A stretch of DNA of 64,000 nt from Rhodospirillaceae bacterium. Lineage in GTDB: Bacteria > Pseudomonadota > Alphaproteobacteria > TMED109. A program made the position numbers and the translations under genes. Below are positions 1 to 64,000 of the stretch, one piece after another. Within the stretch, counting starts at the first letter, position 1. Every line of letters begins with the position of its first letter. Location of the stretch: the NCBI GenBank assembly GCA_902557845.1, contig CACEBX010000003.1, positions 1-64,000 of the forward strand, given 5' to 3'. The notes under the pieces were generated by a model that was not told where the DNA came from, did not search any database, and was given only the letters and a program-made list of their open reading frames with translations.

Positions 1-366
1 CTTGATAATAAGAGTAAAGTTGTTTTATATAAAACAGAGGGTAATTTTAAAACTGATTTAGATCTATATGGTAGTACAGATTGTTTGGGTGTATTTAAAA
101 AAATTAATAATGCCGCAGATTTAGATCTTACCTGTGAATTTGTTGACCAAAATAATAACAAAATGTGGGCAACTTTAATAAGACAAACTGAGGATATAGA
201 TGCAGGGGTAGGAAGAATGTTTATATTTGGAGGAACAGGAAAGTGGAATTATTTAAAAGGTACTTCTTGCAAATACGCAGTGACCTTAAACAATTCAATA
301 TGGTTTACTTCTACTATTTGTAATGTAGATGAAGACAAATATAGTAAATTTAAAAAGGAAGAGTAA
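1..366 (+). CDS. Exported GTGK-motif protein, 5'-truncated by window edge
   Basis: The reading frame is open from base 1, so the start codon and signal peptide lie outside the window. The C-terminal part shows GGTGKWNYLKGTSC and a second cysteine (STICNVD), the same layout as four other genes here (833, 1370, 2504 and 8193). Conserved features of this family are G-T/S-G-K/P-aromatic, a cysteine 6-8 residues later, and a final cysteine, which suggests one disulfide in a periplasmic or secreted beta-rich protein. The function is unknown. A TTG at 85 could serve as a start, but this is unlikely because the upstream frame is open and family-like. Confidence 0.75.
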   Translation, partial: LDNKSKVVLYKTEGNFKTDLDLYGSTDCLGVFKKINNAADLDLTCEFVDQNNNKMWATLIRQTEDIDAGVGRMFIFGGTGKWNYLKGTSCKYAVTLNNSIWFTSTICNVDEDKYSKFKKEE

Positions 367-456
367 ATGATTACAGAAACTTTTTTACCAATGTTTTATA
401 TGTTAATCATATGAAAAATAATTTTGTAAAAAGTAGAGATAAAAAATCTTAAAACT

Positions 457-672
457 TTAAGTTTCAAGATTCTCATTCCCTTTACTGGCATCTTTAGGAA
501 TACATTCTGATTTTGTTTTAATTTCTTTGCCAGGAAATTTAAAAGAGAAGTCTATTTTTTTTGATGCTTTTAAACATTCTTCTTTATTACTATAGGTTAT
601 TCTAAGTTCTATATCTTTTGACTCTTTTTCAGGAGCGCTTAGAGTAAGTACAATTAAAAGAATATATGTCAT
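457..672 (-). CDS. Small putative exported protein, 71 aa
   Basis: A short hydrophobic start (TYILLIVLTLSAP) looks like a minimal signal peptide, followed by a charged body with two cysteines (EECLKAS and SECIPK) that could form a disulfide. It is not recognised as a known family. Its ATG overlaps the TGA of a recombinase-like gene remnant on the same strand (ATGA overlap), the same arrangement as at 2953. The upstream remnant and short length leave some doubt that it is expressed. Confidence 0.5.
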   Translation of the reverse strand: MTYILLIVLTLSAPEKESKDIELRITYSNKEECLKASKKIDFSFKFPGKEIKTKSECIPKDASKGNENLET

Positions 673-734
673 AAACCGTTTATAATACCCTTATCATAAA
701 TATCAGAATAGAAATCAGAACTTAATTCAGAATA
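669..734 (-). pseudogene. Recombinase-like gene remnant, copy 1 (C-terminal tail)
   Basis: Read on the minus strand, this fragment encodes SDFYSDIYDKGIING and then a stop, matching the tail of the larger remnant at 2950-3217 (SDFYLDIYDKSII) and the one at 4632-4745. Only about 22 codons survive and a stop (TAG, 735-737) closes the frame upstream. Its TGA overlaps the ATG of the minus-strand gene at 672. Confidence 0.6.
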
Positions 735-758
735 CTATAAATAAGATTATAATTATAA

Positions 759-774
759 TATAACATATGTTATA
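759..774. repeat. 16-bp perfect palindrome upstream of exported-protein pair
   Basis: TATAACATATGTTATA is a perfect inverted repeat about 60 bp before the ATG at 833. It could be an operator for the tandem exported genes 833 and 1370. In such AT-rich sequence a palindrome of this length may also arise by chance. Confidence 0.25.
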
Positions 775-832
775 AACTACCATTTGGTCTAAAATTAACT
801 TATTTTATATAATATAGTAATGGAGGTATGAA

Positions 833-1348
833 ATGAGGATAGTATTGCTTTTACTTTTTTATTTATTTTTTGCAAAAAATCTATTTTCTGGTGAAATGTT
901 ATGGAATGCTTACGGTCATTATGAATTTGATAAGGTATTTAATCTTTCAGAGAATAAACAGATATATTTTTTTAATAATAAACTTGTTACTACAACAAGC
1001 ATAGGACATAACTCAAGTGGAGGGTGTAAAGGACATGTATTGTACGAGAATAATATAGATAAAGGGGGTTTTTTTGTTTGTGAGTCAATGGATACTGATG
1101 GAGAAAAGTTTTTCACAGAATTTTCAGCAACCAGAGGAGAAAAAGAAGCATATGGTTTACAAAAGTTTAAAATCATTGCTGGCAGTGGAAAGTGGACAGA
1201 ATTAGTCGGGCAATCATGTATTGGGGCATGGTCTCAAATAAGACCCCTAGATAAAGAACTTAAAAATGCTAGTTTTCTTTGGAAAGGAAAATGTGAAGTA
1301 CCTGACAAGACTCTCGATAGAGTAAGAAATTATAAAAAACCTCAGTAA
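833..1348 (+). CDS. Exported GTGK-motif family protein
   Basis: The 171-aa product begins with a clear signal peptide (MRIVLLLLFYLFFAKNLFSG). The body carries paired cysteines (SGGCKGH and FFVCESMD) and the family signature near residue 125, AGSGKWTELVGQSC, with a last cysteine in KGKCEVPD. It is closest in layout to its neighbour at 1370, which starts 21 bp after this stop; the two look like a tandem duplication and probably form one transcript. A GGAGG-type ribosome site precedes the ATG. The family is not named here; the GTGK-aromatic motif recalls dirigent or allene-oxide-cyclase-like beta barrels, which is inference only. Confidence 0.8.
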   Translation: MRIVLLLLFYLFFAKNLFSGEMLWNAYGHYEFDKVFNLSENKQIYFFNNKLVTTTSIGHNSSGGCKGHVLYENNIDKGGFFVCESMDTDGEKFFTEFSATRGEKEAYGLQKFKIIAGSGKWTELVGQSCIGAWSQIRPLDKELKNASFLWKGKCEVPDKTLDRVRNYKKPQ

Positions 1349-1369
1349 CATATTAGAAGGGAGTATTTT

Positions 1370-1846
1370 ATGAAAATAGTATTTTGCTTAGTTTTATTTT
1401 TAACTTTTAGTATAAAGTCTGCGGAATTTACTTTTGAAGCATATGGTTTAATTAATATTGAAAACTCTGTGGTTACAAAAAATAAAGAATACACATATTT
1501 TTCTTATAAAAATGAGGGCGTTATAATCACAAACATTGATAGAGTAGGAGAAAGTCATTGTGCAGGAGGTTTAAATATAAGTAGAGGCAGAATGAATGGT
1601 GATGTTCTTTGTGAAAATATAAGTGGCGAATATTATTTTTATACAAAGTATTCAAACTTCAATATGGACCCTACAAATAATATATTAAAATTTGAAATAG
1701 TAGACGGAACAGGACCTTTTTTAGAATTGGTCGGACAGAAATGTACTGCTGCATATCTACCTATTCAATCAGATAAATATTTATTTAAAGGAAAATGTGA
1801 TATACCTGATGCCAACTTTCTCAGAATGAAAAACTTTAAAGACTAA
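1370..1846 (+). CDS. Exported GTGK-motif family protein
   Basis: A 158-aa protein with a signal peptide (MKIVFCLVLFLTFSIKSAE). Family features are the paired central cysteines (ESHCAGG and DVLCENI), the signature DGTGPFLELVGQKC (K replaced by P), and a closing cysteine in KGKCDIPD. It lies 21 bp after the related gene at 833 with an AGAAGGGAG ribosome site, so co-transcription is likely. The pair differ widely in sequence yet keep all four cysteines, consistent with two disulfides in the periplasm. The function is unknown. Confidence 0.8.
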   Translation: MKIVFCLVLFLTFSIKSAEFTFEAYGLINIENSVVTKNKEYTYFSYKNEGVIITNIDRVGESHCAGGLNISRGRMNGDVLCENISGEYYFYTKYSNFNMDPTNNILKFEIVDGTGPFLELVGQKCTAAYLPIQSDKYLFKGKCDIPDANFLRMKNFKD

Positions 1847-1981
1847 AAATTGGTTTTGCAAAGTTACTTCATCGGTCAAAACTATTCTATTACTGCAGAA
1901 TAGCAGTGTAGTGGTATAATAAGTTAGTTTTTATATTATTTTAATACCTTTAGCATTTAATTTAAATCAAAGGAGAAGAAT

Positions 1982-2507
1982 ATGAAGTATTTTAAAATTT
2001 ATTTATTAATTTTTTTTTTTGTTGTTAAATTATTTAAAAGCAAATTCATCAGATAATATTAATCACATTAAAAGTTTATTAGAAGGTAGGTATGAACTTG
2101 TTTATTGGAAACAAGATAATTTGAAATTTAATTATCCACAAATAGCAGGTACATTAGTTGTAAAAGATAATAAAATATCATTCACTTTAGATAGTAATAT
2201 GAAAGAAAATGAATCTCTGAAAATTATAGGGTGGGGTAACTATAACCTTTCTGTAAATGAATATAATTATGGATATTTTGATTTTAAAAAAATGACTGAT
2301 AATGGAGCAGATATGAAAGTAAATAAAACTCTACCATGGCAAGGCATGAGAAAATATAGTGTTTTATTAAAGAATGATAAATTATTACTTACTTCATCAA
2401 CAGGGAAGCAAACGTGGGAACTTGACAAAAAGTCTTTAATTTATACTGATAAGGAATGGGGTACGGATAAAAAAGAAGTTATAAGGTACTGGAAAAGAAT
2501 TAATTAG
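1982..2507 (+). pseudogene. Exported LEGRYELVYW-family protein, frameshifted in T11 tract
   Basis: The ATG at 1982 with ribosome site AAGGAGAAG begins MKYFKIYLLI, almost identical to the start of the gene at 3400. A run of eleven T (2010-2020) then shifts the frame; removing one T restores a continuous 174-codon frame matching the paralog (LLLNYLKANSSDN versus LFLNCLKVNSSEN). The rest (from 2019) is intact: LLEGRYELVYW, IGWGNY, PWQGMRKYSV, TGKQTWEL, EVIRYWKRIN. It is either a phase-variable or slippage-read gene, a young pseudogene, or a base-calling error. The family resembles lipocalin-like barrel proteins in general pattern only. The stop overlaps the convergent gene at 2504 by 4 bp. Confidence 0.75.
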
Positions 2508-2953
2508 TTTAATTTACACTTATGAGTATACCATACAATATCTTTGTGATATTGAACTCCATAAGGACACTTTACACCTACCATTTTTTTATATTTACCT
2601 GTGCCAGCAGTGTAGGTATTTATTCCACCTCCACCTTCTTCAACTGCAGATTTTCTATTGCGAATTGTCCAAAATGTTTCTCCATCCTGATTTGAAGCAA
2701 TACATCTAAAGTGAACATCAGCACTTTTGTCTTTATTAACTAATACATAACCTATACATTTTTCTCTACCGTAATCACCTTTGTTATCCTTCCAAGCAGC
2801 ATATTCACCGTGATAGACTATGAATTTGCTTCCATCTGGATATTCTATAGTGTTCGCATCTGCTGATGTATTGGTACCACCAACTTCATAAATATATTCT
2901 TCAGCAAAGATTTCTAATGGTAAAAAGAAAATAAGTAAAAAAAACATTCTCAT
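2504..2953 (-). CDS. Exported GTGK-motif family protein
   Basis: A 149-aa protein with signal peptide MRMFFLLIFFLPLEIFAEE. It shares with the gene at 8193 the stretches AAWKDNKGDYG (there ASWSDSEGDYG), TFWTIRNR (there TFWLIMNR), AGTGKYKKMVGVKC, and a final KCK, so these two form a subfamily of the exported GTGK proteins. Its ATG overlaps the TGA of an upstream recombinase-like remnant. Its stop overlaps the convergent gene at 1982-2507 by 4 bp. The function is unknown; a periplasmic or outer-surface role is inferred from the signal peptide. Confidence 0.8.
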   Translation of the reverse strand: MRMFFLLIFFLPLEIFAEEYIYEVGGTNTSADANTIEYPDGSKFIVYHGEYAAWKDNKGDYGREKCIGYVLVNKDKSADVHFRCIASNQDGETFWTIRNRKSAVEEGGGGINTYTAGTGKYKKMVGVKCPYGVQYHKDIVWYTHKCKLN

Positions 2954-3217
2954 AATTTCAATATAATACTCTTATCATAAATATCCAAATAGAAATCAGA
3001 TCGTACTTCAGGATACTTGTCCTTTAACTTTTCATCCTCACTCTTTTTCTTTTTATTATATAATCTATATGACCACTCTAAATATCTTTCCTCTTACACT
3101 AAGTATCCTTTTCTTATTTAGATGTTCCGCAATATCATTTAAGGTCATTCCTTTTTCTCTTAGTTTTGATATAGTTTCATATAGGAAGAATTGATACTCG
3201 GTATAGTGGTGGGACAT
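2950..3217 (-). pseudogene. Recombinase-like gene remnant, copy 2 (most complete)
   Basis: From an internal ATG at 3217 the minus strand encodes MSHHYTEYQFFLYETISKLR, then a helix-turn-helix-like stretch (MTLNDIAEHLN) and SVRGKIF, a pattern like the Recombinase domain of serine recombinases (IAxxLNxxG...RGKxW). The frame breaks near 3080 and continues one base shifted as KKKKSEDEKLKDKYPEVRSD, FYLDIYDKSIILKL, stop. About 89 codons in all, with no catalytic resolvase domain. The stop overlaps the ATG of the exported gene at 2953. Related tails occur at 669 and 4632. Confidence 0.6.
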
Positions 3218-3399
3218 TTGTAATATGGGACGACGTATTGTAGTAGTAAAACAGAAGAATGCATCAGCAGGCAAAAATGCGCACCTACAACGATAGCCAG
3301 TAACTAAATAATAGATGTATTTGGTACATTATGATTAACAGGTGAGTTATTATATTATTTTAACATTATATAAGTTAGATCAGTGAGGAAAGAGAAAAT

Positions 3400-3924
3400 A
3401 TGAAGTATTTTAAAATTTATTTACTAGTTTTGTTTTTATTTTTAAATTGTTTAAAAGTAAATTCATCTGAAAATATTATTGATATTAAAAAATTATTAGA
3501 AGGTAGGTATGAACTTGTTTATTGGATAGAAAATAAAATACAATATGATTACCCAGAAGTAGCAGGAGTATTAGTCATAAATAATAATAATGCTTTAATT
3601 ACTATGGATAAAAATATGCATTCAAATAAGTCTGTAGAATTAATTGGTTGGGGAAGATATAAAATTAACACTAAATCATTTCATATTGGATGGCATGATT
3701 GGAAGTTATTATTGATAGAAAATAATATTAAAACAGTAAAAAAAAAATCTCCTTGGGAAGGTATGAGAGAATATAGTGTAGCTTTAAAAGGTAATAAATT
3801 AGTTTTAACCTCACTAACTGGCAAACAATCTTGGGAGTTAAGTCAGAATTCCTTAGTTTATAGGGATAAAGAGTGGGGTGAAGATAAAGATGAAGTTATA
3901 AGGTATTGGAAAAGAGTTAATTAA
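3400..3924 (+). CDS. Exported LEGRYELVYW-family protein
   Basis: A 174-aa protein with signal peptide MKYFKIYLLVLFLFLNCLKVNSS. It is the intact partner of the frameshifted gene at 1982; shared blocks are LLEGRYELVYW, IGWGxY, PWEGMREYSV, KLVLTSLTGKQSWEL and EVIRYWKR. A tryptophan-rich, beta-strand-like pattern suggests a small barrel such as a lipocalin-like domain, but no family is recognised with certainty. A GAGGAAAGAGAAAA stretch precedes the ATG. Being the intact copy, it may be the functional survivor of a duplication that flanked genes 2504 and 2950. Confidence 0.75.
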   Translation: MKYFKIYLLVLFLFLNCLKVNSSENIIDIKKLLEGRYELVYWIENKIQYDYPEVAGVLVINNNNALITMDKNMHSNKSVELIGWGRYKINTKSFHIGWHDWKLLLIENNIKTVKKKSPWEGMREYSVALKGNKLVLTSLTGKQSWELSQNSLVYRDKEWGEDKDEVIRYWKRVN

Positions 3925-3948
3925 TTAGTATGACTAATATAAAAAGTA

Positions 3949-3968
3949 TAACCTCACTAACTGGCAAA
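3949..3968 (+). repeat. 20-nt exact copy of an internal gene segment
   Basis: The 20 bases TAACCTCACTAACTGGCAAA lie 25 bp after the stop at 3924 and are identical to 3806-3825 inside the gene (coding for LTSLTGK). This looks like a short duplication or template-switch scar. Confidence 0.6.
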
Positions 3969-4005
3969 AGCATTAACTGTAGAATAGGGGTTTAATTGGG
4001 AATTA

Positions 4006-4611
4006 TTATTTATTATACCATTTAATAGCATCTTCAAACCTATCATCTCCCCAAAACAACTCTTTTTCTACTATGAAGGTAGGAGCACCAAATATACCCT
4101 TTGATTTAGCAATTTTAGTTTGTTCAATTAAACTATTTTTAACTTCATTTGTTAATGCTTTCTTTTTAATCTCTTCGTAATTTATATTTAATTTTTTAAA
4201 TGTAAGAATAAAGTTCTCGTCCTCTCCAGCAGGTAATTTATTTATAAACCAATTATGGTAAGTTAATTCTAAATATTCTAAACACCATCCTTCATTGACT
4301 CCTAATAATGCAATTTGGTTTGCAAGTTCCATATTTTTTAAAGGATAAGGGACAGGCAGACTTGGGATAACTATTTTATAAATTTCTGCTCTTCTTTGAA
4401 TATCTCTCCACATGTGATCGACTTTAATTTTTTTTGATGGTGGAAATGGTCTATTATCCATTTCAATCATAATGCTTCTAACATTAAATGGTTTTAAATT
4501 AAGATTAATATTTTTTTTTTTTACTATATCTTTTATTCTGGTTACTGTTAAATAAGTATAAGTACTTCCTATAGAAAACCATAAATCAATTTTTTTTTTT
4601 TCCTTATTCAA
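4006..4611 (-). CDS. 2-hydroxychromene-2-carboxylate isomerase / DsbA-family kappa-GST-like protein
   Basis: 201 aa, the usual length for the HCCA isomerase group of the DsbA/kappa-GST superfamily. The N-terminal strand KIDLWFSIGSTYTYL (residues 7-21) carries the serine that replaces the thioredoxin cysteine and contacts glutathione; the C-terminal GIFGAPTFIVEKELFWGDDR is the cis-proline loop and family hallmark. Members isomerise aromatic degradation intermediates or act as glutathione-dependent reductases, and the substrate here is unknown. It starts with TTG. The gene stands alone on its strand, 20 bp after a recombinase-like remnant. Confidence 0.85.
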   Translation of the reverse strand: MNKEKKKIDLWFSIGSTYTYLTVTRIKDIVKKKNINLNLKPFNVRSIMIEMDNRPFPPSKKIKVDHMWRDIQRRAEIYKIVIPSLPVPYPLKNMELANQIALLGVNEGWCLEYLELTYHNWFINKLPAGEDENFILTFKKLNINYEEIKKKALTNEVKNSLIEQTKIAKSKGIFGAPTFIVEKELFWGDDRFEDAIKWYNK

Positions 4612-4631
4612 TTCTTAATCCCTAACTATTA

Positions 4632-4745
4632 TTAATACCATTTACTAAACATAATACTTTTATCATAAATATCCAGATAGAAATCAAATCATATTTTAGT
4701 ATACTTCTCTTTTAACTTTTCATTTGTTACTCTTTTTCTTTTCAT
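4632..4745 (-). pseudogene. Recombinase-like gene remnant, copy 3
   Basis: The minus strand reads MKRKRVTNEKLKEKYTKI, then a TGA, then FDFYLDIYDKSIM and a stop. It aligns with copy 2 (SEDEKLKDKYPEVRSDFYLDIYDKSII) and copy 1, but has an in-frame stop where copy 2 has arginine. It lies 20 bp upstream of the minus-strand gene starting at 4611, the same position relative to a downstream gene as the other copies. Confidence 0.6.
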
Positions 4746-4820
4746 TATAGAATTATATGTATTATATTATTATCTATACTTTATTTAACTTACTTTTTAA
4801 ATAATCAAGGCTTCATATAA

Positions 4821-5210
4821 ATGAGTAGAGCATTAAAATTTAATTGTATTAAACAATGGAAGAATATTATTTTATCAGGTGATGCAGATAACCTTGAAAA
4901 GATTATTCATAAAAATGCAACTTTTTATTCTCCTATAGTTTTTACTCCTCAAGTAGGAAAAAAAAAAGTAGTACACTATTTATCTAATGCTGTGAAAGTA
5001 TTTAAATATAGGGATTTTAAATATACAAATATAATTAAAAATGAAAACTATTATAGCGCAGAATTTGAAGCAATATTTGATAAAATTATTGTAAATGGTA
5101 TAGATTTAATAAATACAAAAAATAATTTGATATATGAATTCAAAGTTTTTTTAAGACCATTACAAGGATTAGAAGTGGTTTGGAAAGAGATGGAAAAACA
5201 GCTTAAGTAA
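4821..5210 (+). CDS. SnoaL / NTF2-like fold protein
   Basis: 129 aa, the size of a single NTF2-like cone domain. Typical features are an N-terminal helix (INxxxxKQWKNIILSGDADNL), the strand HKNATFYSPIVFTPQVGKK around residues 32-50, then HYLSNAVKVF and a set of strands ending FKVFLRPLQGLEVVWKEM. Such proteins bind or isomerise small ligands, often steroid- or polyketide-like; the ligand here is unknown. It is isolated between the HCCA isomerase (diverging) and the methyltransferase (converging). Confidence 0.75.
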   Translation: MSRALKFNCIKQWKNIILSGDADNLEKIIHKNATFYSPIVFTPQVGKKKVVHYLSNAVKVFKYRDFKYTNIIKNENYYSAEFEAIFDKIIVNGIDLINTKNNLIYEFKVFLRPLQGLEVVWKEMEKQLK

Positions 5211-5236
5211 CATAACCTAGTTGTGATAACTGTTTA

Positions 5237-5986
5237 TTATCCAGCTTGCATTCTTTTTTTTGATAAGCTAACGTAATTTTTTTCTATCTCTATTCCTATA
5301 AAGTTTCGGTTATTTATTTTACAAGCTAACCCTGTTGTGCCACTTCCAGCGAATGGGTCTAAAACGTAATCTTGTTCTTTGGTTGTTGCTAATAAAATCC
5401 TATTGATAAGTTCTATTGGTTTTTGTGTAGGGTGTCTTCCAAACTTCTTTTCATCTTTTTTAGGTGAAGTCATAGTCCATACATCTTTCATTTGTTTATT
5501 ATTATTTAGCAACTTCATATCTTTATAATTGAATAAATGTTTTGACTTATTATTCTTTGCTGCCCATATGATAGTTTCTGTGCTGTGTGTAAAATTTCTA
5601 CAAGCAAGATTTGGAGGTGGATTGGGTTTTTGCCATGTTATATTATTTAATATTTTCATATTAATCTGTTGCATAGCATATCCTATTGAATAAATTACAT
5701 GGAGGGTTCCTGAGACCATTATAGTTCCATTAGGTTTTAAGACTTTTTGACATCTAGTTAACCAAGCTATATTAAACTCGTGATTTATCTCTGCTCCTTT
5801 TGACTTATCCCAGTTTCCTTTATCTACCTTTACCATCTTTCCATTTTGACAAGTTATTCCACCATTCGACAAGAAATATGGAGGATCTGCATAGATGAAG
5901 TCAAAAAACTTTCCGTTTTTACTATAAAAATCATCTAAAACTTTTAAACAATTTCCTTGTAAAATTTTTTGATAAACTTTATTCAT
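5237..5986 (-). CDS. DNA adenine-N6 methyltransferase, beta class (orphan)
   Basis: Motif order is DPPYF near the N-terminus (motif IV, IYADPPYFLSNGG) and DPFAGSGTTG near the C-terminus (motif I, AdoMet binding), which defines the beta group of amino-methyltransferases. ITCQNGKMVKVDKGNWDKSKG and GRHPTQKP are typical of the DpnA/YhdJ/CcrM-like group. The ATG at 5986 gives the usual start (MNKVYQKILQGNCLKVL); a TTG 12 codons upstream (6022) is possible but adds an unrelated extension. No restriction endonuclease is adjacent, so it is probably a solitary methylase acting in regulation, repair or the cell cycle. It lacks a CcrM-type C-terminal extension. Confidence 0.88.
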   Translation of the reverse strand: MNKVYQKILQGNCLKVLDDFYSKNGKFFDFIYADPPYFLSNGGITCQNGKMVKVDKGNWDKSKGAEINHEFNIAWLTRCQKVLKPNGTIMVSGTLHVIYSIGYAMQQINMKILNNITWQKPNPPPNLACRNFTHSTETIIWAAKNNKSKHLFNYKDMKLLNNNKQMKDVWTMTSPKKDEKKFGRHPTQKPIELINRILLATTKEQDYVLDPFAGSGTTGLACKINNRNFIGIEIEKNYVSLSKKRMQAG

Positions 5987-6052
5987 TTTTGCATAACTTA
6001 AAGTAGTTATTATTACTTTCAAAATAATTCGTAAATAATTTATAATAGCATA

Positions 6053-6368
6053 ATGTATGTATACATAATTTTATTTTTTGCTATAGATTTTGAGGTTCTA
6101 GGTACATATTGTTGCCAGTTTCAAAAAATTTTACTAAAGTGGTACCTACTGCCATATTGCTTATATCATATACAATATCGATTTTTTTATTAGCATATTT
6201 ATCTACAAGGTTGCCTTTACCAATAATTTATTCATTCTGGGCTGGTTTAGGTATATTTCCTGTAACGTTACTTAGTTTCTTTTTATATAAGCAGGTTTAA
6301 ATTGGCAAATATTTATAGGTTTATTTTTAATTATTTTGGGTGTTGTAATAGTAAGTATATATAAATAA
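6053..6368 (+). pseudogene. SMR-family small multidrug efflux transporter, double frameshift
   Basis: Three successive frames together rebuild a complete SMR protein of about 105 aa. Frame one from ATG 6053 gives MYVYIILFFAIDFEVLGT (first membrane helix, with an acidic residue near the usual position 14). The frame at 6109 gives LPVSKNFTKVVPTAILLISY and PLPIIYSFWAGLGIFPVTLL (the family's AYAxWxGxG motif). The frame at 6291 gives AGLNWQIFIGLFLIILGVV and ends at 6368. Each change fits a one-base deletion. SMR pumps export cationic drugs as dimers; this copy should be dead. Confidence 0.8.
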
Positions 6369-6477
6369 AAGCATGAAGAAATTAAAAATGTAAATATATG
6401 TAAATAAATAATATTTTAATTGTAAACTTAGTAAAATCTAGTATAATATTTGAGGTTTAACATATCCGGGAGAGAAT

Positions 6478-6642
6478 ATGGACTATAACTTAAATAAAGA
6501 AAGAGAGAAAAGACTAGCTAGAACTGGTAAATGGTTTAAAGAGTCTTCATCAGGAAGAAATAAAGACATTTACCTAACTTACTTAATACCACTATTATTA
6601 ATTATTTCACTTTGCGCTACTGTATTTATAGCAATTAAATAA
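6478..6642 (+). CDS. Small single-pass membrane protein, 54 aa
   Basis: A short frame with a good ribosome site (CGGGAGAGA, 6-10 bp before ATG). The N-terminal half is highly charged (MDYNLNKEREKRLARTGKWF), followed by KDIYLTYLIPLLLIISLCATVFIAI, one membrane helix at the C-terminus. The expected topology is a basic cytoplasmic domain with the tail in the inner membrane. No family is recognised. It is followed by a hairpin that could terminate transcription. Confidence 0.6.
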   Translation: MDYNLNKEREKRLARTGKWFKESSSGRNKDIYLTYLIPLLLIISLCATVFIAIK

Positions 6643-6669
6643 TAATAAGGTATTAGTAATTAACTTGTA

Positions 6670-6700
6670 AGTAAAAATATTTAAAAAAACTATTTTTACT
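6670..6700. terminator. AT-rich hairpin between convergent genes
   Basis: AGTAAAAATA (6670-6679) pairs with TATTTTTACT (6691-6700) around an 11-nt loop, followed by TTTAT. It lies between the stop at 6642 and the convergent gene ending at 6742, so it may stop transcription from both sides. There is little GC in the stem, so it would be weak. Confidence 0.4.
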
Positions 6701-6741
6701 TTATAGAGAGATATATTTTTTAAATTTTTATGTAGTGGAAT

Positions 6742-7506
6742 TTATATTTTTTTACAAAAAAAAGGGTAGGTAATAGTTCCTTTTAAATACTTTCTATTTT
6801 TATCATAACAAGTAACTTTATTTTTGCCATTTGCCCAAAATAAATGTGGATTCAACGAGCTGTATTTATCTTTTATAAAAAAGTCACACCCCCACTTATT
6901 TTTTTCTTCTTTTTCACAGTATTGTTGACCAATTTGTAAATGCAGATGTCTTACTCTTGCCATACAGGGAAATGAAATCTTTTCTGGCAATTTTGCTACA
7001 GGCATTCCTCTTTTCACAATATCTCCCTCATTAACTAAAAAATCTCCAGTATGTGTATATATAGCAATTAAACGTTCGCCACTAGTCGATTTTCCATGAT
7101 CTATAACAACAGATGGCCCTTCACATAACTTTTCTTCTGTTTCTAGAACTTTTCCATCTGCTATAGCTATTATTGGTTGATTAGCATTTCCAATGATATC
7201 TATACCTTGATGGATTTGCATTCTAGTTCTACCGTTCACTCCATACATACTGTTAAAATCAGAAATAACTGGATTTACCTCGTATCCTTCCGGGCTAACA
7301 TCTGTAATATTCGCTTTACAAAATTCTAATCTACGATCAAACTCAGCTTCTAAGTCTGGTCTATCTAAATAAAATTCTAATGCCTTTTCACAATACTTTT
7401 TTATATTAGCAGATGATTCTTGAGCTTTAGTTCCTAAGCTAATTAAAATCAAGTAAAATATATACATTATTAAAAAGGAAAATTTATATTTTATAAAATA
7501 TCTCAT
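6742..7506 (-). CDS. M23-family (LytM) peptidoglycan endopeptidase
   Basis: 254 aa with a long N-terminal hydrophobic signal (residues 9-28, ending GTKAQES). The M23 domain occupies roughly residues 85-215: HQGIDIIG gives the first zinc ligands (H-x3-D), and HLHLQIG gives the C-terminal H-x-H. Between them are IAIADGKVLE, VVIDHGK and YTHTGDFLVNEGDIVKRGM, the typical beta scaffold. It would cut peptide cross-links in the periplasm during wall growth or division. It has no LysM or coiled-coil domain. The metal ligands look intact, so it should be active rather than an EnvC/NlpD-type activator. Confidence 0.9.
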   Translation of the reverse strand: MRYFIKYKFSFLIMYIFYLILISLGTKAQESSANIKKYCEKALEFYLDRPDLEAEFDRRLEFCKANITDVSPEGYEVNPVISDFNSMYGVNGRTRMQIHQGIDIIGNANQPIIAIADGKVLETEEKLCEGPSVVIDHGKSTSGERLIAIYTHTGDFLVNEGDIVKRGMPVAKLPEKISFPCMARVRHLHLQIGQQYCEKEEKNKWGCDFFIKDKYSSLNPHLFWANGKNKVTCYDKNRKYLKGTITYPFFCKKI

Positions 7507-7609
7507 ACTGTTTATATATTATTTTTTTTTTTAAAATAAAGCATTAATAATTTTATTAAGTATAAATTAAAATACTAGGAAATTAATTTATTAATATTAT
7601 AATCTAAAA

Positions 7610-8182
7610 ATGATAAAAATTAATGATTTAATTGAAATAAATGGAGTTTATTGCTCAAAAGAATCCAAGTCTGCATATAGTGGAAAAGTAGATGGGGAAG
7701 CAAAAGGATCTTTTAAAAATGGTCTTCCTGATGGTTTATGGAAAGAGTATTCAAATAAAGGCATTCTTTTGTCTGAAACTAATTATATTAATGGTATTTT
7801 GGAAGGGAAGTTTCTAAATTATTTTAATGAGGGGCAAATAAAGGAAAAAGGACATTTAGTAAATGGTAAACTAGAAGGAAAATTTTTTGAATTTTATAAA
7901 ACAGGAAAATTGAAACTTAAAAAAATCTATAAAAATGACAAAGAAGAAGGTGAATGTAGAACTTATTATGAAAACGGGGAAGTTAAAGAAAAGAGACTTT
8001 ATCTTAATGGTAAACTAGAAGGAGAATATTACTATTATTATAGCAGCGGCAAATTGTGGATAAAAAATAATTATAAAAAAGGTTTGTTGCATGGGGAAAG
8101 AAAAGTTTATTATGAGAGTGGAGAACTTGAAAAAAAAGAAGATTTTAAAAATGGTTTCAATTTATCTGGAACATATCATTGA
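7610..8182 (+). CDS. MORN-variant / YwqK-type repeat protein
   Basis: 190 aa made of about seven repeats of 22-24 residues with core pattern NGxxEGxxxxYYxxGxxKxKxxYKNG (for example NGKLEGKFFEFYKTGKLKLK and NGKLEGEYYYYYSSGKLWIK). This is the MORN_2 pattern found in proteins called YwqK antitoxin-like. There is no signal peptide, so it is probably cytosolic. The repeats form a beta-meander surface for binding a partner or membrane. The exported gene at 8193 follows after 10 bp and may share its transcript. No toxin gene is recognisable next to it. Confidence 0.8.
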   Translation: MIKINDLIEINGVYCSKESKSAYSGKVDGEAKGSFKNGLPDGLWKEYSNKGILLSETNYINGILEGKFLNYFNEGQIKEKGHLVNGKLEGKFFEFYKTGKLKLKKIYKNDKEEGECRTYYENGEVKEKRLYLNGKLEGEYYYYYSSGKLWIKNNYKKGLLHGERKVYYESGELEKKEDFKNGFNLSGTYH

Positions 8183-8192
8183 GTAAAAAATT

Positions 8193-8639
8193 ATGCGATA
8201 TTTTATTTTAATTTTAATATTTTTTTTAAATACAATTTGTATTGCCAAAGAAATAACGATTGATATATTTTTTGTATCAAGTGCAGGTACAAATAAAGTA
8301 ATGAAATTTGGTGAAATTTTAACATACAGACAAACTGAAGGAATTGCTAGCTGGTCTGATAGCGAAGGAGATTATGGTCTGTTAGAATGCTTGGGAAACT
8401 ATGTAACTAATAAAAATGAAGGAACCATATTAAATAATTATTGCAAAGGCACCAATCGTAATAAAGATACATTTTGGTTGATTATGAATAGAAACTCAAA
8501 TGATTATGAAGCAGGAATAGGAAAAACTACTTATTTGCAAGGTACTGGAAAGTTTAAAAAGTATAAAAATGTTGTATGTGTGTATGGTGTTGAAATAATT
8601 GAAGGAATGGCAGTATTGAAACAAAAATGCAAGCTATGA
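8193..8639 (+). CDS. Exported GTGK-motif family protein
   Basis: 148 aa with signal peptide MRYFILILIFFLNTICIAKE. Shared with the gene at 2504: ASWSDSEGDYG, a conserved cysteine (LLECLGNYV), TFWLIMNR, QGTGKFKKYKNVVC and a final KCKL. It is the fifth member of this family in the window and sits 5 kb from the others, next to the MORN-like gene. It starts 10 bp after that gene's stop, and only 7 bp separate its stop from the exonuclease start, suggesting one transcript. The function is unknown. Confidence 0.8.
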   Translation: MRYFILILIFFLNTICIAKEITIDIFFVSSAGTNKVMKFGEILTYRQTEGIASWSDSEGDYGLLECLGNYVTNKNEGTILNNYCKGTNRNKDTFWLIMNRNSNDYEAGIGKTTYLQGTGKFKKYKNVVCVYGVEIIEGMAVLKQKCKL

Positions 8640-8646
8640 TTTTAAA

Positions 8647-9432
8647 GTGATAATTGCTACATGGAATATAAATTCAATAAGATTAAGAATAGAAAGTGTT
8701 TTGGATTTTGTTAAAAAAAATAATATAGACGTATTGTGTCTTCAGGAAACCAAAACTGAAAATAAGTTTTTTCCTCTAGAGAAATTTATAGATAATGGTT
8801 TAAATCATTTTAATATTAATGGTCAAAAATCTTACAATGGAGTAGCAATTTTATCAAAATTACCTTTTTTAGAAAAAAAAAATATTAAATTTTGTGGTAA
8901 GAGTGATGCTAGGCATGTATCGGTTAGATTTCAAAATGGTATACTTCTTCATAATTTTTATGTTCCTGCAGGAGGAGATGTTCCTGATCCTGCAACAAAC
9001 CCTAAATTTAGACATAAACTAGATTTTCTTAATGAAATGAAAAATTACTTCAATAAAGAAAAAAATAAAAAAAGTATACTTGTAGGGGATTTAAATATAG
9101 CACCAAGTGAAAACGATGTTTGGTCACATAAACAGCTTTTAAAAGTTGTATCATATACTTCAGTTGAAAGAGAATATTTGCATAAGTTAATCAAAGAGGG
9201 TGATTGGGTTGATGTAGTAAGAATAAATAATTCTCCTAATCAAAAATTATTTTCTTGGTGGTCATATAGAAGTAGAAATTGGAAATTATCTAACAGAGGT
9301 AGAAGATTAGATCATATTTTTTCTTCTTCTGATATGAAACTAAAAATTAAAAACATAAATATTTACGAAAATTTAAGAGGTATAAATAAACCAAGTGATC
9401 ATGTTCCTATAACAGCTGAGGTGAAACTATAA
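8647..9432 (+). CDS. xthA: Exodeoxyribonuclease III (AP endonuclease)
   Basis: 261 aa, normal for ExoIII. Metal-binding and catalytic blocks are all present: TWNINSIR (Asn), LQETKTE (metal Glu), NFYVPAGGD, VGDLNIAPSENDVW (Asp/Asn), RRLDHIF, and KPSDHVPI (catalytic Asp-His). It cuts DNA at abasic sites and trims 3' ends in base-excision repair. It uses GTG as start (IIATWNINSIR is the usual N-terminus). It is close behind the exported gene at 8193. Confidence 0.95.
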   Translation: MIIATWNINSIRLRIESVLDFVKKNNIDVLCLQETKTENKFFPLEKFIDNGLNHFNINGQKSYNGVAILSKLPFLEKKNIKFCGKSDARHVSVRFQNGILLHNFYVPAGGDVPDPATNPKFRHKLDFLNEMKNYFNKEKNKKSILVGDLNIAPSENDVWSHKQLLKVVSYTSVEREYLHKLIKEGDWVDVVRINNSPNQKLFSWWSYRSRNWKLSNRGRRLDHIFSSSDMKLKIKNINIYENLRGINKPSDHVPITAEVKL

Positions 9433-9454
9433 ACAATTTGTAAAAGATTGTTTT

Positions 9455-9859
9455 AGTCAATATAGAATTACTACTGATATTTCAGGACTTTATATCGCTC
9501 TTTGGCGGCCTTATCATTATATAGGGCTAGAGTTAGTACAAAGCATTTATTCAATAGCCTTAAATAAACAACCAACTGGACATACTAAGTTTTATAAAGC
9601 GGATGTAGCAACTATAGCTAAAAAAAATCTTTAAAAACGAGAAAAATTAGATGGAGAAGGTGGTTTTACTGTCAGAGGTTAAGGCATAACAGCAGAGTTA
9701 AGCAAAAAAAATAATATTCTATCGTTGGGTTTATCAGACGGGATAATAGTTAAAAAAGATATTAAAAAAAATGATTTGATTACTTTAGATATGGTTGATG
9801 CTAATTTTCCTAAGGAAATAAGAATTGCAAGAGATTATGAATATTCGCTAATAACATAA
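9455..9859 (+). pseudogene. C-terminal remnant of SAF-domain Gfo/Idh/MocA-type oxidoreductase
   Basis: One frame reads GLYIALWRPYHYIGLELVQS, then ADVATIAKKNL-stop-KREKLDGEGGFTVRG-stop-GITAEL, SLGLSDGIIVKKDIKKNDLI and ends at 9859. This matches the C-terminal third (SAF domain) of the homoserine-dehydrogenase-like oxidoreductases common in alphaproteobacteria, whose typical text is YRPYHLIGLEL and GEKLDGEGGxxVxGK. Two in-frame TAA codons (near 9632 and 9680) and the missing NAD-binding part show it is dead. It fills the 440-bp gap between xthA and the hydrolase gene. Confidence 0.8.
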
Positions 9860-9875
9860 TAAAAATTCACTACAG

Positions 9876-10589
9876 TTATGAATGTGTATGAGGATTATTA
9901 AATGCTTCTAAAATATGAGTAAAAGTTTTTGTTTGAGAGTTTAAAGTTTCAGGCTCATTGAAATTCTTATCTGAAATTCTGGTAAAGTTTTTTTCACACT
10001 TATCATAAATATTTAGTTTAATATTGTTAATGTTATCTAAAAATTTTAGTTTATCATTTTCTCTTAGGTCATTATAAATTTTCTTTGCTAAATGAATTAA
10101 CATTGGTCTTCTTATAAATGTGTCATGTTCCTGAAAAAAACTAAAACCATCAAAGTCATAGCATACTGAGGACTCTATATCTAACCATAAACCAGATAGA
10201 TAAGATAGATTTGCTCCTATGCCATATCCAATAGTAGTAACCAATCCATTACACTGAGGAGTTTCCCTCAGCCATTGTAAGCAACTTACTACATCTTGGT
10301 ACCCTTTATCAATATTGTAGGTTTTAACTAATTTAGATGCTTGTTCTAAGTCTGTTTCTTTATTGCTATTAAGCTCACAACCAGGAAGGTCTCTCCAAAA
10401 TAAATCGGGAACAAATACAGTATACCCCTTTGCCGCACATAATTCAGCCATACTTCTAATATTAGCATCAATTCCAAATTCTTGATGAAGAAGCAATACT
10501 CCAGGATATACCCCATTTGCTGGAGCTGTTACATAGCCTTTAAACTTAACTTCTTTATCTTTATTTATTTCAACTAAACCTGTAGGCAT
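9876..10589 (-). CDS. Dienelactone hydrolase-family protein lacking catalytic residues
   Basis: 237 aa with the whole DLH alpha/beta-hydrolase layout: PGVLLLHQEFGIDANIR (Glu37 of the family's E-x-G/F-x-N motif), YTVFVPDLFWR, WLRETP, and the tail YDKCEKNFTRISDKNFNE. The nucleophile elbow, normally G-x-C-x-G-G, reads GYGIGA (residues 121-126), so the Cys is Gly. The histidine of the HGF motif is Lys (KNF). Both changes should abolish normal hydrolysis, so it may be a binding or regulatory pseudoenzyme. The start at ATG 10589 is well supported by the family N-terminus. Confidence 0.75.
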   Translation of the reverse strand: MPTGLVEINKDKEVKFKGYVTAPANGVYPGVLLLHQEFGIDANIRSMAELCAAKGYTVFVPDLFWRDLPGCELNSNKETDLEQASKLVKTYNIDKGYQDVVSCLQWLRETPQCNGLVTTIGYGIGANLSYLSGLWLDIESSVCYDFDGFSFFQEHDTFIRRPMLIHLAKKIYNDLRENDKLKFLDNINNIKLNIYDKCEKNFTRISDKNFNEPETLNSQTKTFTHILEAFNNPHTHS

Positions 10590-10674
10590 TTAAAATTTCC
10601 TTAAAATAATATATATACTATTATAATAATAAAATTTAAAAGAAAATTTTATTTATTTAATGTTATAATAAATT

Positions 10675-11145
10675 ATGTTTGATATTGGATGGACAGAAAT
10701 ATTAATTCTTGCAGTAGTAAGCTTGTTTGTAATTGGCCCTAAAGATATACCAAAGTTTTTAGGATATATTGGTAGAATTATTGGAAAGATAAGAGGTATA
10801 TCTAGTGATTTGAGAGAAACAGTAGATGATGCCATAAAAAATAGTGAGTTAGAGGAAGTGAGAAAAGAAATTTCATTTACTGATCCAGAACTAAGTAAAA
10901 ACTTCAATGAAATACTAAATCCAGTTCGCAAAGAAAATAAAGCTAATAATAGTAATCCAGAAAATAATGAAACAATTACCAATGAAACTAAAAAAAATAT
11001 TAATGAACAGAAAGATGAAATAAATAAAAGGCAAGATAATTTAGAATTTGCAGGACCAACGGAAAAATTACCTACAGGGTTAAAGCATATAAGAGAAGAT
11101 ACTGCTAGAGAAGAAAAAAAAACTAGTAAAAAAGAAAATACTTAA
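10675..11145 (+). CDS. tatB: Sec-independent (Tat) translocase protein TatB
   Basis: 156 aa. It begins MFDIGWTEILILAVVSLFVIGPKDIPKFL, the TatB transmembrane segment and hinge, followed by an amphipathic helix (GRIIGKIRGISSDLRETVDDA) and a charged low-complexity tail typical of TatB. It works with TatA and TatC in the inner membrane to export folded proteins. Neither tatA nor tatC is in the window. The MFDIGW start separates it from TatA. It overlaps no gene and is followed after 1 bp by the ArsC-like gene. Confidence 0.9.
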   Translation: MFDIGWTEILILAVVSLFVIGPKDIPKFLGYIGRIIGKIRGISSDLRETVDDAIKNSELEEVRKEISFTDPELSKNFNEILNPVRKENKANNSNPENNETITNETKKNINEQKDEINKRQDNLEFAGPTEKLPTGLKHIREDTAREEKKTSKKENT

Positions 11146-11146
11146 T

Positions 11147-11497
11147 ATGGTACATTTGCTGTATCATAATCCAAGATGTTCTAAATCTCGTGCTTGTATT
11201 AAAATACTAAGTGATAAAAAAATAAACTTCAAAGAAGTACTGTATCTTAAGGATGGTCTTTCTATTTCTAACTTAAAAGATATTGTAAATAATTTAGTTA
11301 GTCCATCATGTGATTTAATTAGAACCAATGAAAAGCAATTTAAACTAGAGCCTTTTACTTTAAACAAAAAAGACTTAATCGTTTCTTTTTTACACAAACA
11401 CCCTATATGTTTACAAAGACCACTTTTCTTTGATGGTTATAATTATATTATATGTAGACCGCCAGAAAAAGTATTACAATATTTAAAAAATAAATAA
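11147..11497 (+). CDS. ArsC/Spx-family glutaredoxin-like reductase
   Basis: 116 aa, thioredoxin-fold ArsC family. The N-terminal NPRCSKSRACIKIL carries the active cysteine, and HPICLQRPLFFDG is the C-terminal R-P-L motif of arsenate reductases (YfgD/ArsC type). It could reduce arsenate with glutathione/glutaredoxin, or serve another thiol role. No ars operon is adjacent. It is packed tightly with tatB before it and the 63-aa gene directly after it (next start at 11498), so an operon is likely. Confidence 0.85.
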   Translation: MVHLLYHNPRCSKSRACIKILSDKKINFKEVLYLKDGLSISNLKDIVNNLVSPSCDLIRTNEKQFKLEPFTLNKKDLIVSFLHKHPICLQRPLFFDGYNYIICRPPEKVLQYLKNK

Positions 11498-11689
11498 ATG
11501 AATCTAAAACAAATAATTAAAAAAGCTCTAATTTTAGTAAATGTATCGCTTTTTGGGTTAGGATCTTTTTTGTGTTTTATAATTGCAGTTACTGAAAGCA
11601 AAGACAGATTTTTAATAAGTGGGATTTTTTTACTATTATTTACAATTGTAAATAATAAAATTATAAAGATATTAGTAGAAAAGTTATGA
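11498..11689 (+). CDS. Small two-helix membrane protein, 63 aa
   Basis: Starts immediately after the ArsC-like stop. Two hydrophobic segments (ALILVNVSLFGLGSFLCFIIAV and ISGIFLLLFTIVNNKIIKIL) with charged ends predict a helical hairpin in the inner membrane. No family is recognised. Its TGA overlaps the ATG of the DUF1289 gene, showing translational coupling within a tatB-arsC-like-DUF1289 operon. Confidence 0.65.
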   Translation: MNLKQIIKKALILVNVSLFGLGSFLCFIIAVTESKDRFLISGIFLLLFTIVNNKIIKILVEKL

Positions 11690-11859
11690 TAGAGTCCCCA
11701 TGTATAGGAGTATGCACATTAATCAATGAACAATGTATAGGGTGTACTCGAACATCAGATGAAATAAGTAATTGGCTTTTTTATGATGACAATGATAGAA
11801 ATGAAATTACTAAAAGATGCCTTCAAAATATGAAAGAAAAAAAAGTAAATAAGAGATAA
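11686..11859 (+). CDS. DUF1289 cysteine-rich protein, 57 aa
   Basis: Reads SPCIGVCTLINEQCIGCTRTSDEISNW, the DUF1289 signature C-x3-C-x6-C-x2-C with the conserved R-T-x-D-E-I-x-x-W, near the start (residues 4-30). The four cysteines probably bind zinc or an Fe-S centre; the family's function is not known. The ATG overlaps the previous stop by ATGA. The fragment after the motif is lysine-rich. Confidence 0.85.
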   Translation: MIESPCIGVCTLINEQCIGCTRTSDEISNWLFYDDNDRNEITKRCLQNMKEKKVNKR

Positions 11860-11950
11860 ATTTATAATAGGTAAATTCTACATAAGAATAGAAAAACTAT
11901 AGTTCTCTGATGCTTTTAAATATTACAATTATATAAAGGAATTATTTTTA

Positions 11951-12442
11951 ATGAATGAGTGCTGGAATTTTTTTAGGTATGCAGAAATTGCGGATATTGA
12001 TGAAATCATAAATTTGGTTAAAGAAAATTATGAGTGGTTTTCACATTTAAATACAGATCATTTTGTTAAAAAAATTAATAATAAAGAATGTATATATGAA
12101 AGTGGAGTTTTAATTACATATAGAATTATTAGTATTGATACAGATCTTGGAACCTTTAAGGTTCCTGCAGGAAACACAATATTAGAACAAATTATTAAAA
12201 ATAAAAAAAATAGCAATTCAAATCTTCTTTATCATGTTTTTACTAAATTTATAAATTGTGCTTCAGGGTCAGTTTATCTAGCAGTTAATAGTAAGAATCT
12301 AAATGCTGTTAATTTTTATAAAAAAATGAATATGATAAAAGTATCAGACACAAAACTAGATTATAATAGACGAGATACCCGTTATGTAAGAGGGTATATA
12401 TATAAAACTAATAAAAAAAACTTAGGAAAGCTTATTCATTAA
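11951..12442 (+). CDS. GNAT-family N-acetyltransferase-like protein
   Basis: 163 aa. The first part (RYAEIADIDEIINLVKENYEWF) is the usual GNAT alpha-1 region and the last part (VYLAVNSKNLNAVNFYKKMNMIKV) is the N-A-x-x-F-Y-x-x-x-G/M-F motif B near the C-terminus. The middle acetyl-CoA loop (R/Q-x-x-G-x-G/A) is hard to see, so activity is uncertain. The substrate is unknown. It has its own start and converges with the DUF393 gene, overlapping by 11 bp. Confidence 0.7.
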   Translation: MNECWNFFRYAEIADIDEIINLVKENYEWFSHLNTDHFVKKINNKECIYESGVLITYRIISIDTDLGTFKVPAGNTILEQIIKNKKNSNSNLLYHVFTKFINCASGSVYLAVNSKNLNAVNFYKKMNMIKVSDTKLDYNRRDTRYVRGYIYKTNKKNLGKLIH

Positions 12443-12776
12443 TATTATATTTTCGATTATACCTATATTTTGCAAACTTTTTATAAATTACACTCATAAT
12501 TCTTTTAACAAAAAAAATGTTTATTAATAACGCTAGATATTTAAAGTATTTATGCTGCTCCCATAAAATTATAAAAGCATCTACTCCAACTTTCTCTTTA
12601 TTGTTATCATCTATAACATGAAGTTCTTTTAGATATTTTTCTTTATTTGTTTTTGAAATAAACTTGCCATTTTGATGAATTCCTATCCAGTTTACATTTT
12701 TAAAACCAAGTTTTTTATAAAACCTAATTTCTCTGCTACAAATTTTACATTTATCATCATAGTATACTTTCATCAT
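12432..12776 (-). CDS. DUF393 (DCC-type) thiol oxidoreductase-like protein
   Basis: 114 aa. The start MKVYYDDKCKICSREIRFYKK holds the C-x2-C pair that gives this family its DCC name (here D-K-C-x-x-C), and GVDAFIILWEQ is its second conserved block. These proteins look like thioredoxin-fold disulfide reductases; the partner is unknown. Starts ATG-ATG; the second Met is as good. It diverges from the cupin gene. Confidence 0.8.
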   Translation of the reverse strand: MMKVYYDDKCKICSREIRFYKKLGFKNVNWIGIHQNGKFISKTNKEKYLKELHVIDDNNKEKVGVDAFIILWEQHKYFKYLALLINIFFVKRIMSVIYKKFAKYRYNRKYNINE

Positions 12777-12814
12777 GGACTTTACCTTTTTATTTTTCTT
12801 TTTATACTAAATAT

Positions 12815-13087
12815 ATGGAAAAAAATAAAGCTAGAAAAATTCTTTCCGACAGTGGTCACTTAAACATAGTGGAAGTAAAGATGACCCCAGGCCAATATTT
12901 AGAAAAACATGTTCATGATTGGAATGTAGATATAATTATATTAGAGGGAACTCTGCAAATTAACACTAATACTGAAACCAAACTACTATTAGCTGGTGAT
13001 AGATATAAATTAAATAATAATGTTGAACATTCTGAATATGCTGGAATAGAAGGAGCTTCTTTTTTAAGTGCTAGACCATCTAATTAA
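12815..13087 (+). CDS. Small cupin-domain protein
   Basis: 90 aa, one cupin barrel. EVKMTPGQYLEKHVHDWNVDIIILEGTL is cupin motif 1 (GxxxxxHxHxxxx...G; two His at 32 and 34), and LAGDRYKLNNNVEHSEYAG is motif 2 with the third His. It could bind a metal and a small ligand or act as a dioxygenase or sensor. There is no DNA-binding part. Its start lies 38 bp from the diverging DUF393 start. Confidence 0.8.
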   Translation: MEKNKARKILSDSGHLNIVEVKMTPGQYLEKHVHDWNVDIIILEGTLQINTNTETKLLLAGDRYKLNNNVEHSEYAGIEGASFLSARPSN

Positions 13088-13123
13088 TTTTTCTTTTTTA
13101 TTAAATAATAATAATTTTAGTAT

Positions 13124-13717
13124 ATGTTAAACTTTTGGTGGATAAGACATGCCCCTGTAATTAATAACAAGAATTGTTGTTATGGGGATAATGAAGTTGA
13201 TTGTGATACTTCAGATGAAAGTAGTTTTAAGTCTTTAGTAGATATTTTGCCTGAAAATGCTCATGTGTATTGCTCTACACTTTCAAGAGCAAAAGAGACA
13301 TTTAAAGCAACAGCAAAGCTTGGATACAAGTATGAGTCATATTCTGAAGATTCTAGGTTAAAAGAGCAAAATATAGGAGAGTTTGCTGGTATGAAATATA
13401 TTGAATTAGAAAGGCTTACAAAAAAACTTGATGTTTATTCTCCAAATTGGTTAATGGATGAAAGGTTTGTACCACCTAAGGGAGAAAGCTTTATAAATCT
13501 AAATGATAAAGTAAAACAATTCCTAAATGAAAAAATTTTAGAGAAAAATCAAGAAAATGTAGTAATTTTTTCTCATGGAGGCCCTATTAGAAGTGCAATA
13601 AATATTGCTTTAGGGAATCAAGATGTTAAAGTTGGACCTTTTAAAATTGAAAATTTGAAAGTTACAAAAATTTCATATAATCATAAATTTTGGCAAATTG
13701 ATTTTGTTAACAGTTAA
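13124..13717 (+). CDS. Histidine phosphatase (phosphoglycerate-mutase-like / CobC-type)
   Basis: 197 aa. WIRHAPVINN gives the catalytic R-H (the usual R-H-G with Ala), YCSTLSRAKETFKATAKLGY the second Arg, EQNIGEFAGMKY the acid region, and VVIFSHGGPIRSAINIALG the second catalytic His. The layout matches alpha-ribazole phosphatase-like members, which act on small phosphates, but there is no cobalamin gene nearby to confirm CobC. Converges with the glyoxalase gene with a 3-bp gap. Confidence 0.85.
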   Translation: MLNFWWIRHAPVINNKNCCYGDNEVDCDTSDESSFKSLVDILPENAHVYCSTLSRAKETFKATAKLGYKYESYSEDSRLKEQNIGEFAGMKYIELERLTKKLDVYSPNWLMDERFVPPKGESFINLNDKVKQFLNEKILEKNQENVVIFSHGGPIRSAINIALGNQDVKVGPFKIENLKVTKISYNHKFWQIDFVNS

Positions 13718-13720
13718 GTT

Positions 13721-14179
13721 TTACCAAGTTCCAGTATTTGGCATGCTAGCCCAGGGCTCAGTTATTTCTAAAGGCGAGTTTTTTTGAAGAATTTCTATAG
13801 AAATATTATCAGGTGACTTTATAAAGGCCATATAACCATCCCTAGGTGGTCTATTTATAATAACTCCTTTGTCTAGTAACCTTTGACAATACTCATAAAT
13901 GTCATCTACAGAATAAGCTAAATGTCCAAAGTTTCTGCCTTGAGATAAAACCTCTTTGTCACCATTTGCATCAGGCCAGTTATAAGTTACTTCAATTAAA
14001 GGAGAAGCTGTATAATTATTATTTATAGGTAAATCTTCTGGAGCACATAAAAAAACCAAAGTAAATCTACCATTTGAATTTTCGGTTTTTCTAACTTCTA
14101 AAAAATCTAACTTATTACAAAAAAAGTCTAAAGTTTTTTCTAGATTGCTAGTTCTTATCATGGTATGTAAATATTTCAT
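13721..14179 (-). CDS. gloA: Glyoxalase I (lactoylglutathione lyase)
   Basis: 152 aa, single-domain GlxI. Zinc ligands are visible as His5 ([18 protein letters not shown]), Glu in PLIEVTYNW, His in [16 protein letters not shown] and Glu in ISIEILQ. The reaction joins methylglyoxal and glutathione and converts the adduct to S-lactoylglutathione, a detoxification step in the cytosol. The conserved PDANGD-type loop and PPRDG are also present. It fits with the glutathione reductase further along. Confidence 0.93.
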
Positions 14180-14212
14180 ATGTATTTTATAACACCTTTT
14201 TAAAGAAAATCT

Positions 14213-14719
14213 ATGAGATTATATGGCGCATACGGTTCAAACCTTAATTTAAAACAAATGCAACGACGATGTCCTGGTGCATATCCTTTATATTCTTTTT
14301 ATTTAGATAATTACTCTTTGGTTTTTAAGGGTGTAGCAGATCTAGAAAAGCAAGAAGGAAGTATAAGTTTCATGGCAGTATATGAAATTACTAAACTGTG
14401 TGAGGAAGCATTAGATATGTATGAAGAATATCCAGATGTTTATAAAAAGAAGATAGTTAAAAGGAAAATAGAAGGTAAAAATAGGGATATTATGTTTTAT
14501 GTAATGAAAAAAAAGTATAATTATGCAATACCAACTATTAAATATTTTAATGTTATTAAAGAAGGTTATAGAAACTGGAATGGAAGTATTAAACTTTTAT
14601 ATGAATCTTGTTTTCATAGTATTGATAATAATTCAGAACTAGGATATAAAAGCGATAATTGGAAAGATAAAAAATATATAAATAAAAGTTTATTAAAAAA
14701 AATTAGTTTAAAGCCTTAA
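14213..14719 (+). CDS. Gamma-glutamylcyclotransferase (GGCT)-like protein
   Basis: 168 aa. The start [20 protein letters not shown] is the GGCT YGSNL substrate loop, followed by [11 protein letters not shown], then [17 protein letters not shown], where the conserved Glu acts as acid/base in family members. It may process gamma-glutamyl-peptides to 5-oxoproline, or be a housekeeping relative. Its stop overlaps the convergent molybdoenzyme gene by 17 bp. The C-terminus (after residue 140) is lysine-rich and poorly conserved. Confidence 0.82.
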
Positions 14720-16754
14720 TCCAAATTGCAACATCATGAAAAACTGCACCTCCGGCAGGCTCAGGACTATCAGCCCCTACAAGAGTATTAATTCCAAGAT
14801 CATCTAGGAAATATTCGTTAGGCCAGATCCCTTCTACTACTGTAGTTCCAGGTAGTATTCCTGAAAACTCCTCTACATGTATTCTAATTTTTCCTCTTTT
14901 ATTTCCAATTATAACTATATCATTATTTTTACATTTTAAGGTTTTAAGATCAGAAGGATGTATTTTTATAGTGGGTTTAATTTCTTTATTTCTGGAAGTT
15001 TCTATTTCTGTAAAAGAGCTATTTAAAAAGTTATGGGCTGGAGCAGTAACAAGCTTATAAGGATGATTTTTATTGGTATTTTCTATTAAATTATAATGGT
15101 CCGGAAGATTGAATATTTTATTAAATTTTTTATCATTTTTTTTCCATACTGGGGAAAAGTGAAACTTTTTATCTTGATGACCAAATCCATTTAAAAAATT
15201 AGACTCTATAAATGTTGGCTGTAAATCTAAATATTCTTTTTTCTTTAAATTGTCATATGTGCTCAATTTTGATTTTTTAAGCGTTTTATCAATTATTTCT
15301 TTTTCTGTTAGTTTGAAACATTGATTTTTACTTCCTAGTTTTTTTCCTAATGCATTTATAAGTGTATTATTTGACTTCGATTGTCCAATACTTTTTATTA
15401 ATTTTGGGCCATACGTTAAATGTTGATGACCTCCTGATATGTAAATATCATCATGCTCTACAAAACTAGTAGCAGGTAATAAAATATCAGCATACTTTGC
15501 AGTTTCAGTCATAAATTGTTCATGTACGCATGTAAATAAATCTTCTCTTGAAAACCCTTTTCTTACTTTCAATGTCTCTGGTGCAACCACTAAAGGATTT
15601 GTATTTTGTATAAATATACCTCTTACAATAGGACCTCCATTTAGAGAGGTAATATCATTAGTCAATATTGGGCCTATTTTTGATTGGTCTAAAACTCTAA
15701 TATTATCTTTTTTAAATTTCAAACCTTCTATAGCATCTTTATTTATTTTATAAATATCTGAATTATTGTAAAAAGCTCCACCTCCTTTATGTTTCCAAGA
15801 GCCTAACAATGTCGGTATACAGGACACTGCATGCATATTAAAAGAACCATTACGTTGTCTAGAGAATCCATAGCCTAATCTGAAATAGCTTGGTTTATTC
15901 TTGCAAAGTATCTTAGAAAATTTATTTATTATTTCAGCTGGTACTCCAGATATTGACTCAGCCCATTTTGCATTCTTATCATGCAAATGAGCAGGCAATA
16001 GCTCATAGTCTTTGGTAAATTTTTTTAAATATTTATTATCAACTTGATTATATTTAATTATATTGTGCATTAATGCACACGCAACGGCTCCATCTGTTCC
16101 TGGACGTATCTTAATATGAAGGTCTGCTAGTTTTGCAGTTTTGTTTAAATAGGGATCTACAACTATGAAATAAGCATTATTTTTTTTTCTAGCCTCCTGA
16201 ACATGTTTCATAAAGTTAACCTGTGTAGATGCAGGATTTCCTCCCCACATTATGATTACTTTAGAATGTATAACTTCTCTAGGATCAGTTCCTCTAAGAC
16301 TCCCTGTGCCGGCCAACCAGCCTGTAGCTGCAAGAGTGGTACAAATAGTAGAATATTGACCAGAAAAATCAAAATAATGTCTTAATCTATTAATACTATC
16401 TCTTTGCACCAAACCCATAGTTCCTGCATAATAATAAGGCCATATAGATTCACTTCCATAAGTTTTAATAATTTTTTTAAATTTATTGCTAACTATATCC
16501 AATGCAGTGTTCCATGAAATACTTTTAAAGCTTCCTTCACCTTTTTTACCTACTCTAATCATAGGCTTTAATAGTCTTTTTTTATTATGTGTCCTTTCAG
16601 CATATCTGGAAACTTTTGAACAGATTACTCCTTTTGTATAGCTATTAAACTTATTGCCTTTTACTTTATAAATATTTTTTTTATCATGCATAATTTCTAG
16701 CACGCAAGTGCTAGGGCAGTCATGAGGACAGGCAGATGTTGATATTTTGTACAA
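14703..16754 (-). CDS. Molybdopterin-dependent oxidoreductase with 4Fe-4S site
   Basis: 683 aa, of the DMSO-reductase superfamily. Residues 9-17 (CPHDCPSTC) and GVICSK near residue 44 give the four cysteines of an N-terminal 4Fe-4S cluster. Then come the Mo-bis-PGD domains (TICTTLAATGW, WGGNPASTQVN, VVDPYLNKTAKLADLHIKIRPGTDGAV, YGFSRQRNGS) and the C-terminal barrel (NFLNSSFTEIE, IHPSDLKTLKCKNNDIV). STIC near residue 140 may supply the metal ligand. No FeS/membrane subunit or chaperone is adjacent, so the electron partner and substrate are unknown. The start is TTG. No twin-arginine signal, so cytoplasmic. Confidence 0.88.
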   Translation of the reverse strand: MYKISTSACPHDCPSTCVLEIMHDKKNIYKVKGNKFNSYTKGVICSKVSRYAERTHNKKRLLKPMIRVGKKGEGSFKSISWNTALDIVSNKFKKIIKTYGSESIWPYYYAGTMGLVQRDSINRLRHYFDFSGQYSTICTTLAATGWLAGTGSLRGTDPREVIHSKVIIMWGGNPASTQVNFMKHVQEARKKNNAYFIVVDPYLNKTAKLADLHIKIRPGTDGAVACALMHNIIKYNQVDNKYLKKFTKDYELLPAHLHDKNAKWAESISGVPAEIINKFSKILCKNKPSYFRLGYGFSRQRNGSFNMHAVSCIPTLLGSWKHKGGGAFYNNSDIYKINKDAIEGLKFKKDNIRVLDQSKIGPILTNDITSLNGGPIVRGIFIQNTNPLVVAPETLKVRKGFSREDLFTCVHEQFMTETAKYADILLPATSFVEHDDIYISGGHQHLTYGPKLIKSIGQSKSNNTLINALGKKLGSKNQCFKLTEKEIIDKTLKKSKLSTYDNLKKKEYLDLQPTFIESNFLNGFGHQDKKFHFSPVWKKNDKKFNKIFNLPDHYNLIENTNKNHPYKLVTAPAHNFLNSSFTEIETSRNKEIKPTIKIHPSDLKTLKCKNNDIVIIGNKRGKIRIHVEEFSGILPGTTVVEGIWPNEYFLDDLGINTLVGADSPEPAGGAVFHDVAIWIKALN

Positions 16755-16794
16755 AGTGTTAATAATAGTAAATTATTTTTAGGGTTTTGTTAAT

Positions 16795-17445
16795 ATGATT
16801 TTAAGCAAATATTTAAAAATTTTGGAACTCTTTATATTAGGATTTGTTTTTCCTATAACTATTGTAATGTTTAGATTTTCAGAATTTATATTATTATTTT
16901 TGTGGTTAGTTAGTATATATGCAATAGTTCTTATATTCTTTAAGTATAGAAATACTTTAACATTAAAAAGTTTATTTCATATTAATTTCAAAATAAATAA
17001 AGGACACATTAAACTTATTTTATGTAGATGGTTTTTTATTACAATTATTTTATATATTTTTACTTATTATATGTTTCCTAGTAAACTATTTTTAATTCAA
17101 AAAAATGATATAAGCCTATTGTATAAAATTTTTATTTTTTATCCTTTTATATCAGCAGTTCCCCAAGAGTTTATTTTTTGTACTTTTTTTTTTATAAGGT
17201 ATAAGAGTTTATTTAGAAACGAAAAAAATCTTGTTCTGACAAGCGCAATTATATTTTGTTTTGCTCATATTTTCTCTATAAATTGGGTGGCTCCTTTTTT
17301 AAGCTTATTTGGAGGTTTAATGTTTGCAAATACTTATAAAAAAACTAAATCTCTTATTTTAGTATCATTAGAACATGCACTTTATGGTAACTCATTGTTT
17401 GCTTTAGGTTTAGGATGGTTTTTTTGGGGAGGGTCTGTTAGTTAA
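16795..17445 (+). CDS. CPBP-like intramembrane protease family membrane protein
   Basis: 216 aa, six or so hydrophobic helices. Family landmarks appear as PQEFIFCTFFFIRY (motif 1, normally E-E-x3-R), SAIIFCFAHI (motif 2, F-x3-H) and SLEHALYGN (motif 4, with H). Motif 1 has Q in place of the first Glu, and Cys in place of Arg, so proteolysis may be altered or absent. CPBP members process prenylated or signal peptides in the membrane. It converges with the ceramidase-like gene and overlaps it by 36 bp. Confidence 0.7.
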   Translation: MILSKYLKILELFILGFVFPITIVMFRFSEFILLFLWLVSIYAIVLIFFKYRNTLTLKSLFHINFKINKGHIKLILCRWFFITIILYIFTYYMFPSKLFLIQKNDISLLYKIFIFYPFISAVPQEFIFCTFFFIRYKSLFRNEKNLVLTSAIIFCFAHIFSINWVAPFLSLFGGLMFANTYKKTKSLILVSLEHALYGNSLFALGLGWFFWGGSVS

Positions 17446-18036
17446 AATCATATACATACTTAAATAATAAATTACTAAAGAATTTAAAATATGCCATATA
17501 AAGTGAGTTCCAAAAAAAATATAATTACATATATAAACATCTATTGTTCTAAATACTAGAGATATTATAAATAAAAAAGTTGCTATTAAAAAATATCTTA
17601 CATCACTTACTTTTTTGAGAAAAAAGAAAATATATATCATGTAAAATACTAAGCCTACATAAAAAGATGAGGACCCTATCACAGTCTTATAAAATAAAAT
17701 ACCAATTAAAAAAGATATTAAAATTAATATAAGAGAAGATAAAAATGAGTATAAAAAAGTATAATTTAGAATATTTTTAGTAAGCATCACATTGTATATG
17801 ATTACAAATAATATTATAGAAAAAACATCTAAAGTTGAAAAGAAATTAGATGGTATATAGTGAAATAAAAAACTACTTAACCCAATAAATATTACTAAGT
17901 AAGGCAAAGGGTTTAATTTTATTCCTTCTTTAAAAAAAATTATTATTCCGCATAAAATAAAAGCTATATTTGATATTGCATTTACAGGTTCTGCAAAAGC
18001 TTCTAGAGAGGTTCTTTCACAATAGAAAAAGCTCAC
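17410..18036 (-). CDS. Ceramidase-family multi-pass membrane hydrolase
   Basis: 208 aa with about seven transmembrane helices. N-terminal YCERTSLEAFAEPVNAISNIAFI, then SSFLFHY, TLDVFSI and the C-terminal GTHFIWHILNSLVIYY fit the alkaline ceramidase (CREST) superfamily, whose conserved Ser, His and Asp residues bind zinc. Substrates in bacteria are not clear. It uses GTG as start, and that GTG overlaps the TGA of the ogt gene upstream, so the two are translationally linked. Confidence 0.83.
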   Translation of the reverse strand: MSFFYCERTSLEAFAEPVNAISNIAFILCGIIIFFKEGIKLNPLPYLVIFIGLSSFLFHYIPSNFFSTLDVFSIILFVIIYNVMLTKNILNYTFLYSFLSSLILILISFLIGILFYKTVIGSSSFYVGLVFYMIYIFFFLKKVSDVRYFLIATFLFIISLVFRTIDVYICNYIFFGTHFIWHILNSLVIYYLSMYMILTNRPSPKKPS

Positions 18037-18491
18037 CTGACTTCCTTTTCTAATTTTAATAAAATTTTTTTAATATTTACACCCATTTGATAATTGCCTA
18101 ATACATTATTTTTATGTATTATCCTGTGGCAGGGTATAAAAAGCAGGCAAGGGTTTTTGGCGCAAGCATTTCCTACAGCTCTAGGAGAGGTATTTACTTT
18201 ATTAGCAATATCAAAATATGAACAGGTCTGACCATATTTGATTTTTAAAACTTCTAACCATACTTTTCTTTGAAAATTTGTTCCATTAGGTTTAATTCTA
18301 AAAGAAAAACTATTTTCCTTTCCTGAAAAATAATTATATATATGATTTTCAATATTTTTTGCAAAACCATTAATTAGAAAGGGTTTTCTTTTTGTAGGTA
18401 CAAACTTTTAAATATTATCTTTCTCAAACTCTAATAAAAAATTTCCTATTTTTGTTTTTATTATACTTGTGATATTGTATTTTTGTTTCAC
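18033..18491 (-). pseudogene. ogt: Methylated-DNA-protein cysteine methyltransferase (Ogt) with in-frame stop
   Basis: From GTG 18491 the frame runs MKQKYNITSIIKTKIGNFLL, EFEKDNI, then a TAA, then KFVPTKRKPFLINGF and on to the intact catalytic half: RIKPNGTNFQRKVWLEVL, SPRAVGNACAKNP, IPCHRIIHKNNVLGNYQ (the PCHR active-site cysteine). Total 152 codons, the usual length. A single stop at codon 32 is the only defect. The 18033 end overlaps the ceramidase-like start. It repairs O6-alkylguanine by suicide transfer; here the enzyme would need readthrough or restart, or is lost. A sequencing slip is possible. Confidence 0.8.
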
Positions 18492-18510
18492 ATTTAAATT
18501 TTTATAAAAA

Positions 18511-18867
18511 ATGAACTTTTTTCAAGCAATAAATTCTTGTTTTAAAAATTATACTGTTTTTGATGGTAGATCACCAAGATCTGAGTATTGGAATTGGAGA
18601 TTATTTGAATTATTAGTAGTTCTTGTAGCAATTAGACTCGACTTTACATTTTTAAATAGTGATGATAGACAACAATTTTCATTGTTTGTTTTCTTTTTTA
18701 CTTTTTTACCTGGTCTTTGTGTTAGTATCCGTAGATTACATGATATTGGTAAATCAGGTTGGTGGTTACTTCTTACTCTTACTGGTATAGGAAATATTTT
18801 ATTGTTATATTGGTTTATATTACCAAGTGAAAGTGGGAAAAATATTTATAATAATGATGGAGAGTAA
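18511..18867 (+). CDS. DUF805 membrane protein
   Basis: 118 aa. SCFKNYTVFDGRSPRSEYW at the start, then membrane helices and VSIRRLHDIGKSGWWLLL, all hallmarks of DUF805 inner-membrane proteins (YhaH type) of unknown role. The final helix is followed by LPSESGKNIY, the usual NxYG-like tail. It ends 2 bp before gabD, so it is likely co-transcribed with it. Diverges from ogt. Confidence 0.9.
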   Translation: MNFFQAINSCFKNYTVFDGRSPRSEYWNWRLFELLVVLVAIRLDFTFLNSDDRQQFSLFVFFFTFLPGLCVSIRRLHDIGKSGWWLLLTLTGIGNILLLYWFILPSESGKNIYNNDGE

Positions 18868-18869
18868 TT

Positions 18870-20348
18870 ATGGATGAATTTAAAATAGAAGATAATATAT
18901 CATACAAAAACTTATTTAAACCTTACGGGTATATAAATGGTGAATGGATAGACTTACCCAAAGGTAAATCTTTCGATATTTATAATCCATCTACTAATAA
19001 GATTATAGCAAAAATGCCAGAAATGGGTATTGATGAAACTAAATATGCAATAGAGTCAGCCAATATAGCTTTTGATAAATGGAAAAAGAAAACTGCTAAA
19101 GAAAGATGTCTCCTTTTAAGAAAGTGGTACAATCTTGTTTTAGAAAATATAGATGATTTATCAGTTATTATGACATTAGAAAATGGTAAGCCATTAAAAG
19201 AGTCTAAAGCCGAAATAATTTATGCGTCTAGTTTTATAGATTGGTTTTCTGAAGAAGGTAAAAGAACCTATGGAAGAAGCATTCCAGCTACACAAATAGA
19301 TAAAAGGATTATTACAATTAAGCAACCTGTAGGAGTTAGTGCTTTAATTACGCCTTGGAACTTTCCAGCTGCAATGATAACTAGGAAAGTTGCTCCTGCT
19401 CTTGCTGCTGGTTGCAGTGTTATAATTAAACCTGCTGAACAAACTCCTTTATCAGCAAGCGCATTAATATACTTAGCTCAAAAAGCTGGAATACCTAAAG
19501 GAGTTATTAATCTCTTAGTAGCCAATAATCCAATTCCAATAGGAAAAGAATTATGTGAAAATGATACTGTTAGGAAGATATCCTTTACTGGTTCAACAGA
19601 AGTAGGAAAAATACTAATTAAAGATTCAGCTAATTCTGTAAAAAAAGTTTCTATGGAATTAGGAGGCAATGCTCCATTAATTGTTTTTAATGATGCTGAT
19701 GTAGATATTGCAGTTAAAGAAACCTTAGCTAGCAAATATAGAAATAGTGGGCAGACCTGTGTATGTGCAAATAGAATTTTTGTACAGGATGGTATTTATA
19801 AAAAGTATTCAGAAGCCTTAGCAAAAAAAGTAGCTGATTTTAAAGTTGGAGATGGTTTTGAGCATACAAGTGATATAGGTCCTTTAATAGATAATAGCGG
19901 CCTTAAAAAAGTAGAAAGACATTTAGATGATGCTATTGCCAAAGGAGCTAAGGTGTTAATAGGTGGCAAACAACCATCTCTTGGAGGTCTTTATTATGAA
20001 CCAACAGTTTTAACCGAAGTTGCAAAGAATATGGTTCTATTTAAAGAAGAAACTTTCGGGCCACTTGCGCCATTATTTAGATTTAAAGATGTAGATGAAG
20101 TTATTAATATGGCAAATAATACAAATTATGGTCTTGCAGGTTATATATTTACAAAAGATCTTAATACTGCCTGGAAAGTCTCTGAAGAACTTCAATTTGG
20201 TATGGTAGGAATAAATTCAGGAATATTATCTACAGAGGTTGCTCCTTTTGGAGGAGTTAAAGAATCTGGGATTGGAAGAGAAGGGGCTGTTGAAGGAATG
20301 GACGAATATATGGAAATAAAGTATTTATGTTTTGGCAATATCATGTAA
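18870..20348 (+). CDS. gabD: Succinate-semialdehyde dehydrogenase (NAD(P)+)
   Basis: 492 aa, aldehyde dehydrogenase family. Signatures: ITPWNFPAAMITRKVAPALAAG, FTGSTEVGK (Rossmann turn), MELGGNAPLIVF (catalytic Glu), and NSGQTCVCANR (catalytic Cys). The KPAEQTP, GEGxxxxGPL-type GDGFEHTSDIGPLID and KESGIGREGAVEGMDEYMEIKY stretches match GabD. It converts succinic semialdehyde to succinate. No gabT is next door. Confidence 0.92.
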   Translation: MDEFKIEDNISYKNLFKPYGYINGEWIDLPKGKSFDIYNPSTNKIIAKMPEMGIDETKYAIESANIAFDKWKKKTAKERCLLLRKWYNLVLENIDDLSVIMTLENGKPLKESKAEIIYASSFIDWFSEEGKRTYGRSIPATQIDKRIITIKQPVGVSALITPWNFPAAMITRKVAPALAAGCSVIIKPAEQTPLSASALIYLAQKAGIPKGVINLLVANNPIPIGKELCENDTVRKISFTGSTEVGKILIKDSANSVKKVSMELGGNAPLIVFNDADVDIAVKETLASKYRNSGQTCVCANRIFVQDGIYKKYSEALAKKVADFKVGDGFEHTSDIGPLIDNSGLKKVERHLDDAIAKGAKVLIGGKQPSLGGLYYEPTVLTEVAKNMVLFKEETFGPLAPLFRFKDVDEVINMANNTNYGLAGYIFTKDLNTAWKVSEELQFGMVGINSGILSTEVAPFGGVKESGIGREGAVEGMDEYMEIKYLCFGNIM

Positions 20349-20354
20349 GAGAGT

Positions 20355-21410
20355 TTGACAATAAAAATATTTAAAAATTTCTGTATTTTATCTTTAGATA
20401 AAGAACCAGGAGGAATTTCAAGCATGATAGAGTCCTCTGCTGAAGCACTAGCTTTGCACTGTAAAACTTTAAATATATTTTTACCTTATAGTATTTTAAC
20501 TAATAAAAATTATACAAAGAGTTTTTTAAACATTAAAAATTTACATACAAATAAAATTAAATATATTCAAAGAAAACTTTTAAAAATTGGCTTTTTAAGT
20601 ATGAGTTTAAGAAAGAAATTAGAAAAAGCAAATATAGTATATGTTCATAATAGTAATCTTTTGAAAGTTTTAAGAAAATATTTTCCTGATAAAAAAATAA
20701 TACTATTTTTTCATACTGATAAAATCAGGCAATTTAAAGAAATGAAGTATGCAGATAAAGTTCTTACTGTAAATAAGATTATGAAAAATAAAATTAACGC
20801 ACTTTATAGCAATAAAGCTCTATATTTGCCAAACACTTTATATTCTACAAAAGAATATAAAACCTTAAAATATTATAATAGAAACTATAATAAAAAGTCT
20901 AATTTAGTTATAGGTGCAATGGGTAGACTTGTTAAAAAGAAGGGATTTGAATTTTTAATTAAAACCTGTAAGGAAATTGATAATTTAGAGTTAGTAATAG
21001 CTGGAGATGGTAATGAGTTAAATAACCTTAAAAAAATTTCTTATAATTATAAAAATATTAAATTAATTGGATGGGTTAAAAATAAAGATTCTTTTTTTAA
21101 AAATATTGATGTGTTCTGCAGCAGCTCTTTTATAGAACCATTTGGACTAGTAATAATTGAGGCTATGGCAAGAGGAATACCGGTAATTAGTACGAAGTGT
21201 AATGGTCCTTTAGATATAATAAAAAATAATAAAAACGGTATGCTAATAGAAATAAATAATAAGTTAGAATTAAAAAATGCTATTATTAAACTTAAAGATA
21301 ATAAAGTTTTGAGAAAAAAAATAGGTTTAAATGGATATAATACGTACAAAGAAAAATTTACTTTCAGTAAATATAAAAAAAATATTAACTATTTATTAAA
21401 GCAAATATGA
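20355..21410 (+). CDS. Glycosyltransferase, GT-B fold (GT4 family)
   Basis: 351 aa. The N-terminal half has an EPGGISSMIESSAEALA acceptor-domain loop; the C-terminal half has MGRLVKKKGFEFLIKTC, LVIAGDGNEL, IGWVKNKDSFF and PFGLVIIEAMARGIPVIST, the E-x7-E nucleotide-sugar site. It likely adds a sugar from NDP-sugar or GDP-sugar in surface glycan synthesis. It uses TTG as start (no better choice). Its last bases overlap the gor start. Confidence 0.85.
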   Translation: MTIKIFKNFCILSLDKEPGGISSMIESSAEALALHCKTLNIFLPYSILTNKNYTKSFLNIKNLHTNKIKYIQRKLLKIGFLSMSLRKKLEKANIVYVHNSNLLKVLRKYFPDKKIILFFHTDKIRQFKEMKYADKVLTVNKIMKNKINALYSNKALYLPNTLYSTKEYKTLKYYNRNYNKKSNLVIGAMGRLVKKKGFEFLIKTCKEIDNLELVIAGDGNELNNLKKISYNYKNIKLIGWVKNKDSFFKNIDVFCSSSFIEPFGLVIIEAMARGIPVISTKCNGPLDIIKNNKNGMLIEINNKLELKNAIIKLKDNKVLRKKIGLNGYNTYKEKFTFSKYKKNINYLLKQI

Positions 21411-22786
21411 AAAAAAAGAATATACAAGAATTTGACTTAGTAGTCCTTGGAGGTGGATCAGGAGGTGTAAGAGCCGCAAGGATAGCGGCTATGCATGGTG
21501 CTAAAGTTGCATTATGTGAAAAAGATAGGATGGGGGGAACATGTGTTTTAAGAGGTTGCATACCAAAAAAAATATTATTTTATTCAGCGCAATATAAAAG
21601 TATTTTAGGAAATGCTGGTGCATATGGATGGAAAATAAAAGGAGTTTCAAAAAATTATATACAACTAATTGAAAATAAGAATCTAGAATTAAAAAGATTA
21701 GAAAGTATCTATGCTAAAAACTCAAAAAAGGCAGGAGTAAAAATTTTTTATAATGAAGCAGTTCTTAAGACCCCAAATATTGTTAATGTTGGAAATAAAC
21801 AATTATTAGCCAAGAAGATTATTATAGCTACGGGGGGAACCCCAAAAGATTTGGATATTGAAGGAAAAGAATACTCTCTAAATTCAGATCAAGTTATGGA
21901 ACTTAAAAAAATTCCGGAACATTTATCTATTATTGGTTCAGGATATATAGCAATTGAGTTTGCATTTATATTTGCAGCGTTGGGATCTAAAGTAACTTTA
22001 ATTTGTAGAAAAAGTTTACTCAGAGGCTTTGATGATAATCTTATTAGTCTAGTAAAAGATAGTTTAGTTTTAAATGGAGTAAAAATCTATTTCAATGAAG
22101 AGGTAAAAAAAATATCTTTAAAAAAAAATATTAAAAAGCTTATTCTTAAAAGCAGTAATAAAACTTTATATAGTAATGAAGTATTAGTTGCAATTGGAAG
22201 GGTAGCTAATGTAAAAAAGTTAAATTTAAAGAATTTGGGTATAAAGCTGACTAAACAAGAAGCAATAAAAGTTGATATTAATTTAAAAACAAACCTAAAT
22301 AATATTTTTGCAATAGGGGATGTAACTGATAGAATGAATTTAACACCGGTAGCTATTGCTGAAGGACAATTTTTAAGTGATAGATTATTTGGAAAACTGA
22401 AATTAAAAAGAGTTAGTTTAAAAAATATTGGTACTGCAGTTTTTTCATCTCCTCCAATTAGTAGTATTGGGCCTAATGAAAAAGAAGCTTTAAAAATATA
22501 TAAAAACCTTGATGTTTATGAAAGTAAGTTTACTTCTTTAAAGTATTCTATTGTTAATAAGAAAATACCGACATATATTAAATTATTAGTAAACAGCAAT
22601 AACAAAAGGATAATAGCAGCACATATGTTTGGAGAAGAAGCCCCAGAAATTATTCAAGTTTTAGCCATAGCAATTCAGGCGAATGCAACAATTGATCACT
22701 TTAATGATACTATGGCAATTCATCCTACCGTTGCGGAGGAGTTCGTTACGTTCAAAGCTCCATCAAGAAAATTGAAACGAGTGTAA
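21407..22786 (+). CDS. gor: Glutathione-disulfide reductase
   Basis: 459 aa, flavoprotein. GGGSGGVRAARIAA is the FAD-binding motif, GGTCVLRGCIPKKI the redox disulfide, GSGYIAIEFAFIFAALGSKVT the NAD(P)H domain, FAIGDVTDRMNLTPVA the second FAD loop, and the C-terminal AIHPTVAEEFVTF the His-Glu pair. CVLRGC is typical of alphaproteobacterial and plant-type glutathione reductases rather than lipoamide dehydrogenases. It regenerates GSH and fits with glyoxalase I and the monothiol glutaredoxin nearby. Overlaps the previous gene by 4 bp. Confidence 0.93.
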   Translation: MKKKNIQEFDLVVLGGGSGGVRAARIAAMHGAKVALCEKDRMGGTCVLRGCIPKKILFYSAQYKSILGNAGAYGWKIKGVSKNYIQLIENKNLELKRLESIYAKNSKKAGVKIFYNEAVLKTPNIVNVGNKQLLAKKIIIATGGTPKDLDIEGKEYSLNSDQVMELKKIPEHLSIIGSGYIAIEFAFIFAALGSKVTLICRKSLLRGFDDNLISLVKDSLVLNGVKIYFNEEVKKISLKKNIKKLILKSSNKTLYSNEVLVAIGRVANVKKLNLKNLGIKLTKQEAIKVDINLKTNLNNIFAIGDVTDRMNLTPVAIAEGQFLSDRLFGKLKLKRVSLKNIGTAVFSSPPISSIGPNEKEALKIYKNLDVYESKFTSLKYSIVNKKIPTYIKLLVNSNNKRIIAAHMFGEEAPEIIQVLAIAIQANATIDHFNDTMAIHPTVAEEFVTFKAPSRKLKRV

Positions 22787-22788
22787 TT

Positions 22789-24132
22789 ATGCAAAAACAA
22801 TGGAATAAAAATTCATGGAGAACTTATCCTATTAGTCAACAGCCTATTTATGATAACAAAGACCACGTTAAAAAAGTTGAATCTGAAATAGAAAAATTAC
22901 CTCCCTTGGTTTTTGCAGAAGAAGTAAGAAATCTCAAGGAAAAACTTGCTGATGTAGCAGAGGGTAAAGCTTTTTTATTGCAAGGAGGTGATTGTGCGGA
23001 AAGTTTTTCTGATTTTAGTGCTAATAATTTAAGAGATTCTTTTAAAGTATTACTTCAAATGTCGGCAATATTAACTTATGCAACTTCTTTGCCTGTTATA
23101 AAAGTTGGAAGAATGGCTGGTCAATTTGCTAAACCAAGATCAGAAGATTTTGAGGTTAAAGATGGATTGAAGCTTCCCTCATATAGAGGTGACATCGTCA
23201 ATGATATAGGGTTTGATGAAGTTGCTAGAAAGCCAGACCCAGAAAGAATGTTAAAAGCCTATAACCAATCTGCTTTTACATTAAACCTTTTAAGGGCATT
23301 TGCAACTGGAGGTTTGGCTAATTTAGAAAAAGTACATAAATGGAATTTAGATTTTGTAAAGCAAACTACTAAGAGTAAATTTTTAGAAATAGCTAATGGA
23401 ATTAGCAAAGCTCTAGACTTTATGAAAGCTTGCGGGTTGGGTACAAAAAATAACTCTGAATTTGAACAGGTAGATTTTTTTACAAGTCATGAAGCATTGC
23501 TATTAAATTATGAAGCATGCTTGACTAGAACTGACTCAATTATGGGAGGATGGTTTGATTGTTCAGCTCATATGTTATGGATTGGAGAAAGAACAAGAAA
23601 GTTAGATGAAGCTCATATTGAATTTATGAGAGGTATTGAGAATCCAATTGGAGTAAAAATAGGACCTAAAACAGATAGCGATTATGTTATTGATTTAATA
23701 AATAAGTTAAATCCTAAAAATATTCCTGGAAGGATAACACTAATTACTAGAATGGGTTCACAAAATCTACGCTATAACTTGCCTCGGTTAATAAAAGGAA
23801 TAAAGGATAATAAAAAAAAAGTAATTTGGTCTTGCGACCCTATGCATGCAAACACTTATAAGTCTGATAATGGTTATAAAACTAGGTCATTTGATAGAAT
23901 TATAGAAGAAATAGAGGCTTTTTTTTTAATTCATAAGCAATTAGATACATTCCCAGGTGGAATTCATTTAGAAATTACAGGGCAAAATGTGACTGAATGT
24001 GTTGGTGGAGAACAAGAAATTAAAGAAGAAAATTTATCCGACAGATATCATACTCATTGTGACCCTAGATTAAATGCTAATCAAGGTGTAGAGTTAGCAT
24101 TTAAGATTTCTGAATTTTTAAAAACAAATTAA
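22789..24132 (+). CDS. aroG: 3-deoxy-D-arabino-heptulosonate 7-phosphate synthase, class II
   Basis: 447 aa, plant-like type II DAHP synthase. Signature stretches: WRTYPISQQPIYD, FLLQGGDCAESFSDF (metal Cys), KVGRMAGQFAKPRS, GxxHLEITGQNVTECVGG and HTHCDPRLNANQ. It starts the shikimate pathway by joining PEP and erythrose-4-phosphate. It starts 2 bp after gor. The class II form is unrelated in sequence to E. coli AroFGH. Confidence 0.93.
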   Translation: MQKQWNKNSWRTYPISQQPIYDNKDHVKKVESEIEKLPPLVFAEEVRNLKEKLADVAEGKAFLLQGGDCAESFSDFSANNLRDSFKVLLQMSAILTYATSLPVIKVGRMAGQFAKPRSEDFEVKDGLKLPSYRGDIVNDIGFDEVARKPDPERMLKAYNQSAFTLNLLRAFATGGLANLEKVHKWNLDFVKQTTKSKFLEIANGISKALDFMKACGLGTKNNSEFEQVDFFTSHEALLLNYEACLTRTDSIMGGWFDCSAHMLWIGERTRKLDEAHIEFMRGIENPIGVKIGPKTDSDYVIDLINKLNPKNIPGRITLITRMGSQNLRYNLPRLIKGIKDNKKKVIWSCDPMHANTYKSDNGYKTRSFDRIIEEIEAFFLIHKQLDTFPGGIHLEITGQNVTECVGGEQEIKEENLSDRYHTHCDPRLNANQGVELAFKISEFLKTN

Positions 24133-24142
24133 TTGGTGACTT

Positions 24143-25267
24143 TTGATTAAATTATCCTTAGAAAGTTTCATAAAAAATAACACTGACCAGTATTTTCGAA
24201 AAACAAAGGAGATCATAAAAAAAAATAAAGATATGTGCGTTACTTATGCAGTATTTATGAGACGTCCAGTTTTATTTTGTCCTAAAATTGCACTAAGCTG
24301 GTTTAAAGAAGTAGAAAAAAATAGAAAAACTAGATTTAAAATCAAGCTTTGTCATAAAGAAGGGGACTGGGTAGGAGCTGGAGAGCCACTAATGTACATA
24401 ACTGGTCATTTTTCAAAATTAGTTGACTTAGAAACTATTTATTTGCAACTCATAGGACCATCATCAGTTGCAGCATATAATGCCTATATAATGTGCAGAG
24501 ATATGCCTCAAACTAGTTTTTTAGCAATGGATGCTAGGCATTGTGCAGGAGCTAGTATGCATAACTTAATGGCATACGGAGCAAGTGTAGGATCTAAGAA
24601 GGCAAAGAAAGAAAAAAAAGCTAAAGGTTTTATAGGTACATCATGTGCAGCAACATCTCATTATTTTGGAAAAAAGCAGGGGCTAGGAACCATGCCTCAT
24701 GCTTTTATAGGTTTTGCAAAATCGACTTTAAAAGCTGCACAGCTATTTAATAACGCTTTTCCTAATGAGGATATGACTGTATTAGTTGATTATTTTGGAA
24801 AAGAGATAACAGATACTATAGAAGTTTGTAACTATTTTAATAAATATGCTAACCAAGGAAAATTAGCTATTAGATTAGATACTCATGGCGGAAGATATGT
24901 TGAAGGCTTGGATATAGAGAAATCATATAAAGTTCTTCAAAAATATTCTCCAAATTCAATAAAGACTTATAGAAACGAACAAGAAATGAAATGGTTAGTA
25001 GGTACTGGTGTAAGTGTCTCTTCAATTTTTTATTTAAGAAATATATTAGATAAAAATGGTTGGAAAAAAGTAAAAATCATTGCTTCTTCAGGTTTTAATC
25101 CTGAAAAATGCTTATTATTCTCTAATACTAATGCTCCAGTTGATGTTATAGGAACAGGCTCATATATTCCAAATAATTGGGAAGAAACATATGCTACGGC
25201 AGATATTATTAAGTATGAAGGTAAAAGCTTAGTTAAAAAGGGTAGAGAGTTTTTAATAAAAGAGTAG
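24143..25267 (+). CDS. pncB: Nicotinate phosphoribosyltransferase (NAPRTase)
   Basis: 374 aa, quinolinate/nicotinate phosphoribosyltransferase fold. MDARHCAGASMHNLMAYGAS, FIGTSCAATSHYFGKKQGLGTMPHAFIG and RLDTHGGRY are the substrate and phosphate-binding motifs of the PncB family; IASSGFNPEK and GTGSYIPN follow. It joins nicotinate and PRPP to nicotinate mononucleotide. It uses TTG as start. The nadE gene follows 3 bp later, so the pair forms a short NAD salvage unit. Confidence 0.88.
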   Translation: MIKLSLESFIKNNTDQYFRKTKEIIKKNKDMCVTYAVFMRRPVLFCPKIALSWFKEVEKNRKTRFKIKLCHKEGDWVGAGEPLMYITGHFSKLVDLETIYLQLIGPSSVAAYNAYIMCRDMPQTSFLAMDARHCAGASMHNLMAYGASVGSKKAKKEKKAKGFIGTSCAATSHYFGKKQGLGTMPHAFIGFAKSTLKAAQLFNNAFPNEDMTVLVDYFGKEITDTIEVCNYFNKYANQGKLAIRLDTHGGRYVEGLDIEKSYKVLQKYSPNSIKTYRNEQEMKWLVGTGVSVSSIFYLRNILDKNGWKKVKIIASSGFNPEKCLLFSNTNAPVDVIGTGSYIPNNWEETYATADIIKYEGKSLVKKGREFLIKE

Positions 25268-25270
25268 TTA

Positions 25271-26902
25271 ATGAAAATAGTATTAGCACAAATAAACCCA
25301 ACAGTTGGAGATATTTTAGGTAATTACAAAAAAATAGTTACAAATATTTCCAAATTCAGTCTTAAAGCAGATTTAATAGTTTTTCCTGAACTTTCAATTA
25401 GTGGGTACCCTTTAGAAGATTTAGTTTTAAAAGATGGTTTCTTGTATGAAATAAAGATGTTTTTAGAAAAATTAGAGAAGTTTTGTATTAATAAAAATAT
25501 AGCTGTTATATTAGGAGCCCCGTTAAAAGAAAATAATAATGTCTATAATGCAGGTATATTTTTATATAAAAAGAAAAAAAAAATAATTTACAAAAATAAA
25601 CTGCCAAACTACGGCGTTTTTGATGAAAAAAGAGTTTTTAGATCAGGAAAGAAATATAATACTATTAAGTATAAGAGCCTAAATATAGGTATACTAATTT
25701 GTGAGGATATGTGGTTTAACTCCTTACCACTTTATTTAAAAGAAAATGGGGCTAATATATTTATATGCATAAATGCGTCTCCTTATGAAAAAGATAAATT
25801 TATCCAGCGAAAAACTATTGCTTATAAATTAGTAAAGAAAACCAAAGTGCCAATAGTATATTTAAATCAAGTTGGAGGACAGGATGAACTTGTATTTGAT
25901 GGAAACTCCTTTTTTATGGATAAAAAAGGAAATATTTTACAGAAGTGCGATGCATGGAAAGAAGACTTAAAGATAATTAAATATCCTAAAATTATTAACA
26001 ATAAAACTAATAATAACAATTATATAGAAGAGTTACTTGAGTTTAATACATGGAGTGCTTTAACTTTAGGGTTAAGAGATTATTTTTTAAAAAACTCTTT
26101 TCGTAAAATAATCTTGGGATTGTCTGGTGGAATAGACTCTGCAGTTAGTGCAGCAATAGCAGTTGATGCAGTTGGCAGCAAAAATGTTTTAGGCATTTTA
26201 ATGCCTTCTAAGTATTCTTCTAAAGGAAGCTTAGATGATGCAAAACAAACTGCTAACCTTTTAAAAATAAAAACTAATATTTTTAACATAGGAGATATTC
26301 ATAAAGTATTTTACAAAAATCTTTATAATCATTTTAGTAAGAAAGTAAAGAGTATTACAGATGAAAATATACAATCTAGAATTAGAGGTTCAATACTAAT
26401 GGCTTACTCAAATAATTATGCATATTTACTAATTAGTACTGGTAATAAAAGTGAAATTTCCGTAGGTTACTCAACTATTTATGGTGATATGAATGGAGGA
26501 TTTAATGCAATTAAGGATATATATAAAACTGATTTATACAATTTAGCTATTTGGAGAAACCAAAATAATATTAGATACTTTTATGGACCATCTGGGCAAG
26601 TTATTCCTCAAAATTCTATTACTAAAAGTCCATCAGCTGAACTCAGACACAATCAAAAAGATACTGATAGCCTTCCTTCATATGATGAATTAGACAAAAT
26701 ATTATATCTTTTAATAGAAAAAGAATATTCTATTACAGAAGTAGTAAAAAAAGGATTTAAAATTAGTACTGTAAAAAGAATAAGTGCTTTATTGTTAAAA
26801 TCAGAATATAAAAGAAGACAAGCTCCACCTGGTGTAAAGTTATCGTTAAAAGCATTTGGTAAAGAAAGAAGATATCCTATTACTAATAAATTTGAAAATT
26901 AA
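25271..26902 (+). CDS. nadE: Glutamine-dependent NAD+ synthetase
   Basis: 543 aa, two domains. Residues 1-250 form the glutaminase (nitrilase) domain with Glu of VFPELSISGYPLEDLVL, Lys in YKNKLPNYGVFDEKRVF, and Cys in GILICEDMW. The second half is the ATP-pyrophosphatase domain with ILGLSGGIDSAVSAAIAVD, STGNKSEISVGYSTIYGDM and SPSAELRHNQKDTDSLP. It amidates nicotinate adenine dinucleotide. Its stop abuts the trmJ-like start. With pncB it completes the last steps of NAD+ salvage. Confidence 0.95.
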   Translation: MKIVLAQINPTVGDILGNYKKIVTNISKFSLKADLIVFPELSISGYPLEDLVLKDGFLYEIKMFLEKLEKFCINKNIAVILGAPLKENNNVYNAGIFLYKKKKKIIYKNKLPNYGVFDEKRVFRSGKKYNTIKYKSLNIGILICEDMWFNSLPLYLKENGANIFICINASPYEKDKFIQRKTIAYKLVKKTKVPIVYLNQVGGQDELVFDGNSFFMDKKGNILQKCDAWKEDLKIIKYPKIINNKTNNNNYIEELLEFNTWSALTLGLRDYFLKNSFRKIILGLSGGIDSAVSAAIAVDAVGSKNVLGILMPSKYSSKGSLDDAKQTANLLKIKTNIFNIGDIHKVFYKNLYNHFSKKVKSITDENIQSRIRGSILMAYSNNYAYLLISTGNKSEISVGYSTIYGDMNGGFNAIKDIYKTDLYNLAIWRNQNNIRYFYGPSGQVIPQNSITKSPSAELRHNQKDTDSLPSYDELDKILYLLIEKEYSITEVVKKGFKISTVKRISALLLKSEYKRRQAPPGVKLSLKAFGKERRYPITNKFEN

Positions 26903-27655
26903 ATGGCAGGTACAGATAGTTCTCAGGGTATAAAGTTTCAAAAACCATGCATTATATTAAATGAAGTACAACTTCCTGAAAATGTAGGGATGGTATTAAG
27001 AACAATGTTAAACTTTGGATTTAAAAACCTTAGATTAGTAAACCCAAAAGTAACTTTGCCAAATAAAAAAACTATCTCAAGCTCAGCGGGTGCTTACGAT
27101 ATAATTGGTAAAAATATTAAAACTTTCAATAGTTTAGAAGAATGCATAGAAGATATTGAATGTTTGTGCGCAACATCTGTTAGAAAAAGAGATTTAGATA
27201 GTTTTGTAGATGAACCTAGAAATACTATGAAAAAAATTTCTAAAAATGTTAATGACGCAAATGCTATAGGTTTCTTATTCGGTCCAGAAAAAGCAGGTCT
27301 AAAAAATAGTGACTTAGCATTGGCAAATATGGTCATTAGTATTCCTACAAATATTGCATTTGGGTCTTTAAATTTGGCTATGTCAGTAAATTTAATATGT
27401 TACGAATGGTATTTAAATAATCATAATATTAAAAACCTTCATCACTATCATGAAAAAGATATAGCTAATAAAAAAGAAGTTACTTTTTTTAGCAATAGAT
27501 TGGTTGAGATTTTGATGGATACAAATTTCTTCACAAATATAAAGGAACAAGAAAAACTTATAAATAATTTAAAAAATATCTTTTTTAAGAATAATTTAAC
27601 TAATAAAGAATTGAGAATTTTACACGGAGTAATTACTAATATTAAAAAAAAATAA
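26903..27655 (+). CDS. trmJ: TrmJ-like tRNA 2'-O-methyltransferase (SPOUT family)
   Basis: 250 aa, SPOUT fold. CIILNEVQLPENVGMVLRTMLNFGF is motif 1 (NxGxxxR), GFLFGPEKAGLKNSDLA motif 2 and ISIPTNIAFGSLNLAMSVNLICYEWY motif 3 (the trefoil knot binding AdoMet). The C-terminal extension fits TrmJ, which methylates position 32 in tRNA anticodon loops. The exact target base is not proved here. It directly abuts nadE and precedes rpsD. Confidence 0.88.
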   Translation: MAGTDSSQGIKFQKPCIILNEVQLPENVGMVLRTMLNFGFKNLRLVNPKVTLPNKKTISSSAGAYDIIGKNIKTFNSLEECIEDIECLCATSVRKRDLDSFVDEPRNTMKKISKNVNDANAIGFLFGPEKAGLKNSDLALANMVISIPTNIAFGSLNLAMSVNLICYEWYLNNHNIKNLHHYHEKDIANKKEVTFFSNRLVEILMDTNFFTNIKEQEKLINNLKNIFFKNNLTNKELRILHGVITNIKKK

Positions 27656-27662
27656 AAACTAA

Positions 27663-27690
27663 TTGACAACTTTGTAAAGACAAGTATTCT
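27663..27690 (+). promoter_or_regulatory. Probable sigma-70 promoter for rpsD
   Basis: TTGACA (27663-27668), a 16-nt spacer, and TATTCT (27685-27690) lie just upstream of the rpsD ATG (27705). The close match to the consensus -35 is rare in this AT-rich sequence. No ribosome site follows, so the message would have a very short leader. Confidence 0.55.
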
Positions 27691-27704
27691 TCAAGTTTGA
27701 TATT

Positions 27705-28319
27705 ATGAGTAAACGTACAGAACCAAGAAATAAAATTGATAGAAGATTAGGTTGTAATCTCTGGGGAGAGCCTAAATCTCCTTTTAATAGAAGAGAATAT
27801 GGTCCAGGACAACACGGTTCTAAAAGAAAAAAATTATCTGATTATGGTGTTCAACTTTTTGCAAAACAAAAGCTTAAAGGATACTATGGAAATGTCTCAG
27901 AAAAACAATTTAGAAAGTATTATGAAAAGGCTTTAAATAAGAAGGGTGATACAAGTGAGCATCTTATAGCATTACTTGAAACAAGACTAGATGCTATAAT
28001 TTATAGAATGAATATAGCTCCTACTGTTTTTGCTGCAAGACAACTTATTAATCACGGACATATTGAAGTAAATAATAGGCGCGTTACAATACCTTCTTTC
28101 AGTGTAACTACTAAAGATATAATTTGTGTTAGGAAAAAATCTCTACAACATCCCGTGGTTTTAGAAACTACAGATAAAGCGTTAAAAGAGGTCCCAGACT
28201 ATATTGAGTTTGATAAACAAAAAATAGTAGGGCGCCTTATACGAATACCTAAATTAAGTGAAGTACCATATCCTGTTCAGATGGAACCGAATTTAGTGAT
28301 AGAATATTATTCTAGATAA
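27705..28319 (+). CDS. rpsD: 30S ribosomal protein S4
   Basis: 204 aa. N-terminal [18 protein letters not shown] and [12 protein letters not shown], and the S4 domain with [22 protein letters not shown], all as in bacterial S4. It nucleates 16S rRNA folding and can act as repressor. It stands alone here with its own promoter, away from the alpha operon. Converges with grxD with no more than 1 bp between stops. Confidence 0.97.
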
Positions 28320-28320
28320 G

Positions 28321-28653
28321 TTACTCTACGACTAAATTAATTTTTTTATCATCAAAGTATTGTTTTAATTCTCCGCTTTCAAACATTTCTCTAATGATAT
28401 CGCAGCCACCTACAAATTCTTCTTTTACATATAATTGAGGAATTGTTGGCCAGCTACTGTAATTTTTGATGCCTTCTCTTAATTCTTCATCCTGTAATAC
28501 ATCATAGGATTGAAAGTTAACGCCAATATGCTTAAGTATTTGTACGACAGTAGAGGAAAAGCCACATTGTGGGAATGTAGGATTTCCTTTCATATAAAGA
28601 ACTACTTCGTTATTTTTATTAAATTCTTTTATTTTATCATTTACATTTGTCAT
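28321..28653 (-). CDS. grxD: Monothiol glutaredoxin (Grx4 type)
   Basis: 110 aa. The active site [12 protein letters not shown] (C-G-F-S) and [12 protein letters not shown], followed by [21 protein letters not shown] (cis-Pro and glutathione contacts). CGFS glutaredoxins bind a 2Fe-2S with glutathione and hand it to other proteins, often together with BolA. The bolA gene is immediately upstream on the same strand, as usual. Confidence 0.96.
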
Positions 28654-28670
28654 TGCTAAACTCCTATTAA

Positions 28671-28904
28671 TTAATTATCAATAATTGTAGTTAAAGATAA
28701 TGCATGAAGAACTCCACCCATTTTTCCTTCTAAAGCATCATAAACTAACTTATGTTGTTGTACTTTGGTTTTTCCTTCAAATACCTTTGACTTTATAATT
28801 GCTGCATAGTGATTATCATCTCCAGCTAGGTCTTTTATTTCAATTTTAGCATCAGGAATTGATTTTAAAATTAAATTCCTAATTTCATCTACTTTCATGC
28901 CCAT
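28671..28904 (-). CDS. bolA: BolA-family Fe-S trafficking protein (IbaG/BolA)
   Basis: 77 aa. Residues 1-77 show the class II KH-like fold with [39 protein letters not shown]; the conserved His in the last loop (LHALSL) is the Fe-S contact in Grx-BolA complexes. It sits between purL (2 bp) and grxD (17 bp), the alphaproteobacterial purL-bolA-grxD order. Confidence 0.94.
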
Positions 28905-28906
28905 TT

Positions 28907-31090
28907 TTAAACCTTACTTTCCCATAATTTTCTTGCACTTTTAATATATTCTAATTTTATACTGCTTTTATCTGGAAAATTCAATACGTGGTTTTTGTTA
29001 GTAAAAGTTCCATAACTTCTAAAATAAATATTACTATCGATTAGAGCTTTTTCAACAGAGTCCTGATCAGATTTATTGACAGCTATCAAATATCTAGATT
29101 GATCTTCACCAAAAAGTATTTTGTGTTTTTTGGGCAAATTCAAAAAATTAAAGCCTATGTTTTTAGCCAAACACATTTCTAATATTGATACTAATAAGCC
29201 TCCATCTGAAACGTCATGACATGCGGTTATTAAAGATTTTTTTATTAAATGCAGTATAATTTTAGAAATTTTAATTTCATCATCTAAGTTAGTTTTAGGT
29301 ATTGCTGAATAAATTTTAGTTTTTTCAAAATCAAACATTGCTCTTTCATATGCAGAAGAAGAGAGATGTCCTCCTGTTTCACCTATAACGTACAAAATAT
29401 CTTCATTAGAAAAAGAACTAATAGATACTGTTTTTCTATAATCATTAATTACTCCTACTGCTCCTATTTGAGGGGTAGGAGGTATACTTTTATCATTAGT
29501 TTCATTATAAAATGAAACATTTCCCGAAATTATAGGTAACGATAATTTTTTTGAAGCAACTTGCATTCCTCTTATAGTTTGTACAAATTGACCCATTATT
29601 TGTTTTTTTTCTGGATTTCCAAAGTTTAAACAGTTAGTGATTGCTAAGGGTTTAGCTCCTACAGAAATTAAATTTCTATAACTTTCTGCTATGGCTTGAA
29701 TTGCTCCTAAGTAGGGATCAATTTCACAATAATAAATATTACAATCAGTGGTAGTTGCTATTGCTTGATATTTAAAGTTAGTTTTTATTATAGAAGCATT
29801 TCCACCCATTGCTGACAAGACATTCCTTGTAATCATATGATCATATTGGTTCCAAATAATTTCTCTAGTGGACAAGCTTGAGTCATAGAATATTTTTTTT
29901 ACAACTTCTGCTATTGTTCTTTTAGGATAAGTTTTTTGTTTAAAAAAATTCTTTTTTACAGTGAAAGGTCTTCTAAATACTTTTGCATTCGTTAAATAAT
30001 CTAAAGGAATATCAGCAACTATTTTTTTTTTGCTTATAATCTTAATATTAGATTCCTGAATAATTTCTCCTATAGATGAAAATGATAAGTTCCATTTTTG
30101 AAATATTTTTTTAGCAATATTTAGTTTGTTGGGCTTTATTATCATCAACATCCTTTCTTGACTTTCAGACAGCATAATTTCATCAGCAGTCATATTGCCA
30201 TCTCTTAGAGGCACCTTATCTAAGTTAATCTTTATTCCTAATTTTGATGATGCTGCAATTTCAACAGAGGATGAAGTTAAGCCAGCTGCTCCCATATCTT
30301 GTAATCCAATTATTGCATCTAATTTCATTAATTCTAAACATGCTTCCATTAATAGTTTTTCTGTAAAAGGATCTCCTACTTGAACTGTAGGTTTTAAACT
30401 TTCAGATTCTTTTGAAAACGACTCTGATGACATACTTGCTCCATGTATTCCATCTCTTCCTGTTTTAGAACCTACATAGACTACTTTATTGCCAGACCTT
30501 CCAGCCTTAGCATAAAAAATTTTATTTTTCTTAGCTATACCTATTGTCATTGCATTTACTAAAATATTATTATTATACCTTTTATCAAAGCTACATTCTC
30601 CTGCAACGGTAGGTATGCCAGTACAATTTCCATAGTCACCAACTCCAGAAACTACTCCATTGAAAAGATGCTTAGTTCTTTTATGATTTAGGCTTCCAAA
30701 CCTTAGACAGTTTAAATTTGCTATAGGTCGAGCTCCCATAGTAAAAATATCTCGCATAATACCTCCTACTCCTGTAGCAGCACCTTGATAAGGTTCTATA
30801 TAAGAAGGATGATTATGGCTTTCTATTTTAAAAACTATTGCATTATTCCCACCAATATCAATAACTCCAGCATTTTCACCGGGTCCTTGTATAACGTATT
30901 TAGCAGAATGAGGAAGTTTTTTTAACCAAAACTTTGATGACTTATACGAACAATGTTCACTCCACATAGCCGAGAATAAAGCTAGTTCTGTTTTTTTAGG
31001 TTTTCTTCTAAGTAAATCTCTACAATCAAGATAATCTTGATGAGACAAGCCAATTTGCTTTATATAACTAATTAAACTTTTATCTAGCAT
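28907..31090 (-). CDS. purL: Phosphoribosylformylglycinamidine synthase, large (ATP-binding) subunit
   Basis: About 727 aa, the small PurL form that works with separate PurS and PurQ. Motifs: MWSEHCSYKSSK, GPGENAGVIDIGG, VFKIESHNHPSYIEPYQGAATGVGG, and GEDQSRYLIAV with the second AIRS-like repeat (VSDGGLLVSILEM). It converts FGAR to FGAM in purine synthesis. ATG 31090 gives the typical start MLDKSLISYIK; a TTG at 31105 would only add five residues. It overlaps purQ by 11 bp, so translation is coupled. Confidence 0.96.
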   Translation of the reverse strand: MLDKSLISYIKQIGLSHQDYLDCRDLLRRKPKKTELALFSAMWSEHCSYKSSKFWLKKLPHSAKYVIQGPGENAGVIDIGGNNAIVFKIESHNHPSYIEPYQGAATGVGGIMRDIFTMGARPIANLNCLRFGSLNHKRTKHLFNGVVSGVGDYGNCTGIPTVAGECSFDKRYNNNILVNAMTIGIAKKNKIFYAKAGRSGNKVVYVGSKTGRDGIHGASMSSESFSKESESLKPTVQVGDPFTEKLLMEACLELMKLDAIIGLQDMGAAGLTSSSVEIAASSKLGIKINLDKVPLRDGNMTADEIMLSESQERMLMIIKPNKLNIAKKIFQKWNLSFSSIGEIIQESNIKIISKKKIVADIPLDYLTNAKVFRRPFTVKKNFFKQKTYPKRTIAEVVKKIFYDSSLSTREIIWNQYDHMITRNVLSAMGGNASIIKTNFKYQAIATTTDCNIYYCEIDPYLGAIQAIAESYRNLISVGAKPLAITNCLNFGNPEKKQIMGQFVQTIRGMQVASKKLSLPIISGNVSFYNETNDKSIPPTPQIGAVGVINDYRKTVSISSFSNEDILYVIGETGGHLSSSAYERAMFDFEKTKIYSAIPKTNLDDEIKISKIILHLIKKSLITACHDVSDGGLLVSILEMCLAKNIGFNFLNLPKKHKILFGEDQSRYLIAVNKSDQDSVEKALIDSNIYFRSYGTFTNKNHVLNFPDKSSIKLEYIKSARKLWESKV

Positions 31091-31766
31091 TAGAAAGTGA
31101 CTCAACTATTTTTTTCATTATTGTATCTTTGTTTTTGTTATTATAAAATCGCTCTGGATGGGGCATCATTCCCATTACATTACCTTTTTCATTTATGATG
31201 CCTGCAATATTATATACTGAACCATTAGGATTGCTCTTTTGATTGCATTCTCCTGAGTTAGATGAATATCTAAAAACTATTTGATTATTTGATATAAGCT
31301 TTTCTAATTCGTTTTTTTTAATATAATAATTTCCTACTTTATGAGCTATAGGTAGATTAATAGTTTCATTTTTATCAAACAAATTAGTGAAATTACTGTC
31401 AGAATTAACAATGGATAAATTTATACATTTACAAATAAATTTTAAACCTTCATTCATTAGCAAAGCACCCGGCAAAAAACTTGCTTCTGTTAATACTTGA
31501 AATCCATTGCAAATACCTAATATGGGTATTCCTTTTTTAATACATTCGTTAATTTGTTTTAATATTTTTGATTTAGCAGCAATAGCACCGCATCTTAAAT
31601 AATCGCCGAAAGAGAAACCACCAGGTATAATAACTAAGTCAGTATTTTTTGGAATCATATCCTGATACCATACTAGATAAGGTTCACGTCCGTATATATT
31701 TTTAATAGAATTAAAAATATCTTTGTCGCAATTAGAACCCGGAAAAACAATTATTGAAGGCGTCAT
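31080..31766 (-). CDS. purQ: Phosphoribosylformylglycinamidine synthase, glutaminase subunit
   Basis: 228 aa, class I glutamine amidotransferase. IIVFPGSNCDKDIFN, IIPGGFSFGDYLRCGAIAA, PILGICNGFQVL (nucleophile Cys) and MMPHPERFY (catalytic His-x-Glu) are all present. It supplies ammonia to PurL. Overlaps purS (upstream) by 4 bp. Confidence 0.96.
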   Translation of the reverse strand: MTPSIIVFPGSNCDKDIFNSIKNIYGREPYLVWYQDMIPKNTDLVIIPGGFSFGDYLRCGAIAAKSKILKQINECIKKGIPILGICNGFQVLTEASFLPGALLMNEGLKFICKCINLSIVNSDSNFTNLFDKNETINLPIAHKVGNYYIKKNELEKLISNNQIVFRYSSNSGECNQKSNPNGSVYNIAGIINEKGNVMGMMPHPERFYNNKNKDTIMKKIVESLSNAR

Positions 31767-32017
31767 ACTTTTCTACATTTTATAATTTTAAAATCCTCTA
31801 TAACTTCATTAGCAAGTAAGCTTTTACTGAGCTTTGAAGCTATTTCTTTAGCTTTATTTTGTGTTGGAACCTTATCTACAAAAACTTCAAAATATTTATT
31901 TTGTTTAACAGAATATATATTTCTTAAGTTAATATTTTTAGCAGCAATTTCTATGGCTTTTCCTTGAGGATCTAAAACATCTTTTTTAAGTGTTACTAGT
32001 ACTTCTAATTTAAACAT
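31763..32017 (-). CDS. purS: Phosphoribosylformylglycinamidine synthase subunit PurS
   Basis: 84 aa. EVLVTLKKDVLDPQGKAIE at the start and VFVDKVPTQNKAKEIASKL are the ferredoxin-like PurS pattern. The dimer bridges PurQ and PurL for ammonia transfer. It overlaps purC by 8 bp and purQ by 4 bp, so all four subunits or steps are coupled. Confidence 0.94.
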   Translation of the reverse strand: MFKLEVLVTLKKDVLDPQGKAIEIAAKNINLRNIYSVKQNKYFEVFVDKVPTQNKAKEIASKLSKSLLANEVIEDFKIIKCRKV

Positions 32018-32720
32018 TCTCTACCTCAATTTTTAATCTTTTTAAAACTTCTAAATATGATTTTAGCAAATTACCTTTATTTTCTCTAAAAATATCTTTA
32101 TCAAAACTAATCTTGGTTTTTTTATCCCAAAGTCTACAGCTGTCAGGAGATATCTCATCTCCAAGAACTATATTTTTTTTTAAAAAACCAAACTCCATTT
32201 TATAATCTACTAATACAATATTAATATTATTAAAATATTTTAATAACAATTTATTAACTTTTAATCCAATTGCTTTTATCTTTGCTATATCTTTTTTATT
32301 TGCTATATTTAATAACATTATGTGATCATCATTAATAATAGGGTCATTTAGTGCATCACATTTGAAATAAAACTCAACTAAAGGTTCTTTTAATTTTTTT
32401 CCTCTTTTTATTCCCAGTCTATTTACTAAGCTACCAGCGCTAAAATTTCTAATTACTACTTCAATAGGAATAATCTTTAATTTTCTTATAAGTTGTTCTC
32501 TTGAGCTAATTCTTTTTATAAAGTGAGTTTTAATATTATTCTTAGTTAAATAGGTAAAAATATCACTTGATATTAGATTATTTATAACCCCTTTATTCTT
32601 AAAATTTCTTTTTTTTTTATTATTAAAAGCTGTCGCACTATCTTTAAAGTACTGAACTAAAACTTCTTTTTTTTTAGTTTGAAAAATCTTTTTTGCTTTT
32701 CCTTCAAGAATTAGTTTCAT
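32010..32720 (-). CDS. purC: SAICAR synthetase
   Basis: 236 aa. EGKAKKIFQTKKKEVL at the N-terminus is the nucleotide loop, SAGSLVNRLGIKRGKKL and DDHIMLLNIA are internal motifs, and VLGDEISPDSCRLWDKKT is the conserved C-terminal signature. It joins aspartate to CAIR in purine synthesis. Sits 6 bp after the TANGO2-like gene. Confidence 0.96.
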   Translation of the reverse strand: MKLILEGKAKKIFQTKKKEVLVQYFKDSATAFNNKKKRNFKNKGVINNLISSDIFTYLTKNNIKTHFIKRISSREQLIRKLKIIPIEVVIRNFSAGSLVNRLGIKRGKKLKEPLVEFYFKCDALNDPIINDDHIMLLNIANKKDIAKIKAIGLKVNKLLLKYFNNINIVLVDYKMEFGFLKKNIVLGDEISPDSCRLWDKKTKISFDKDIFRENKGNLLKSYLEVLKRLKIEVENV

Positions 32721-32726
32721 TTTTCC

Positions 32727-33479
32727 TTAACTAAATAGTTTTAATTTTTTAAAAGTTGTAAGCGTTTCATCAGAATTTCTATAAAGCCAGAAAATACCAT
32801 TTGTTTTATTTTTAATTCTAGATAGCCCTATAATAGAAGAACATACAGTACCATAATTATTCTGTCTATCTTTAACATAAATAGAGGTAACTTTTCCTTT
32901 AATATCGTAAGATTGTAAAGACAAAAGTTTTATCCATCCATCAAACTTGTTTTTTTCTGGATCAGGATAACTTGCACTGTGAAAGTGTTTTTTGTTTAAA
33001 GCCTGTCTTAATGAAGTTTTATCATTTAAATCAAAGTTATCTATTATTGATTTTCCAAATGGAATTGATATTGTCTCCAATTTAAAATTATCATATTTTA
33101 GAAGATAAGAATTTTTTGAATCTGATATAAATAAATTAAAAAATCTATATTTATTTTGAAAGCTATTAATAATTTTTTCTTTTGCATCGTTAGCATTTTT
33201 TAACTTTAGCGCATCAATAACTAAACTTCCTCTAGACTTAAGGGTTTCATCATGGTTTAAATTAGTTTTTCTGTTTAATATAGCAACACAAAGACCATAT
33301 TTATTTACTCCTAGCCATGATCCGCCACACTTTTTGTCTTTTCCAGCATATATAGAAGGGTAATTTTTCCAATTGAATCCTGGTGAAAGAAACTTTCTAT
33401 CATAAAATTCATCTCTATTTGTTGCTATTAATAACGGCCAATTACTATTTTTTTTTCTTGATATAAAGAGTATGCACAT
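32727..33479 (-). CDS. NRDE / TANGO2-family protein
   Basis: 250 aa. It starts with MCILFI and contains ATNRDEFYDRKF and GKDKKCGGSWLGVNKYGLCVAILNR, the N-R-D-E and G-G-x-W-L-G motifs of the family, which is an Ntn-hydrolase-like fold with a Cys at residue 2. Function is uncertain; relatives have been linked to heme handling. It is inserted in the purine cluster between purB and purC. Confidence 0.88.
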   Translation of the reverse strand: MCILFISRKKNSNWPLLIATNRDEFYDRKFLSPGFNWKNYPSIYAGKDKKCGGSWLGVNKYGLCVAILNRKTNLNHDETLKSRGSLVIDALKLKNANDAKEKIINSFQNKYRFFNLFISDSKNSYLLKYDNFKLETISIPFGKSIIDNFDLNDKTSLRQALNKKHFHSASYPDPEKNKFDGWIKLLSLQSYDIKGKVTSIYVKDRQNNYGTVCSSIIGLSRIKNKTNGIFWLYRNSDETLTTFKKLKLFS

Positions 33480-33521
33480 AATTATTTTGACTTGGCTTAG
33501 TAGTATGATTATTAAAGGAAA

Positions 33522-34832
33522 CTATGATTTAAAAACATTTCTAAAAATATGATTGATGTTTTTTACATATAACTTGTTATTAAATATTTTTTTAAATTCT
33601 TGTTTTTTTATCTTGGATGTAGCACTTTTATTAGAAAGTAAAAAACTTAAAAACGACTTCTTTTTATTAGTTCTAATACTATTCCAAGTTTTCATTGCAC
33701 TTTCCTGTACTATTTTGTATGCATCTTCTCTAGAAACACCTTTATCGATAAGTTTTAGCATAATATTTTGACTAAAATGAAGGCCTTGTAATTGATTAAG
33801 ATTTCTTTGAACATTTTTAGGGTAAACTACTAAGTTTTTTACTAAATTTTTAAGTCTAAGCAGTGAAAAGTGCATTGCAATAGTTACATCGGGTCCTATA
33901 ATTCTTTCAACTGAAGAATGCGAAATATCTCTTTCATGCCATAGTACAATGTTTTCTAAACTTGAGTTACAAGTATTTCTAATATATCTTGCTAGGCCAG
34001 TTAAATTTTCTGAAAGAATAGGATTTCTTTTATGAGGCATTGCGGAACTACCCTTTTGACCTTCACTAAAATATTCTTCGGCCTCTAATACTTCAGTTCT
34101 TTGTAAGTGTCTAATTTCTACAGATAGTCTTTCTATAGATGCAGCCAATATAGCCAAAGTAGAAAAAAACAAAGCATGCCTATCTCTAGGTATAATTTGT
34201 GTGGATATAGTTTCTGGTTTAAGTTTTAATTTTTTTGCTACATATTCCTCTACTTTTGGAGAGACACTTGAATATGTTCCTACAGGCCCTGATATTTTAC
34301 AAACAGATATTTCTTTTTTTGCATTTTTTAATCTGGTTAAACTTCTTGAAAACTCAGCGAAAGCATAAGCAAACTTTAATCCCATTGTCATAGGCTCTGC
34401 ATGTATGCCATGACTTCTTCCTATGCACACTAAATATTTATATTTATTTGCTTTAGTTTCTAACACTTTTAATACCTCTGAAACTTCCTTAATTATTAGA
34501 TCTAAAGCACTTATTAATTGCAATGAAAAGCATGTATCAAGAACATCTGATGAAGTAAGACCTTTATGTATAAATTTTGCATCTTCTCCAACATACTCAG
34601 CAACATTTGTTAAAAAAGCTATAACATCATGCTTGGTTTTTTCCTCTATTTGAAGTATCTTTTTTTCATCAAAATTAGCTAACTTTCTTATTGAGTCTGA
34701 TTTCTTTTTCGGTATTACTCCTAGTTTTTCCTGTATTTCACAAGCATAAAGCTCTATTTTAAGCCATAATTTATACTTATTTTTAGTGCTCCAAATATCT
34801 GTCATTTCAGTAGTTGAATATCTTGGTATCAT
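33522..34832 (-). CDS. purB: Adenylosuccinate lyase
   Basis: 436 aa. IPRYSTTEMTDIWS, KHDVIAFLTNVAE, HKGLTSSDVLDT and SSAMPHKRNPILSENLTGLAR (the fumarase/argininosuccinate-lyase signature, with the flexible catalytic Ser loop). It acts in two steps of purine synthesis. Starts with ATG 34832. The purB-TANGO2-purC-purS-purQ-purL-bolA-grxD order all on one strand suggests one transcript. Confidence 0.96.
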   Translation of the reverse strand: MIPRYSTTEMTDIWSTKNKYKLWLKIELYACEIQEKLGVIPKKKSDSIRKLANFDEKKILQIEEKTKHDVIAFLTNVAEYVGEDAKFIHKGLTSSDVLDTCFSLQLISALDLIIKEVSEVLKVLETKANKYKYLVCIGRSHGIHAEPMTMGLKFAYAFAEFSRSLTRLKNAKKEISVCKISGPVGTYSSVSPKVEEYVAKKLKLKPETISTQIIPRDRHALFFSTLAILAASIERLSVEIRHLQRTEVLEAEEYFSEGQKGSSAMPHKRNPILSENLTGLARYIRNTCNSSLENIVLWHERDISHSSVERIIGPDVTIAMHFSLLRLKNLVKNLVVYPKNVQRNLNQLQGLHFSQNIMLKLIDKGVSREDAYKIVQESAMKTWNSIRTNKKKSFLSFLLSNKSATSKIKKQEFKKIFNNKLYVKNINHIFRNVFKS

Positions 34833-34845
34833 AATTTATCTCAAT

Positions 34846-35772
34846 TTATTTAAAAAAAAGTTCTGCTCTTCGATTTTGCTTCTCTTTTATTTCATCTGAG
34901 GTTTCTACTAGCAAGTTAGTTTCTCCGTAGGCCTTAATTTCTATAGTATTATTTAGGTTCCTATTCATCAAATACTTTTTTATAAAATTTGCTCTATTTT
35001 TAGATAATTTTGAATTATAAGACTTAGAACCCATTGTATCGGTATGCCCTTCAATAATAATTCTCATATTTGTATTTTTATTTGCAATTGTAACAAATTT
35101 TTCAAGTTCAATTACCTGATTTGAAGATAAAGTAAATTTATCAAATTCAAAAAATACTATTGTTCTTAATACTTTAGTATCTTCTACAATATTGTCTTCA
35201 TAAGTATTTTTATTTTTTTCAACAGTAGACTTTATTTTATTTTCAATATTATTTTCTAATTTTTTTTTATTACTTATTAGCCTTTCATTGATAAAAATAA
35301 AATTTTGATTAAATTTATTAAGGCATAATTCAATATGATCAAATTGCCAATTTTCCTCAACTTGTTCAATCCAACAATCATATCCGGCAATCATTTTAGA
35401 AAATTCTTCAGGATACTTGTTAAATGATTTACTATTTATTAATTTATTAATTCTGTTATACATGGAATTTGCTTCTTCGATATAGTTTTTTGGAATATCC
35501 CAATTTTTTGGATCTTCAGCAAAAAACTTTTTTTCATTTAAAGCAAGTGCAGCTTTATAAGCAAAATGATTAGCATCTATTTCATCATGCATTTCATATA
35601 ATTCATATTTTGCAAATTCTAAATATTCTAAACCTAAAAACGTGTAGAAGTTAATTGGTTCATTATTTTTTTTATTTAATTCTTGTATTTTAAAGTGAGC
35701 GCAGGAATTAATTGAAAATATGAAGATGAAAAATAATCCATAATTTAGTATTTGTTTAATTATACTTCTCAT
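34846..35772 (-). CDS. OmpA-domain lipoprotein
   Basis: 308 aa. Signal with lipobox FIFSINSC at residue 24, so it is lipid-anchored. The C-terminal domain (residues 205-308) starts RTIVFFEFDKF and contains IIIEGHTDTMGS, YNSKLSKNRANFIKKYL and KAYGETNLL, the OmpA/Pal peptidoglycan-binding fold (Asp and Arg contacts). The middle is helical and unknown. It likely links outer membrane and wall. Its ATG overlaps the dusA stop by 4 bp, so they are translated together. Confidence 0.88.
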   Translation of the reverse strand: MRSIIKQILNYGLFFIFIFSINSCAHFKIQELNKKNNEPINFYTFLGLEYLEFAKYELYEMHDEIDANHFAYKAALALNEKKFFAEDPKNWDIPKNYIEEANSMYNRINKLINSKSFNKYPEEFSKMIAGYDCWIEQVEENWQFDHIELCLNKFNQNFIFINERLISNKKKLENNIENKIKSTVEKNKNTYEDNIVEDTKVLRTIVFFEFDKFTLSSNQVIELEKFVTIANKNTNMRIIIEGHTDTMGSKSYNSKLSKNRANFIKKYLMNRNLNNTIEIKAYGETNLLVETSDEIKEKQNRRAELFFK

Positions 35773-36728
35773 ATTACTTTAAGTTTATCACATTCTATAA
35801 AATTTAATAAGTTATTTAAATTTTTACTTCTCACTGAATGTGCAACTAAGTTTCTCCAGTTTTTAGCGCCATCATAACCATTAAATAAATTCTGTATATG
35901 GAACAGAGCATTTTTTTTAAATAAATATTTTTCAAAATTATTTTTTAAAAAATGAATATATGTATAAATAATATATTTCTTTTTCTCTATATTTTCATAT
36001 GTTAAATCTGAATTAAAAATCCAAGGAGTTTTATAAGCTTCTCTACCTATCATAATTCCATCAATCTTTCTTTTAATATTCTCATTATAATTAGTATGTT
36101 TGAAACCTCCATTTATTATAATTGTATTGTTTTTAAATTTTTTCTTTAATTTAAAAACCCTTTCATAATCAAGAGGAGGTATATTTAGGTTATCTTTAGT
36201 ATTAAGTTTTTCTCTAATTGCAATTCTTGCATGAATAATATACTTATTTATGGAGGCATTGTTTAGTTCTACAAGAAAGTTATCTAAAATATTTTCAGAA
36301 GTATAGTCATCAACACCAATTCTAGTTTTTATACTTATATTTTTATTTGTATATCTGCTTATTTCTTCAGCACACCTTCTAACTTGTTTAGGGTTTAATA
36401 ATAAATTAATTCCAAAACTTCCTGATACAACTCTATTACTTGGACATCCACAGTTTATATTAATTTCATAAAAATCTTTTTCTGCTGCTTTTTTTGCTGC
36501 TAAGGCTAATCTACTTGGTTCATTTCCTGCAATTTGAACAGCAACATTATTTATGTTATTTAAATAATTGTAATCATCTAAAATATTTGTTCTTATAATT
36601 GCTTCTGCATGCATCATTTCTGTATAAACTACAGTTTTTTTATTAATGAGATTTAATAAGTAACAAAAAAAGCTATCAGTTTTTCCCATCATTGGCGCGA
36701 CACTATAAAATTTATCTAATTTTTCCAT
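35769..36728 (-). CDS. dusA: tRNA-dihydrouridine synthase A
   Basis: 319 aa, TIM-barrel flavoenzyme. FYSVAPMMGKTDSFFCYLLN, YTEMMHAEAIIR, INCGCPSNRVVSGSFG (catalytic Cys), ISIKTRIGVDD and IIINGGF are the Dus signatures; the DusA type is shown by the YTEMxxxxAII stretch. It reduces uridine in the D loop of tRNA (U20) with NADPH. The protein ends at residue 319 with the usual helical domain. Confidence 0.93.
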   Translation of the reverse strand: MEKLDKFYSVAPMMGKTDSFFCYLLNLINKKTVVYTEMMHAEAIIRTNILDDYNYLNNINNVAVQIAGNEPSRLALAAKKAAEKDFYEININCGCPSNRVVSGSFGINLLLNPKQVRRCAEEISRYTNKNISIKTRIGVDDYTSENILDNFLVELNNASINKYIIHARIAIREKLNTKDNLNIPPLDYERVFKLKKKFKNNTIIINGGFKHTNYNENIKRKIDGIMIGREAYKTPWIFNSDLTYENIEKKKYIIYTYIHFLKNNFEKYLFKKNALFHIQNLFNGYDGAKNWRNLVAHSVRSKNLNNLLNFIECDKLKVI

Positions 36729-36794
36729 AAAAAATTTAATATAGCATAAATTATTTAGTGCAAATATTATTAATTTTTATTACTGTATTACGAT

Positions 36795-37697
36795 ATGTTT
36801 CAATCATTACCATTTATTTTTTTAGATAGTTTAGTTTATGCATCTTGGCTATTTTTAGTTGCTTCAGGATTGACTCTAATATATGGAGTAATGAAAGTTC
36901 TTAATATTGCTCATGGAAGTTTATATGCTTTTGGGGCTTATTCAATGGCTTGGTTAGTTGGTTGGTTTTCTTCTAATTATGATAACTATCAATTTTTGTA
37001 TTTTTTTTTTATACCCTTATCAGCAATTTTAGTAGCCATAATTTTAAGCTTGTTTATAGAGAGAATATTTCTTAGAAAAGTATATGAGAGAGACGAAATA
37101 GTAATTGTACTAGTTACCTATGGATTATTTTTAATTTTTGAAGATATTATGAAAATAATATTTGGCACCACTTCTTATTTACCCTTTCAACCAAGAATAA
37201 TGTTAGGAGATATTGCAGTTTTTGGTCTACCATATGTGATATATGATCTTCTAATTATAGTTATAGCTGCATTAGTTTGGTGTTTATTTTTTTGTATTAT
37301 AAAATTCACCAAAATTGGAAAGTTATTGATAGCGGTAATTTATGATAAAGAAATAGCGTCTTCTATGGGAATTAATGTCTCTAAATTTTTTGTATATACA
37401 TTTTTTATAGGATGTTTTCTTGGATGTCTAGGTGGAGCAACTTCAGCTCCAATGATATCTGTAGTTCCTGGAGTAGGTGTAGAAATTATAGTGCTTGCAT
37501 TTGCAGTAGTTGTAACAGGAGGCTTGGGAAGTATATCAGGTGCCCTTATAGGAGCGCTATTGATAGGTTTATTTAGAACAATAGCAATTTTTTATTTTCC
37601 TCAGTTTGAACTATTTATAGTTTTCTTTGTAATGGCTATTATTCTTACGGTAAAGCCTGAAGGGTTGTTTGGAACAAAAGAGGTTAGAAAAATTTGA
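36795..37697 (+). CDS. livH: Branched-chain amino acid ABC transporter permease LivH
   Basis: 300 aa with about eight membrane helices. ASGLTLIYGVMKVLNIAHGSLYAFGAY is the LivH start motif and GGLGSISGALIGALLIGLFRT the EAA-type loop for the ATPase. It forms the inner membrane channel with LivM. The substrate-binding protein gene (livJ/livK) is not in the cluster. It carries a T10 tract (37001-37010) that is in frame. The livM start overlaps its stop. Confidence 0.92.
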   Translation: MFQSLPFIFLDSLVYASWLFLVASGLTLIYGVMKVLNIAHGSLYAFGAYSMAWLVGWFSSNYDNYQFLYFFFIPLSAILVAIILSLFIERIFLRKVYERDEIVIVLVTYGLFLIFEDIMKIIFGTTSYLPFQPRIMLGDIAVFGLPYVIYDLLIIVIAALVWCLFFCIIKFTKIGKLLIAVIYDKEIASSMGINVSKFFVYTFFIGCFLGCLGGATSAPMISVVPGVGVEIIVLAFAVVVTGGLGSISGALIGALLIGLFRTIAIFYFPQFELFIVFFVMAIILTVKPEGLFGTKEVRKI

Positions 37698-38662
37698 TGC
37701 AGAAGATATTAAATTTAAATGAAAGCTTTATTATATTTTGCTTTATATGTTTAATTTCAGGGTGGCTTATATTACCTGATTGGAGTCTAAATATTGTTTG
37801 TTTAGCATGCTGTAATGGCCTAGTTGTTCTGGGTTTACTGGTTTTGATGAGAGCAGGACTTATATCATTTGGGCATGGATTATATTATTGTCTTGGAGGT
37901 TATGCAGTAGCTATAGGCTACAATTTTTTAAATGTGAAAGACGCTATTTTGCTTTTATTAATTGCCACTATATTAGGGGGAATTGTATCTTATCTTTTTG
38001 GGTTTTTTGTAAGAAAGTTTAGAGGAATATTTTTTGCCATGATGAATTTGGCATTATCAATGATACTATTTGGCATTATTGTCAAGAGTGTTTCTTTAGG
38101 TTCTACAGATGGATTTGGTATAAAAGAGCTAACTTATTTTGGTTTTGAAAGTACTGAAAAAGTTCGTTTAAATATTGTTTCATATTTTTTTATAATAACC
38201 ATAACATTCCTATGTATTTTTTTAGTTTCTAAATATATTAAATCTCCAATTGGTAAAATGGTATTGGCAATTAAAGACAATGAAATAAGGTCTAATTATT
38301 TAGGAATTAATGTAAATAAGCAAATTCATAATATCTATTTAATATCAGGTATTCTAGCTTCATTGGGAGGAGCATTAATGGTTATATTAGTAGGACATGT
38401 TACTCCTGAGGATACTGCTTATTGGACGAAATCAGGTGAATTTGTTTTTGTAGCAATTTTATCAGGTACTATTAATGTAATAGCTCCTTTATTAGGTTCT
38501 CTTTTTTTTGAGTTTATAAGAACTTTTGCTTTGTATCTTTTTCCTAATACCTGGCAAATGACAATTGGTATAATATTAATATTAGGAATTATATATTTTC
38601 CTGAGGGAATAGGTTCCATTTACAATAAAATTAAAAATATAAAAAATGCTTTTAGAAATTAG
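37697..38662 (+). CDS. livM: Branched-chain amino acid ABC transporter permease LivM
   Basis: 321 aa. MRAGLISFGHGLYYCLGGYAVA and KSPIGKMVLAIKDNEIRSNYLGINV are the LivM hallmarks, with GGALMVILVGHVTPE and LSGTINVIAPLLGSLFFEF further along. ATG 37697 is preferred over a TTG 3 bp upstream; it overlaps the livH stop (TGATG). Together with LivH it forms the permease for leucine/isoleucine/valine or similar amides. Confidence 0.92.
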   Translation: MQKILNLNESFIIFCFICLISGWLILPDWSLNIVCLACCNGLVVLGLLVLMRAGLISFGHGLYYCLGGYAVAIGYNFLNVKDAILLLLIATILGGIVSYLFGFFVRKFRGIFFAMMNLALSMILFGIIVKSVSLGSTDGFGIKELTYFGFESTEKVRLNIVSYFFIITITFLCIFLVSKYIKSPIGKMVLAIKDNEIRSNYLGINVNKQIHNIYLISGILASLGGALMVILVGHVTPEDTAYWTKSGEFVFVAILSGTINVIAPLLGSLFFEFIRTFALYLFPNTWQMTIGIILILGIIYFPEGIGSIYNKIKNIKNAFRN

Positions 38663-39398
38663 AAATCTTTTTAAAAATTTTGGATCAGTAGCTGCTGCTA
38701 GTGATATTAATTTTTCTATGGAAAACAATGAGATCATAGGAATAATAGGTTCTAATGGTGCTGGAAAAACTACATTTTGTAATATTATTACTGGCTATAC
38801 AAAACCAGATAGTGGAGAGATTATATTTAAAGGAACAGAAATTTCTAGTAGGTCTGTTTTAGATATTAAAAATATGGGCATCCATAGATCCTTTCAAATA
38901 CCTCAAGTTTTTGACTCCTTAACTGTTTTAGAAAATATAATGATTTCTAATTTGGTAGCCAATAATAAACAATTTTCTTATTTAGAATTAGCATACAATA
39001 AGAAAAATATTGATTATGCAAATTATTTGCTAAACCAATTTAAAATTATTGAGTTTAAAAATGTAATAGTCGGATTGCTTCCGCAAGGGGCAAGAAAAGT
39101 ACTTGATATTTTAATTGCTATTTTGGGAAACCCATCGATAGTTTTATTAGATGAGCCTACCTCGGGAATTAGCACTGACGAGAAATTTTTAGTGATGGAG
39201 CATACTTTGGAAGCAATTAGAAATTTAAATATTTCCATTCTCTTCATTGAACATGATATGGATATAATAAGAAGATACTCCCAAAGAGTAATAGCCTTCT
39301 ATAGTGGTAAAATAATAGCTGACGGAATTCCTAAAAATGTTTTAGAACAAAAAGATGTGCTTAAATTTATTGTAGGAGGAAGTGTTGTTAAAGATTAA
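38646..39398 (+). CDS. livG: Branched-chain amino acid ABC transporter ATPase LivG
   Basis: 250 aa. GSNGAGKTTFCNIITG (Walker A), LPQGARKVLDI (signature), IVLLDEPTSGI (Walker B), IEHDMDIIRRYSQRV (switch His) and MGIHRSFQIPQVF are LivG-like. Starts 17 bp before the livM stop, and its last bases overlap livF by 17 bp, indicating tight coupling. It powers uptake. Confidence 0.93.
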   Translation: MLLEIRNLFKNFGSVAAASDINFSMENNEIIGIIGSNGAGKTTFCNIITGYTKPDSGEIIFKGTEISSRSVLDIKNMGIHRSFQIPQVFDSLTVLENIMISNLVANNKQFSYLELAYNKKNIDYANYLLNQFKIIEFKNVIVGLLPQGARKVLDILIAILGNPSIVLLDEPTSGISTDEKFLVMEHTLEAIRNLNISILFIEHDMDIIRRYSQRVIAFYSGKIIADGIPKNVLEQKDVLKFIVGGSVVKD

Positions 39399-40020
39399 TA
39401 ACATCAGTGTTAGTATTGCCAACATAAAAATTTTATCCAATATTAGCTTGGATGTATCAAAATTTACTAGCATAATAGGTAGGAACGGAGCTGGCAAGAC
39501 AACCCTAATTAGATCAATTATGAAAATTTTAGAAATAGAGAAGGGAGATATAGAGTTTAATAAAACAAAAATCTCAGACTTTGATACATATGCTATGACC
39601 TCATTTGGTATCGGATATATGCCTGAAGATAGAAGGTTAATTCCTAATTTAACTGTAAAAGAAAATATATTGCTTCCCTTATGGAGTAAAAAAAAAAATA
39701 TAGAAAGCAATGACTTAGAAGTTATATTAAACTTTATACCTGAAATAAAGTCTTTTCTCAAAAATGATGCTTTTCAATTATCAGGAGGCCAACAAAAATT
39801 AGTAGCATTAGCTAGAGCAATGATTATTGGAAAAAAATTACTTCTGCTAGATGAGCCTTTTGAAGGAGTAGCACCTGCTTTGGCAGAAAGATTAGTTGAA
39901 CTTATTAAAGGCTTAAATAAACTTGATTTAGTTACTTTAATAACTGAGTCTGATGAGACTTACTCAAAATTTATTAATGCGAAGATAGTTAAATTGGAGA
40001 GAGGAAAAATTATTTCTTAA
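39382..40020 (+). CDS. livF: Branched-chain amino acid ABC transporter ATPase LivF
   Basis: 212 aa. IIGRNGAGKTTLIRSIM (Walker A), IGYMPEDRRLIPNLTV, LSGGQQKLVALARAMI (signature) and LLLLDEPFEGVAPAL (Walker B) are LivF-type. It uses GTG as start, overlapping livG. With livH, livM and livG it makes an uptake system lacking a linked binding protein; given the valine-degradation genes downstream, the likely cargo is a branched-chain amino acid. Confidence 0.93.
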   Translation: MLLKINNISVSIANIKILSNISLDVSKFTSIIGRNGAGKTTLIRSIMKILEIEKGDIEFNKTKISDFDTYAMTSFGIGYMPEDRRLIPNLTVKENILLPLWSKKKNIESNDLEVILNFIPEIKSFLKNDAFQLSGGQQKLVALARAMIIGKKLLLLDEPFEGVAPALAERLVELIKGLNKLDLVTLITESDETYSKFINAKIVKLERGKIIS

Positions 40021-40028
40021 TAATTTAT

Positions 40029-41030
40029 TTATCCTTTTTTTAATATTTTGGCAATATCTAACGCAAAGTAGGAAATTATTGCATCTGCGCCCGCTCTTTT
40101 GAAGCACAAAAAAGTTTCCATTAATATTTCCTTCTCATTATATTCACCAGATAATATTGCGTTTTTTAACATAGAATATTCACCCGAGACCTGATAACTA
40201 AAAGTTGGATAGTTAAAAGTACTTTTTACTTCTTTTAAAACATCTAAGTACATTATACCTGGCTTTATTAGTAATATATCTGCGCCCTCCTTTATATCTA
40301 ATGAAGCCTCTCTTAGTGCTTCATTTATATTTCCATAGTCCATCTGATAAGTATTTTTTTTATCAGGACCCAATTTGGTTGCTGCTGATACTGCATTTCT
40401 AAAAGGAGCATATAAATTAGAAGAATATTTTACAGCATATGACATTATAAGAGTGTTTTGCTTATTATTTTTATCTAAATAATTTCTTATCTTTTCAACC
40501 CTACCATCCATCATATCTGAGGGAGCTATAATATCGCAACCAGCATCAGCATTAATTAAAGCTTGTTCACATAATACATTTATAGTCTTATCGTTAATTA
40601 TTTCACCATTTTCTATTAATCCATCGTGTCCAGAGGTTGTATAGGGATCAAGGGCAACATCACAAATTACTCCTAAGGAAGGGGAGAATTTTTTTATTTT
40701 TTCTACAAGTCTACACACAATATTATTTCTATTAAGTGCTTCTTTACCTGTTTCATCTTTTATTTTACTTGGTACTTCAGGAAATATAGCTACAGCATTA
40801 ATGCCGAATTCTTTTGCTTTTTGTGATAAATCAAAAGCATCTTCAAGATTTAATCTTTTAATTCCTGGCATTAATTTTATTTCTGTAGATTGTTTTTCGT
40901 ATGTAACAAATATAGGTAAAATAAAATCATTAGGAGCAATAGAAGACTCTCTTACTAGTTTCCTAATCCACTTATTTTTTCTTAACCTTCTTGGTCTATG
41001 TAAAGGAAAATTTGATAAAAAGTTATTCAT
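40029..41030 (-). CDS. hemB: Delta-aminolevulinic acid dehydratase (porphobilinogen synthase)
   Basis: 333 aa. IAPNDFILPIFVTYE, VICDVALDPYTTSGHDG (metal/substrate loop), DIIAPSDMMDGRV, SYAVKYSSNLYAPFR (catalytic Lys) and LIKPGIMYLDV (Schiff-base Lys) are all present. It condenses two ALA molecules in heme synthesis. It converges with livF (8 bp between stops) and diverges from the acyl-CoA dehydrogenase gene. Confidence 0.96.
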   Translation of the reverse strand: MNNFLSNFPLHRPRRLRKNKWIRKLVRESSIAPNDFILPIFVTYEKQSTEIKLMPGIKRLNLEDAFDLSQKAKEFGINAVAIFPEVPSKIKDETGKEALNRNNIVCRLVEKIKKFSPSLGVICDVALDPYTTSGHDGLIENGEIINDKTINVLCEQALINADAGCDIIAPSDMMDGRVEKIRNYLDKNNKQNTLIMSYAVKYSSNLYAPFRNAVSAATKLGPDKKNTYQMDYGNINEALREASLDIKEGADILLIKPGIMYLDVLKEVKSTFNYPTFSYQVSGEYSMLKNAILSGEYNEKEILMETFLCFKRAGADAIISYFALDIAKILKKG

Positions 41031-41073
41031 AGAGTATAAATTATAATATTTTAAATTTTAAGTCTAAAGAATA

Positions 41074-42234
41074 ATGCTTATTGATAAATATAAAGATTTA
41101 AATGAAGAACAGAGAGCTATTGTAGATTCTACTAGTCAATTTGCTAGTGAAAATATTATGCCATACTCGTTACAATGGGACAAAGAGTGTTCTTTCCCAA
41201 AAAATGCACTTAAAAAGGCTGGTGAGTTAGGTTTAGCAGGTATATACGTTTCTGAAAAGGATGGAGGTTTAGGGCTTAGTCGTTTAGACGCATCATTGAT
41301 TTTTGAAGAATTAGCATTTGCATGTCCGTCTACCTCTGCATTTTTGTCTATACACAATATGGCCGCATGGATGCTAAGCAAATTTGGCATACAAGAATTA
41401 AAAAATAAATACATGTCAAAAATCATTAAAATGGAAAATATAGCATCTTACTGTCTAACAGAAGCGGGTTCAGGATCAGATGCTGCGGCAATGAAAACCA
41501 AGGCTGTATATTTTAAAGATAATACTTCTTATGAGATAAATGGTTCCAAATCATTTATTTCAGGTGCAGGAGAATCTGACTTATACTTTGTGATGATGAA
41601 AACTGAGAATAATATGAATGAAGAAATTTCATGCGTTTTGTTAGAAAAAGAATTTAAAGGTATATCTTTTGGAAAAAATGAAGACAAAATGGGATGGAAA
41701 AATCAACCCACAAGAACTATTTCTTTTGATAATTGTATAGCACCAAAATCGAACCTTGTGGGAAAAGAGGGAGAGGGTTTCAAAATTGCTATGCAAGGTC
41801 TAGATGGAGGAAGAATAAATATTGCTTCATGTTCTCTTGGAGCTGCAAGGTTTTGTATAGAAAAAACTGTTAATTATGTTAACGAAAGAAAACAGTTTGG
41901 AAAATATTTAAAGGACTTTCAAAGTGTTCAATTTAAACTAGCAGATATGATTACAGATTTTGAGGCTGCAAAGCTAATGGTTCATAAAGCAGCAGAAGCA
42001 TTAGATAAAAAAGAAAAACACTCAACAATAAGTTCTGCAATGGCAAAAAGATATGCTACTGACGTATGTTTTAGAATATGTAATGAAGCATTGCAAATAC
42101 ATGGAGGGTATGGTTATCTATCTGACTTTGGTATAGAAAAGATGGTAAGGGATTGTAGAGTCCATCAAATATTAGAAGGTACCAATGAAATTATGAGAGT
42201 TATTATATCTAGAAAGTTGTTAGATAGAGAATAA
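41074..42234 (+). CDS. Acyl-CoA dehydrogenase (probable isobutyryl-CoA dehydrogenase)
   Basis: 386 aa. YCLTEAGSGSDAAAM (FAD loop), GERKQFGKYLKDFQ-like NERKQFGKYLKDFQSVQ, LQIHGGYGYLSDFG and HQILEGTNEIMRVIISR (catalytic Glu) are family motifs. Its place before a 3-hydroxyisobutyryl-CoA hydrolase and 3-hydroxyisobutyrate dehydrogenase points to isobutyryl-CoA as substrate, step three of valine breakdown. Electrons go to ETF. The next gene starts 1 bp after the stop. Confidence 0.87.
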   Translation: MLIDKYKDLNEEQRAIVDSTSQFASENIMPYSLQWDKECSFPKNALKKAGELGLAGIYVSEKDGGLGLSRLDASLIFEELAFACPSTSAFLSIHNMAAWMLSKFGIQELKNKYMSKIIKMENIASYCLTEAGSGSDAAAMKTKAVYFKDNTSYEINGSKSFISGAGESDLYFVMMKTENNMNEEISCVLLEKEFKGISFGKNEDKMGWKNQPTRTISFDNCIAPKSNLVGKEGEGFKIAMQGLDGGRINIASCSLGAARFCIEKTVNYVNERKQFGKYLKDFQSVQFKLADMITDFEAAKLMVHKAAEALDKKEKHSTISSAMAKRYATDVCFRICNEALQIHGGYGYLSDFGIEKMVRDCRVHQILEGTNEIMRVIISRKLLDRE

Positions 42235-42235
42235 T

Positions 42236-43291
42236 ATGAGTGATATAGATATAAAAAAAATAAACTCTACTATCATAATTACTCTAACTAGAGAGAAAGT
42301 TCTTAATGCTTTAAATTTAAATATGGTAAGAGAGATATTTAAAAATATTAAGAATTGGGATAATGATAAAGATATTTCTGGTGTCATAATAAAAGGTTCA
42401 GGTGATAAATCATTTTGTGCTGGGGGAGATATAGTTAGTGTTTATCATGCTAAATCAGAAACTCAAAGTATTTTATCGGATACCTTTTTTAGGGAAGAAT
42501 ATATTTTAAATTTAGCAATATCTAATTTTTCTAAACCATGGATATCACTATTAAATGGTATAGCAATGGGAGGAGGATTAGGCCTTTCAATGCATGGAAA
42601 ATATAGAATTGTTAATAATAAGACAATAACTGCTATGCCAGAAACAGCAATAGGGCTTTTTCCAGATGTTGGAGGAGGTTATTTTTTATCTAAAATGGGT
42701 GAATTAGGATTATTTTTAGCATTAACAGGAAGAGTAATGGATGGTTTAGACTCTATGTATTCAGGAATAGGAACTCATTATATTGAAAATGAAAATATAA
42801 ATCACATTTACGAAAAAATTATAAATAAAAGCAATTATGACTATATATTTATAGAACAATTACTTAATGCAAACTCTAAAAAGTTATTAGAAAAAGACTC
42901 ATTGCTCTATAAAGAGTTAGAAAATATAAAGAAACATTTTTGTAGAACTAATTTAGTAGAAATATTTGATTCTTTAAAAAATGATAATAGTGAATGGACT
43001 AAAAAAACATTGTCAGTATTATCAAAAAAATCTCCAACTAGTATGAGTGTTGCTATTAAACAATTAGGTCTAGCGAAAAATATTACCTTAAAAGAATGTC
43101 TAGCTATGGAATTTAGAATTTGCCAAGCTATGATGGCAAAACATGACTTTTACGAAGGTGTAAGAGCTAATTTGGTAGATAAAGACAGAAATCCTAAATG
43201 GCATCCTGAAAGTATCTTTGAAGTTACTGAGGAAATCATTAACAGCCATTTTCATAGTCTAAATGAGAAAGAGTTATTTTCTGATGAATAA
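42236..43291 (+). CDS. 3-hydroxyisobutyryl-CoA hydrolase (crotonase family)
   Basis: 351 aa. SFCAGGDIVSVYHA and NGIAMGGGLGLSMHGKYRI are the oxyanion-hole motifs of the crotonase fold, with PETAIGLFPDVGGGYFLSKM (catalytic Glu and Asp region) as in hydrolases of HIBYL-CoA. The long C-terminus (SPTSMSVAIKQL and VRANLVDKDRNPKWHP) separates it from simple hydratases. It frees 3-hydroxyisobutyrate from CoA. It overlaps the next gene by 8 bp. Confidence 0.9.
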   Translation: MSDIDIKKINSTIIITLTREKVLNALNLNMVREIFKNIKNWDNDKDISGVIIKGSGDKSFCAGGDIVSVYHAKSETQSILSDTFFREEYILNLAISNFSKPWISLLNGIAMGGGLGLSMHGKYRIVNNKTITAMPETAIGLFPDVGGGYFLSKMGELGLFLALTGRVMDGLDSMYSGIGTHYIENENINHIYEKIINKSNYDYIFIEQLLNANSKKLLEKDSLLYKELENIKKHFCRTNLVEIFDSLKNDNSEWTKKTLSVLSKKSPTSMSVAIKQLGLAKNITLKECLAMEFRICQAMMAKHDFYEGVRANLVDKDRNPKWHPESIFEVTEEIINSHFHSLNEKELFSDE

Positions 43292-44165
43292 AATATCATT
43301 TATTGGTTTGGGTAATATGGGATCCCCAATGGCATCTAACTTATTAAAACACAAATATGATTTAAAAGTATTTGATATAAATAAAAATAATTATAAACCT
43401 TTTAAAAAAACTAACGCAATTATAGTAGAAAAAAAACAAGAATTGAGTGGGGATAAAAGAATATTTATTAGCATGCTCCCTGATGGAGAGTCCTTAAAAA
43501 AGTTAGTGCTCGGAAAAAATGGCCTTTTAAATAATCTTAAAAAAAACTCAATTTTTATAGATTGTTCATCTGTAGATTATAATACTACAATTATTATATC
43601 TGAAAAAATGAAAAAAAAAGGAGTACATTTTTTAGACTCACCTGTCTCAGGTGGAATTTCCGGAGCAAAAAATGCTACTCTTACAATAATGGTCGGAGGT
43701 AATAAGAAAGCATTTGATAAATCTAAGATTCTATTAAACACTTTAGGAAAAAATGTAATTTATGTTGGTAAGAGCGGAACAGGTCAAATAGTAAAAGCCT
43801 GTAATAATATGATGCTGGGAATCAATATGTTAGGAGTATGTGAAGCATTTTTGCTAGCAAAGAAATATAAAATAGATTTAAAAAAATTCTATGATATTAC
43901 ATCAAAGTCTAGTGGGTCATCATGGGCAATGAATACTCATTTACCTATTGAAGGAATTGTAAAAAATTCTGCTGCAAATAATAACTTCAAGCCAGGCTAT
44001 GCTGCTAAACTTATTTTAAAAGATTTACAAATCGCACAAGACATGGCAAAACATGTAAATATTAAAACCTTGTTGGGTTTAAATGCTCTAAAATTATATA
44101 AAAAATTTTGTAATCTAGATAAAAATAATCTTGATTACTCAGCTATTATAAAAATTTTGTCTTAA
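43284..44165 (+). CDS. mmsB: 3-hydroxyisobutyrate dehydrogenase
   Basis: About 293 aa from ATG 43284 (MNKISFIGLGNMGSPMASNLL); an upstream ATG at 43263 would add seven residues but ATG 43284 gives the usual Rossmann start. GLGNMG is the NAD loop, DSPVSGGISGAKNATLTIMVGG the substrate loop and GTGQIVKACNNMMLG the catalytic Lys motif. Oxidises 3-hydroxyisobutyrate to methylmalonate semialdehyde. Last gene of the valine cluster; mmsA is not adjacent. Confidence 0.93.
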   Translation: MNKISFIGLGNMGSPMASNLLKHKYDLKVFDINKNNYKPFKKTNAIIVEKKQELSGDKRIFISMLPDGESLKKLVLGKNGLLNNLKKNSIFIDCSSVDYNTTIIISEKMKKKGVHFLDSPVSGGISGAKNATLTIMVGGNKKAFDKSKILLNTLGKNVIYVGKSGTGQIVKACNNMMLGINMLGVCEAFLLAKKYKIDLKKFYDITSKSSGSSWAMNTHLPIEGIVKNSAANNNFKPGYAAKLILKDLQIAQDMAKHVNIKTLLGLNALKLYKKFCNLDKNNLDYSAIIKILS

Positions 44166-44176
44166 ATATAATAATA

Positions 44177-45382
44177 TTATTTAAATGCTTGTATTCCAGT
44201 TTGACTTCTTCCTAGAATTAATGCGTGAATGTCATGAGTCCCTTCATAAGTATTTACAGCCTCTAAATTCAGCATATGTCTAATTACATGATACTCATCT
44301 GATATTCCATTACCACCATGCATATCTCTAGCACTTCTTGCTATTTCTAATGCTTTTCCAACATTGTTTCTTTTTAAAATAGATATCATTTCATTCGTTG
44401 CTTTTCCTTCATCCTTAAGTCTTCCTACTCTCAAAGAAGCTTGTAAACCAATTGCAATTTCAGATTGCATATCAGCTAATTTTTTCTGGATTAATTGATT
44501 AGACGCAAGAGGCTTTCCAAATTGTTTCCTATCCATTACATAGTCTAGTGTTTTTAGCCAACAAAACTCTGCTGCACCAAGTGCTCCCCAGGAAATACCG
44601 AATCTTGCTGAGGTCAAACAAGTCATAGGAGCTATCAATCCTTTTGCCTTAGGTAATAAATTCTCTTCAGGAACGAAAGTATTATCTAACATTATCATAC
44701 CTGTAGGTGAGGCACGTAGTGCAAACTTTCCTTCTATTTTGGGTGTGTAAATATTTTTACTTTCTTTTTTTTCTAATATAAACCCTCTAATTATATTATT
44801 TTCGTCCTTAGCCCAAATTAAAAACAAATCTGCAATAGGGCTATTAGATATCCAGTTTTTAGAGCCATTAAGAACAAATCCACCCTTCACTTTTTTTGCA
44901 TTAGTTTGCATTGAGGATGGATCAGATCCATGGTCAGGCTCAGTTAATCCAAAACAACCTATAATATTTCCTTTAGCTAATTGGGGCAACCATTTTTGTT
45001 TTTGATTTTCATTTCCATAGTCAAAAATCGGTTGCATTACTAAACTAGACTGAACGCTTAAACTAGATCTATACGAAGAGTCAATTGCTTCAATCTCTTT
45101 AGCTATTAACCCATAAGCAACAGAAGAAACACCGGCACAACCATAGCCATTAATCTGTGCACCTAATAAACCAATTGCACCAAGTTTTTTAAATAAACTC
45201 TTATCAAATTTCTCATATCTATTTTGATGAACAATTTTGGTTAGTAATTCTTTTTTTGCAAATTCATGGCTTAAATCTTTAATTTGAATTTCTTCATTCG
45301 TAAGCTGATCAGTTAAACGAAAAGGATCTTTGTAATCAAAATCAACTGCTGTCTTTTTTATTATTTTTTTTCTATTTAACAT
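44177..45382 (-). CDS. gcdH: Glutaryl-CoA dehydrogenase
   Basis: 401 aa. [19 protein letters not shown] (FAD loop), [43 protein letters not shown] and [19 protein letters not shown] (catalytic Glu) match GCDH. It oxidises and decarboxylates glutaryl-CoA to crotonyl-CoA in lysine and tryptophan breakdown. It overlaps the upstream exported gene by 11 bp on the same strand, which is unusual for an unrelated gene. Confidence 0.92.
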
Positions 45383-46010
45383 TGCTTTTTATATTAAAGG
45401 TTTCTGCTATTGTTAGTAACTCTATCATCCTAGCATAGTTTAAGGTCATTATTTTAGTAAAATACCAAAAATTTTTCTTATATTGTAACCTAATTATTAA
45501 ATAATTATTAAAAAAACCAAATGGTATTGTACAATTTAATTCATAAAACTTTCCAGAAGCATTGTAAAGCATGTCTACTTTTTTACAAAATACTAATGGG
45601 TTTATTGCAAGTTGATCTAAAGTATCATTAATATATATAGGAAGATGCTTAAATTGGTCAAATATTGGATCCGATAATGGGCTATCTTTGCTTCTCAAAA
45701 GCCTCTCTGTTTCAGCAATATCTCCTAATTCATCATACATTTTATCCTTGAGCCACTTTGATGGATAGTTTATTGATGATTTAACTAAACTTAATTCTAA
45801 TACTGTATATTTTGAAAAAGAGTCTTTTATTGGTGATACTCTACTAATACCTTTCAAATTTGTTTCATGAGAGTAAATTAAGGGACTTTCAATAAAATGA
45901 TCAGGTATATCAAAAGTTTGAGAAAAAGCTTTATTCTCAAATACTAGATAAACTAAAAGATACAAAAATAAAAACTTAAGTTTATTTTTTGAATTGGACC
46001 ATTTTTCCAT
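45372..46010 (-). CDS. Putative exported protein of unknown function, 212 aa
   Basis: Signal-like start ([24 protein letters not shown], cleaved after about residue 30). The mature part carries two cysteines ([11 protein letters not shown] and ELNCTIPFG) and beta-strand-like text, plus [17 protein letters not shown] near the end. No family is recognised. It overlaps the dihydroorotase gene by 29 bp upstream and gcdH by 11 bp downstream; both overlaps suggest strong coupling. The start could be an internal ATG or GTG, as the first codons overlap pyrC. Confidence 0.55.
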
Positions 46011-47307
46011 CGGGTTTTCCTATGATTTTTTTATCTATCATTTTAATTTTTCCATTTACTAATGTTGCATAAATATAACCTTTAACTTTAAGTCCATCAA
46101 AAGGAGTCCATCCAGATTTATAAGCCATATCTTGGTTTTTTATAATATAATTTTTTTTAAGGTCTACAATAGTTATGTCTGCATCATACCCTTTTTTTAT
46201 CTGTCCTTTATTCTTAATTTTATAAATTTTAGCCGGATTAAACGACAATAATTCTATAACTTTTTCTAAACTTATTTTTTTCTTATTTACATGGTGTAAC
46301 ATCAAATATAGCGTAGTTTGAACACCTGGCAGCCCAGAAGGAGAATTTGGCCATTTCATTTTTTTTTCTTTTAATGTATGTGGAGCATGATCAGAACCTA
46401 TTACATTTATAGTATTATCATAAATTCCTTTCCATAGCCCATTTCTGTGATTACTGTTTCTTATTGGAGGATTCATTTGAGCTTTTGTTCCAAGTTTTTT
46501 ATAACAGTTAGGTGAGAATAGTGTCAGGTGTTGTGGTGTAACTTCTGCTGTAATATTTTTTTTTGTATTTTTTAAAAGCTCAATTTCATCTTTTGTAGAT
46601 ATATGAAGTATATGTGCTTTAGTATTATATTTATTTGCGTATTTTAAAATTCTTTTTGTAGATAGGATTGCTGACTCTTTATCTCTCCATATTTCGTGTT
46701 GACTAACTCCTTTTTTAGTATCAATCAACTTGAACCTTTTTTTTAATCTAGTCTCATCTTCAGAATGCAATGCTACACGGCGTTTGCAAGTTTTTAGTGC
46801 TTTAGCTAAATCTTTTTCATCTGACAATAATAATGTACCCGTTGATGAACCCATAAAAATTTTTATTCCTGAACAACCTTTAAGGTTCTCTAATTGTGAA
46901 AGTTTATTAAGGTTGTCTTTGCAAGCACCAATAAAAAAAGAGTAATTGACCCAGCTAGAGCTTTTTGCAATTTTTAATTTTTTTTCAAGTTCTATCTTAC
47001 TTATTGTTGCAGGAGAAGTATTAGGCATTTCAAATATTGTTGTAACCCCTCCAAGTAGAGCTGAATTAGTTCCTGAATATATATCTTCCTTATGAGATAA
47101 ACCTGGTTCTCTAAAATGTACTTGTGTATCTATAATACCTGGCAGAATATGTTTTTCTTTGCAGTCTATAAATTTCATACATTCTTTTTCATTAACTTTT
47201 CCAATCTTAATAATCTTATTATTTTTAATTCCAATAGATGCTCTTTTTTTACCATCTTTAGAACAAATAGTTCCATTAAGGAGGCCTATGTTGTATTTTT
47301 TTTTCAT
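45982..47307 (-). CDS. pyrC: Dihydroorotase (class I amidohydrolase)
   Basis: 441 aa. GIIDTQVHFREPGLSHKEDI (first metal pair H-x-R; family usually D-x-H-x-H, here VHFREPG), HSEDETRLKKR, HILHISTKDEI, and GSDHAPHTLKEK (catalytic Asp) with MNPPIR and GLPGVQTTL. It closes N-carbamoyl-aspartate to dihydroorotate in pyrimidine synthesis. DHOase-like residues such as the R of HFR and the N of MNPPIR are present, favouring true dihydroorotase over hydantoinase. Starts at ATG 47307. Confidence 0.9.
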   Translation of the reverse strand: MKKKYNIGLLNGTICSKDGKKRASIGIKNNKIIKIGKVNEKECMKFIDCKEKHILPGIIDTQVHFREPGLSHKEDIYSGTNSALLGGVTTIFEMPNTSPATISKIELEKKLKIAKSSSWVNYSFFIGACKDNLNKLSQLENLKGCSGIKIFMGSSTGTLLLSDEKDLAKALKTCKRRVALHSEDETRLKKRFKLIDTKKGVSQHEIWRDKESAILSTKRILKYANKYNTKAHILHISTKDEIELLKNTKKNITAEVTPQHLTLFSPNCYKKLGTKAQMNPPIRNSNHRNGLWKGIYDNTINVIGSDHAPHTLKEKKMKWPNSPSGLPGVQTTLYLMLHHVNKKKISLEKVIELLSFNPAKIYKIKNKGQIKKGYDADITIVDLKKNYIIKNQDMAYKSGWTPFDGLKVKGYIYATLVNGKIKMIDKKIIGKPDGKMVQFKK

Positions 47308-47373
47308 ATAGTTATATTAATGTTAAAATAAATGTAAACTATCATTATAAAATTATCATTATAAATAAATATT

Positions 47374-47757
47374 TTGAATAAAAATAAAGAATATATCCTT
47401 ACTAAAACCGTAGCAATGCCTGCAGATACTAATACTAATGGAGATATATTTGGTGGCTGGTTGCTTAGTCAAATGGATGTAGCAGGTGGTATTTTAGCGA
47501 GCAAAATAGCTGAAGGAAGAGTAGCTACTGTGGCAATAGAAGGAATGAAGTTTTTATTGCCAGTTAAAGTTGGTGATACTGTAACTTGTTATGGAAAACT
47601 AAAAAAAGTAGGAAAGACTTCTATTTCAATTCTATTAAGGGTTACCACTGAAAGCTGGAAAAATAGTGACCTAAAGGAAGTTACAAATGGAAAGTTTATA
47701 TATGTGGCAATTGACTCAGTTGGAAAACCAAGACAATTGCCTAGCGTAAATATATAA
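47374..47757 (+). CDS. yciA: Acyl-CoA thioesterase, YciA type (hotdog fold)
   Basis: 127 aa. AMPADTNTNGDIFGGWLLSQMDVAGGILASK is the hotdog helix with the Asn/Asp of the active site, followed by VATVAIEGMKFLLPVKVGDTVTCYG. YciA hydrolyses a wide range of acyl-CoAs and may manage CoA levels. It uses TTG as start (no ATG upstream). Stops 1 bp from the convergent glnA stop. Confidence 0.9.
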   Translation: MNKNKEYILTKTVAMPADTNTNGDIFGGWLLSQMDVAGGILASKIAEGRVATVAIEGMKFLLPVKVGDTVTCYGKLKKVGKTSISILLRVTTESWKNSDLKEVTNGKFIYVAIDSVGKPRQLPSVNI

Positions 47758-47758
47758 A

Positions 47759-49162
47759 CTAAACGCTGTAATACATATCAAACTCTACTGGATGTGTAGA
47801 GTTATTTAATCTACTGACTTCCTCTCTCTTGAGTTCAATATAACCTTCAATCTGATCATCTGTAAAAACACCACCTTCAGTTAGAAAAGCTTTATCTTTT
47901 TGAAGAGAGTCTAGCGCATTTTCTAATGAAGTAGCCACTGTATTAAGGTTTTTAAGTTGTTTTTCTGAAGCTTCATATAAATCAAAATCAATCGCATCTC
48001 CTGGATTAATTTTATTTTGTATTCCATCTAGTCCTGCCATTAACATTGCTGAAAAGGCTAAATAAGGGTTAGAGGCAGCATCCGGAAACCTCACCTCAAG
48101 TCTCTTTGCTTTATCTCCTTCTGCATATGGTATTCTAATTGATGCAGATCTATTTCTTGCTGAATATGCTAAAATGGTAGGGGCTTCGAAACCAGGAACC
48201 AATCTTTTATAACTATTAGTGGTAGAATTTGTAAAAGCATTGATTGCTTTTGCATGCTTTATAATGCCCCCTATGTAATAAAGACAATCTTGCGACAACC
48301 CACTATATTCACTCCCTGCAAATAAAGGAGAATCACCTTTCCAAAGAGATTGATGACAATGCATTCCAGATCCATTGTCATTTATAACTGGCTTTGGCAT
48401 AAAAGTAGCTGTTTTTCCATATGAGTGGGCAACCATATGTACCACATATTTATATTTTTGCAAATCATCAGCACATGAAAGTAGCTCATCAAATTTTCCT
48501 CCAAGTTCATTTTGTGAAGGAGCAACTTCATGATGATGTTTTTCCATAGTAAGACCCATTTCCATCATAGTACCTACCATTTCTGCTCTCATGTCTGTCA
48601 TAGAGTCTACAGGAGGAACCGGAAAGTAACCACCTTTCATAGATGGTCTGTGTCCTATATTACCACCATCAAAGGAGTTTCCTGAATTGTAAGGACCTTC
48701 ATCAGAGTCAAGCTGATAAAATGTATCATTCATTGATACGTTCCATTTAACATCATCAAATACAAAGAACTCAGCCTCAGGTCCAAAATAGGCAGTATCT
48801 GCTATACCAGTTTTTTTTAAATATTCTGTTGCTCTTACTGCTGTTGACCTAGGACATCTAGAATACATTTCTCCGGTAGATGGTTCCACTACGTTGCAAA
48901 AAATAATAAGTTGAGGCTGGGCTGTAAATGGATCTAGTACTGCAGTATTAAGGTCTGGTTTTAATATCATATCAGATTCATTGATAGACTTCCAACCAGA
49001 TATAGATGAGCCATCAAACATAATTCCATTATTTAATAAGTCTTCATCAACACTTTCAACGGTTTGGGCAGTATGTTGCCACTTACCTTTGGGATCTGTA
49101 AATCTAAAGTCTACAAACTTCACCTCGTTTTCTTTAATCATTTTAAAAATTTTGTCAGTCAT
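47759..49162 (-). CDS. glnA: Glutamine synthetase, type I
   Basis: 467 aa. FDGSSISGWKSINESDM, GPEAEFFVFDD, KHHHEVAPSQNELGGKF (metal Glu/His), MPKPVINDNGSGMHCHQSLW and RIPYAEGDKAKRLEVRFPDAASNPYLAFSAMLMAG are the GS signatures. FDLYEASE near residue 397 carries the Tyr for adenylylation. It fixes ammonia. A leader of about 190 nt with a glutamine-riboswitch-like RNA (49252-49306) separates it from glnB. AGGAG ribosome site before the ATG. Confidence 0.97.
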   Translation of the reverse strand: MTDKIFKMIKENEVKFVDFRFTDPKGKWQHTAQTVESVDEDLLNNGIMFDGSSISGWKSINESDMILKPDLNTAVLDPFTAQPQLIIFCNVVEPSTGEMYSRCPRSTAVRATEYLKKTGIADTAYFGPEAEFFVFDDVKWNVSMNDTFYQLDSDEGPYNSGNSFDGGNIGHRPSMKGGYFPVPPVDSMTDMRAEMVGTMMEMGLTMEKHHHEVAPSQNELGGKFDELLSCADDLQKYKYVVHMVAHSYGKTATFMPKPVINDNGSGMHCHQSLWKGDSPLFAGSEYSGLSQDCLYYIGGIIKHAKAINAFTNSTTNSYKRLVPGFEAPTILAYSARNRSASIRIPYAEGDKAKRLEVRFPDAASNPYLAFSAMLMAGLDGIQNKINPGDAIDFDLYEASEKQLKNLNTVATSLENALDSLQKDKAFLTEGGVFTDDQIEGYIELKREEVSRLNNSTHPVEFDMYYSV

Positions 49163-49251
49163 TACTACTCCTAATTATCTATTTTAAAAAAGAGCTTATT
49201 GATTACTACGGTATAGATCTATATAAATTGAAAAGTATAATTATCATAATT

Positions 49252-49306
49252 ACCGCGTTCCTTCAGCATAAGCTTACTTCCGATCTACAAAATGCAGATT
49301 GAACGT
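49252..49306 (-). promoter_or_regulatory. Glutamine riboswitch (glnA RNA motif) in glnA leader
   Basis: On the minus strand, CGTTC (from 49305) pairs with GAACG (to 49256) to close a three-way junction. ATCTGC/GTAGAT forms stem two and AGC/GCT stem three. The joining bases read GATCGGAAGTA and GAAGGAACGC, the conserved core of the glnA-type glutamine aptamer known from cyanobacteria and marine sequences. It lies about 90 nt before the glnA ATG, so it would sense glutamine and adjust glnA. No computed fold is available, so the call rests on motif and stem matching. Confidence 0.85.
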
Positions 49307-49353
49307 TTAATAATAGTATTACGTTTAAATCTGATGTCAACAACAATAGTAAA

Positions 49354-49710
<357 letters not shown>

Positions 49711-49767
49711 TCAACAACTATTATAGTATTATAACTATATAAAAAGTAACAGTAAAAAATTATTTAT

Positions 49768-49845
49768 GGCGACTGTAGCTCAGTTGGTTAGAGCGCTGGT
49801 TTGTGGTACCGGAGGCCGTGGGTTCGATCCCCATCAGTCGCCCCA
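49768..49845 (+). tRNA. tRNA-His (GTG)
   Basis: Cloverleaf with D stem GCTC/GAGC, anticodon loop TTGTGGT (GTG reads CAY), T stem GTGGG...CCCAT, acceptor GCGACTG/CAGTCGC. A G at position -1 (49768) pairs with C73 as needed by histidyl-tRNA synthetase, and CCA is encoded. Confidence 0.97.
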
Positions 49846-49856
49846 TATGTAGACAT

Positions 49857-51719
49857 TTATTTTATGCTTTCTAAAATTAGATCGTTTAATTTATCACAAA
49901 ACATTTTACTATCATCAAGAGGTATGCCTTCCAGAAGCTTTGCTTGATCCAACAATAAATTTGAAATAGTTACTACTTTTGATAAATTCTTTTTATCAGT
50001 GGTATCAATTTTATTTAAATACTTAATTAAATTGTGTTCAGGATTAATTTCCAAAATTTTAGCGCTAATTTCATTTAAATGTTTATGCTTTTTGAGGATA
50101 TTTTCTAAATGTATATCCATGGAACTGTCATCTGCTACGAAACAAACAGGACTATTAGTTAATCTACTAGAAACTTTTACATCTTTAACTTTTTTGCCAT
50201 AGAAGCTTTTTAGATAAGCAATTAATTTTTCAAAATTTTTATAATTATTCTTTTTGTTATCTTTATTAGAAGATGACTGTTTAATATCGATATCGCCTTT
50301 TGTAACTGACTTAAATTTAAAATTATTAAAATTATCTATATTGGGTAACCAAAATTCATCAATAGAATCAGTGAAAAATAAAACTTCTACATTATTTTTT
50401 ATGAAATTTTCCATTTGCGGACTTTTCATCAAGTTTTCTTTATTTTCTCCACTTATATAATAAATTTCTTTTTGGCTTTCAGGCATTCTTTCAACGTATT
50501 CATTTAATGTAGTCCAACTTTTTTGACTACTACTATGAAACATTGATAATTTTAAAATACTTTCTTTATTAGTAAAATCTTCATGAATTCCCTCTTTAAG
50601 AGTAGATCCAAAATTTTCCCAAAACTTTCCATATTCTTCTTTATTTTTTTTAGACTCTTTTTCTAGTTCTAATAATACTTTTTTAACTATGTTATTTTTA
50701 ATTTTTGATAATACAGGATCGTTTTGTAACATTTCACGACTTATGTTCAAGGAAATGTCTTCTGAGTCAATTATTCCTACTAAAAACCTCAAATATTTAG
50801 GTACTAAACTTTCACAGTTGTCGGTTATAAAAACTTTTTTTACATATAGTTTTATATTAATCTTTTTATCAGCATGCAATAAATCAAAGGGTTTCTCTGA
50901 AGGAATAAATATCAAATTAGTGAAGTTAATAGTGCCTTCGTTTTTATTATGGAAAATTTTCCACGGTTTATCATAATTAAGGCCAGATTGTGTGTAGAAG
51001 TTTTCATAATCTTCCTTTTTTAGGTCATTTTTATTTTTAGTCCACAAGGCTAAGCTTTGGTTGATCTTTTCTTCTTTACCGCCTTTATCATCTTCATCTA
51101 ATAGAGACACAGGATAGTTTATGTGATCTGAGTATTTTTTAATTACATTAGAAAGCCTAATGCTTTCTAAAAACTCATCGGCATCATCCTTTAATTTCAA
51201 AGTTACTTTAGTCCCAATCTTATGAGAAGCATCCTCTTTTAAATTAAAGCCTCCTTTGCCATCTGAGGTCCATTTCCAACTTGTTTTGCTTCCTGCTTTT
51301 CTTGATAAAACTGATATTTTATCTGCAACCATAAATCCAGAGTAGAAGCCAACACCAAATTTTCCTATTTGATCTATATTTTTTTCTTTATTTGTTTCAA
51401 GCTTTTTTATAAATTCTTCAGTTCCTGATTTTGCGATTGTGCCAAGTGACTTTATTAACTCTTCTTTTTCCATTCCTATGCCATTATCAATAATATTTAT
51501 AGTTTTGGTTTTTTTACTAAAGGTTATTAAAACCTTGAGCTCTTCTGAGTTACTAATTTTTCTATTTTGCAAAGACTCATATCGAAGCTTATCACAGGCA
51601 TCTGAAGCATTGGATATGTATTCTCTTATAAATATTTCTTTTTCACTGTACAGAGAATTGGCAACAATATTTAATATTTTACCAACTTCCGCTTGAAATT
51701 CAAAATTTTCTGTGCTCAT
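49857..51719 (-). CDS. htpG: Chaperone HtpG (Hsp90)
   Basis: 620 aa from ATG 51719 (MSTENFEFQAEVGKILNIVANSLYSEKEIFIREYISNASDACDKLRYE, residues 1-48). The ATP lid and motifs IIDNGIGMEKEELI, IGKFGVGFYSGFMVADKI and GTKVTLKL are typical GHKL features; SREMLQNDPVLSKIKN and the C-terminal dimer domain follow. It refolds client proteins. The frame could extend upstream to 51782 but that part (MILCLDKLF) is unrelated to Hsp90. Convergent with tRNA-His. Confidence 0.96.
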   Translation of the reverse strand: MSTENFEFQAEVGKILNIVANSLYSEKEIFIREYISNASDACDKLRYESLQNRKISNSEELKVLITFSKKTKTINIIDNGIGMEKEELIKSLGTIAKSGTEEFIKKLETNKEKNIDQIGKFGVGFYSGFMVADKISVLSRKAGSKTSWKWTSDGKGGFNLKEDASHKIGTKVTLKLKDDADEFLESIRLSNVIKKYSDHINYPVSLLDEDDKGGKEEKINQSLALWTKNKNDLKKEDYENFYTQSGLNYDKPWKIFHNKNEGTINFTNLIFIPSEKPFDLLHADKKINIKLYVKKVFITDNCESLVPKYLRFLVGIIDSEDISLNISREMLQNDPVLSKIKNNIVKKVLLELEKESKKNKEEYGKFWENFGSTLKEGIHEDFTNKESILKLSMFHSSSQKSWTTLNEYVERMPESQKEIYYISGENKENLMKSPQMENFIKNNVEVLFFTDSIDEFWLPNIDNFNNFKFKSVTKGDIDIKQSSSNKDNKKNNYKNFEKLIAYLKSFYGKKVKDVKVSSRLTNSPVCFVADDSSMDIHLENILKKHKHLNEISAKILEINPEHNLIKYLNKIDTTDKKNLSKVVTISNLLLDQAKLLEGIPLDDSKMFCDKLNDLILESIK

Positions 51720-51800
51720 AATATAATTCTCTTTTAAGTAAGATATGATTATTAAAAAAAGTTTATCAAGACATAAAATCATTTTTTTTTGGAGTATTAA

Positions 51801-52469
51801 ATGGAAATTATTAGAGCTATAAAAAGTAGAAAGAGTATTAGAGCTTTTACAAAAAAGAAAGTTTCAATATCTGTTATAAAAAAAATATTAGAAACAGCAT
51901 CGCTTTCTCCTAGTGGAAGTAATACACAGCCTTGGAATGTACATGTTTTATACGGAAATACTTTAAAACGCTTTACAAAGGAAATGGTACAAGAGTTTCT
52001 TAAAAATAGTACAAGCCTTAAACTAGAGAGGCTAAATTATATGGATACGTATAGAGCTCCATATTTAGAAAGAAGGCGAAAGGTTGGCTGGGATTTATAT
52101 AATTTATTAGGAATTAAAAAAGGTGATTTTCAAAAAACACTTGAGTTTCATTCTAGAAATTATAGGTTTTTTGATGCTCCAATAGGATTAATTTTTTCTA
52201 TTGAAAAAGACTTGGGGTGGATGAGCTGGTTAGATTATGGAATGTTTATTCAAAATATCTCGCTTTTATGTAGGAGTTTTGGTTTGCATAGTTGTCCACA
52301 AGCTGCTTGGGGTTTAGTATACAAAAAAGCTAATAAATTTTTAAAGTTAGATAAAAACTTTACAGTACATTGCGGTATGGCGATAGGTTATGAAGATGAA
52401 AAAAATAAAGTAAATAAACTGAAGACGGAAAGAGAAAGTGTTAAAAATTTTTGCAAGTTCTACAGCTAA
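51801..52469 (+). CDS. Nitroreductase-family flavoprotein
   Basis: 222 aa. IKSRKSIRAFTKKKVSISVIKKILETASLSPSGSNTQPWNVHVL holds the FMN-binding SRRSIRxF and SPSGxNxQPW motifs. SWLDYGMFIQNISLLCRSFGLHSCPQ and GMAIGYED are the second half. It probably reduces nitro- or quinone-like compounds with NAD(P)H, physiological substrate unknown. Converges with the Sel1-like gene, overlapping by 4 bp. Confidence 0.9.
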   Translation: MEIIRAIKSRKSIRAFTKKKVSISVIKKILETASLSPSGSNTQPWNVHVLYGNTLKRFTKEMVQEFLKNSTSLKLERLNYMDTYRAPYLERRRKVGWDLYNLLGIKKGDFQKTLEFHSRNYRFFDAPIGLIFSIEKDLGWMSWLDYGMFIQNISLLCRSFGLHSCPQAAWGLVYKKANKFLKLDKNFTVHCGMAIGYEDEKNKVNKLKTERESVKNFCKFYS

Positions 52470-52921
52470 TTATAAACAGGCTTAAAGTTTTTTATTAGTT
52501 TTTGGGCTTCACTTATTTCTTCCTCACTCATATCTTCTGAAATAAGTTTTACAAAGTGTTTTCCAATAGAAGTTTCAGATAAATAAAACCACTTATATGC
52601 TTCAATTAAACTAGCTTGTACACCATTTCCATGAACATATTGCTTGCCCAAATGTACTTGAGCAGTAGGATGGCCTCTGTTCGCAATTTTAAGATAAAGA
52701 TCAGCTGTTTCCTTCCAGTTTCCTCCCATTTGAAATCGTATTGCCTTGGCATAAGTTATTTCAGTATCCAATGCTATTTGATCATTAGATAAGTAAGGAC
52801 GCATAATATCATGATCATATTGAATATTTTTTCCATTCTTCTTAACTATTACAATTTCTCTAGCATCAAGATTTTGAAAAAAAATAGTAAAGAATATTAA
52901 AGTAGAAAATAGTTTTAGCAC
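52466..52921 (-). CDS. Exported Sel1-like repeat protein
   Basis: 151 aa with signal peptide MLKLFSTLIFFTIFFQNLDARE. YAKAIRFQMGGNWKETADLYLKIANRGHPTAQVHLGKQYVHGNGVQASLIEAYKWFYLS (residues 55-120, in part) is one to two Sel1 repeats with the usual A-x-x-x-L-G-x-x-Y-x-x-G-x-G-V pattern. It is a periplasmic protein-binding scaffold. Adjacent lipoprotein gene (4 bp) upstream is probably co-transcribed. Confidence 0.8.
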   Translation of the reverse strand: MLKLFSTLIFFTIFFQNLDAREIVIVKKNGKNIQYDHDIMRPYLSNDQIALDTEITYAKAIRFQMGGNWKETADLYLKIANRGHPTAQVHLGKQYVHGNGVQASLIEAYKWFYLSETSIGKHFVKLISEDMSEEEISEAQKLIKNFKPVYN

Positions 52922-52925
52922 AGAC

Positions 52926-53387
52926 CTAGTTTCTTGTAGCCTCAGCTGCTACACCTACTGGAACTTCTTCACCACCAGGATAAACGGCAACGTTAGTTCC
53001 TTGTAATAAAAGTCCAAGAGTTCCATTCACAACAACATCCTGAGCTATTTTTGTATTCTCTATAGCATTTCCACCACAACTTTTACTCATTTCTGATGCG
53101 ACTAGTCTATCTTTTACATCTAAAGAAACATTAGCTGCTAAAATAAGAGGACCGGTAAATAGTCCAAGAACACCAATTAATGGAGTTGCAATCATTCTAC
53201 CATTAAAAACATAGTCTTCAGTATTTGTATTTGCAATTGATTGTTTGCAATCTTCAGAATGTCTATCTGAAAAGTTACTTTCTTTATCATTATAAATTTT
53301 ATGAGCCATTTTAGCACTTTGACTAGCACAGCCAATCAATGTTTGTGTTAAAAAAAATAAAGTAACGATTTTAATAATTATATTCAC
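52926..53387 (-). CDS. Putative lipoprotein
   Basis: About 153 aa from GTG 53387 (NIIIKIVTLFFLTQTLIGCASQ). LIGC at residue 20 is a lipobox, so it should be lipid-anchored. The body has two more cysteines (EDCKQSI and SKSCGGNA) and a hydrophobic stretch (GVLGLFTGPLILAANVSL). No family is recognised. An ATG at 53417 would add ten residues before the signal peptide and is less likely. It sits 4 bp before the Sel1-like gene. Confidence 0.6.
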   Translation of the reverse strand: MNIIIKIVTLFFLTQTLIGCASQSAKMAHKIYNDKESNFSDRHSEDCKQSIANTNTEDYVFNGRMIATPLIGVLGLFTGPLILAANVSLDVKDRLVASEMSKSCGGNAIENTKIAQDVVVNGTLGLLLQGTNVAVYPGGEEVPVGVAAEATRN

Positions 53388-53512
53388 TTTTATCTCTAAT
53401 AATTCCGAAAGAGACACACAATATCGTAAAATTAGTAATTTGTATATAAAAAATTATGTAATTAAAAAAAATGTATTTGGAAATATGCTTTTAATAAAGT
53501 AACTTTTGTAAG

Positions 53513-55813
53513 ATGGAGTTAAATATTTTAAAAGATCTTGAGTCAAAAGTATCTTGGCTGTCAAATTATATAATTCATAATGCAAATAACCTTAGACTTA
53601 AAGATGATGACTTGAAAGTAGGAGGTCACCAGGCTTCATGTGCTTCAGTTGTTTCTATACTTGTAGTATTATATTTTAAAGTATTAAATAAATTTGATAG
53701 AATAGCTATAAAGCCTCACGCAAGCCCAGTTTTTCATGCAATACAATATTTGTTAAATAATCAATCATTAGAAAATTTAAAAAATTTTAGAAAATTAGAT
53801 GGCGCTCAGGCATATCCTTCTTCAACAAAAGATTATTGTAATGTTGATTTTTCAACTGGTTCCGTAGGATTAGGAGGGGCGATGACTATATTCAGTTCTA
53901 TGGTGCAAGATTACTTATATTGTAATGATTTCTTTAAAACAAAAAATAAATTCAAAATGATTTCTGTTTTTGGTGATGCGGAATTAGATGAGGGTAATAT
54001 TTATGAGGCTTTATTAGAAGGTGCAAAACATGAAATTCAGAACTGCTGGTGGATAATTGACTATAATAGACAGTCTTTGGATGGTATAATTCATGGAAAA
54101 CTATTTGAAAAATTAATCAACCTTTTTAAGTTAATGGACTGGGATGTTCACATACTTAAATATGGAAAAAAACTACAAAAATTAAAAACTTTAAAAGGTG
54201 GAGATAGCATATTAAAATGGATTGATGATTGTCCTAATGATTTATTTTCAGCTCTAACTTTTCAAGGAGGAAAAGCTTGGAGAAGTACCTTAATTGATGA
54301 TTTTAAGAATAATAAAAATGTTTTAAATATTATTAACTCTTTAAAAGATGAAGAGCTCCACCAATTAATGACAAATCTTGCTGGACATGACATTGAAGAG
54401 TTGAGTGAGGTTTTTTCAAATAATAAAAAATTTGCTAAGCCTGCATGCTTTATTTGCTACACTGTTAAAGGGTTTGGTCTTCCATTAGCGGGACATAAAG
54501 ATAACCATGCTGGTATTATGAGCAAGGAACAATTCACAGTATATCAAAATTCAATGAATATTAGAATAGGAAAAGAATGGGATAAAACAGAAGGCGTAAA
54601 AGTTCCTACTAAAGCCTTTAAAGAATATCTTTTTAAAAATGTATTTTATAACATCGAAAAAGATAGAAATTTTAGTGACAAGCATATAGAATTTTCTGAA
54701 AAAAATATTGTTTTTAAAAATTATATAAGTACACAAGATGCTTTTGGCCAAATATTAAATGAAATAGGAAAAGATAAAGACAGTGCTTCTAGAAGAATAA
54801 TTACTACTTCTCCAGATGTAACAGTTTCAACTAATTTAGGAAGTTGGGTAAATCAAAGAAATATTTTTAGTAGAAATGCAAAAGTAGATATTTTTAAGGA
54901 AAAAAAAGTTACTTCTGCGCAAAAGTGGAAATATTCACCAAATGGTCAACATATTGAATTAGGAATAGCAGAAAATAATTTATTTCTTTTGTTGGGAGCT
55001 TTGGGAATATCAGAGAAAATATTTGGAACTAGGCTTCTACCAATAGGTACAATTTATGATACTTTTATAGGAAGAGGGCTTGATGCATTCAATTATGCTA
55101 CATATATCGATGCTAGATTTATTCTTGTAGGAACACCTTCTGGAATAACTTTATCACATGAAGGCGGAGCGCATCAATCTATCATAACGCCAAATATAGG
55201 AATAGCTCAGCCAAACTTAAACTATTATGAACCAACTTTTGTTGACGAACTAAATGTATTAATTTTTTGGGCCTTAAATAATATTCAGAAAAAAAAGGGT
55301 AAATCTGTTTATTTGAGATTAAGCACCAAAAAGTTGACACAACCCAATAGAAGCTTAAGCAATGTTATTAAAGATGATATTATTAAAGGAGGATACTGGT
55401 TACAAAATAATGAAAAAAAACTAGACTTAATAATCATTTGTACTGGTGTAGTAGTTGGAGAAGTTATTAATTGTTTAAATCTTATAAAGGATGAGGAATT
55501 AAATATAGGAATTTTTATTGCTACTTCACCAGATGCTCTTTATGAAGATTGGATAACTTCTACAAAAAAAAGTAATTATAAATCTCATTTAGAAAAAAAA
55601 CTTTTTAACGTAAATACTAAAACACCTATTATTACAATAATTGATGGGCATTCTAGTGCTCTTTCATGGATAGGATCTATAAAAGGCCAAAAAATAATAC
55701 CTTTGGGAGTAAATAAATTTGGACAATCAGGCGATCTAAAGGAAGTGTATCAGTTTAATGAAATTGATTTAAATTCAATAGTTGATAGACTAGCTAGATT
55801 TATATTACAATGA
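53513..55813 (+). CDS. AceE-like thiamine-diphosphate E1 / transketolase-family enzyme
   Basis: 766 aa. The first half has STGSVGLGGAMTIFSSMVQDYL and VFGDAELDEGNIYEALLEGAKHEIQNCWWIIDYNRQSLDG (ThDP-binding GDG-x(n)-N motif as GDA...N). The second half has HIELGIAENNLFLLLGALGISE (catalytic Glu) and SGITLSHEGGAHQSI. The text resembles homodimeric pyruvate dehydrogenase E1 (AceE, about 890 aa) more than classical transketolase, but it is shorter and no E2 or E3 gene is next to it. Substrate unassigned. Confidence 0.75.
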   Translation: MELNILKDLESKVSWLSNYIIHNANNLRLKDDDLKVGGHQASCASVVSILVVLYFKVLNKFDRIAIKPHASPVFHAIQYLLNNQSLENLKNFRKLDGAQAYPSSTKDYCNVDFSTGSVGLGGAMTIFSSMVQDYLYCNDFFKTKNKFKMISVFGDAELDEGNIYEALLEGAKHEIQNCWWIIDYNRQSLDGIIHGKLFEKLINLFKLMDWDVHILKYGKKLQKLKTLKGGDSILKWIDDCPNDLFSALTFQGGKAWRSTLIDDFKNNKNVLNIINSLKDEELHQLMTNLAGHDIEELSEVFSNNKKFAKPACFICYTVKGFGLPLAGHKDNHAGIMSKEQFTVYQNSMNIRIGKEWDKTEGVKVPTKAFKEYLFKNVFYNIEKDRNFSDKHIEFSEKNIVFKNYISTQDAFGQILNEIGKDKDSASRRIITTSPDVTVSTNLGSWVNQRNIFSRNAKVDIFKEKKVTSAQKWKYSPNGQHIELGIAENNLFLLLGALGISEKIFGTRLLPIGTIYDTFIGRGLDAFNYATYIDARFILVGTPSGITLSHEGGAHQSIITPNIGIAQPNLNYYEPTFVDELNVLIFWALNNIQKKKGKSVYLRLSTKKLTQPNRSLSNVIKDDIIKGGYWLQNNEKKLDLIIICTGVVVGEVINCLNLIKDEELNIGIFIATSPDALYEDWITSTKKSNYKSHLEKKLFNVNTKTPIITIIDGHSSALSWIGSIKGQKIIPLGVNKFGQSGDLKEVYQFNEIDLNSIVDRLARFILQ

Positions 55814-55820
55814 AAAAAAT

Positions 55821-55905
<85 letters not shown>

Positions 55906-55912
55906 TTGAACT

Positions 55913-56350
55913 ATGATAATATTTTTTTTAAGAATCTCTATTATTTTATTTTCATGCATAAATTATAGTTACGCAAAAGATGATAATTTTACTGATTATC
56001 CACTTTCTTTTATTGTAGAATCTTGTCTAATTACCAAACAAAGCTCATTTCCAGAAAATATTGAACAAGAAAAGTTTTTAGTAAATAAAAAAAAATACTA
56101 CACTTGTATGAATTTTATTATGTCCTTATCTACTACTCTAAATAGGAGGTGCATATCCTCAAAAAAAAAAGAAATTTCTCCAGAAAATGCTATGACATTT
56201 GCTGATTTATCGAATGTAAATTCAACTTCTGATTTAATAAATGAAATTATTGAATATTCTTATAAGTATCCACATTTTTTAAATCAAATTGCTTGGTTGC
56301 ATGCTTCAAAAGCTATTAGCCAAAAATGGCCTTGCAAGAAAAAATTCTAA
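55913..56350 (+). CDS. Putative exported Rap1a-like protein
   Basis: 145 aa with signal peptide (MIIFFLRISIILFSCINYSYAK). The mature part has cysteines at ESCLITK, YYTCMNFIM, RCISSKK and WPCKKKF, and PENAMTFADLSNVNSTSDLI resembles the Rap1a/Tai immunity-protein pattern (C-x(n)-Y-x-x-C-x-x-F-x-x-G). The match is moderate. It starts 7 bp after tRNA-Leu. No toxin is seen nearby, so a housekeeping role is more likely than immunity. Confidence 0.55.
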   Translation: MIIFFLRISIILFSCINYSYAKDDNFTDYPLSFIVESCLITKQSSFPENIEQEKFLVNKKKYYTCMNFIMSLSTTLNRRCISSKKKEISPENAMTFADLSNVNSTSDLINEIIEYSYKYPHFLNQIAWLHASKAISQKWPCKKKF

Positions 56351-56433
56351 AAATTTAAATAAAAAAATTACAAAAATATAAGTTTTATAAATTTAATATT
56401 AGAATTAGTATTATAATCTGTTATACCTAAGTT

Positions 56434-57765
56434 ATGAATGAGAATAATTCTAAAAAATCTGTTTTACAAAAAAGCTTTAAAATAAAAGTACCATACAGTC
56501 TTATGCAAAAAAGCATGGATGTAGAGTTTGAAAACTTGTCTAAGTCATTAAAAGTTCCAGGTTTTAGGCCAGGAAAGATCCCGTTATCATTTGTAAAAAA
56601 TAAATACTTTAAAGAAGTACTTAATAAAACTTCTGAAAAACTTGTACAAGAGGAGGGTAATAAAACTTTTGAGAAAAATAACTATAGGTTAGCAGTTCAA
56701 CCAAAAGTAAAGCTTTTAAGTGATTTAAAGGAAAATGAAGATTTAGAAGCTGAGTTTTCTTTTGAAATTTTACCTAATTTTAAAGTGCAAGAATTTAGTA
56801 AAATTTCTCTTAACAGATACATTTCCTCAATATCTGAAACTGACATAAATAATGTTATAAAAAAACTACATAATGATAATAAAGTTTTTAAAAAAGCTCC
56901 TGCAGATAGAGATGCAAAAAAAAATGATAGATTAGTAATTAGTTACAAGGGGTTTACAGGAAAAGAACAGTTTGAAGGTGGCACTGCAGAAAATCAGATT
57001 ATTGATTTAGGAAATAACTCATATTTGCCAGAATTTGAAAAAAATCTTACAGGTAAAAAAATCAATGAAGAATTTGAATTAGAAATAGTATTTCCAAAAG
57101 ATTATCACGCTGAAAAATTAAGAGAAAAGAAAGCTGTTTTTCAAATAAAAATAAATGAAATTTCAATCCCAGAATTTCTTAAAAATGATGATGAATTAGC
57201 TGTTAAAATGGGTGCTAAGACTACTGCAGAATTAAAAACTAAAATTAAAAATGAGCTTCAAAGATATTCTGATGAATTGAGTTTTGCAATAATGAAAAAC
57301 CAAATTATTAAACATGTTGTAAGTGCTTACAGTTTTGATTTACCTCCGTCTTTAGTTTTAAGAGAAGAAGAAATCATTAAAAAAACCACAAACTCATCTG
57401 GTGCAACTGGTAAAGAAAAGGAAAAAAAGGCAGAAGAAAATATTCGTAAAAATGCTGAAGATAAGGTAAAAATAGGAATAGTATTATCAGAAATAGGAAT
57501 AAAACATAAAATAAATGTTACAAATCAGGAAATTGAGACAGAGCTTGCAAGAATATGTATGCAATATCCAGGAAAGGAAAAAGAAATAGTTGAGTTTTAC
57601 AAAAATAATCCTGCTCAAATGAATTCTCTTAAAAGTCCTATATTTGAAAATAAAGTAATAAAATTAATTTCAGAAAAAGCAACTGTTAAAGAAGAAAAAG
57701 TTAGTTCAGAAGAACTTAATTCAAAAATATCATCAATAGAAAAAGAGATGAGTTCACATAAATAG
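56434..57765 (+). CDS. tig: Trigger factor
   Basis: 443 aa. The N-terminal ribosome-binding domain contains FRPGKIPLSFVKNKYFKEV (usually G-F-R-x-G-K-x-P). The middle PPIase domain has NDRLVISYKGFTGKEQFEGGTAENQIIDLGN; the C-terminal chaperone domain is helical (QEIETELARICMQYPGKEKEIVEFY). It assists nascent chain folding at the ribosome. A TATAAT at 56412-56417 may be its promoter. Start of the tig-clpP-clpX-lon-HU cluster. Confidence 0.95.
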   Translation: MNENNSKKSVLQKSFKIKVPYSLMQKSMDVEFENLSKSLKVPGFRPGKIPLSFVKNKYFKEVLNKTSEKLVQEEGNKTFEKNNYRLAVQPKVKLLSDLKENEDLEAEFSFEILPNFKVQEFSKISLNRYISSISETDINNVIKKLHNDNKVFKKAPADRDAKKNDRLVISYKGFTGKEQFEGGTAENQIIDLGNNSYLPEFEKNLTGKKINEEFELEIVFPKDYHAEKLREKKAVFQIKINEISIPEFLKNDDELAVKMGAKTTAELKTKIKNELQRYSDELSFAIMKNQIIKHVVSAYSFDLPPSLVLREEEIIKKTTNSSGATGKEKEKKAEENIRKNAEDKVKIGIVLSEIGIKHKINVTNQEIETELARICMQYPGKEKEIVEFYKNNPAQMNSLKSPIFENKVIKLISEKATVKEEKVSSEELNSKISSIEKEMSSHK

Positions 57766-57781
57766 TAGAAAGGTTTGAAAT

Positions 57782-58405
57782 ATGGTAAAAAACAATCTTT
57801 TTAATAGTTCTCTAATCCCCATGGTTGTAGAGCAGTCAAATAGGGGTGAAAGAGCCTATGATATTTATTCTAGATTGTTAAAAGAGAGAATAATATTCTT
57901 AACAGGGCCTGTAACTGATGATGTAGCAAGCGTTATTATTGCACAATTATTATTTTTGGAGTCAGAAAATCCAAAAAAAGATATTTACTTTTACATTAAT
58001 AGTCCTGGAGGTTTAGTAACAGCAGGGCTTGGTGTATATGATACAATGCAATATATAAAACCAAAGGTTTCTACACTTTGTGTAGGACAAGCAGCGTCAA
58101 TGGGTTCTTTAATGTTAGCTGCTGGAGCATCTGGCATGAGATTTGCTCTTCCTCACTCAAGGATAATGTTACATCAGCCATCTGGAGGTTTTTCAGGACA
58201 GGCAACTGACATTGAAATACACGCGAAAGAGATACTTGATATGAAAGAAAAGTTAAATAAAATTTATGAAAAACATACTAAGCAGAAAATTGATATTATT
58301 AGAAAGACTCTAGAGAGAGATCATTTTTTAAATCCATCCGAAGCTAAAAAATTCGGAATAATTGATGAAATAATTGATAATAGAACGCAAATGAAGTTTA
58401 GTTGA
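57782..58405 (+). CDS. clpP: ATP-dependent Clp protease proteolytic subunit
   Basis: 207 aa. [31 protein letters not shown] is the N-terminus, [35 protein letters not shown] contains the catalytic Ser (ASMG) and His, and Asp lies after the helix. It forms the 14-mer serine peptidase that pairs with ClpX. Ribosome site GAAAGG precedes ATG, 16 bp after tig. Confidence 0.97.
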
Positions 58406-58440
58406 TGTAAAGTTATTAGTAATGTATAATTATATTAAAT

Positions 58441-59700
58441 ATGACAAAAGATAAATCAAATAACAAAAATACTCTTTATTGCTCTTTTTGCGGCAAAAGC
58501 CAGCATGAGGTAAAAAAGCTGATAGCCGGCCCCACAGTTTTCATATGTGATGAGTGTGTTGAACTTTGTATGGATATAATAAAGGAAGAAAATAAGTCCA
58601 ATCACCAAAAAATAGACGGCATACCCAGTCCCGTTGAAATTAACAGAGTTTTAAATGATTTTGTTATAGGACAAGATAAGGCAAAAAAAGTTTTATCTGT
58701 GGCTGTTCATAATCACTATAAAAGAATTAATTTTACAAAAAATAAAGGAGACGTCGAATTATCGAAATCTAATATTTTATTGATTGGCCCCACTGGTTCA
58801 GGAAAAACACTTTTAGCTCAGACTTTAGCTAGAATTTTAGATGTACCTTTTACTATGGCAGATGCTACTAGTCTTACAGAAGCAGGATATGTGGGAGAAG
58901 ATGTTGAAAATATTATATTAAAATTAGTTCAGGCAGCCGACTACAACATTGACAGAGCAGAAAAGGGAATTATTTATATAGATGAAATAGATAAAATTAG
59001 TAGAAAATCTGATAATCCCTCCATTACTAGAGATGTTTCAGGAGAAGGAGTACAACAAGCTTTGTTAAAAATTATGGAAGGTACTGTTGCTAGCATTCCG
59101 CCACAAGGTGGAAGAAAACACCCTCAGCAAGAGTTTTTAAATGTTAATACAGGTAATATTTTGTTTATTTGTGGTGGTGCATTTAGTGGTTTAGAAAAAA
59201 TTATATCTAAAAGGGGAGTTGAAACAGGTATAGGCTTTGGTGCTAATGTGAGTGTTGGAGAAAATAGAAAATTTTCTGATTTATTAAGTGATGTAGAGCC
59301 AGAAGATTTGCTAAAATATGGTCTTATACCTGAGTTTATTGGCAGACTTCCTATTCTAGCTTCATTAGATGATCTAGATGAAAAAGCTTTAATTGAAATT
59401 CTTACTATTCCAAGAAATGCTCTTATCAAACAGTACAAAAAAATATATGATTTGGAAAATGTTAAACTTACTTTTACAAAAGAAGCTTTACAGGCCGTAG
59501 CAAAAAAAGCTATTACTAGAAAAACTGGTGCAAGAGGACTAAGATCAATTTTAGAAGAAATATTATTAGATAGCATGTACGAAATACCTTCTGATCATAA
59601 TATCAATGAAGTAGTTCTTAATGAAGATGTAGTGTTAGGAAAATCAAAGCCAATTGTAGCATATGCAAAAAACAAAAAAGGAATAGAAACTAGCGCATAA
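58441..59700 (+). CDS. clpX: ATP-dependent Clp protease ATP-binding subunit ClpX
   Basis: 419 aa. N-terminal zinc-binding domain [17 protein letters not shown]...[10 protein letters not shown] (four Cys). Walker [18 protein letters not shown], Walker [11 protein letters not shown], pore loop GYVGEDV, IGF loop ETGIGFGAN, sensor II GARGLR. It unfolds tagged proteins for ClpP. Starts 35 bp after clpP. Confidence 0.97.
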
Positions 59701-59760
59701 TTTTTAGGTCTTGAAATCTTTAATTTAAATTAACACGTATAGTATATATAGGAGATTATT

Positions 59761-62149
59761 ATGAGACTACCTTTGTTACCTTTAAGAGATATTGTTATTT
59801 TTCCCGACATGATAGTACCTTTATTCGTTGGCCGTGAAAAATCTGTCTTAGCAATTGAAGAAGTTATGAAAGCTGAGAATAAAGACAAGCCTATTCTTTT
59901 AGTTACACAAAAAGACTCCCATGTGGATAATCCAAATAGTAAAGATTTGTTCAAAATTGGAGTTCTGGCCAATGTTTTACAAATGCTTAAACTTCCTGAT
60001 GGAACAGTAAAAGTTCTTGTTGAAGGAGTTTCTAGAGTGTCTCTTAAAGACATAAAGGAATCATCTGAATTTGTTTCCTCTGATTATGTTAACTTTCCAG
60101 ATAAGAATTCAAAATCTGATGAAAGCAAAGCTTTAGTGAGAGCAATTTCTGAGCAATTTGATGATTACGTTAAAGTTAATAAAAAGATTTCTAAGGAAGT
60201 TACAACATCTGTTGCTCAAATAGATGATCCTGTAAAACTATCTAACACTGTTGCTGCTCATTTAAGTATTAAAATTAGTGAAAAACAAGAGCTTCTTGAA
60301 ATAGAAAAAACAGAAATGAGACTTACCAAAATTCTTGAATTACTTGAATCAGAATTAGATGTGCTTAAGGTAGAGAAAAAAATTAGGTCAAGAGTTAAAA
60401 GGCAAATGGAAAAGACCCAGAGAGAATATTATTTAAATGAACAGCTTAAAGCTATACAAAAAGAGCTTGGTGATAATGAAGATGGAGTTGATGATAATGA
60501 AGAATTTTTAAAAAAAATACATTCTCTAAAATTAACTAAAGAGGCAAAGAAGAAAGCAGAAAGTGAATTAAAAAAATTAAAAAATATGAGTCCAATGTCT
60601 GCAGAGTCAACAGTAGTTAGAAATTATCTTGATTGGTTATTAAATATACCATGGAAAAGTCCTTCAAAAGTTAAATATGATTTAGCATTAGCAATTAAAT
60701 CTTTAGATGAAGACCACTTTGGTCTCGAAAAAGTCAAAGAGAGAATAGTTGAATATTTAGCTATTCAGAAAAGAGTAAAGAAAGTTCAAGGTTCTATATT
60801 ATGTTTAGTTGGTCCACCAGGAGTTGGAAAAACATCTTTAGGAAAGTCAATAGCTAAGGCTACAGGAAGAAAATTTGTTAGAATTTCACTTGGTGGTGTT
60901 AGAGATGAAGCAGAAATAAAGGGACATAGACGTACCTACATAGGTTCTATGCCAGGAAAAATAATTCAAGGTATGAAAAAAGCAGGAACTTCTAATCCAT
61001 TGTTTTTATTAGATGAAATAGATAAGCTAGGGTCAGATTGGAGAGGGGATCCATCCTCAGCCCTTTTGGAAGCTTTAGATCCTGAGCAAAACTCTGCATT
61101 TAGTGATCACTATTTAGAAGTTGATTATGATCTATCCAATGTATTATTCATTACTACTGCTAATTCACTAAATATGCCGCAACCACTTCTGGACAGAATG
61201 GAAGTTATTAAATTATCAGGTTATACTGAAGCTGAAAAGCTCCAAATTGCAAAAAAGCACTTATTAAAAAAACAATTTGTTAGAAATGGTTTATTACAAA
61301 AAGAGTGTAGTATTAGTGATTCTGCAATATCAGATATTATTAAATTTTATACTAGAGAAGCAGGTGTAAGAAATCTTGAAAGAGAAATTTCTAAACTTTG
61401 TAGAAAAACTACTACTGAAATAGTAAAAGGTAATAAAAAAAATATTTCTATTTCTTCTAATAATATTAACAATTTTTTTAGGAGTTAAAAAATTTAGACA
61501 TGGGGAAGCAGAAAGAAAAAACTTGATAGGTATTGCTACTGGGTTAGCTTATACAGACTTTGGTGGTGATATATTAGCTATAGAAGCAGTTTTAATGCAA
61601 GGAAAAGGAAGAAGACAAGTAACAGGACATTTAGGAGAAGTAATGAAAGAGTCTATACAAGCTGCTGTATCTTATGTAAGATTTAATGCTCCTCTTCTAG
61701 GTATTATACCTCCAGAATTTGAAAAAAAAGATATTCATGTCCATGTTCCTGAAGGGGCAACACCAAAAGACGGGCCTTCAGCTGGAATAGCTATAGTTAC
61801 TTCCATCGTTTCAATTTTGACAGGAATTCCTATTAATTGCAAAGTTGCCATGACCGGAGAAATTACATTGCGTGGAAGAGTTCTCCCTATTGGTGGTCTA
61901 AAAGAAAAGTTACTTGCTGCATTAAGATCAGGTATTACAAAAGTTATTATACCTAAAGATAATGAAAAAGATCTGGAAGATATTCCAAACAATGTTAAAA
62001 AGTCTCTAAAGATAATACCAGCTGAAAGTATTATGGAAGTTTTAAAAGAGTCTTTAACAAAAAAAATATCTCCTATAGATTGGAAAGAAGAAGATATAGT
62101 ATCGAAAAGTTCTGTTAAATCTAGAGATGAAAACTTAATTACTCACTAA
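59761..62149 (+). CDS. lon: ATP-dependent protease Lon, split by a +1 frameshift in a T7 tract
   Basis: The first frame (59761-61488) has the LAN substrate domain (LPLLPLRDIVIFPDMIVPLFVGR) and AAA+ module: LVGPPGVGKTSL (Walker A), FLLDEIDKL (Walker B). It ends at TAA 61486-61488 after seven T (61473-61479). With six T the frame reads NNFLGVKKFRHGEAERKN and joins the second frame, which carries the protease domain: KDGPSAGIAIVTS (catalytic Ser) and GRVLPIGGLKEKLLAAL (catalytic Lys), ending at 62149. The product would be about 795 aa, the normal size. Translation as written loses the protease domain, so this is either a read error, slippage, or a recent mutation. Confidence 0.93.
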
Positions 62150-62169
62150 ATTTAATATTAAATATAATA

Positions 62170-62199
62170 TTGACCTTATAGTATAAATTGTTTTAATAT
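62170..62199 (+). promoter_or_regulatory. Possible promoter for the HU gene
   Basis: TTGACC (62170-62175), an 18-nt spacer, and TAATAT (62194-62199) lie 29 bp before the GTG at 62228. This suggests HU is transcribed on its own as well as from the lon side. AT-rich text makes the -10 uncertain. Confidence 0.35.
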
Positions 62200-62227
62200 A
62201 ATAAAATATTAAAAAGGAGTGAGTAAG

Positions 62228-62500
62228 GTGAATAAAAACGAACTAATTTCTGCTTTAGCAGGCGCTACAAATTTAAATCAAACACAATGTTCAGAAGTTT
62301 TACAATCATTTATTGACACTGTTACTAATGAACTTAAAAGTGGTTCAGAAGTTAAAATTATAGGATTTGGAACTTTTAAGATTTCTAAAAGAAAAGCTAC
62401 AACTGGAAGAAATCCTCAAACAGGAGCTGAGATTCAAATACCAGCTTCAAACCAACCTAAGTTTTCTGCTGGTAAGGCTTTAAAAGCCGCTGTAAACTAA
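62228..62500 (+). CDS. hup: DNA-binding protein HU
   Basis: 90 aa from GTG 62228 (MNKNELISALAGATNLNQ). The ribosome site AAAAGGAG (62212-62219) is 8 bp before it; a GTG at 62219 lies inside that site and gives three extra residues, so it is rejected. IIGFGTFKISKRKATTGRNPQTGAEIQIPASNQPKFSAGKALK is the HU signature with the Arg/Pro DNA arm (GRNPQTG...IP). It bends and packs DNA. HU after lon is the usual alphaproteobacterial order. Confidence 0.95.
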   Translation: MNKNELISALAGATNLNQTQCSEVLQSFIDTVTNELKSGSEVKIIGFGTFKISKRKATTGRNPQTGAEIQIPASNQPKFSAGKALKAAVN

Positions 62501-62553
62501 ATATATAAGTTGCTGTTAACTAACTTTATAAGCAGTTTATAAATAAATATACA

Positions 62554-62629
62554 GGGCGATTAGCTCAGCTGGGAGAGCATCTCGTTTACACCGAGAGGGT
62601 CGGCGGTTCGATCCCGTCATCGCCCACCA
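62554..62629 (+). tRNA. tRNA-Val (TAC)
   Basis: Acceptor GGGCGAT/GTCGCCC-type pairing (GGGCGAT with ATCGCCC), D stem GCTC/GAGC, anticodon stem TCTCG/CGAGA with loop TTTACAC (TAC reads GUN), T loop GGTTCGATCCC, encoded ACCA. Confidence 0.97.
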
Positions 62630-62639
62630 TATCTAATCT

Positions 62640-62716
<77 letters not shown>

Positions 62717-62841
62717 CCTTTTCTGCGCCTTTCAGGGTGCTTGGTGCCAAAATGTTGCCAAAAGTCCGCGGTTCTCTTGACTCTACCTGTCAATAAATTA
62801 TGAATCTCTTTGAAGTACTCTTTAGTAATGAACGCTCTTGA
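62717..62841 (-). other. Possible integration scar: integrase-like frame reading into tRNA-Asp
   Basis: This 125-bp stretch is clearly richer in GC than its neighbours. On the minus strand it keeps an open frame of about 42 codons (FITKEYFKEIHNLLTGRV, KRTADFWQHFGT) that runs straight into the 3' half of tRNA-Asp as GGGSDGTRT. Such tails are common for integrases whose att site is a tRNA 3' end. It may be the end of a lost prophage or genomic island. It is only suggestive, because no integrase domain remains. Confidence 0.35.
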
Positions 62842-62883
62842 TTAAATATTAAAATATATTAACTTGATAAGAGGGAGAAAATT

Positions 62884-64000
62884 ATGGACTCACAAAAAAG
62901 AAAGCTAACTACTATATTAGCAATGGATGTTGTTAACTATTCAAAAAAAATGGCAGTTGATGACGAAGGTACTTTAAAGCAATTATCAGTTTGTAAAAAA
63001 ATAATTGAAAAAACTATAACTTCAGCAGAGGGCAGAATATTTAATACTGCTGGTGATGCATTCATGATTGAGTTTAATAGTCCAGTTCAAGCAGTAAATT
63101 CAGCTATTAAAATTCAAAAAGAGATTCATAATTTAAATAAAGAATTAGGAGAAGATAAAACTTTAGAGTTTAGAATTGGTATTAATATGGGAGATGTATT
63201 GATACAAGAAGATAATTTGTTTGGAGATGGAGTAAATGTAGCTTCAAGGCTAGAATCAATAGCTCCACCAGGAAGAATATGCATATCTGGATCTGTTTAT
63301 TCTTTGGTTTCTAATAATATAAAAGAAAAAATTTATAGTAAGGGAAGTCAGAAATTAAAAAATATTAATAAACCAATTGATGCGTATTTTATAGAAATTG
63401 AAGAAGGATCTAATGTTGCAAAGGATTTTAAGGCTTCTCAAAGCAAAGCAGGAAATAAAAATATTTTTTTAATAGGAGGAGTTGCTGCTAGTTTTTTTGT
63501 AATACTATTAGTATTTGTTATGTTTAAAGATAGTAATGAAATAAATGTTAATTTAAACAGCATAGCTATTTCTCCAATCACTACTGCGTCTAAAGAACAA
63601 GAAAAAATTAATTTAGCTGCAGGATTAACACAAGATATAGCTGCTTCATTAACTAGAGCATCAAAGAAACTAAATATAATTAAACTTAACAGCGCAGATG
63701 AGAGTCTTGTTAATATAGCAAAACAAACTGGAGCAAAGTATTTAATCAATGGAGATATTAAGGAAGCAGGAAAAAATATTAGAGTTAGTGTAAATTTAGT
63801 TGATGTAGAAAATGCAAATATTGTATGGTCTGATAAATATGATAAAACTCTAGAAATAGATAACTTGTTTACGTTACAGGATGAAGTAGTTTCTAATATT
63901 ATCGATGAGCTTGTTGGTAACGGAGATATCTTATCAAAAGAAGTTTCTAAAGTAGGATTAACAGCAACTGCTCAAAATCTTGACTCATATGCTTGTATTA
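62884..64000 (+). CDS. Class III adenylate/guanylate cyclase, 3'-truncated by window edge
   Basis: Ribosome site AGAGGGAGA before ATG. Residues 8-180: ILAMDVVNYSKKMAVDDEGTL (first metal Asp), FNTAGDAFMIEF (second Asp), FRIGINMGDVL and DGVNVASRLESIAPPGRICIS (catalytic Asn/Arg). A membrane helix (IFLIGGVAASFFVILLVFVM, about residue 200) follows, then a domain with GLTQDIAASLTRASKKLNII, typical of the TPR-like or FlgO-type modules in the family (INGDIKEAGKNIRVSVNLVDVE). The C-terminus lies outside the window. It would make cAMP or cGMP as a signal. Confidence 0.92.
   Translation, partial: MDSQKRKLTTILAMDVVNYSKKMAVDDEGTLKQLSVCKKIIEKTITSAEGRIFNTAGDAFMIEFNSPVQAVNSAIKIQKEIHNLNKELGEDKTLEFRIGINMGDVLIQEDNLFGDGVNVASRLESIAPPGRICISGSVYSLVSNNIKEKIYSKGSQKLKNINKPIDAYFIEIEEGSNVAKDFKASQSKAGNKNIFLIGGVAASFFVILLVFVMFKDSNEINVNLNSIAISPITTASKEQEKINLAAGLTQDIAASLTRASKKLNIIKLNSADESLVNIAKQTGAKYLINGDIKEAGKNIRVSVNLVDVENANIVWSDKYDKTLEIDNLFTLQDEVVSNIIDELVGNGDILSKEVSKVGLTATAQNLDSYACI

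What the first reader, a model, noticed from the sequence alone, without database searches (positions are those of the whole stretch)
1..2953. A multi-copy family of small exported proteins with a G-T/S-G-K-aromatic motif
Five genes (1-366, 833, 1370, 2504, 8193) share a signal peptide (where seen), a G-T/S-G-K/P-W/F/Y stretch, a cysteine 6-8 residues later and a final cysteine near the end. Sequence outside these points is very divergent, so the family expanded long ago or evolves fast. I cannot assign it to a known family. The motif resembles the GTGK/R-x-x-x-A/G-x-G turn of dirigent and allene-oxide-cyclase-like barrels, which is inference. The genes sit among broken genes, suggesting an adaptive or gene-transfer region.
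Basis: partly seen in the sequence, partly recalled or inferred. Interest (0 to 1): 0.7.

Follow-up and report, generated by a model that had tools for sequence, protein, structure and literature searches.

The report
Mobile arrays of exported barrel proteins
Small-genomed marine bacteria carry dozens of copies of an unnamed exported barrel-shaped protein, and at least some of these genes ride on tiny DNA elements that insert beside tRNA genes and pass between genera, although what the proteins bind or do is still unknown.

Summary
The five window genes belong to one protein family: a profile built without this genome or close orthologues scores all five at E ≤ 8.3e-27. The own genome has 22 matches; in the order 19 of 28 genomes have them, up to 58 in one partial 1.1-Mb genome. 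No Pfam, NCBIfam or PDB sequence family claims it. Two cysteine pairs are kept or lost together, as hairpin disulfides would be. Elsewhere the genes sit in tRNA-bounded islands; one 2.3-kb element is tRNA-Ser(TGA), integrase, repeat, one family gene, duplicated tRNA end. Five members are ≥85% identical to those of another genus, none to the same-genus genome, though housekeeping DNA shows the reverse. Paralogues are ancient; most tested pairs are under purifying selection. The window's own island shows no tRNA remnant; its mobility rests on comparison. Function is inferred: a swappable set of periplasmic ligand-binding barrels, with an inhibitor or immunity repertoire as main rival. New family, known fold, known kind of vehicle.

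The parts
1..366 (+). family member, 5' end missing at the contig start; GTGKW
   Evidence: leave-out profile E 3.3e-35; closest relative in G022, another genus
833..1348 (+). family member, 171 aa, signal peptide, GSGKW; second structure model
   Evidence: E 4.1e-34; pLDDT 90.9; barrel, Z 13.8 to 3g7g
1370..1846 (+). family member, 158 aa, GTGPF
   Evidence: E 8.3e-27
2504..2953 (-). family member, 149 aa, GTGKY, cysteines 66/84 and 129/146; first structure model
   Evidence: E 3.6e-41; pLDDT 86.6; Z 16.0 to 3g7g; 92% DNA / 95% aa to a G022 gene of another genus
8193..8639 (+). family member, 148 aa, GTGKF, between a MORN-repeat gene and an exonuclease-III-like gene; absent at that junction in same-genus G001
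   Evidence: E 1.6e-37; synteny
679..754 (.). repeat D3, copy 7 nt before the start of small ORF 457-672 (-)
2960..3035 (.). repeat D3, reference copy, just upstream of the 2504-2953 start codon; 3' end of a broken HTH gene
   Evidence: like copies just upstream of family genes in L091, L104, L146, L089
3065..3274 (-). remnant of an HTH gene (recombinase-like helix-turn-helix by eye)
4648..4723 (.). repeat D3, copy upstream of a DsbA/isomerase-like gene (named by eye)
7610..8182 (+). MORN_2-repeat protein shared with G001: conserved side of the 8193 gene
   Evidence: Pfam PF07661 3.1e-23; synteny
8647..9432 (+). exonuclease-III-like gene (named by eye), conserved flank
   Evidence: 69% DNA to G001

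Best explanation
SHOWN BY COMPUTATION: the genes form one family of exported-looking proteins with a DUF3237/allene-oxide-cyclase/dirigent-type barrel and two in-register hairpin cysteine pairs. Streamlined marine alphaproteobacteria of one family keep an old, large pool of them. Each genome holds a different sample, members are cargo of islands at tRNA genes, including an element with an integrase and a single family gene, and members move between genera. INFERRED: each protein is a periplasmic or secreted binding barrel whose inside takes one small, probably amphipathic molecule (a substrate to capture or a noxious compound to bind), and integrase-driven gain and loss lets populations match their set to local chemistry. 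The confidence given is for the whole statement including function; I would put the fold at about 0.95 and lateral exchange at about 0.9.
For: Family; copy numbers. Fold. Export: 140 of 142 members have a hydrophobic N-terminal stretch, none a lipobox-like motif (crude tests). Disulfides: C66/C84 both present in 115, both absent in 27, discordant in 1 of 143; C129/C146 136, 6 and 1; cross combinations not associated; 66+84 = 72+78 and 129+146 = 136+139 put each pair in register across a modelled hairpin. Vehicle: L145 9566-11985 = tRNA-Ser(TGA), 333-aa integrase, repeat, one family gene, duplicated tRNA 3' end; G000:C6 = tRNA-Ser(GGA), integrase (PF00589 9.4e-13), AlpA-like gene, four family genes; 11 tRNA-Ser remnants on G000:C15 interspersed with family genes; none in eight control stretches of G001, 157 kb. 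Transfer: reciprocal best hits >=85% aa are 5 with other-genus G022 and 0 with same-genus G001, against housekeeping DNA identity 70-79% and 76-78%. Purifying selection: dN/dS 0.05-0.27 in 19 of 20 pairs. Ligand binding rests on the fold alone: several barrels in the same list are enzymes on small hydrophobic molecules (titles; chemistry recalled).
Against: No ligand, expression or localisation data. No coordinates were available to inspect a cavity. Positions on the hydrophobic face of the strands are mostly less, not more, variable than the other face, so there is no sign of pocket diversification. The window island has no tRNA or tRNA remnant in its first 9 kb. The controls for tRNA remnants come from G001 only, whose own family stretches hold just one remnant, so the contrast within that genome is weak. 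Three of six non-Xer integrase stretches (L147, L148, L149) hold no family gene. Island cargo is mixed, so the family is not their only load.
Confidence: 0.4

Rival explanations
1. Inhibitor or immunity repertoire: each barrel binds and blocks one hostile protein in the periplasm (toxin, lysin, protease), and islands collect such genes as in acquired interbacterial defence clusters.
For: Island-borne arrays of divergent, individually conserved single genes passed between genera, often on alternating strands, so independent units. Orphan immunity genes in such clusters are in print (listing and abstract starts). Small disulfide barrels serve as periplasmic enzyme inhibitors (recalled).
Against: Only 1 of 22 (PDC-M38B, 21.7 bits) and 1 of 134 (SspG, E 0.0013) members touch PADLOC models; that library was not made for immunity proteins. 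No toxin partner noticed next to members, by eye only. No phage match.
Confidence: 0.27
2. Enzymes: exported cyclases, isomerases or dirigent-like proteins, each steering one reaction on a dissolved organic molecule.
For: Solved barrels in the match lists include allene oxide cyclases, Diels-Alderases, dirigent proteins and a pyocyanin demethylase; conserved R100, K145 and D56 (86, 80, 67%) could act on a substrate.
Against: No shared catalytic signature was tested; sequence matches to their Pfam models are at noise level.
Confidence: 0.13
3. Surface or envelope coat that varies to avoid phage or grazers.
For: Different member sets at the same locus in sister genomes.
Against: No lipobox-like motif; low dN/dS in 19 of 20 pairs is unlike antigenic variation.
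Confidence: 0.1
4. Selfish cargo: the genes persist because the elements spread, with little benefit to the cell.
For: Minimal integrase-plus-one-gene element.
Against: Low dN/dS, and arrays persist where the integrase is only a remnant.
Confidence: 0.08

Closest known systems
DUF3237 (PF11578) barrels, e.g. PDB 3g7g, 3c5o, 9m2y (3g7g and 3c5o placed in this family by recall; 9m2y by its title)
   Same: Fold: Z 16.0, 15.1 and 13.7 over 121-128 residues. Exported-looking DUF3237 proteins lie in the same islands of G000 (L113:11162-11713, L106:4415-4981).
   Different: PF11578 is not among the families listed at E 0.05 for 134 members; ours have paired cysteines and run to dozens of copies.
Allene oxide cyclase and dirigent proteins
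   Same: Barrel with a glycine-rich GTG turn; Z 10.8 and 11.2, 10.0 and 10.7.
   Different: Sequence matches at noise: AOC_like 2 of 134 (best E 0.0035), Dirigent 1 of 134 (E 0.044). Bacterial dirigent-like proteins in PMC9344732 (abstract read) are defined by PF03018.
Additive flexible genomic islands and tycheposons (PMC10872708, passages read)
   Same: Repeats of a tRNA 3' end, a tyrosine recombinase, variable cargo rich in unknown genes.
   Different: The minimal element here is about 2.3 kb with one cargo gene, below the 4-200 kbp quoted there for tycheposons; one protein family recurs as cargo.
Acquired interbacterial defence arrays (search listing only)
   Same: Mobile arrays of single protective genes.
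   Different: No link to known immunity proteins or secretion effectors found here.

Membership tests
The new exported-barrel family | Match to a profile that excludes the own genome and close orthologues | tested here: met
   5 of 5 window genes, E <= 8.3e-27
The new exported-barrel family | Cysteines present or absent as pairs 66/84 and 129/146 | tested here: met
   1 discordant of 143 for each pair
DUF3237 (PF11578) | Pfam model match | tested here: not met
   not among the 17 families listed at E <= 0.05 for 134 members
DUF3237 (PF11578) | Barrel fold | tested here: met
   3g7g: Z 16.0, 128 aligned, rmsd 2.8; Z 13.8, 129 aligned, rmsd 2.7
AOC_like (PF18678) | Pfam model match | tested here: inconclusive
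   2 of 134 members, best E 0.0035; the curated cut-off is not shown in that mode
Dirigent (PF03018) | Pfam model match | tested here: not met
   1 of 134 members, at E 0.044
Dirigent / allene oxide cyclase | Catalysis on their substrates | not testable with these tools
   needs purified protein
tRNA-targeting integrative element (L145) | Intact tRNA, tyrosine integrase, duplicated tRNA 3' end in the same orientation | tested here: met
tRNA-targeting integrative element (window island) | tRNA or tRNA remnant at the island | tested here: not met
   none in window 1-9000; the contig starts at base 1, so one end is unseen
Tycheposon | Size 4-200 kbp | tested here: not met
   L145 element about 2.3 kb; size range from PMC10872708
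Tycheposon | Further defining genes of the original description | not tested
   the original paper was not read
Acquired interbacterial defence / immunity | Protection against a cognate toxin | not testable with these tools
   needs experiment

The most novel reading that the evidence does not exclude
An integrase-driven repertoire of single-gene cassettes: streamlined ocean bacteria sample exported recognition barrels from a shared pool, one specificity per cassette, as a modular recognition or protection system of the periplasm with no described counterpart known to me.
Probability: 0.22. Interest if true: 0.85.

Novelty: new variant of a known kind. Interest (0 to 1): 0.62.

Why it matters
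A lineage with genomes of 1-2 Mb keeps up to 58 matches of one unnamed exported family in a partial 1.1-Mb assembly, roughly one per 19 kb. That is unexpected for streamlined cells and implies a strong and varied selective pressure. The minimal integrase-plus-one-gene element makes gain of single functions directly testable. The low-copy relatives in other Alphaproteobacteria offer starting points for finding a ligand.

Tried and rejected
Chance similarity: rejected. Already named family: Pfam, NCBIfam, PHROGs and PDB sequence searches gave nothing beyond weak matches. Phage or plasmid gene: no match in viral contigs, phages or plasmids (that query was the distant homologue L112, not a window protein). 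Matches to predicted viral folds: none at E ≤ 0.001, not used. Defence genes: PADLOC hits weak and in one member each. Fast arms-race evolution: not supported by dN/dS, except one saturated pair at 0.48 (31% aa identity). Recent tandem duplication as the main source: not supported, as the nearest tree neighbour is in the same genome for 20 of 143, against 28.6 ± 6.0 under shuffled labels. Pocket variability: inconclusive, no coordinates (whose last part stopped with an error and was redone). Rfam: no family in window 1-10000; only tRNAs in L145, L102 and L106. Taxonomy: the host was not pinned down; the SAG names gave no paper and no taxon; a link to AEGEAN-169 is my recollection and unverified. 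Literature: searches listed no paper that describes this family; most subscription journals are not in that library.

Rows dropped before counts: the 143-member set is the full-length hits (130-195 aa, spanning the profile) among the 150 hits, plus window:1-363 and own-genome paralogues outside those stretches. A5 is the 134 full-length hits without an X. In one search, 9 close orthologues were dropped from the training set on purpose.
Full report
CHECK OF THE OBSERVATION. MAFFT of the five gives seven invariant columns: four cysteines and three glycines, two of these in the G-T/S-G stretch. A search of the own genome (1,308,113 bases, 72% complete) with one member finds 19 places at E ≤ 1, itself included; a profile of 20 members finds 22 at E ≤ 0.1. 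To avoid circularity I built a profile from 112 members of other genomes after removing nine close orthologues: the five window genes score E 3.6e-41 to 8.3e-27 (for a database of 10,000), against at most 13.1 bits for 1,000 shuffled versions.

SPREAD. In the order, 19 of 28 genomes have matches: 5-58 each in the 11 genomes of genera g1, g3 and g8, 0-4 in the ten genomes of g2, g4, g5 and g6, none in the seven genomes of g7, which are 2.5-3.8 Mb. G022 has 58, at least four of them broken or partial. Contig lengths identify G022 as AG-919-A04 and G025 as AG-422-C09, both deposited as 'Rhodospirillaceae bacterium'. Elsewhere in the class, 6 of 384 other genomes have 1-3 matches; in a phylum draw, 2 of 397 others. 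The four low-copy homologues that I read are also exported-looking proteins; three of them share an 'R..GD...GGGG.G....I.GGTG.Y.G..G.C.Y' type of stretch.

FOLD. With 22 rows, all from the window or from related-loci loci, window:2507-2953 folds at pLDDT 86.6, pTM 0.77, and a divergent type, window:833-1345, at 90.9 and 0.80. Foldseek alone is modest (best E 1.8e-3), but the second aligner gives Z 16.0 (3g7g), 15.2 (4pux), 15.1 (3c5o), 13.7 (9m2y, DUF3237), 12.3 (Cyc15 Diels-Alderase), 11.2 (dirigent domain 7ywe) and 10.8 (allene oxide cyclase 4h6c) for the first, and 13.8, 13.6, 13.1, 12.6, 11.6, 10.7 (dirigent 8th2) and 10.0 for the second. De novo and outer-membrane barrels follow at about 7-10, so the DUF3237 group stands clear of them, the dirigent and AOC rows less so. 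The GTGK stretch lies at the end of strand 107-117 and leads into a short helix 119-124. The two jobs share the same 22 sequences, so they are not fully independent.

CYSTEINES. Over 143 members from seven genomes, C66 and C84 are both present in 115 and both absent in 27, with one exception; C129 and C146 in 136 and 6, with one exception; mixed pairings show no association. Related sequences are not independent, so the Fisher values there overstate the case, but each pair also falls exactly across a modelled hairpin. Beyond residue 25, chains hold two or four cysteines in 139 of 143. With hydrophobic N-termini in 140 of 142, this argues for an oxidising compartment.

HISTORY. Mean identity is 25% within and between genomes. 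In a tree the nearest neighbour is in the same genome for 20 of 143, fewer than under shuffled labels (28.6 ± 6.0), so duplication is old and genomes sample one pool. Of 20 orthologous or nearest pairs, 19 have dN/dS 0.05-0.27; the last, saturated, has 0.48. Family pairs between G000 and the other-genus genomes G022 and G010 reach 89-95% DNA identity, while housekeeping DNA between G000 and G022 is 70% over 6.2 kb and 79% over 1.5 kb, and between G000 and same-genus G001 76-78% over 34 kb. Reciprocal best hits at ≥85% aa: five with G022, none with G001, from 22, 53 and 25 members examined; between G001 and G022 there is one. G001 is 97% complete, so absence there is meaningful. Nine of 20 cross-genus DNA matches of ≥84% and ≥150 bp cover family genes, several starting at the start codon; the others are other island genes and repeats. 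Genus labels are those given by the tool.

VEHICLE. The same comparison exposed repeats that proved to be tRNA-Ser(TGA) 3' ends. G000:C15 holds 11, all on one strand, with family genes and other cargo between them; G013:C5, G001:C2 and G025:C10 have an intact tRNA plus 3, 1 and 3 copies; G022 has three tRNA-Met remnants near arrays. Eight stretches of G001 without family genes, 157 kb, have none. In L145 (G025:C10) the unit is complete: tRNA-Ser 11896-11985 (-), integrase 10827-11828 (-), a ~180-nt repeat at 10482-10645, family gene 9895-10389 (-), tRNA copy 9566-9656; the two tRNA ends share nt 10-90 plus about 60 nt downstream, and the element is about 2.3 kb. G000:C6 carries tRNA-Ser(GGA), an integrase (Arm-DNA-bind_3, Phage_int_M, Phage_integrase), an AlpA-like gene and four family genes at 8159-10166 (the gene caller kept an overlapping frame instead of the first of the four). 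No second tRNA end was found for that element. Of six integrases that I take as not XerC/XerD (from the lower scores), five start within 150 nt of a tRNA and one lies 2.3 kb from one; three of the six stretches hold family genes.

THE WINDOW'S OWN LOCUS. Window 4852-20000 is broadly collinear with G001:C2 (L151). Beyond it G001 has six other family genes where the window has 1-2953, with only the 3' end of 2504-2953 alignable at DNA level; and 8193-8639 sits between a MORN gene and an exonuclease-III-like gene with 10 and 7 nt to spare, while G001 has about 120 nt and no family gene there. So this is a variable site, but no tRNA remnant or integrase is seen in the first 9 kb. Instead the 3' end of a broken HTH gene is repeated three times, two of them directly before starts of other genes, and is found just before family genes in other genomes too; its role is unexplained.

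FUNCTION. Nothing here measures function. The fold, export, disulfides, diversity and exchange fit a set of binding barrels with one target each. I favour small molecules because several characterised proteins in the structural neighbourhood act on them (recalled), at 0.4; protein inhibitors or immunity at 0.27. Conserved R100, K145 and D56 are candidates for a shared structural or binding role.

COMPARISON. It has the fold of, but is not by sequence a member of, the DUF3237 or dirigent families; for AOC_like the sequence test is inconclusive. Its carrier resembles additive islands with tRNA-end repeats described in Methylophilaceae, and tycheposons as summarised there (PMC10872708, passages read). 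In the passages that I read of PMC10308909, PMC10734472 and PMC12416821 I saw no mention of such a family.

Noticed in passing
L145:10482-10645 and copies in L095, L099, L102, L103, L106, L115: A ~180-nt noncoding repeat with AGAGTCGT/ACGACTCT inverted arms lies between integrase and cargo and recurs in islands in the same orientation as the tRNA-Ser remnants; no Rfam match in L145, L102, L106.
   Followed up: partly
window 679-754, 2960-3035, 4648-4723: 3' end of an HTH gene repeated upstream of cargo genes, also just before family genes in L091, L104, L146 and L089.
   Followed up: partly
window 2019-2507 and 3400-3924: Second paralogous pair of small exported-looking proteins, about 72% DNA identity; the first copy is frameshifted near a poly-T run, real or an assembly error.
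   Followed up: no
L113:11162-11713, L106:4415-4981: Exported-looking DUF3237 proteins in the same islands, above the Pfam cut-off: same fold, different family.
   Followed up: partly
L147:12849-14021 and L148:5961-7133: Very similar integrases beside tRNA-Ser(GCT) in G010 and G013 with different cargo, in L147 methyltransferase- and helicase-like genes (named by eye), possibly defence islands.
   Followed up: no
L028:913-1278: One member matches PADLOC PDC-M38B at E 3.1e-5 over profile 148-244 of 281.
   Followed up: partly
L146:9258-10889: 543-aa integrase-like frame in G022, 2.3 kb from tRNA-Tyr and 3.3 kb from a family gene.
   Followed up: no

Follow-up and report, generated by a model that had tools for sequence, protein, structure and literature searches.

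Glutamine riboswitches of the class represented by RF01739 (Glutamine-I) have been described from cyanobacteria and marine DNA, together with their links to nitrogen genes and their tandem copies (PMC2864571, PMC9481103). In environmental DNA they were reported with genes for glutamine synthetase (GS), PII and ammonium transporters, again with tandem copies (PMC2864571). A 2018 review restricts the class to cyanobacteria, states that the GS, PII and ammonium-transporter associations appear limited to environmental sequences, and describes the tested members as switching expression on (PMC6316151). The tested riboswitch of Synechocystis precedes gifB, which encodes a GS inactivating protein that is induced by glutamine. 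Glutamine-II (Downstream-peptide RNA, RF01704) shares its ligand and some of its core motif with Glutamine-I (PMC2864571, PMC6698751), but is pseudoknotted and found upstream of cyanobacterial small peptides. Glutamine riboswitches are also already known from marine phages linked to SAR11-type hosts; the Melnitz and Mosig copies, from phages of streamlined bacteria including SAR11, are of the same class and adjoin ssrA or phage genes (PMC9004378).

An analysis of a 64-kb stretch of alphaproteobacterial DNA (the window) was conducted, in which the whole window was searched with cmscan against all families of Rfam 15. The only matches are RF01739 and four tRNAs. RF01739, the glutamine riboswitch aptamer, matches the glnA leader on the minus strand over the full length of the model (1-53 of 53) with E = 1.3e-10, far over the gathering score of 35; several aptamers from relatives score 63 bits or more. 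No match to RF01704 at its gathering threshold was found across the window. The aptamer is between glnB and glnA, both on the minus strand (Table 1), and so is in the 5' leader of a nitrogen-assimilation gene. The glnB assignment is by best match, to PII, with a score under the narrow equivalog cut-off of 202. A tRNA-His gene is present at 49769-49845 on the plus strand, head to head with glnB, between it and an Hsp90-like gene. The sequence-only reading had placed a glutamine riboswitch at 49252-49306, with a three-stem structure and conserved core, between these same two genes of an alphaproteobacterial-type genome, and had proposed a covariance-model threshold and stem covariation in relatives as checks. 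Its coordinates are correct to within one base, and the structure, core, gene context and type of host are all borne out, as are both checks.

Table 1. Features of the glnB-glnA region, in window coordinates
Feature	Position	Strand	Basis
Glutamine riboswitch aptamer (RF01739)	49252..49307	-	59.5 bits; covariation in 74-75 distinct relatives
Aptamer P1	49305-49301/49260-49256	-	
Aptamer P2	49299-49293/49289-49283	-	
Aptamer P3	49274-49272/49267-49265	-	
Aptamer core CGGAAGTA	49282-49275	-	
Aptamer core GAAGGAACG	49264-49256	-	
P4 hairpin, CGGUA 49255-49251 with UACCG 49213-49209	49209..49255	-	directly after P1; invariance and predicted fold
Candidate anti-P3 strand AUAAGCU	49193..49199	-	complements AGCUUAU of P3 and loop (49274-49268)
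Candidate anti-Shine-Dalgarno strand GCUCUU	49190..49195	-	overlaps anti-P3 by 3 bases
glnA Shine-Dalgarno AGGAGT	49167..49172	-	just before start codon at 49162
Putative sigma-70 promoter TTGACA-16-TACTAT	49313..49340	-	consensus scan, 10/12 matches
glnA, type I glutamine synthetase	47759..49162	-	TIGR00653 660.7 bits, cut-off 429
glnB, PII signalling protein	49354..49692	-	NCBIfam NF008111 171.2 bits, E 8e-51, ORF list

The aptamer shares with Glutamine-I the covariance model, the three-stem junction and the invariant core, both parts of which (CGGAAGUA and GAAGGAACG) are present. The junction is maintained by compensatory changes in all three stems, as is seen in 74-75 distinct alphaproteobacterial aptamers. 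At the second pair of P2, 39 of the 74 have C-G and 35 have U-A, and the third is C-G (46), U-A (23), A-U (3) or U-G (2). The first pair of P3 is A-U in 40, G-C in 21, G-U in 12 and U-A in one of the 74. The inner P1 pair has two compensatory changes, being C-G in 73 and U-A and A-U in one each. By its sequence the leader element is a genuine type 1 glutamine riboswitch.

The source genome of the window (1.31 Mb, 72% complete) contains one further RF01739 match over the cut-off. This scores 56.3 bits and is directly before amtB, an ammonium transporter gene (TIGR00836, 432 bits); it is outside the window and had no part in the earlier reading. In SP81, a near-complete sister genome, the aptamers are at these two targets as well and the order glnB-riboswitch-glnA is kept, and the sister genome TMED93 likewise has its copies at glnA and amtB. 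With aptamers at both genes in the same genome, what is regulated is therefore the uptake of ammonium together with its fixation. The kinds of target genes and the tandem copies are those reported for Glutamine-I from environmental DNA (PMC2864571), whereas the host is a marine alphaproteobacterium and not one of the cyanobacteria to which the review confines the class (PMC6316151). The position at glnA and amtB also sets these genomic copies apart from those of the phages. In the window's genome the riboswitch is on glnA itself; the Synechocystis riboswitch, on gifB, likewise adjusts glutamine synthetase to the glutamine level.

A pattern typical of the aptamer was scanned over 84,980 named species genomes, and all its hits are in uncultured marine Alphaproteobacteria, represented mainly by single-cell and metagenome assemblies (SP81, NP101, TMED93 and AG-430-C17 among them). 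When viral contigs were searched with a pattern for the order-specific aptamer, nothing matched. In the whole-genome samples, RF01739 is present in 12 of the 28 genomes from the window's order, in 65 of the 120 from a second order and in 6 of the 385 from the class. Tandem aptamer pairs precede glnA and two amtB genes in the second order, with up to 8 copies per genome. For example, genome G187 has four tandem pairs, at glnA (again with glnB upstream), two ammonium transporter genes and a gene for a circularly permuted ATP-grasp protein.

Some copies are associated with other genes. A glutamine riboswitch precedes the circularly permuted ATP-grasp gene (PF14403) at three loci of family f9 (L011, L030, L032) and one of family f141 (L029), and this position suggests that the enzyme is tied to nitrogen status. 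At L013 (G001:C12:68288-68396) and L009 (G022:C8:16607-16715), tandem riboswitches are followed by a conserved 35-residue peptide, MDRMSLYYF[TI]KERQAI..., and then a hairpin; the peptide has no Pfam match and recalls the small proteins under riboswitch control in cyanobacteria. A divergent aptamer at L015 (G016:C2:14046-14099; 49.8 bits), in which a P1 pair is U-A rather than C-G, is 20 bases upstream of a strongly basic protein of 51 residues, comparable in size and charge to the cyanobacterial GS inactivating factors. Tandem riboswitches at L005, L006 and L007 (G011, G004, G023) precede a small, secreted-looking protein of about 90-125 residues without a convincing Pfam match, in host genera that are mostly GlnD-positive. 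In L034, L029, L035, L037 and about 35 more loci of f141, the tandem linker CAUGC...AGUUAU complements a strand (AUAACU or AUAGCU...GCAUG) that is conserved downstream of the second aptamer, with some G-U/A-U variation, and the two could form a helix enclosing that aptamer. One amtB-type aptamer, L026 (G022:C39:3063-3112), breaks off after GAAGGAA and is fused to the 3' end of the amtB coding sequence, through an amtB deletion or an assembly fault.

The usual glutamine sensor of proteobacteria is GlnD, which modifies PII; the target of GlnE is glutamine synthetase. The host genus of the window's riboswitch has no match to either: GlnD was not found in any of its four genomes, including ones that are 97% and 91% complete, and GlnE, not found in this genus, was seen within the order only in the large-genome genus g7. 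In g1, g3 and g8 of the window's order, which have a riboswitch at glnA or amtB, GlnD is present in none of 11 genomes. It is present in 14 of 16 genomes from the sister genera g2, g4, g5 and g7, where any riboswitches precede genes other than these two. The single g6 genome, which is 59% complete, is without riboswitch and without GlnD. In the second order, none of the 65 riboswitch genomes, all of family f141, has GlnD, and all 42 GlnD-positive genomes are of family f31, which is without the riboswitch. A third family, f9, has the riboswitch before the ATP-grasp gene only and keeps GlnD in 3 of 4 sampled genomes, thus the exclusion concerns the control of glnA and amtB and not the riboswitch itself. 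There is no GlnD match in the RF01739-positive control genome of Synechococcus elongatus. The GlnD loss within the window's order may be a single event. The exclusion is correlative and draws on about two independent contrasts; causation is what we infer from it.

Taken together with the leader described below, it is fairly likely that the riboswitch exerts feedback OFF control over ammonium assimilation in a streamlined marine alphaproteobacterium, standing in for GlnD. The alternative that deserves most weight, although we would not bet on it, is that the link to GlnD is incidental, the riboswitch and the GlnD loss being separate by-products of streamlining, with PII or another protein still sensing glutamine. 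Many reduced alphaproteobacteria without GlnD are also without the riboswitch; no GlnD match is present in 108 of 385 sampled genomes of the class, where loss of GlnD without a riboswitch is common, and SAR11 IIIa and LD12 carry glnB without glnD (PMC10030771). However, g2, g4 and g5, whose genomes are similarly small (1.1-1.7 Mb), retain GlnD without any riboswitch hit at either glnA or amtB, and the same split between riboswitch and GlnD recurs in the second order.

The sequence-only reading had suggested that PII and the RNA may both act on nitrogen assimilation. The PII gene is indeed present, but GlnD, its glutamine-responsive modifier, was not found in the genus. Since neither GlnD nor GlnE was found there, it is more likely that glutamine is sensed at glnA by RNA alone; from established PII biology, PII is probably limited to sensing 2-oxoglutarate and adenylates. 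The glnB product keeps the T-loop Tyr51 in alignment with relatives. A loss of this residue from the PII T-loop in the second order was considered and rejected, as a Tyr is still aligned there. Genes resembling NtrB and NtrC are found at L106 (G000:C13, 2276-8304), scoring 108 and 139 bits, far under the curated cut-offs, and adjoin an NtrY-like gene and a well-scoring NtrX (525.6 bits). NtrC may be degenerate, as if NtrBC were decaying in the window's genus.

Between the aptamer and glnA, the leader contains a putative expression platform. Directly after P1 is P4, which is present in the predicted fold. Its two strands are identical across the six glnA leaders aligned, without covariation, although the DNA that separates them has diverged. 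From the 5' strand of P4 to the start codon, no invariant block in the six leaders is longer than UACCGU. Downstream of P4, AUAAGCUCUU has two alternative pairing partners, the P3 strand AGCUUAU and, for its GCUCUU portion, the Shine-Dalgarno sequence AGGAGU. The putative promoter upstream would, going only by its consensus, place the transcription start at the aptamer's 5' edge; it is partly conserved in sister leaders, with such sites no more numerous in the scan than in shuffled sequence.

The switch is proposed to work as follows. When glutamine is scarce the aptamer would be open and its P3 strand would pair with the downstream AUAAGC, keeping the anti-Shine-Dalgarno strand away, so that glnA would be translated. 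When glutamine is plentiful, the ligand would close the P1-P2-P3 junction and free GCUCUU, which would mask AGGAG, and translation of glutamine synthetase would fall. The RNA would take the role of GlnD, the protein through which the PII system of other proteobacteria is informed of glutamine. Whereas the tested Glutamine-I member is an ON switch on gifB, this would be an OFF switch on glnA and amtB.

Folding argues only weakly for an OFF switch that would mask the glnA ribosome-binding site. The anti-P3 pairing appears as an alternative in the unconstrained fold of the window leader, and about 6 pairs are possible in every glnA leader compared, a complementarity that in single leaders is not beyond chance (P 0.14-0.65). 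Once the aptamer is forced to form, GCUCUU pairs with AGGAGU, and the predicted accessibility of the window's Shine-Dalgarno sequence is 0.00, vs 0.22 unconstrained, a drop that is not significant for this leader (P 0.15). It is 0.00 with the aptamer forced in all four glnA leaders of the window's genus; shuffled spacers have a mean near 0.3, and P is 0.01-0.04, although the leaders are related and the tests not independent. In the amtB leaders and the two glnA leaders from g8, forcing the aptamer gives accessibilities that do not fall below those of shuffles (P 0.30-0.59).

A search of the leader for an intrinsic terminator or terminator-like hairpin found none, and control of translation is therefore favoured. 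It is unlikely, though worth considering, that the aptamer represses glnA through transcription, by Rho-dependent or weak intrinsic termination near the conserved U-run at about 49190-49185, and not through access to the Shine-Dalgarno sequence. The glnA leaders do have a conserved AUAAGC strand followed by a U-run, and the masking does not extend to amtB, but a termination mechanism has to contend with that missing hairpin. We doubt still more that the aptamer is an ON switch, like that of cyanobacterial gifB, with glutamine raising the translation of glnA and amtB. Activation is indeed what the review describes for the glutamine riboswitches tested by experiment (PMC6316151); here, however, more ammonium uptake and glutamine synthesis at plentiful glutamine would amount to positive feedback, and in four leaders the Shine-Dalgarno sequence is masked in the fold with the aptamer forced. 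That the leader is a chance resemblance, or decayed and non-functional, can be dismissed: nothing speaks for it except an AT-rich leader of ordinary total fold energy (no better than shuffles, z -0.17), against the E-value over the full-length model, the compensatory changes observed in all three stems of relatives, and two copies at functionally linked genes. The best reading for glnA would be a translational OFF switch, with predicted Shine-Dalgarno masking in the window's genus and not at amtB.

The new elements are the named host lineages, the occurrence of glnA and amtB copies together in a single genome, and the mutual exclusion between such copies and GlnD, of which no report was found in the open-licence literature. 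Glutamine riboswitches at glnA and amtB, which earlier came only from anonymous environmental DNA, are now placed in marine alphaproteobacteria. A wider reading, which we offer tentatively and at slightly less than even confidence, is that an RNA sensor replaced GlnD separately in two marine alphaproteobacterial orders, through OFF control of glnA and amtB, and that the GlnD-less cyanobacteria would be a third lineage in which the two traits go together. In the genomes with the riboswitch at glnA and amtB, RNA probably took over the job of GlnD. This points to a way in which nitrogen could be controlled in bacteria that have PII and lack GlnD, a gap openly stated for SAR11 IIIa and LD12 (PMC10030771), and provides a case, concrete and open to testing, in which an RNA switch would have superseded a central protein sensor in genome streamlining.
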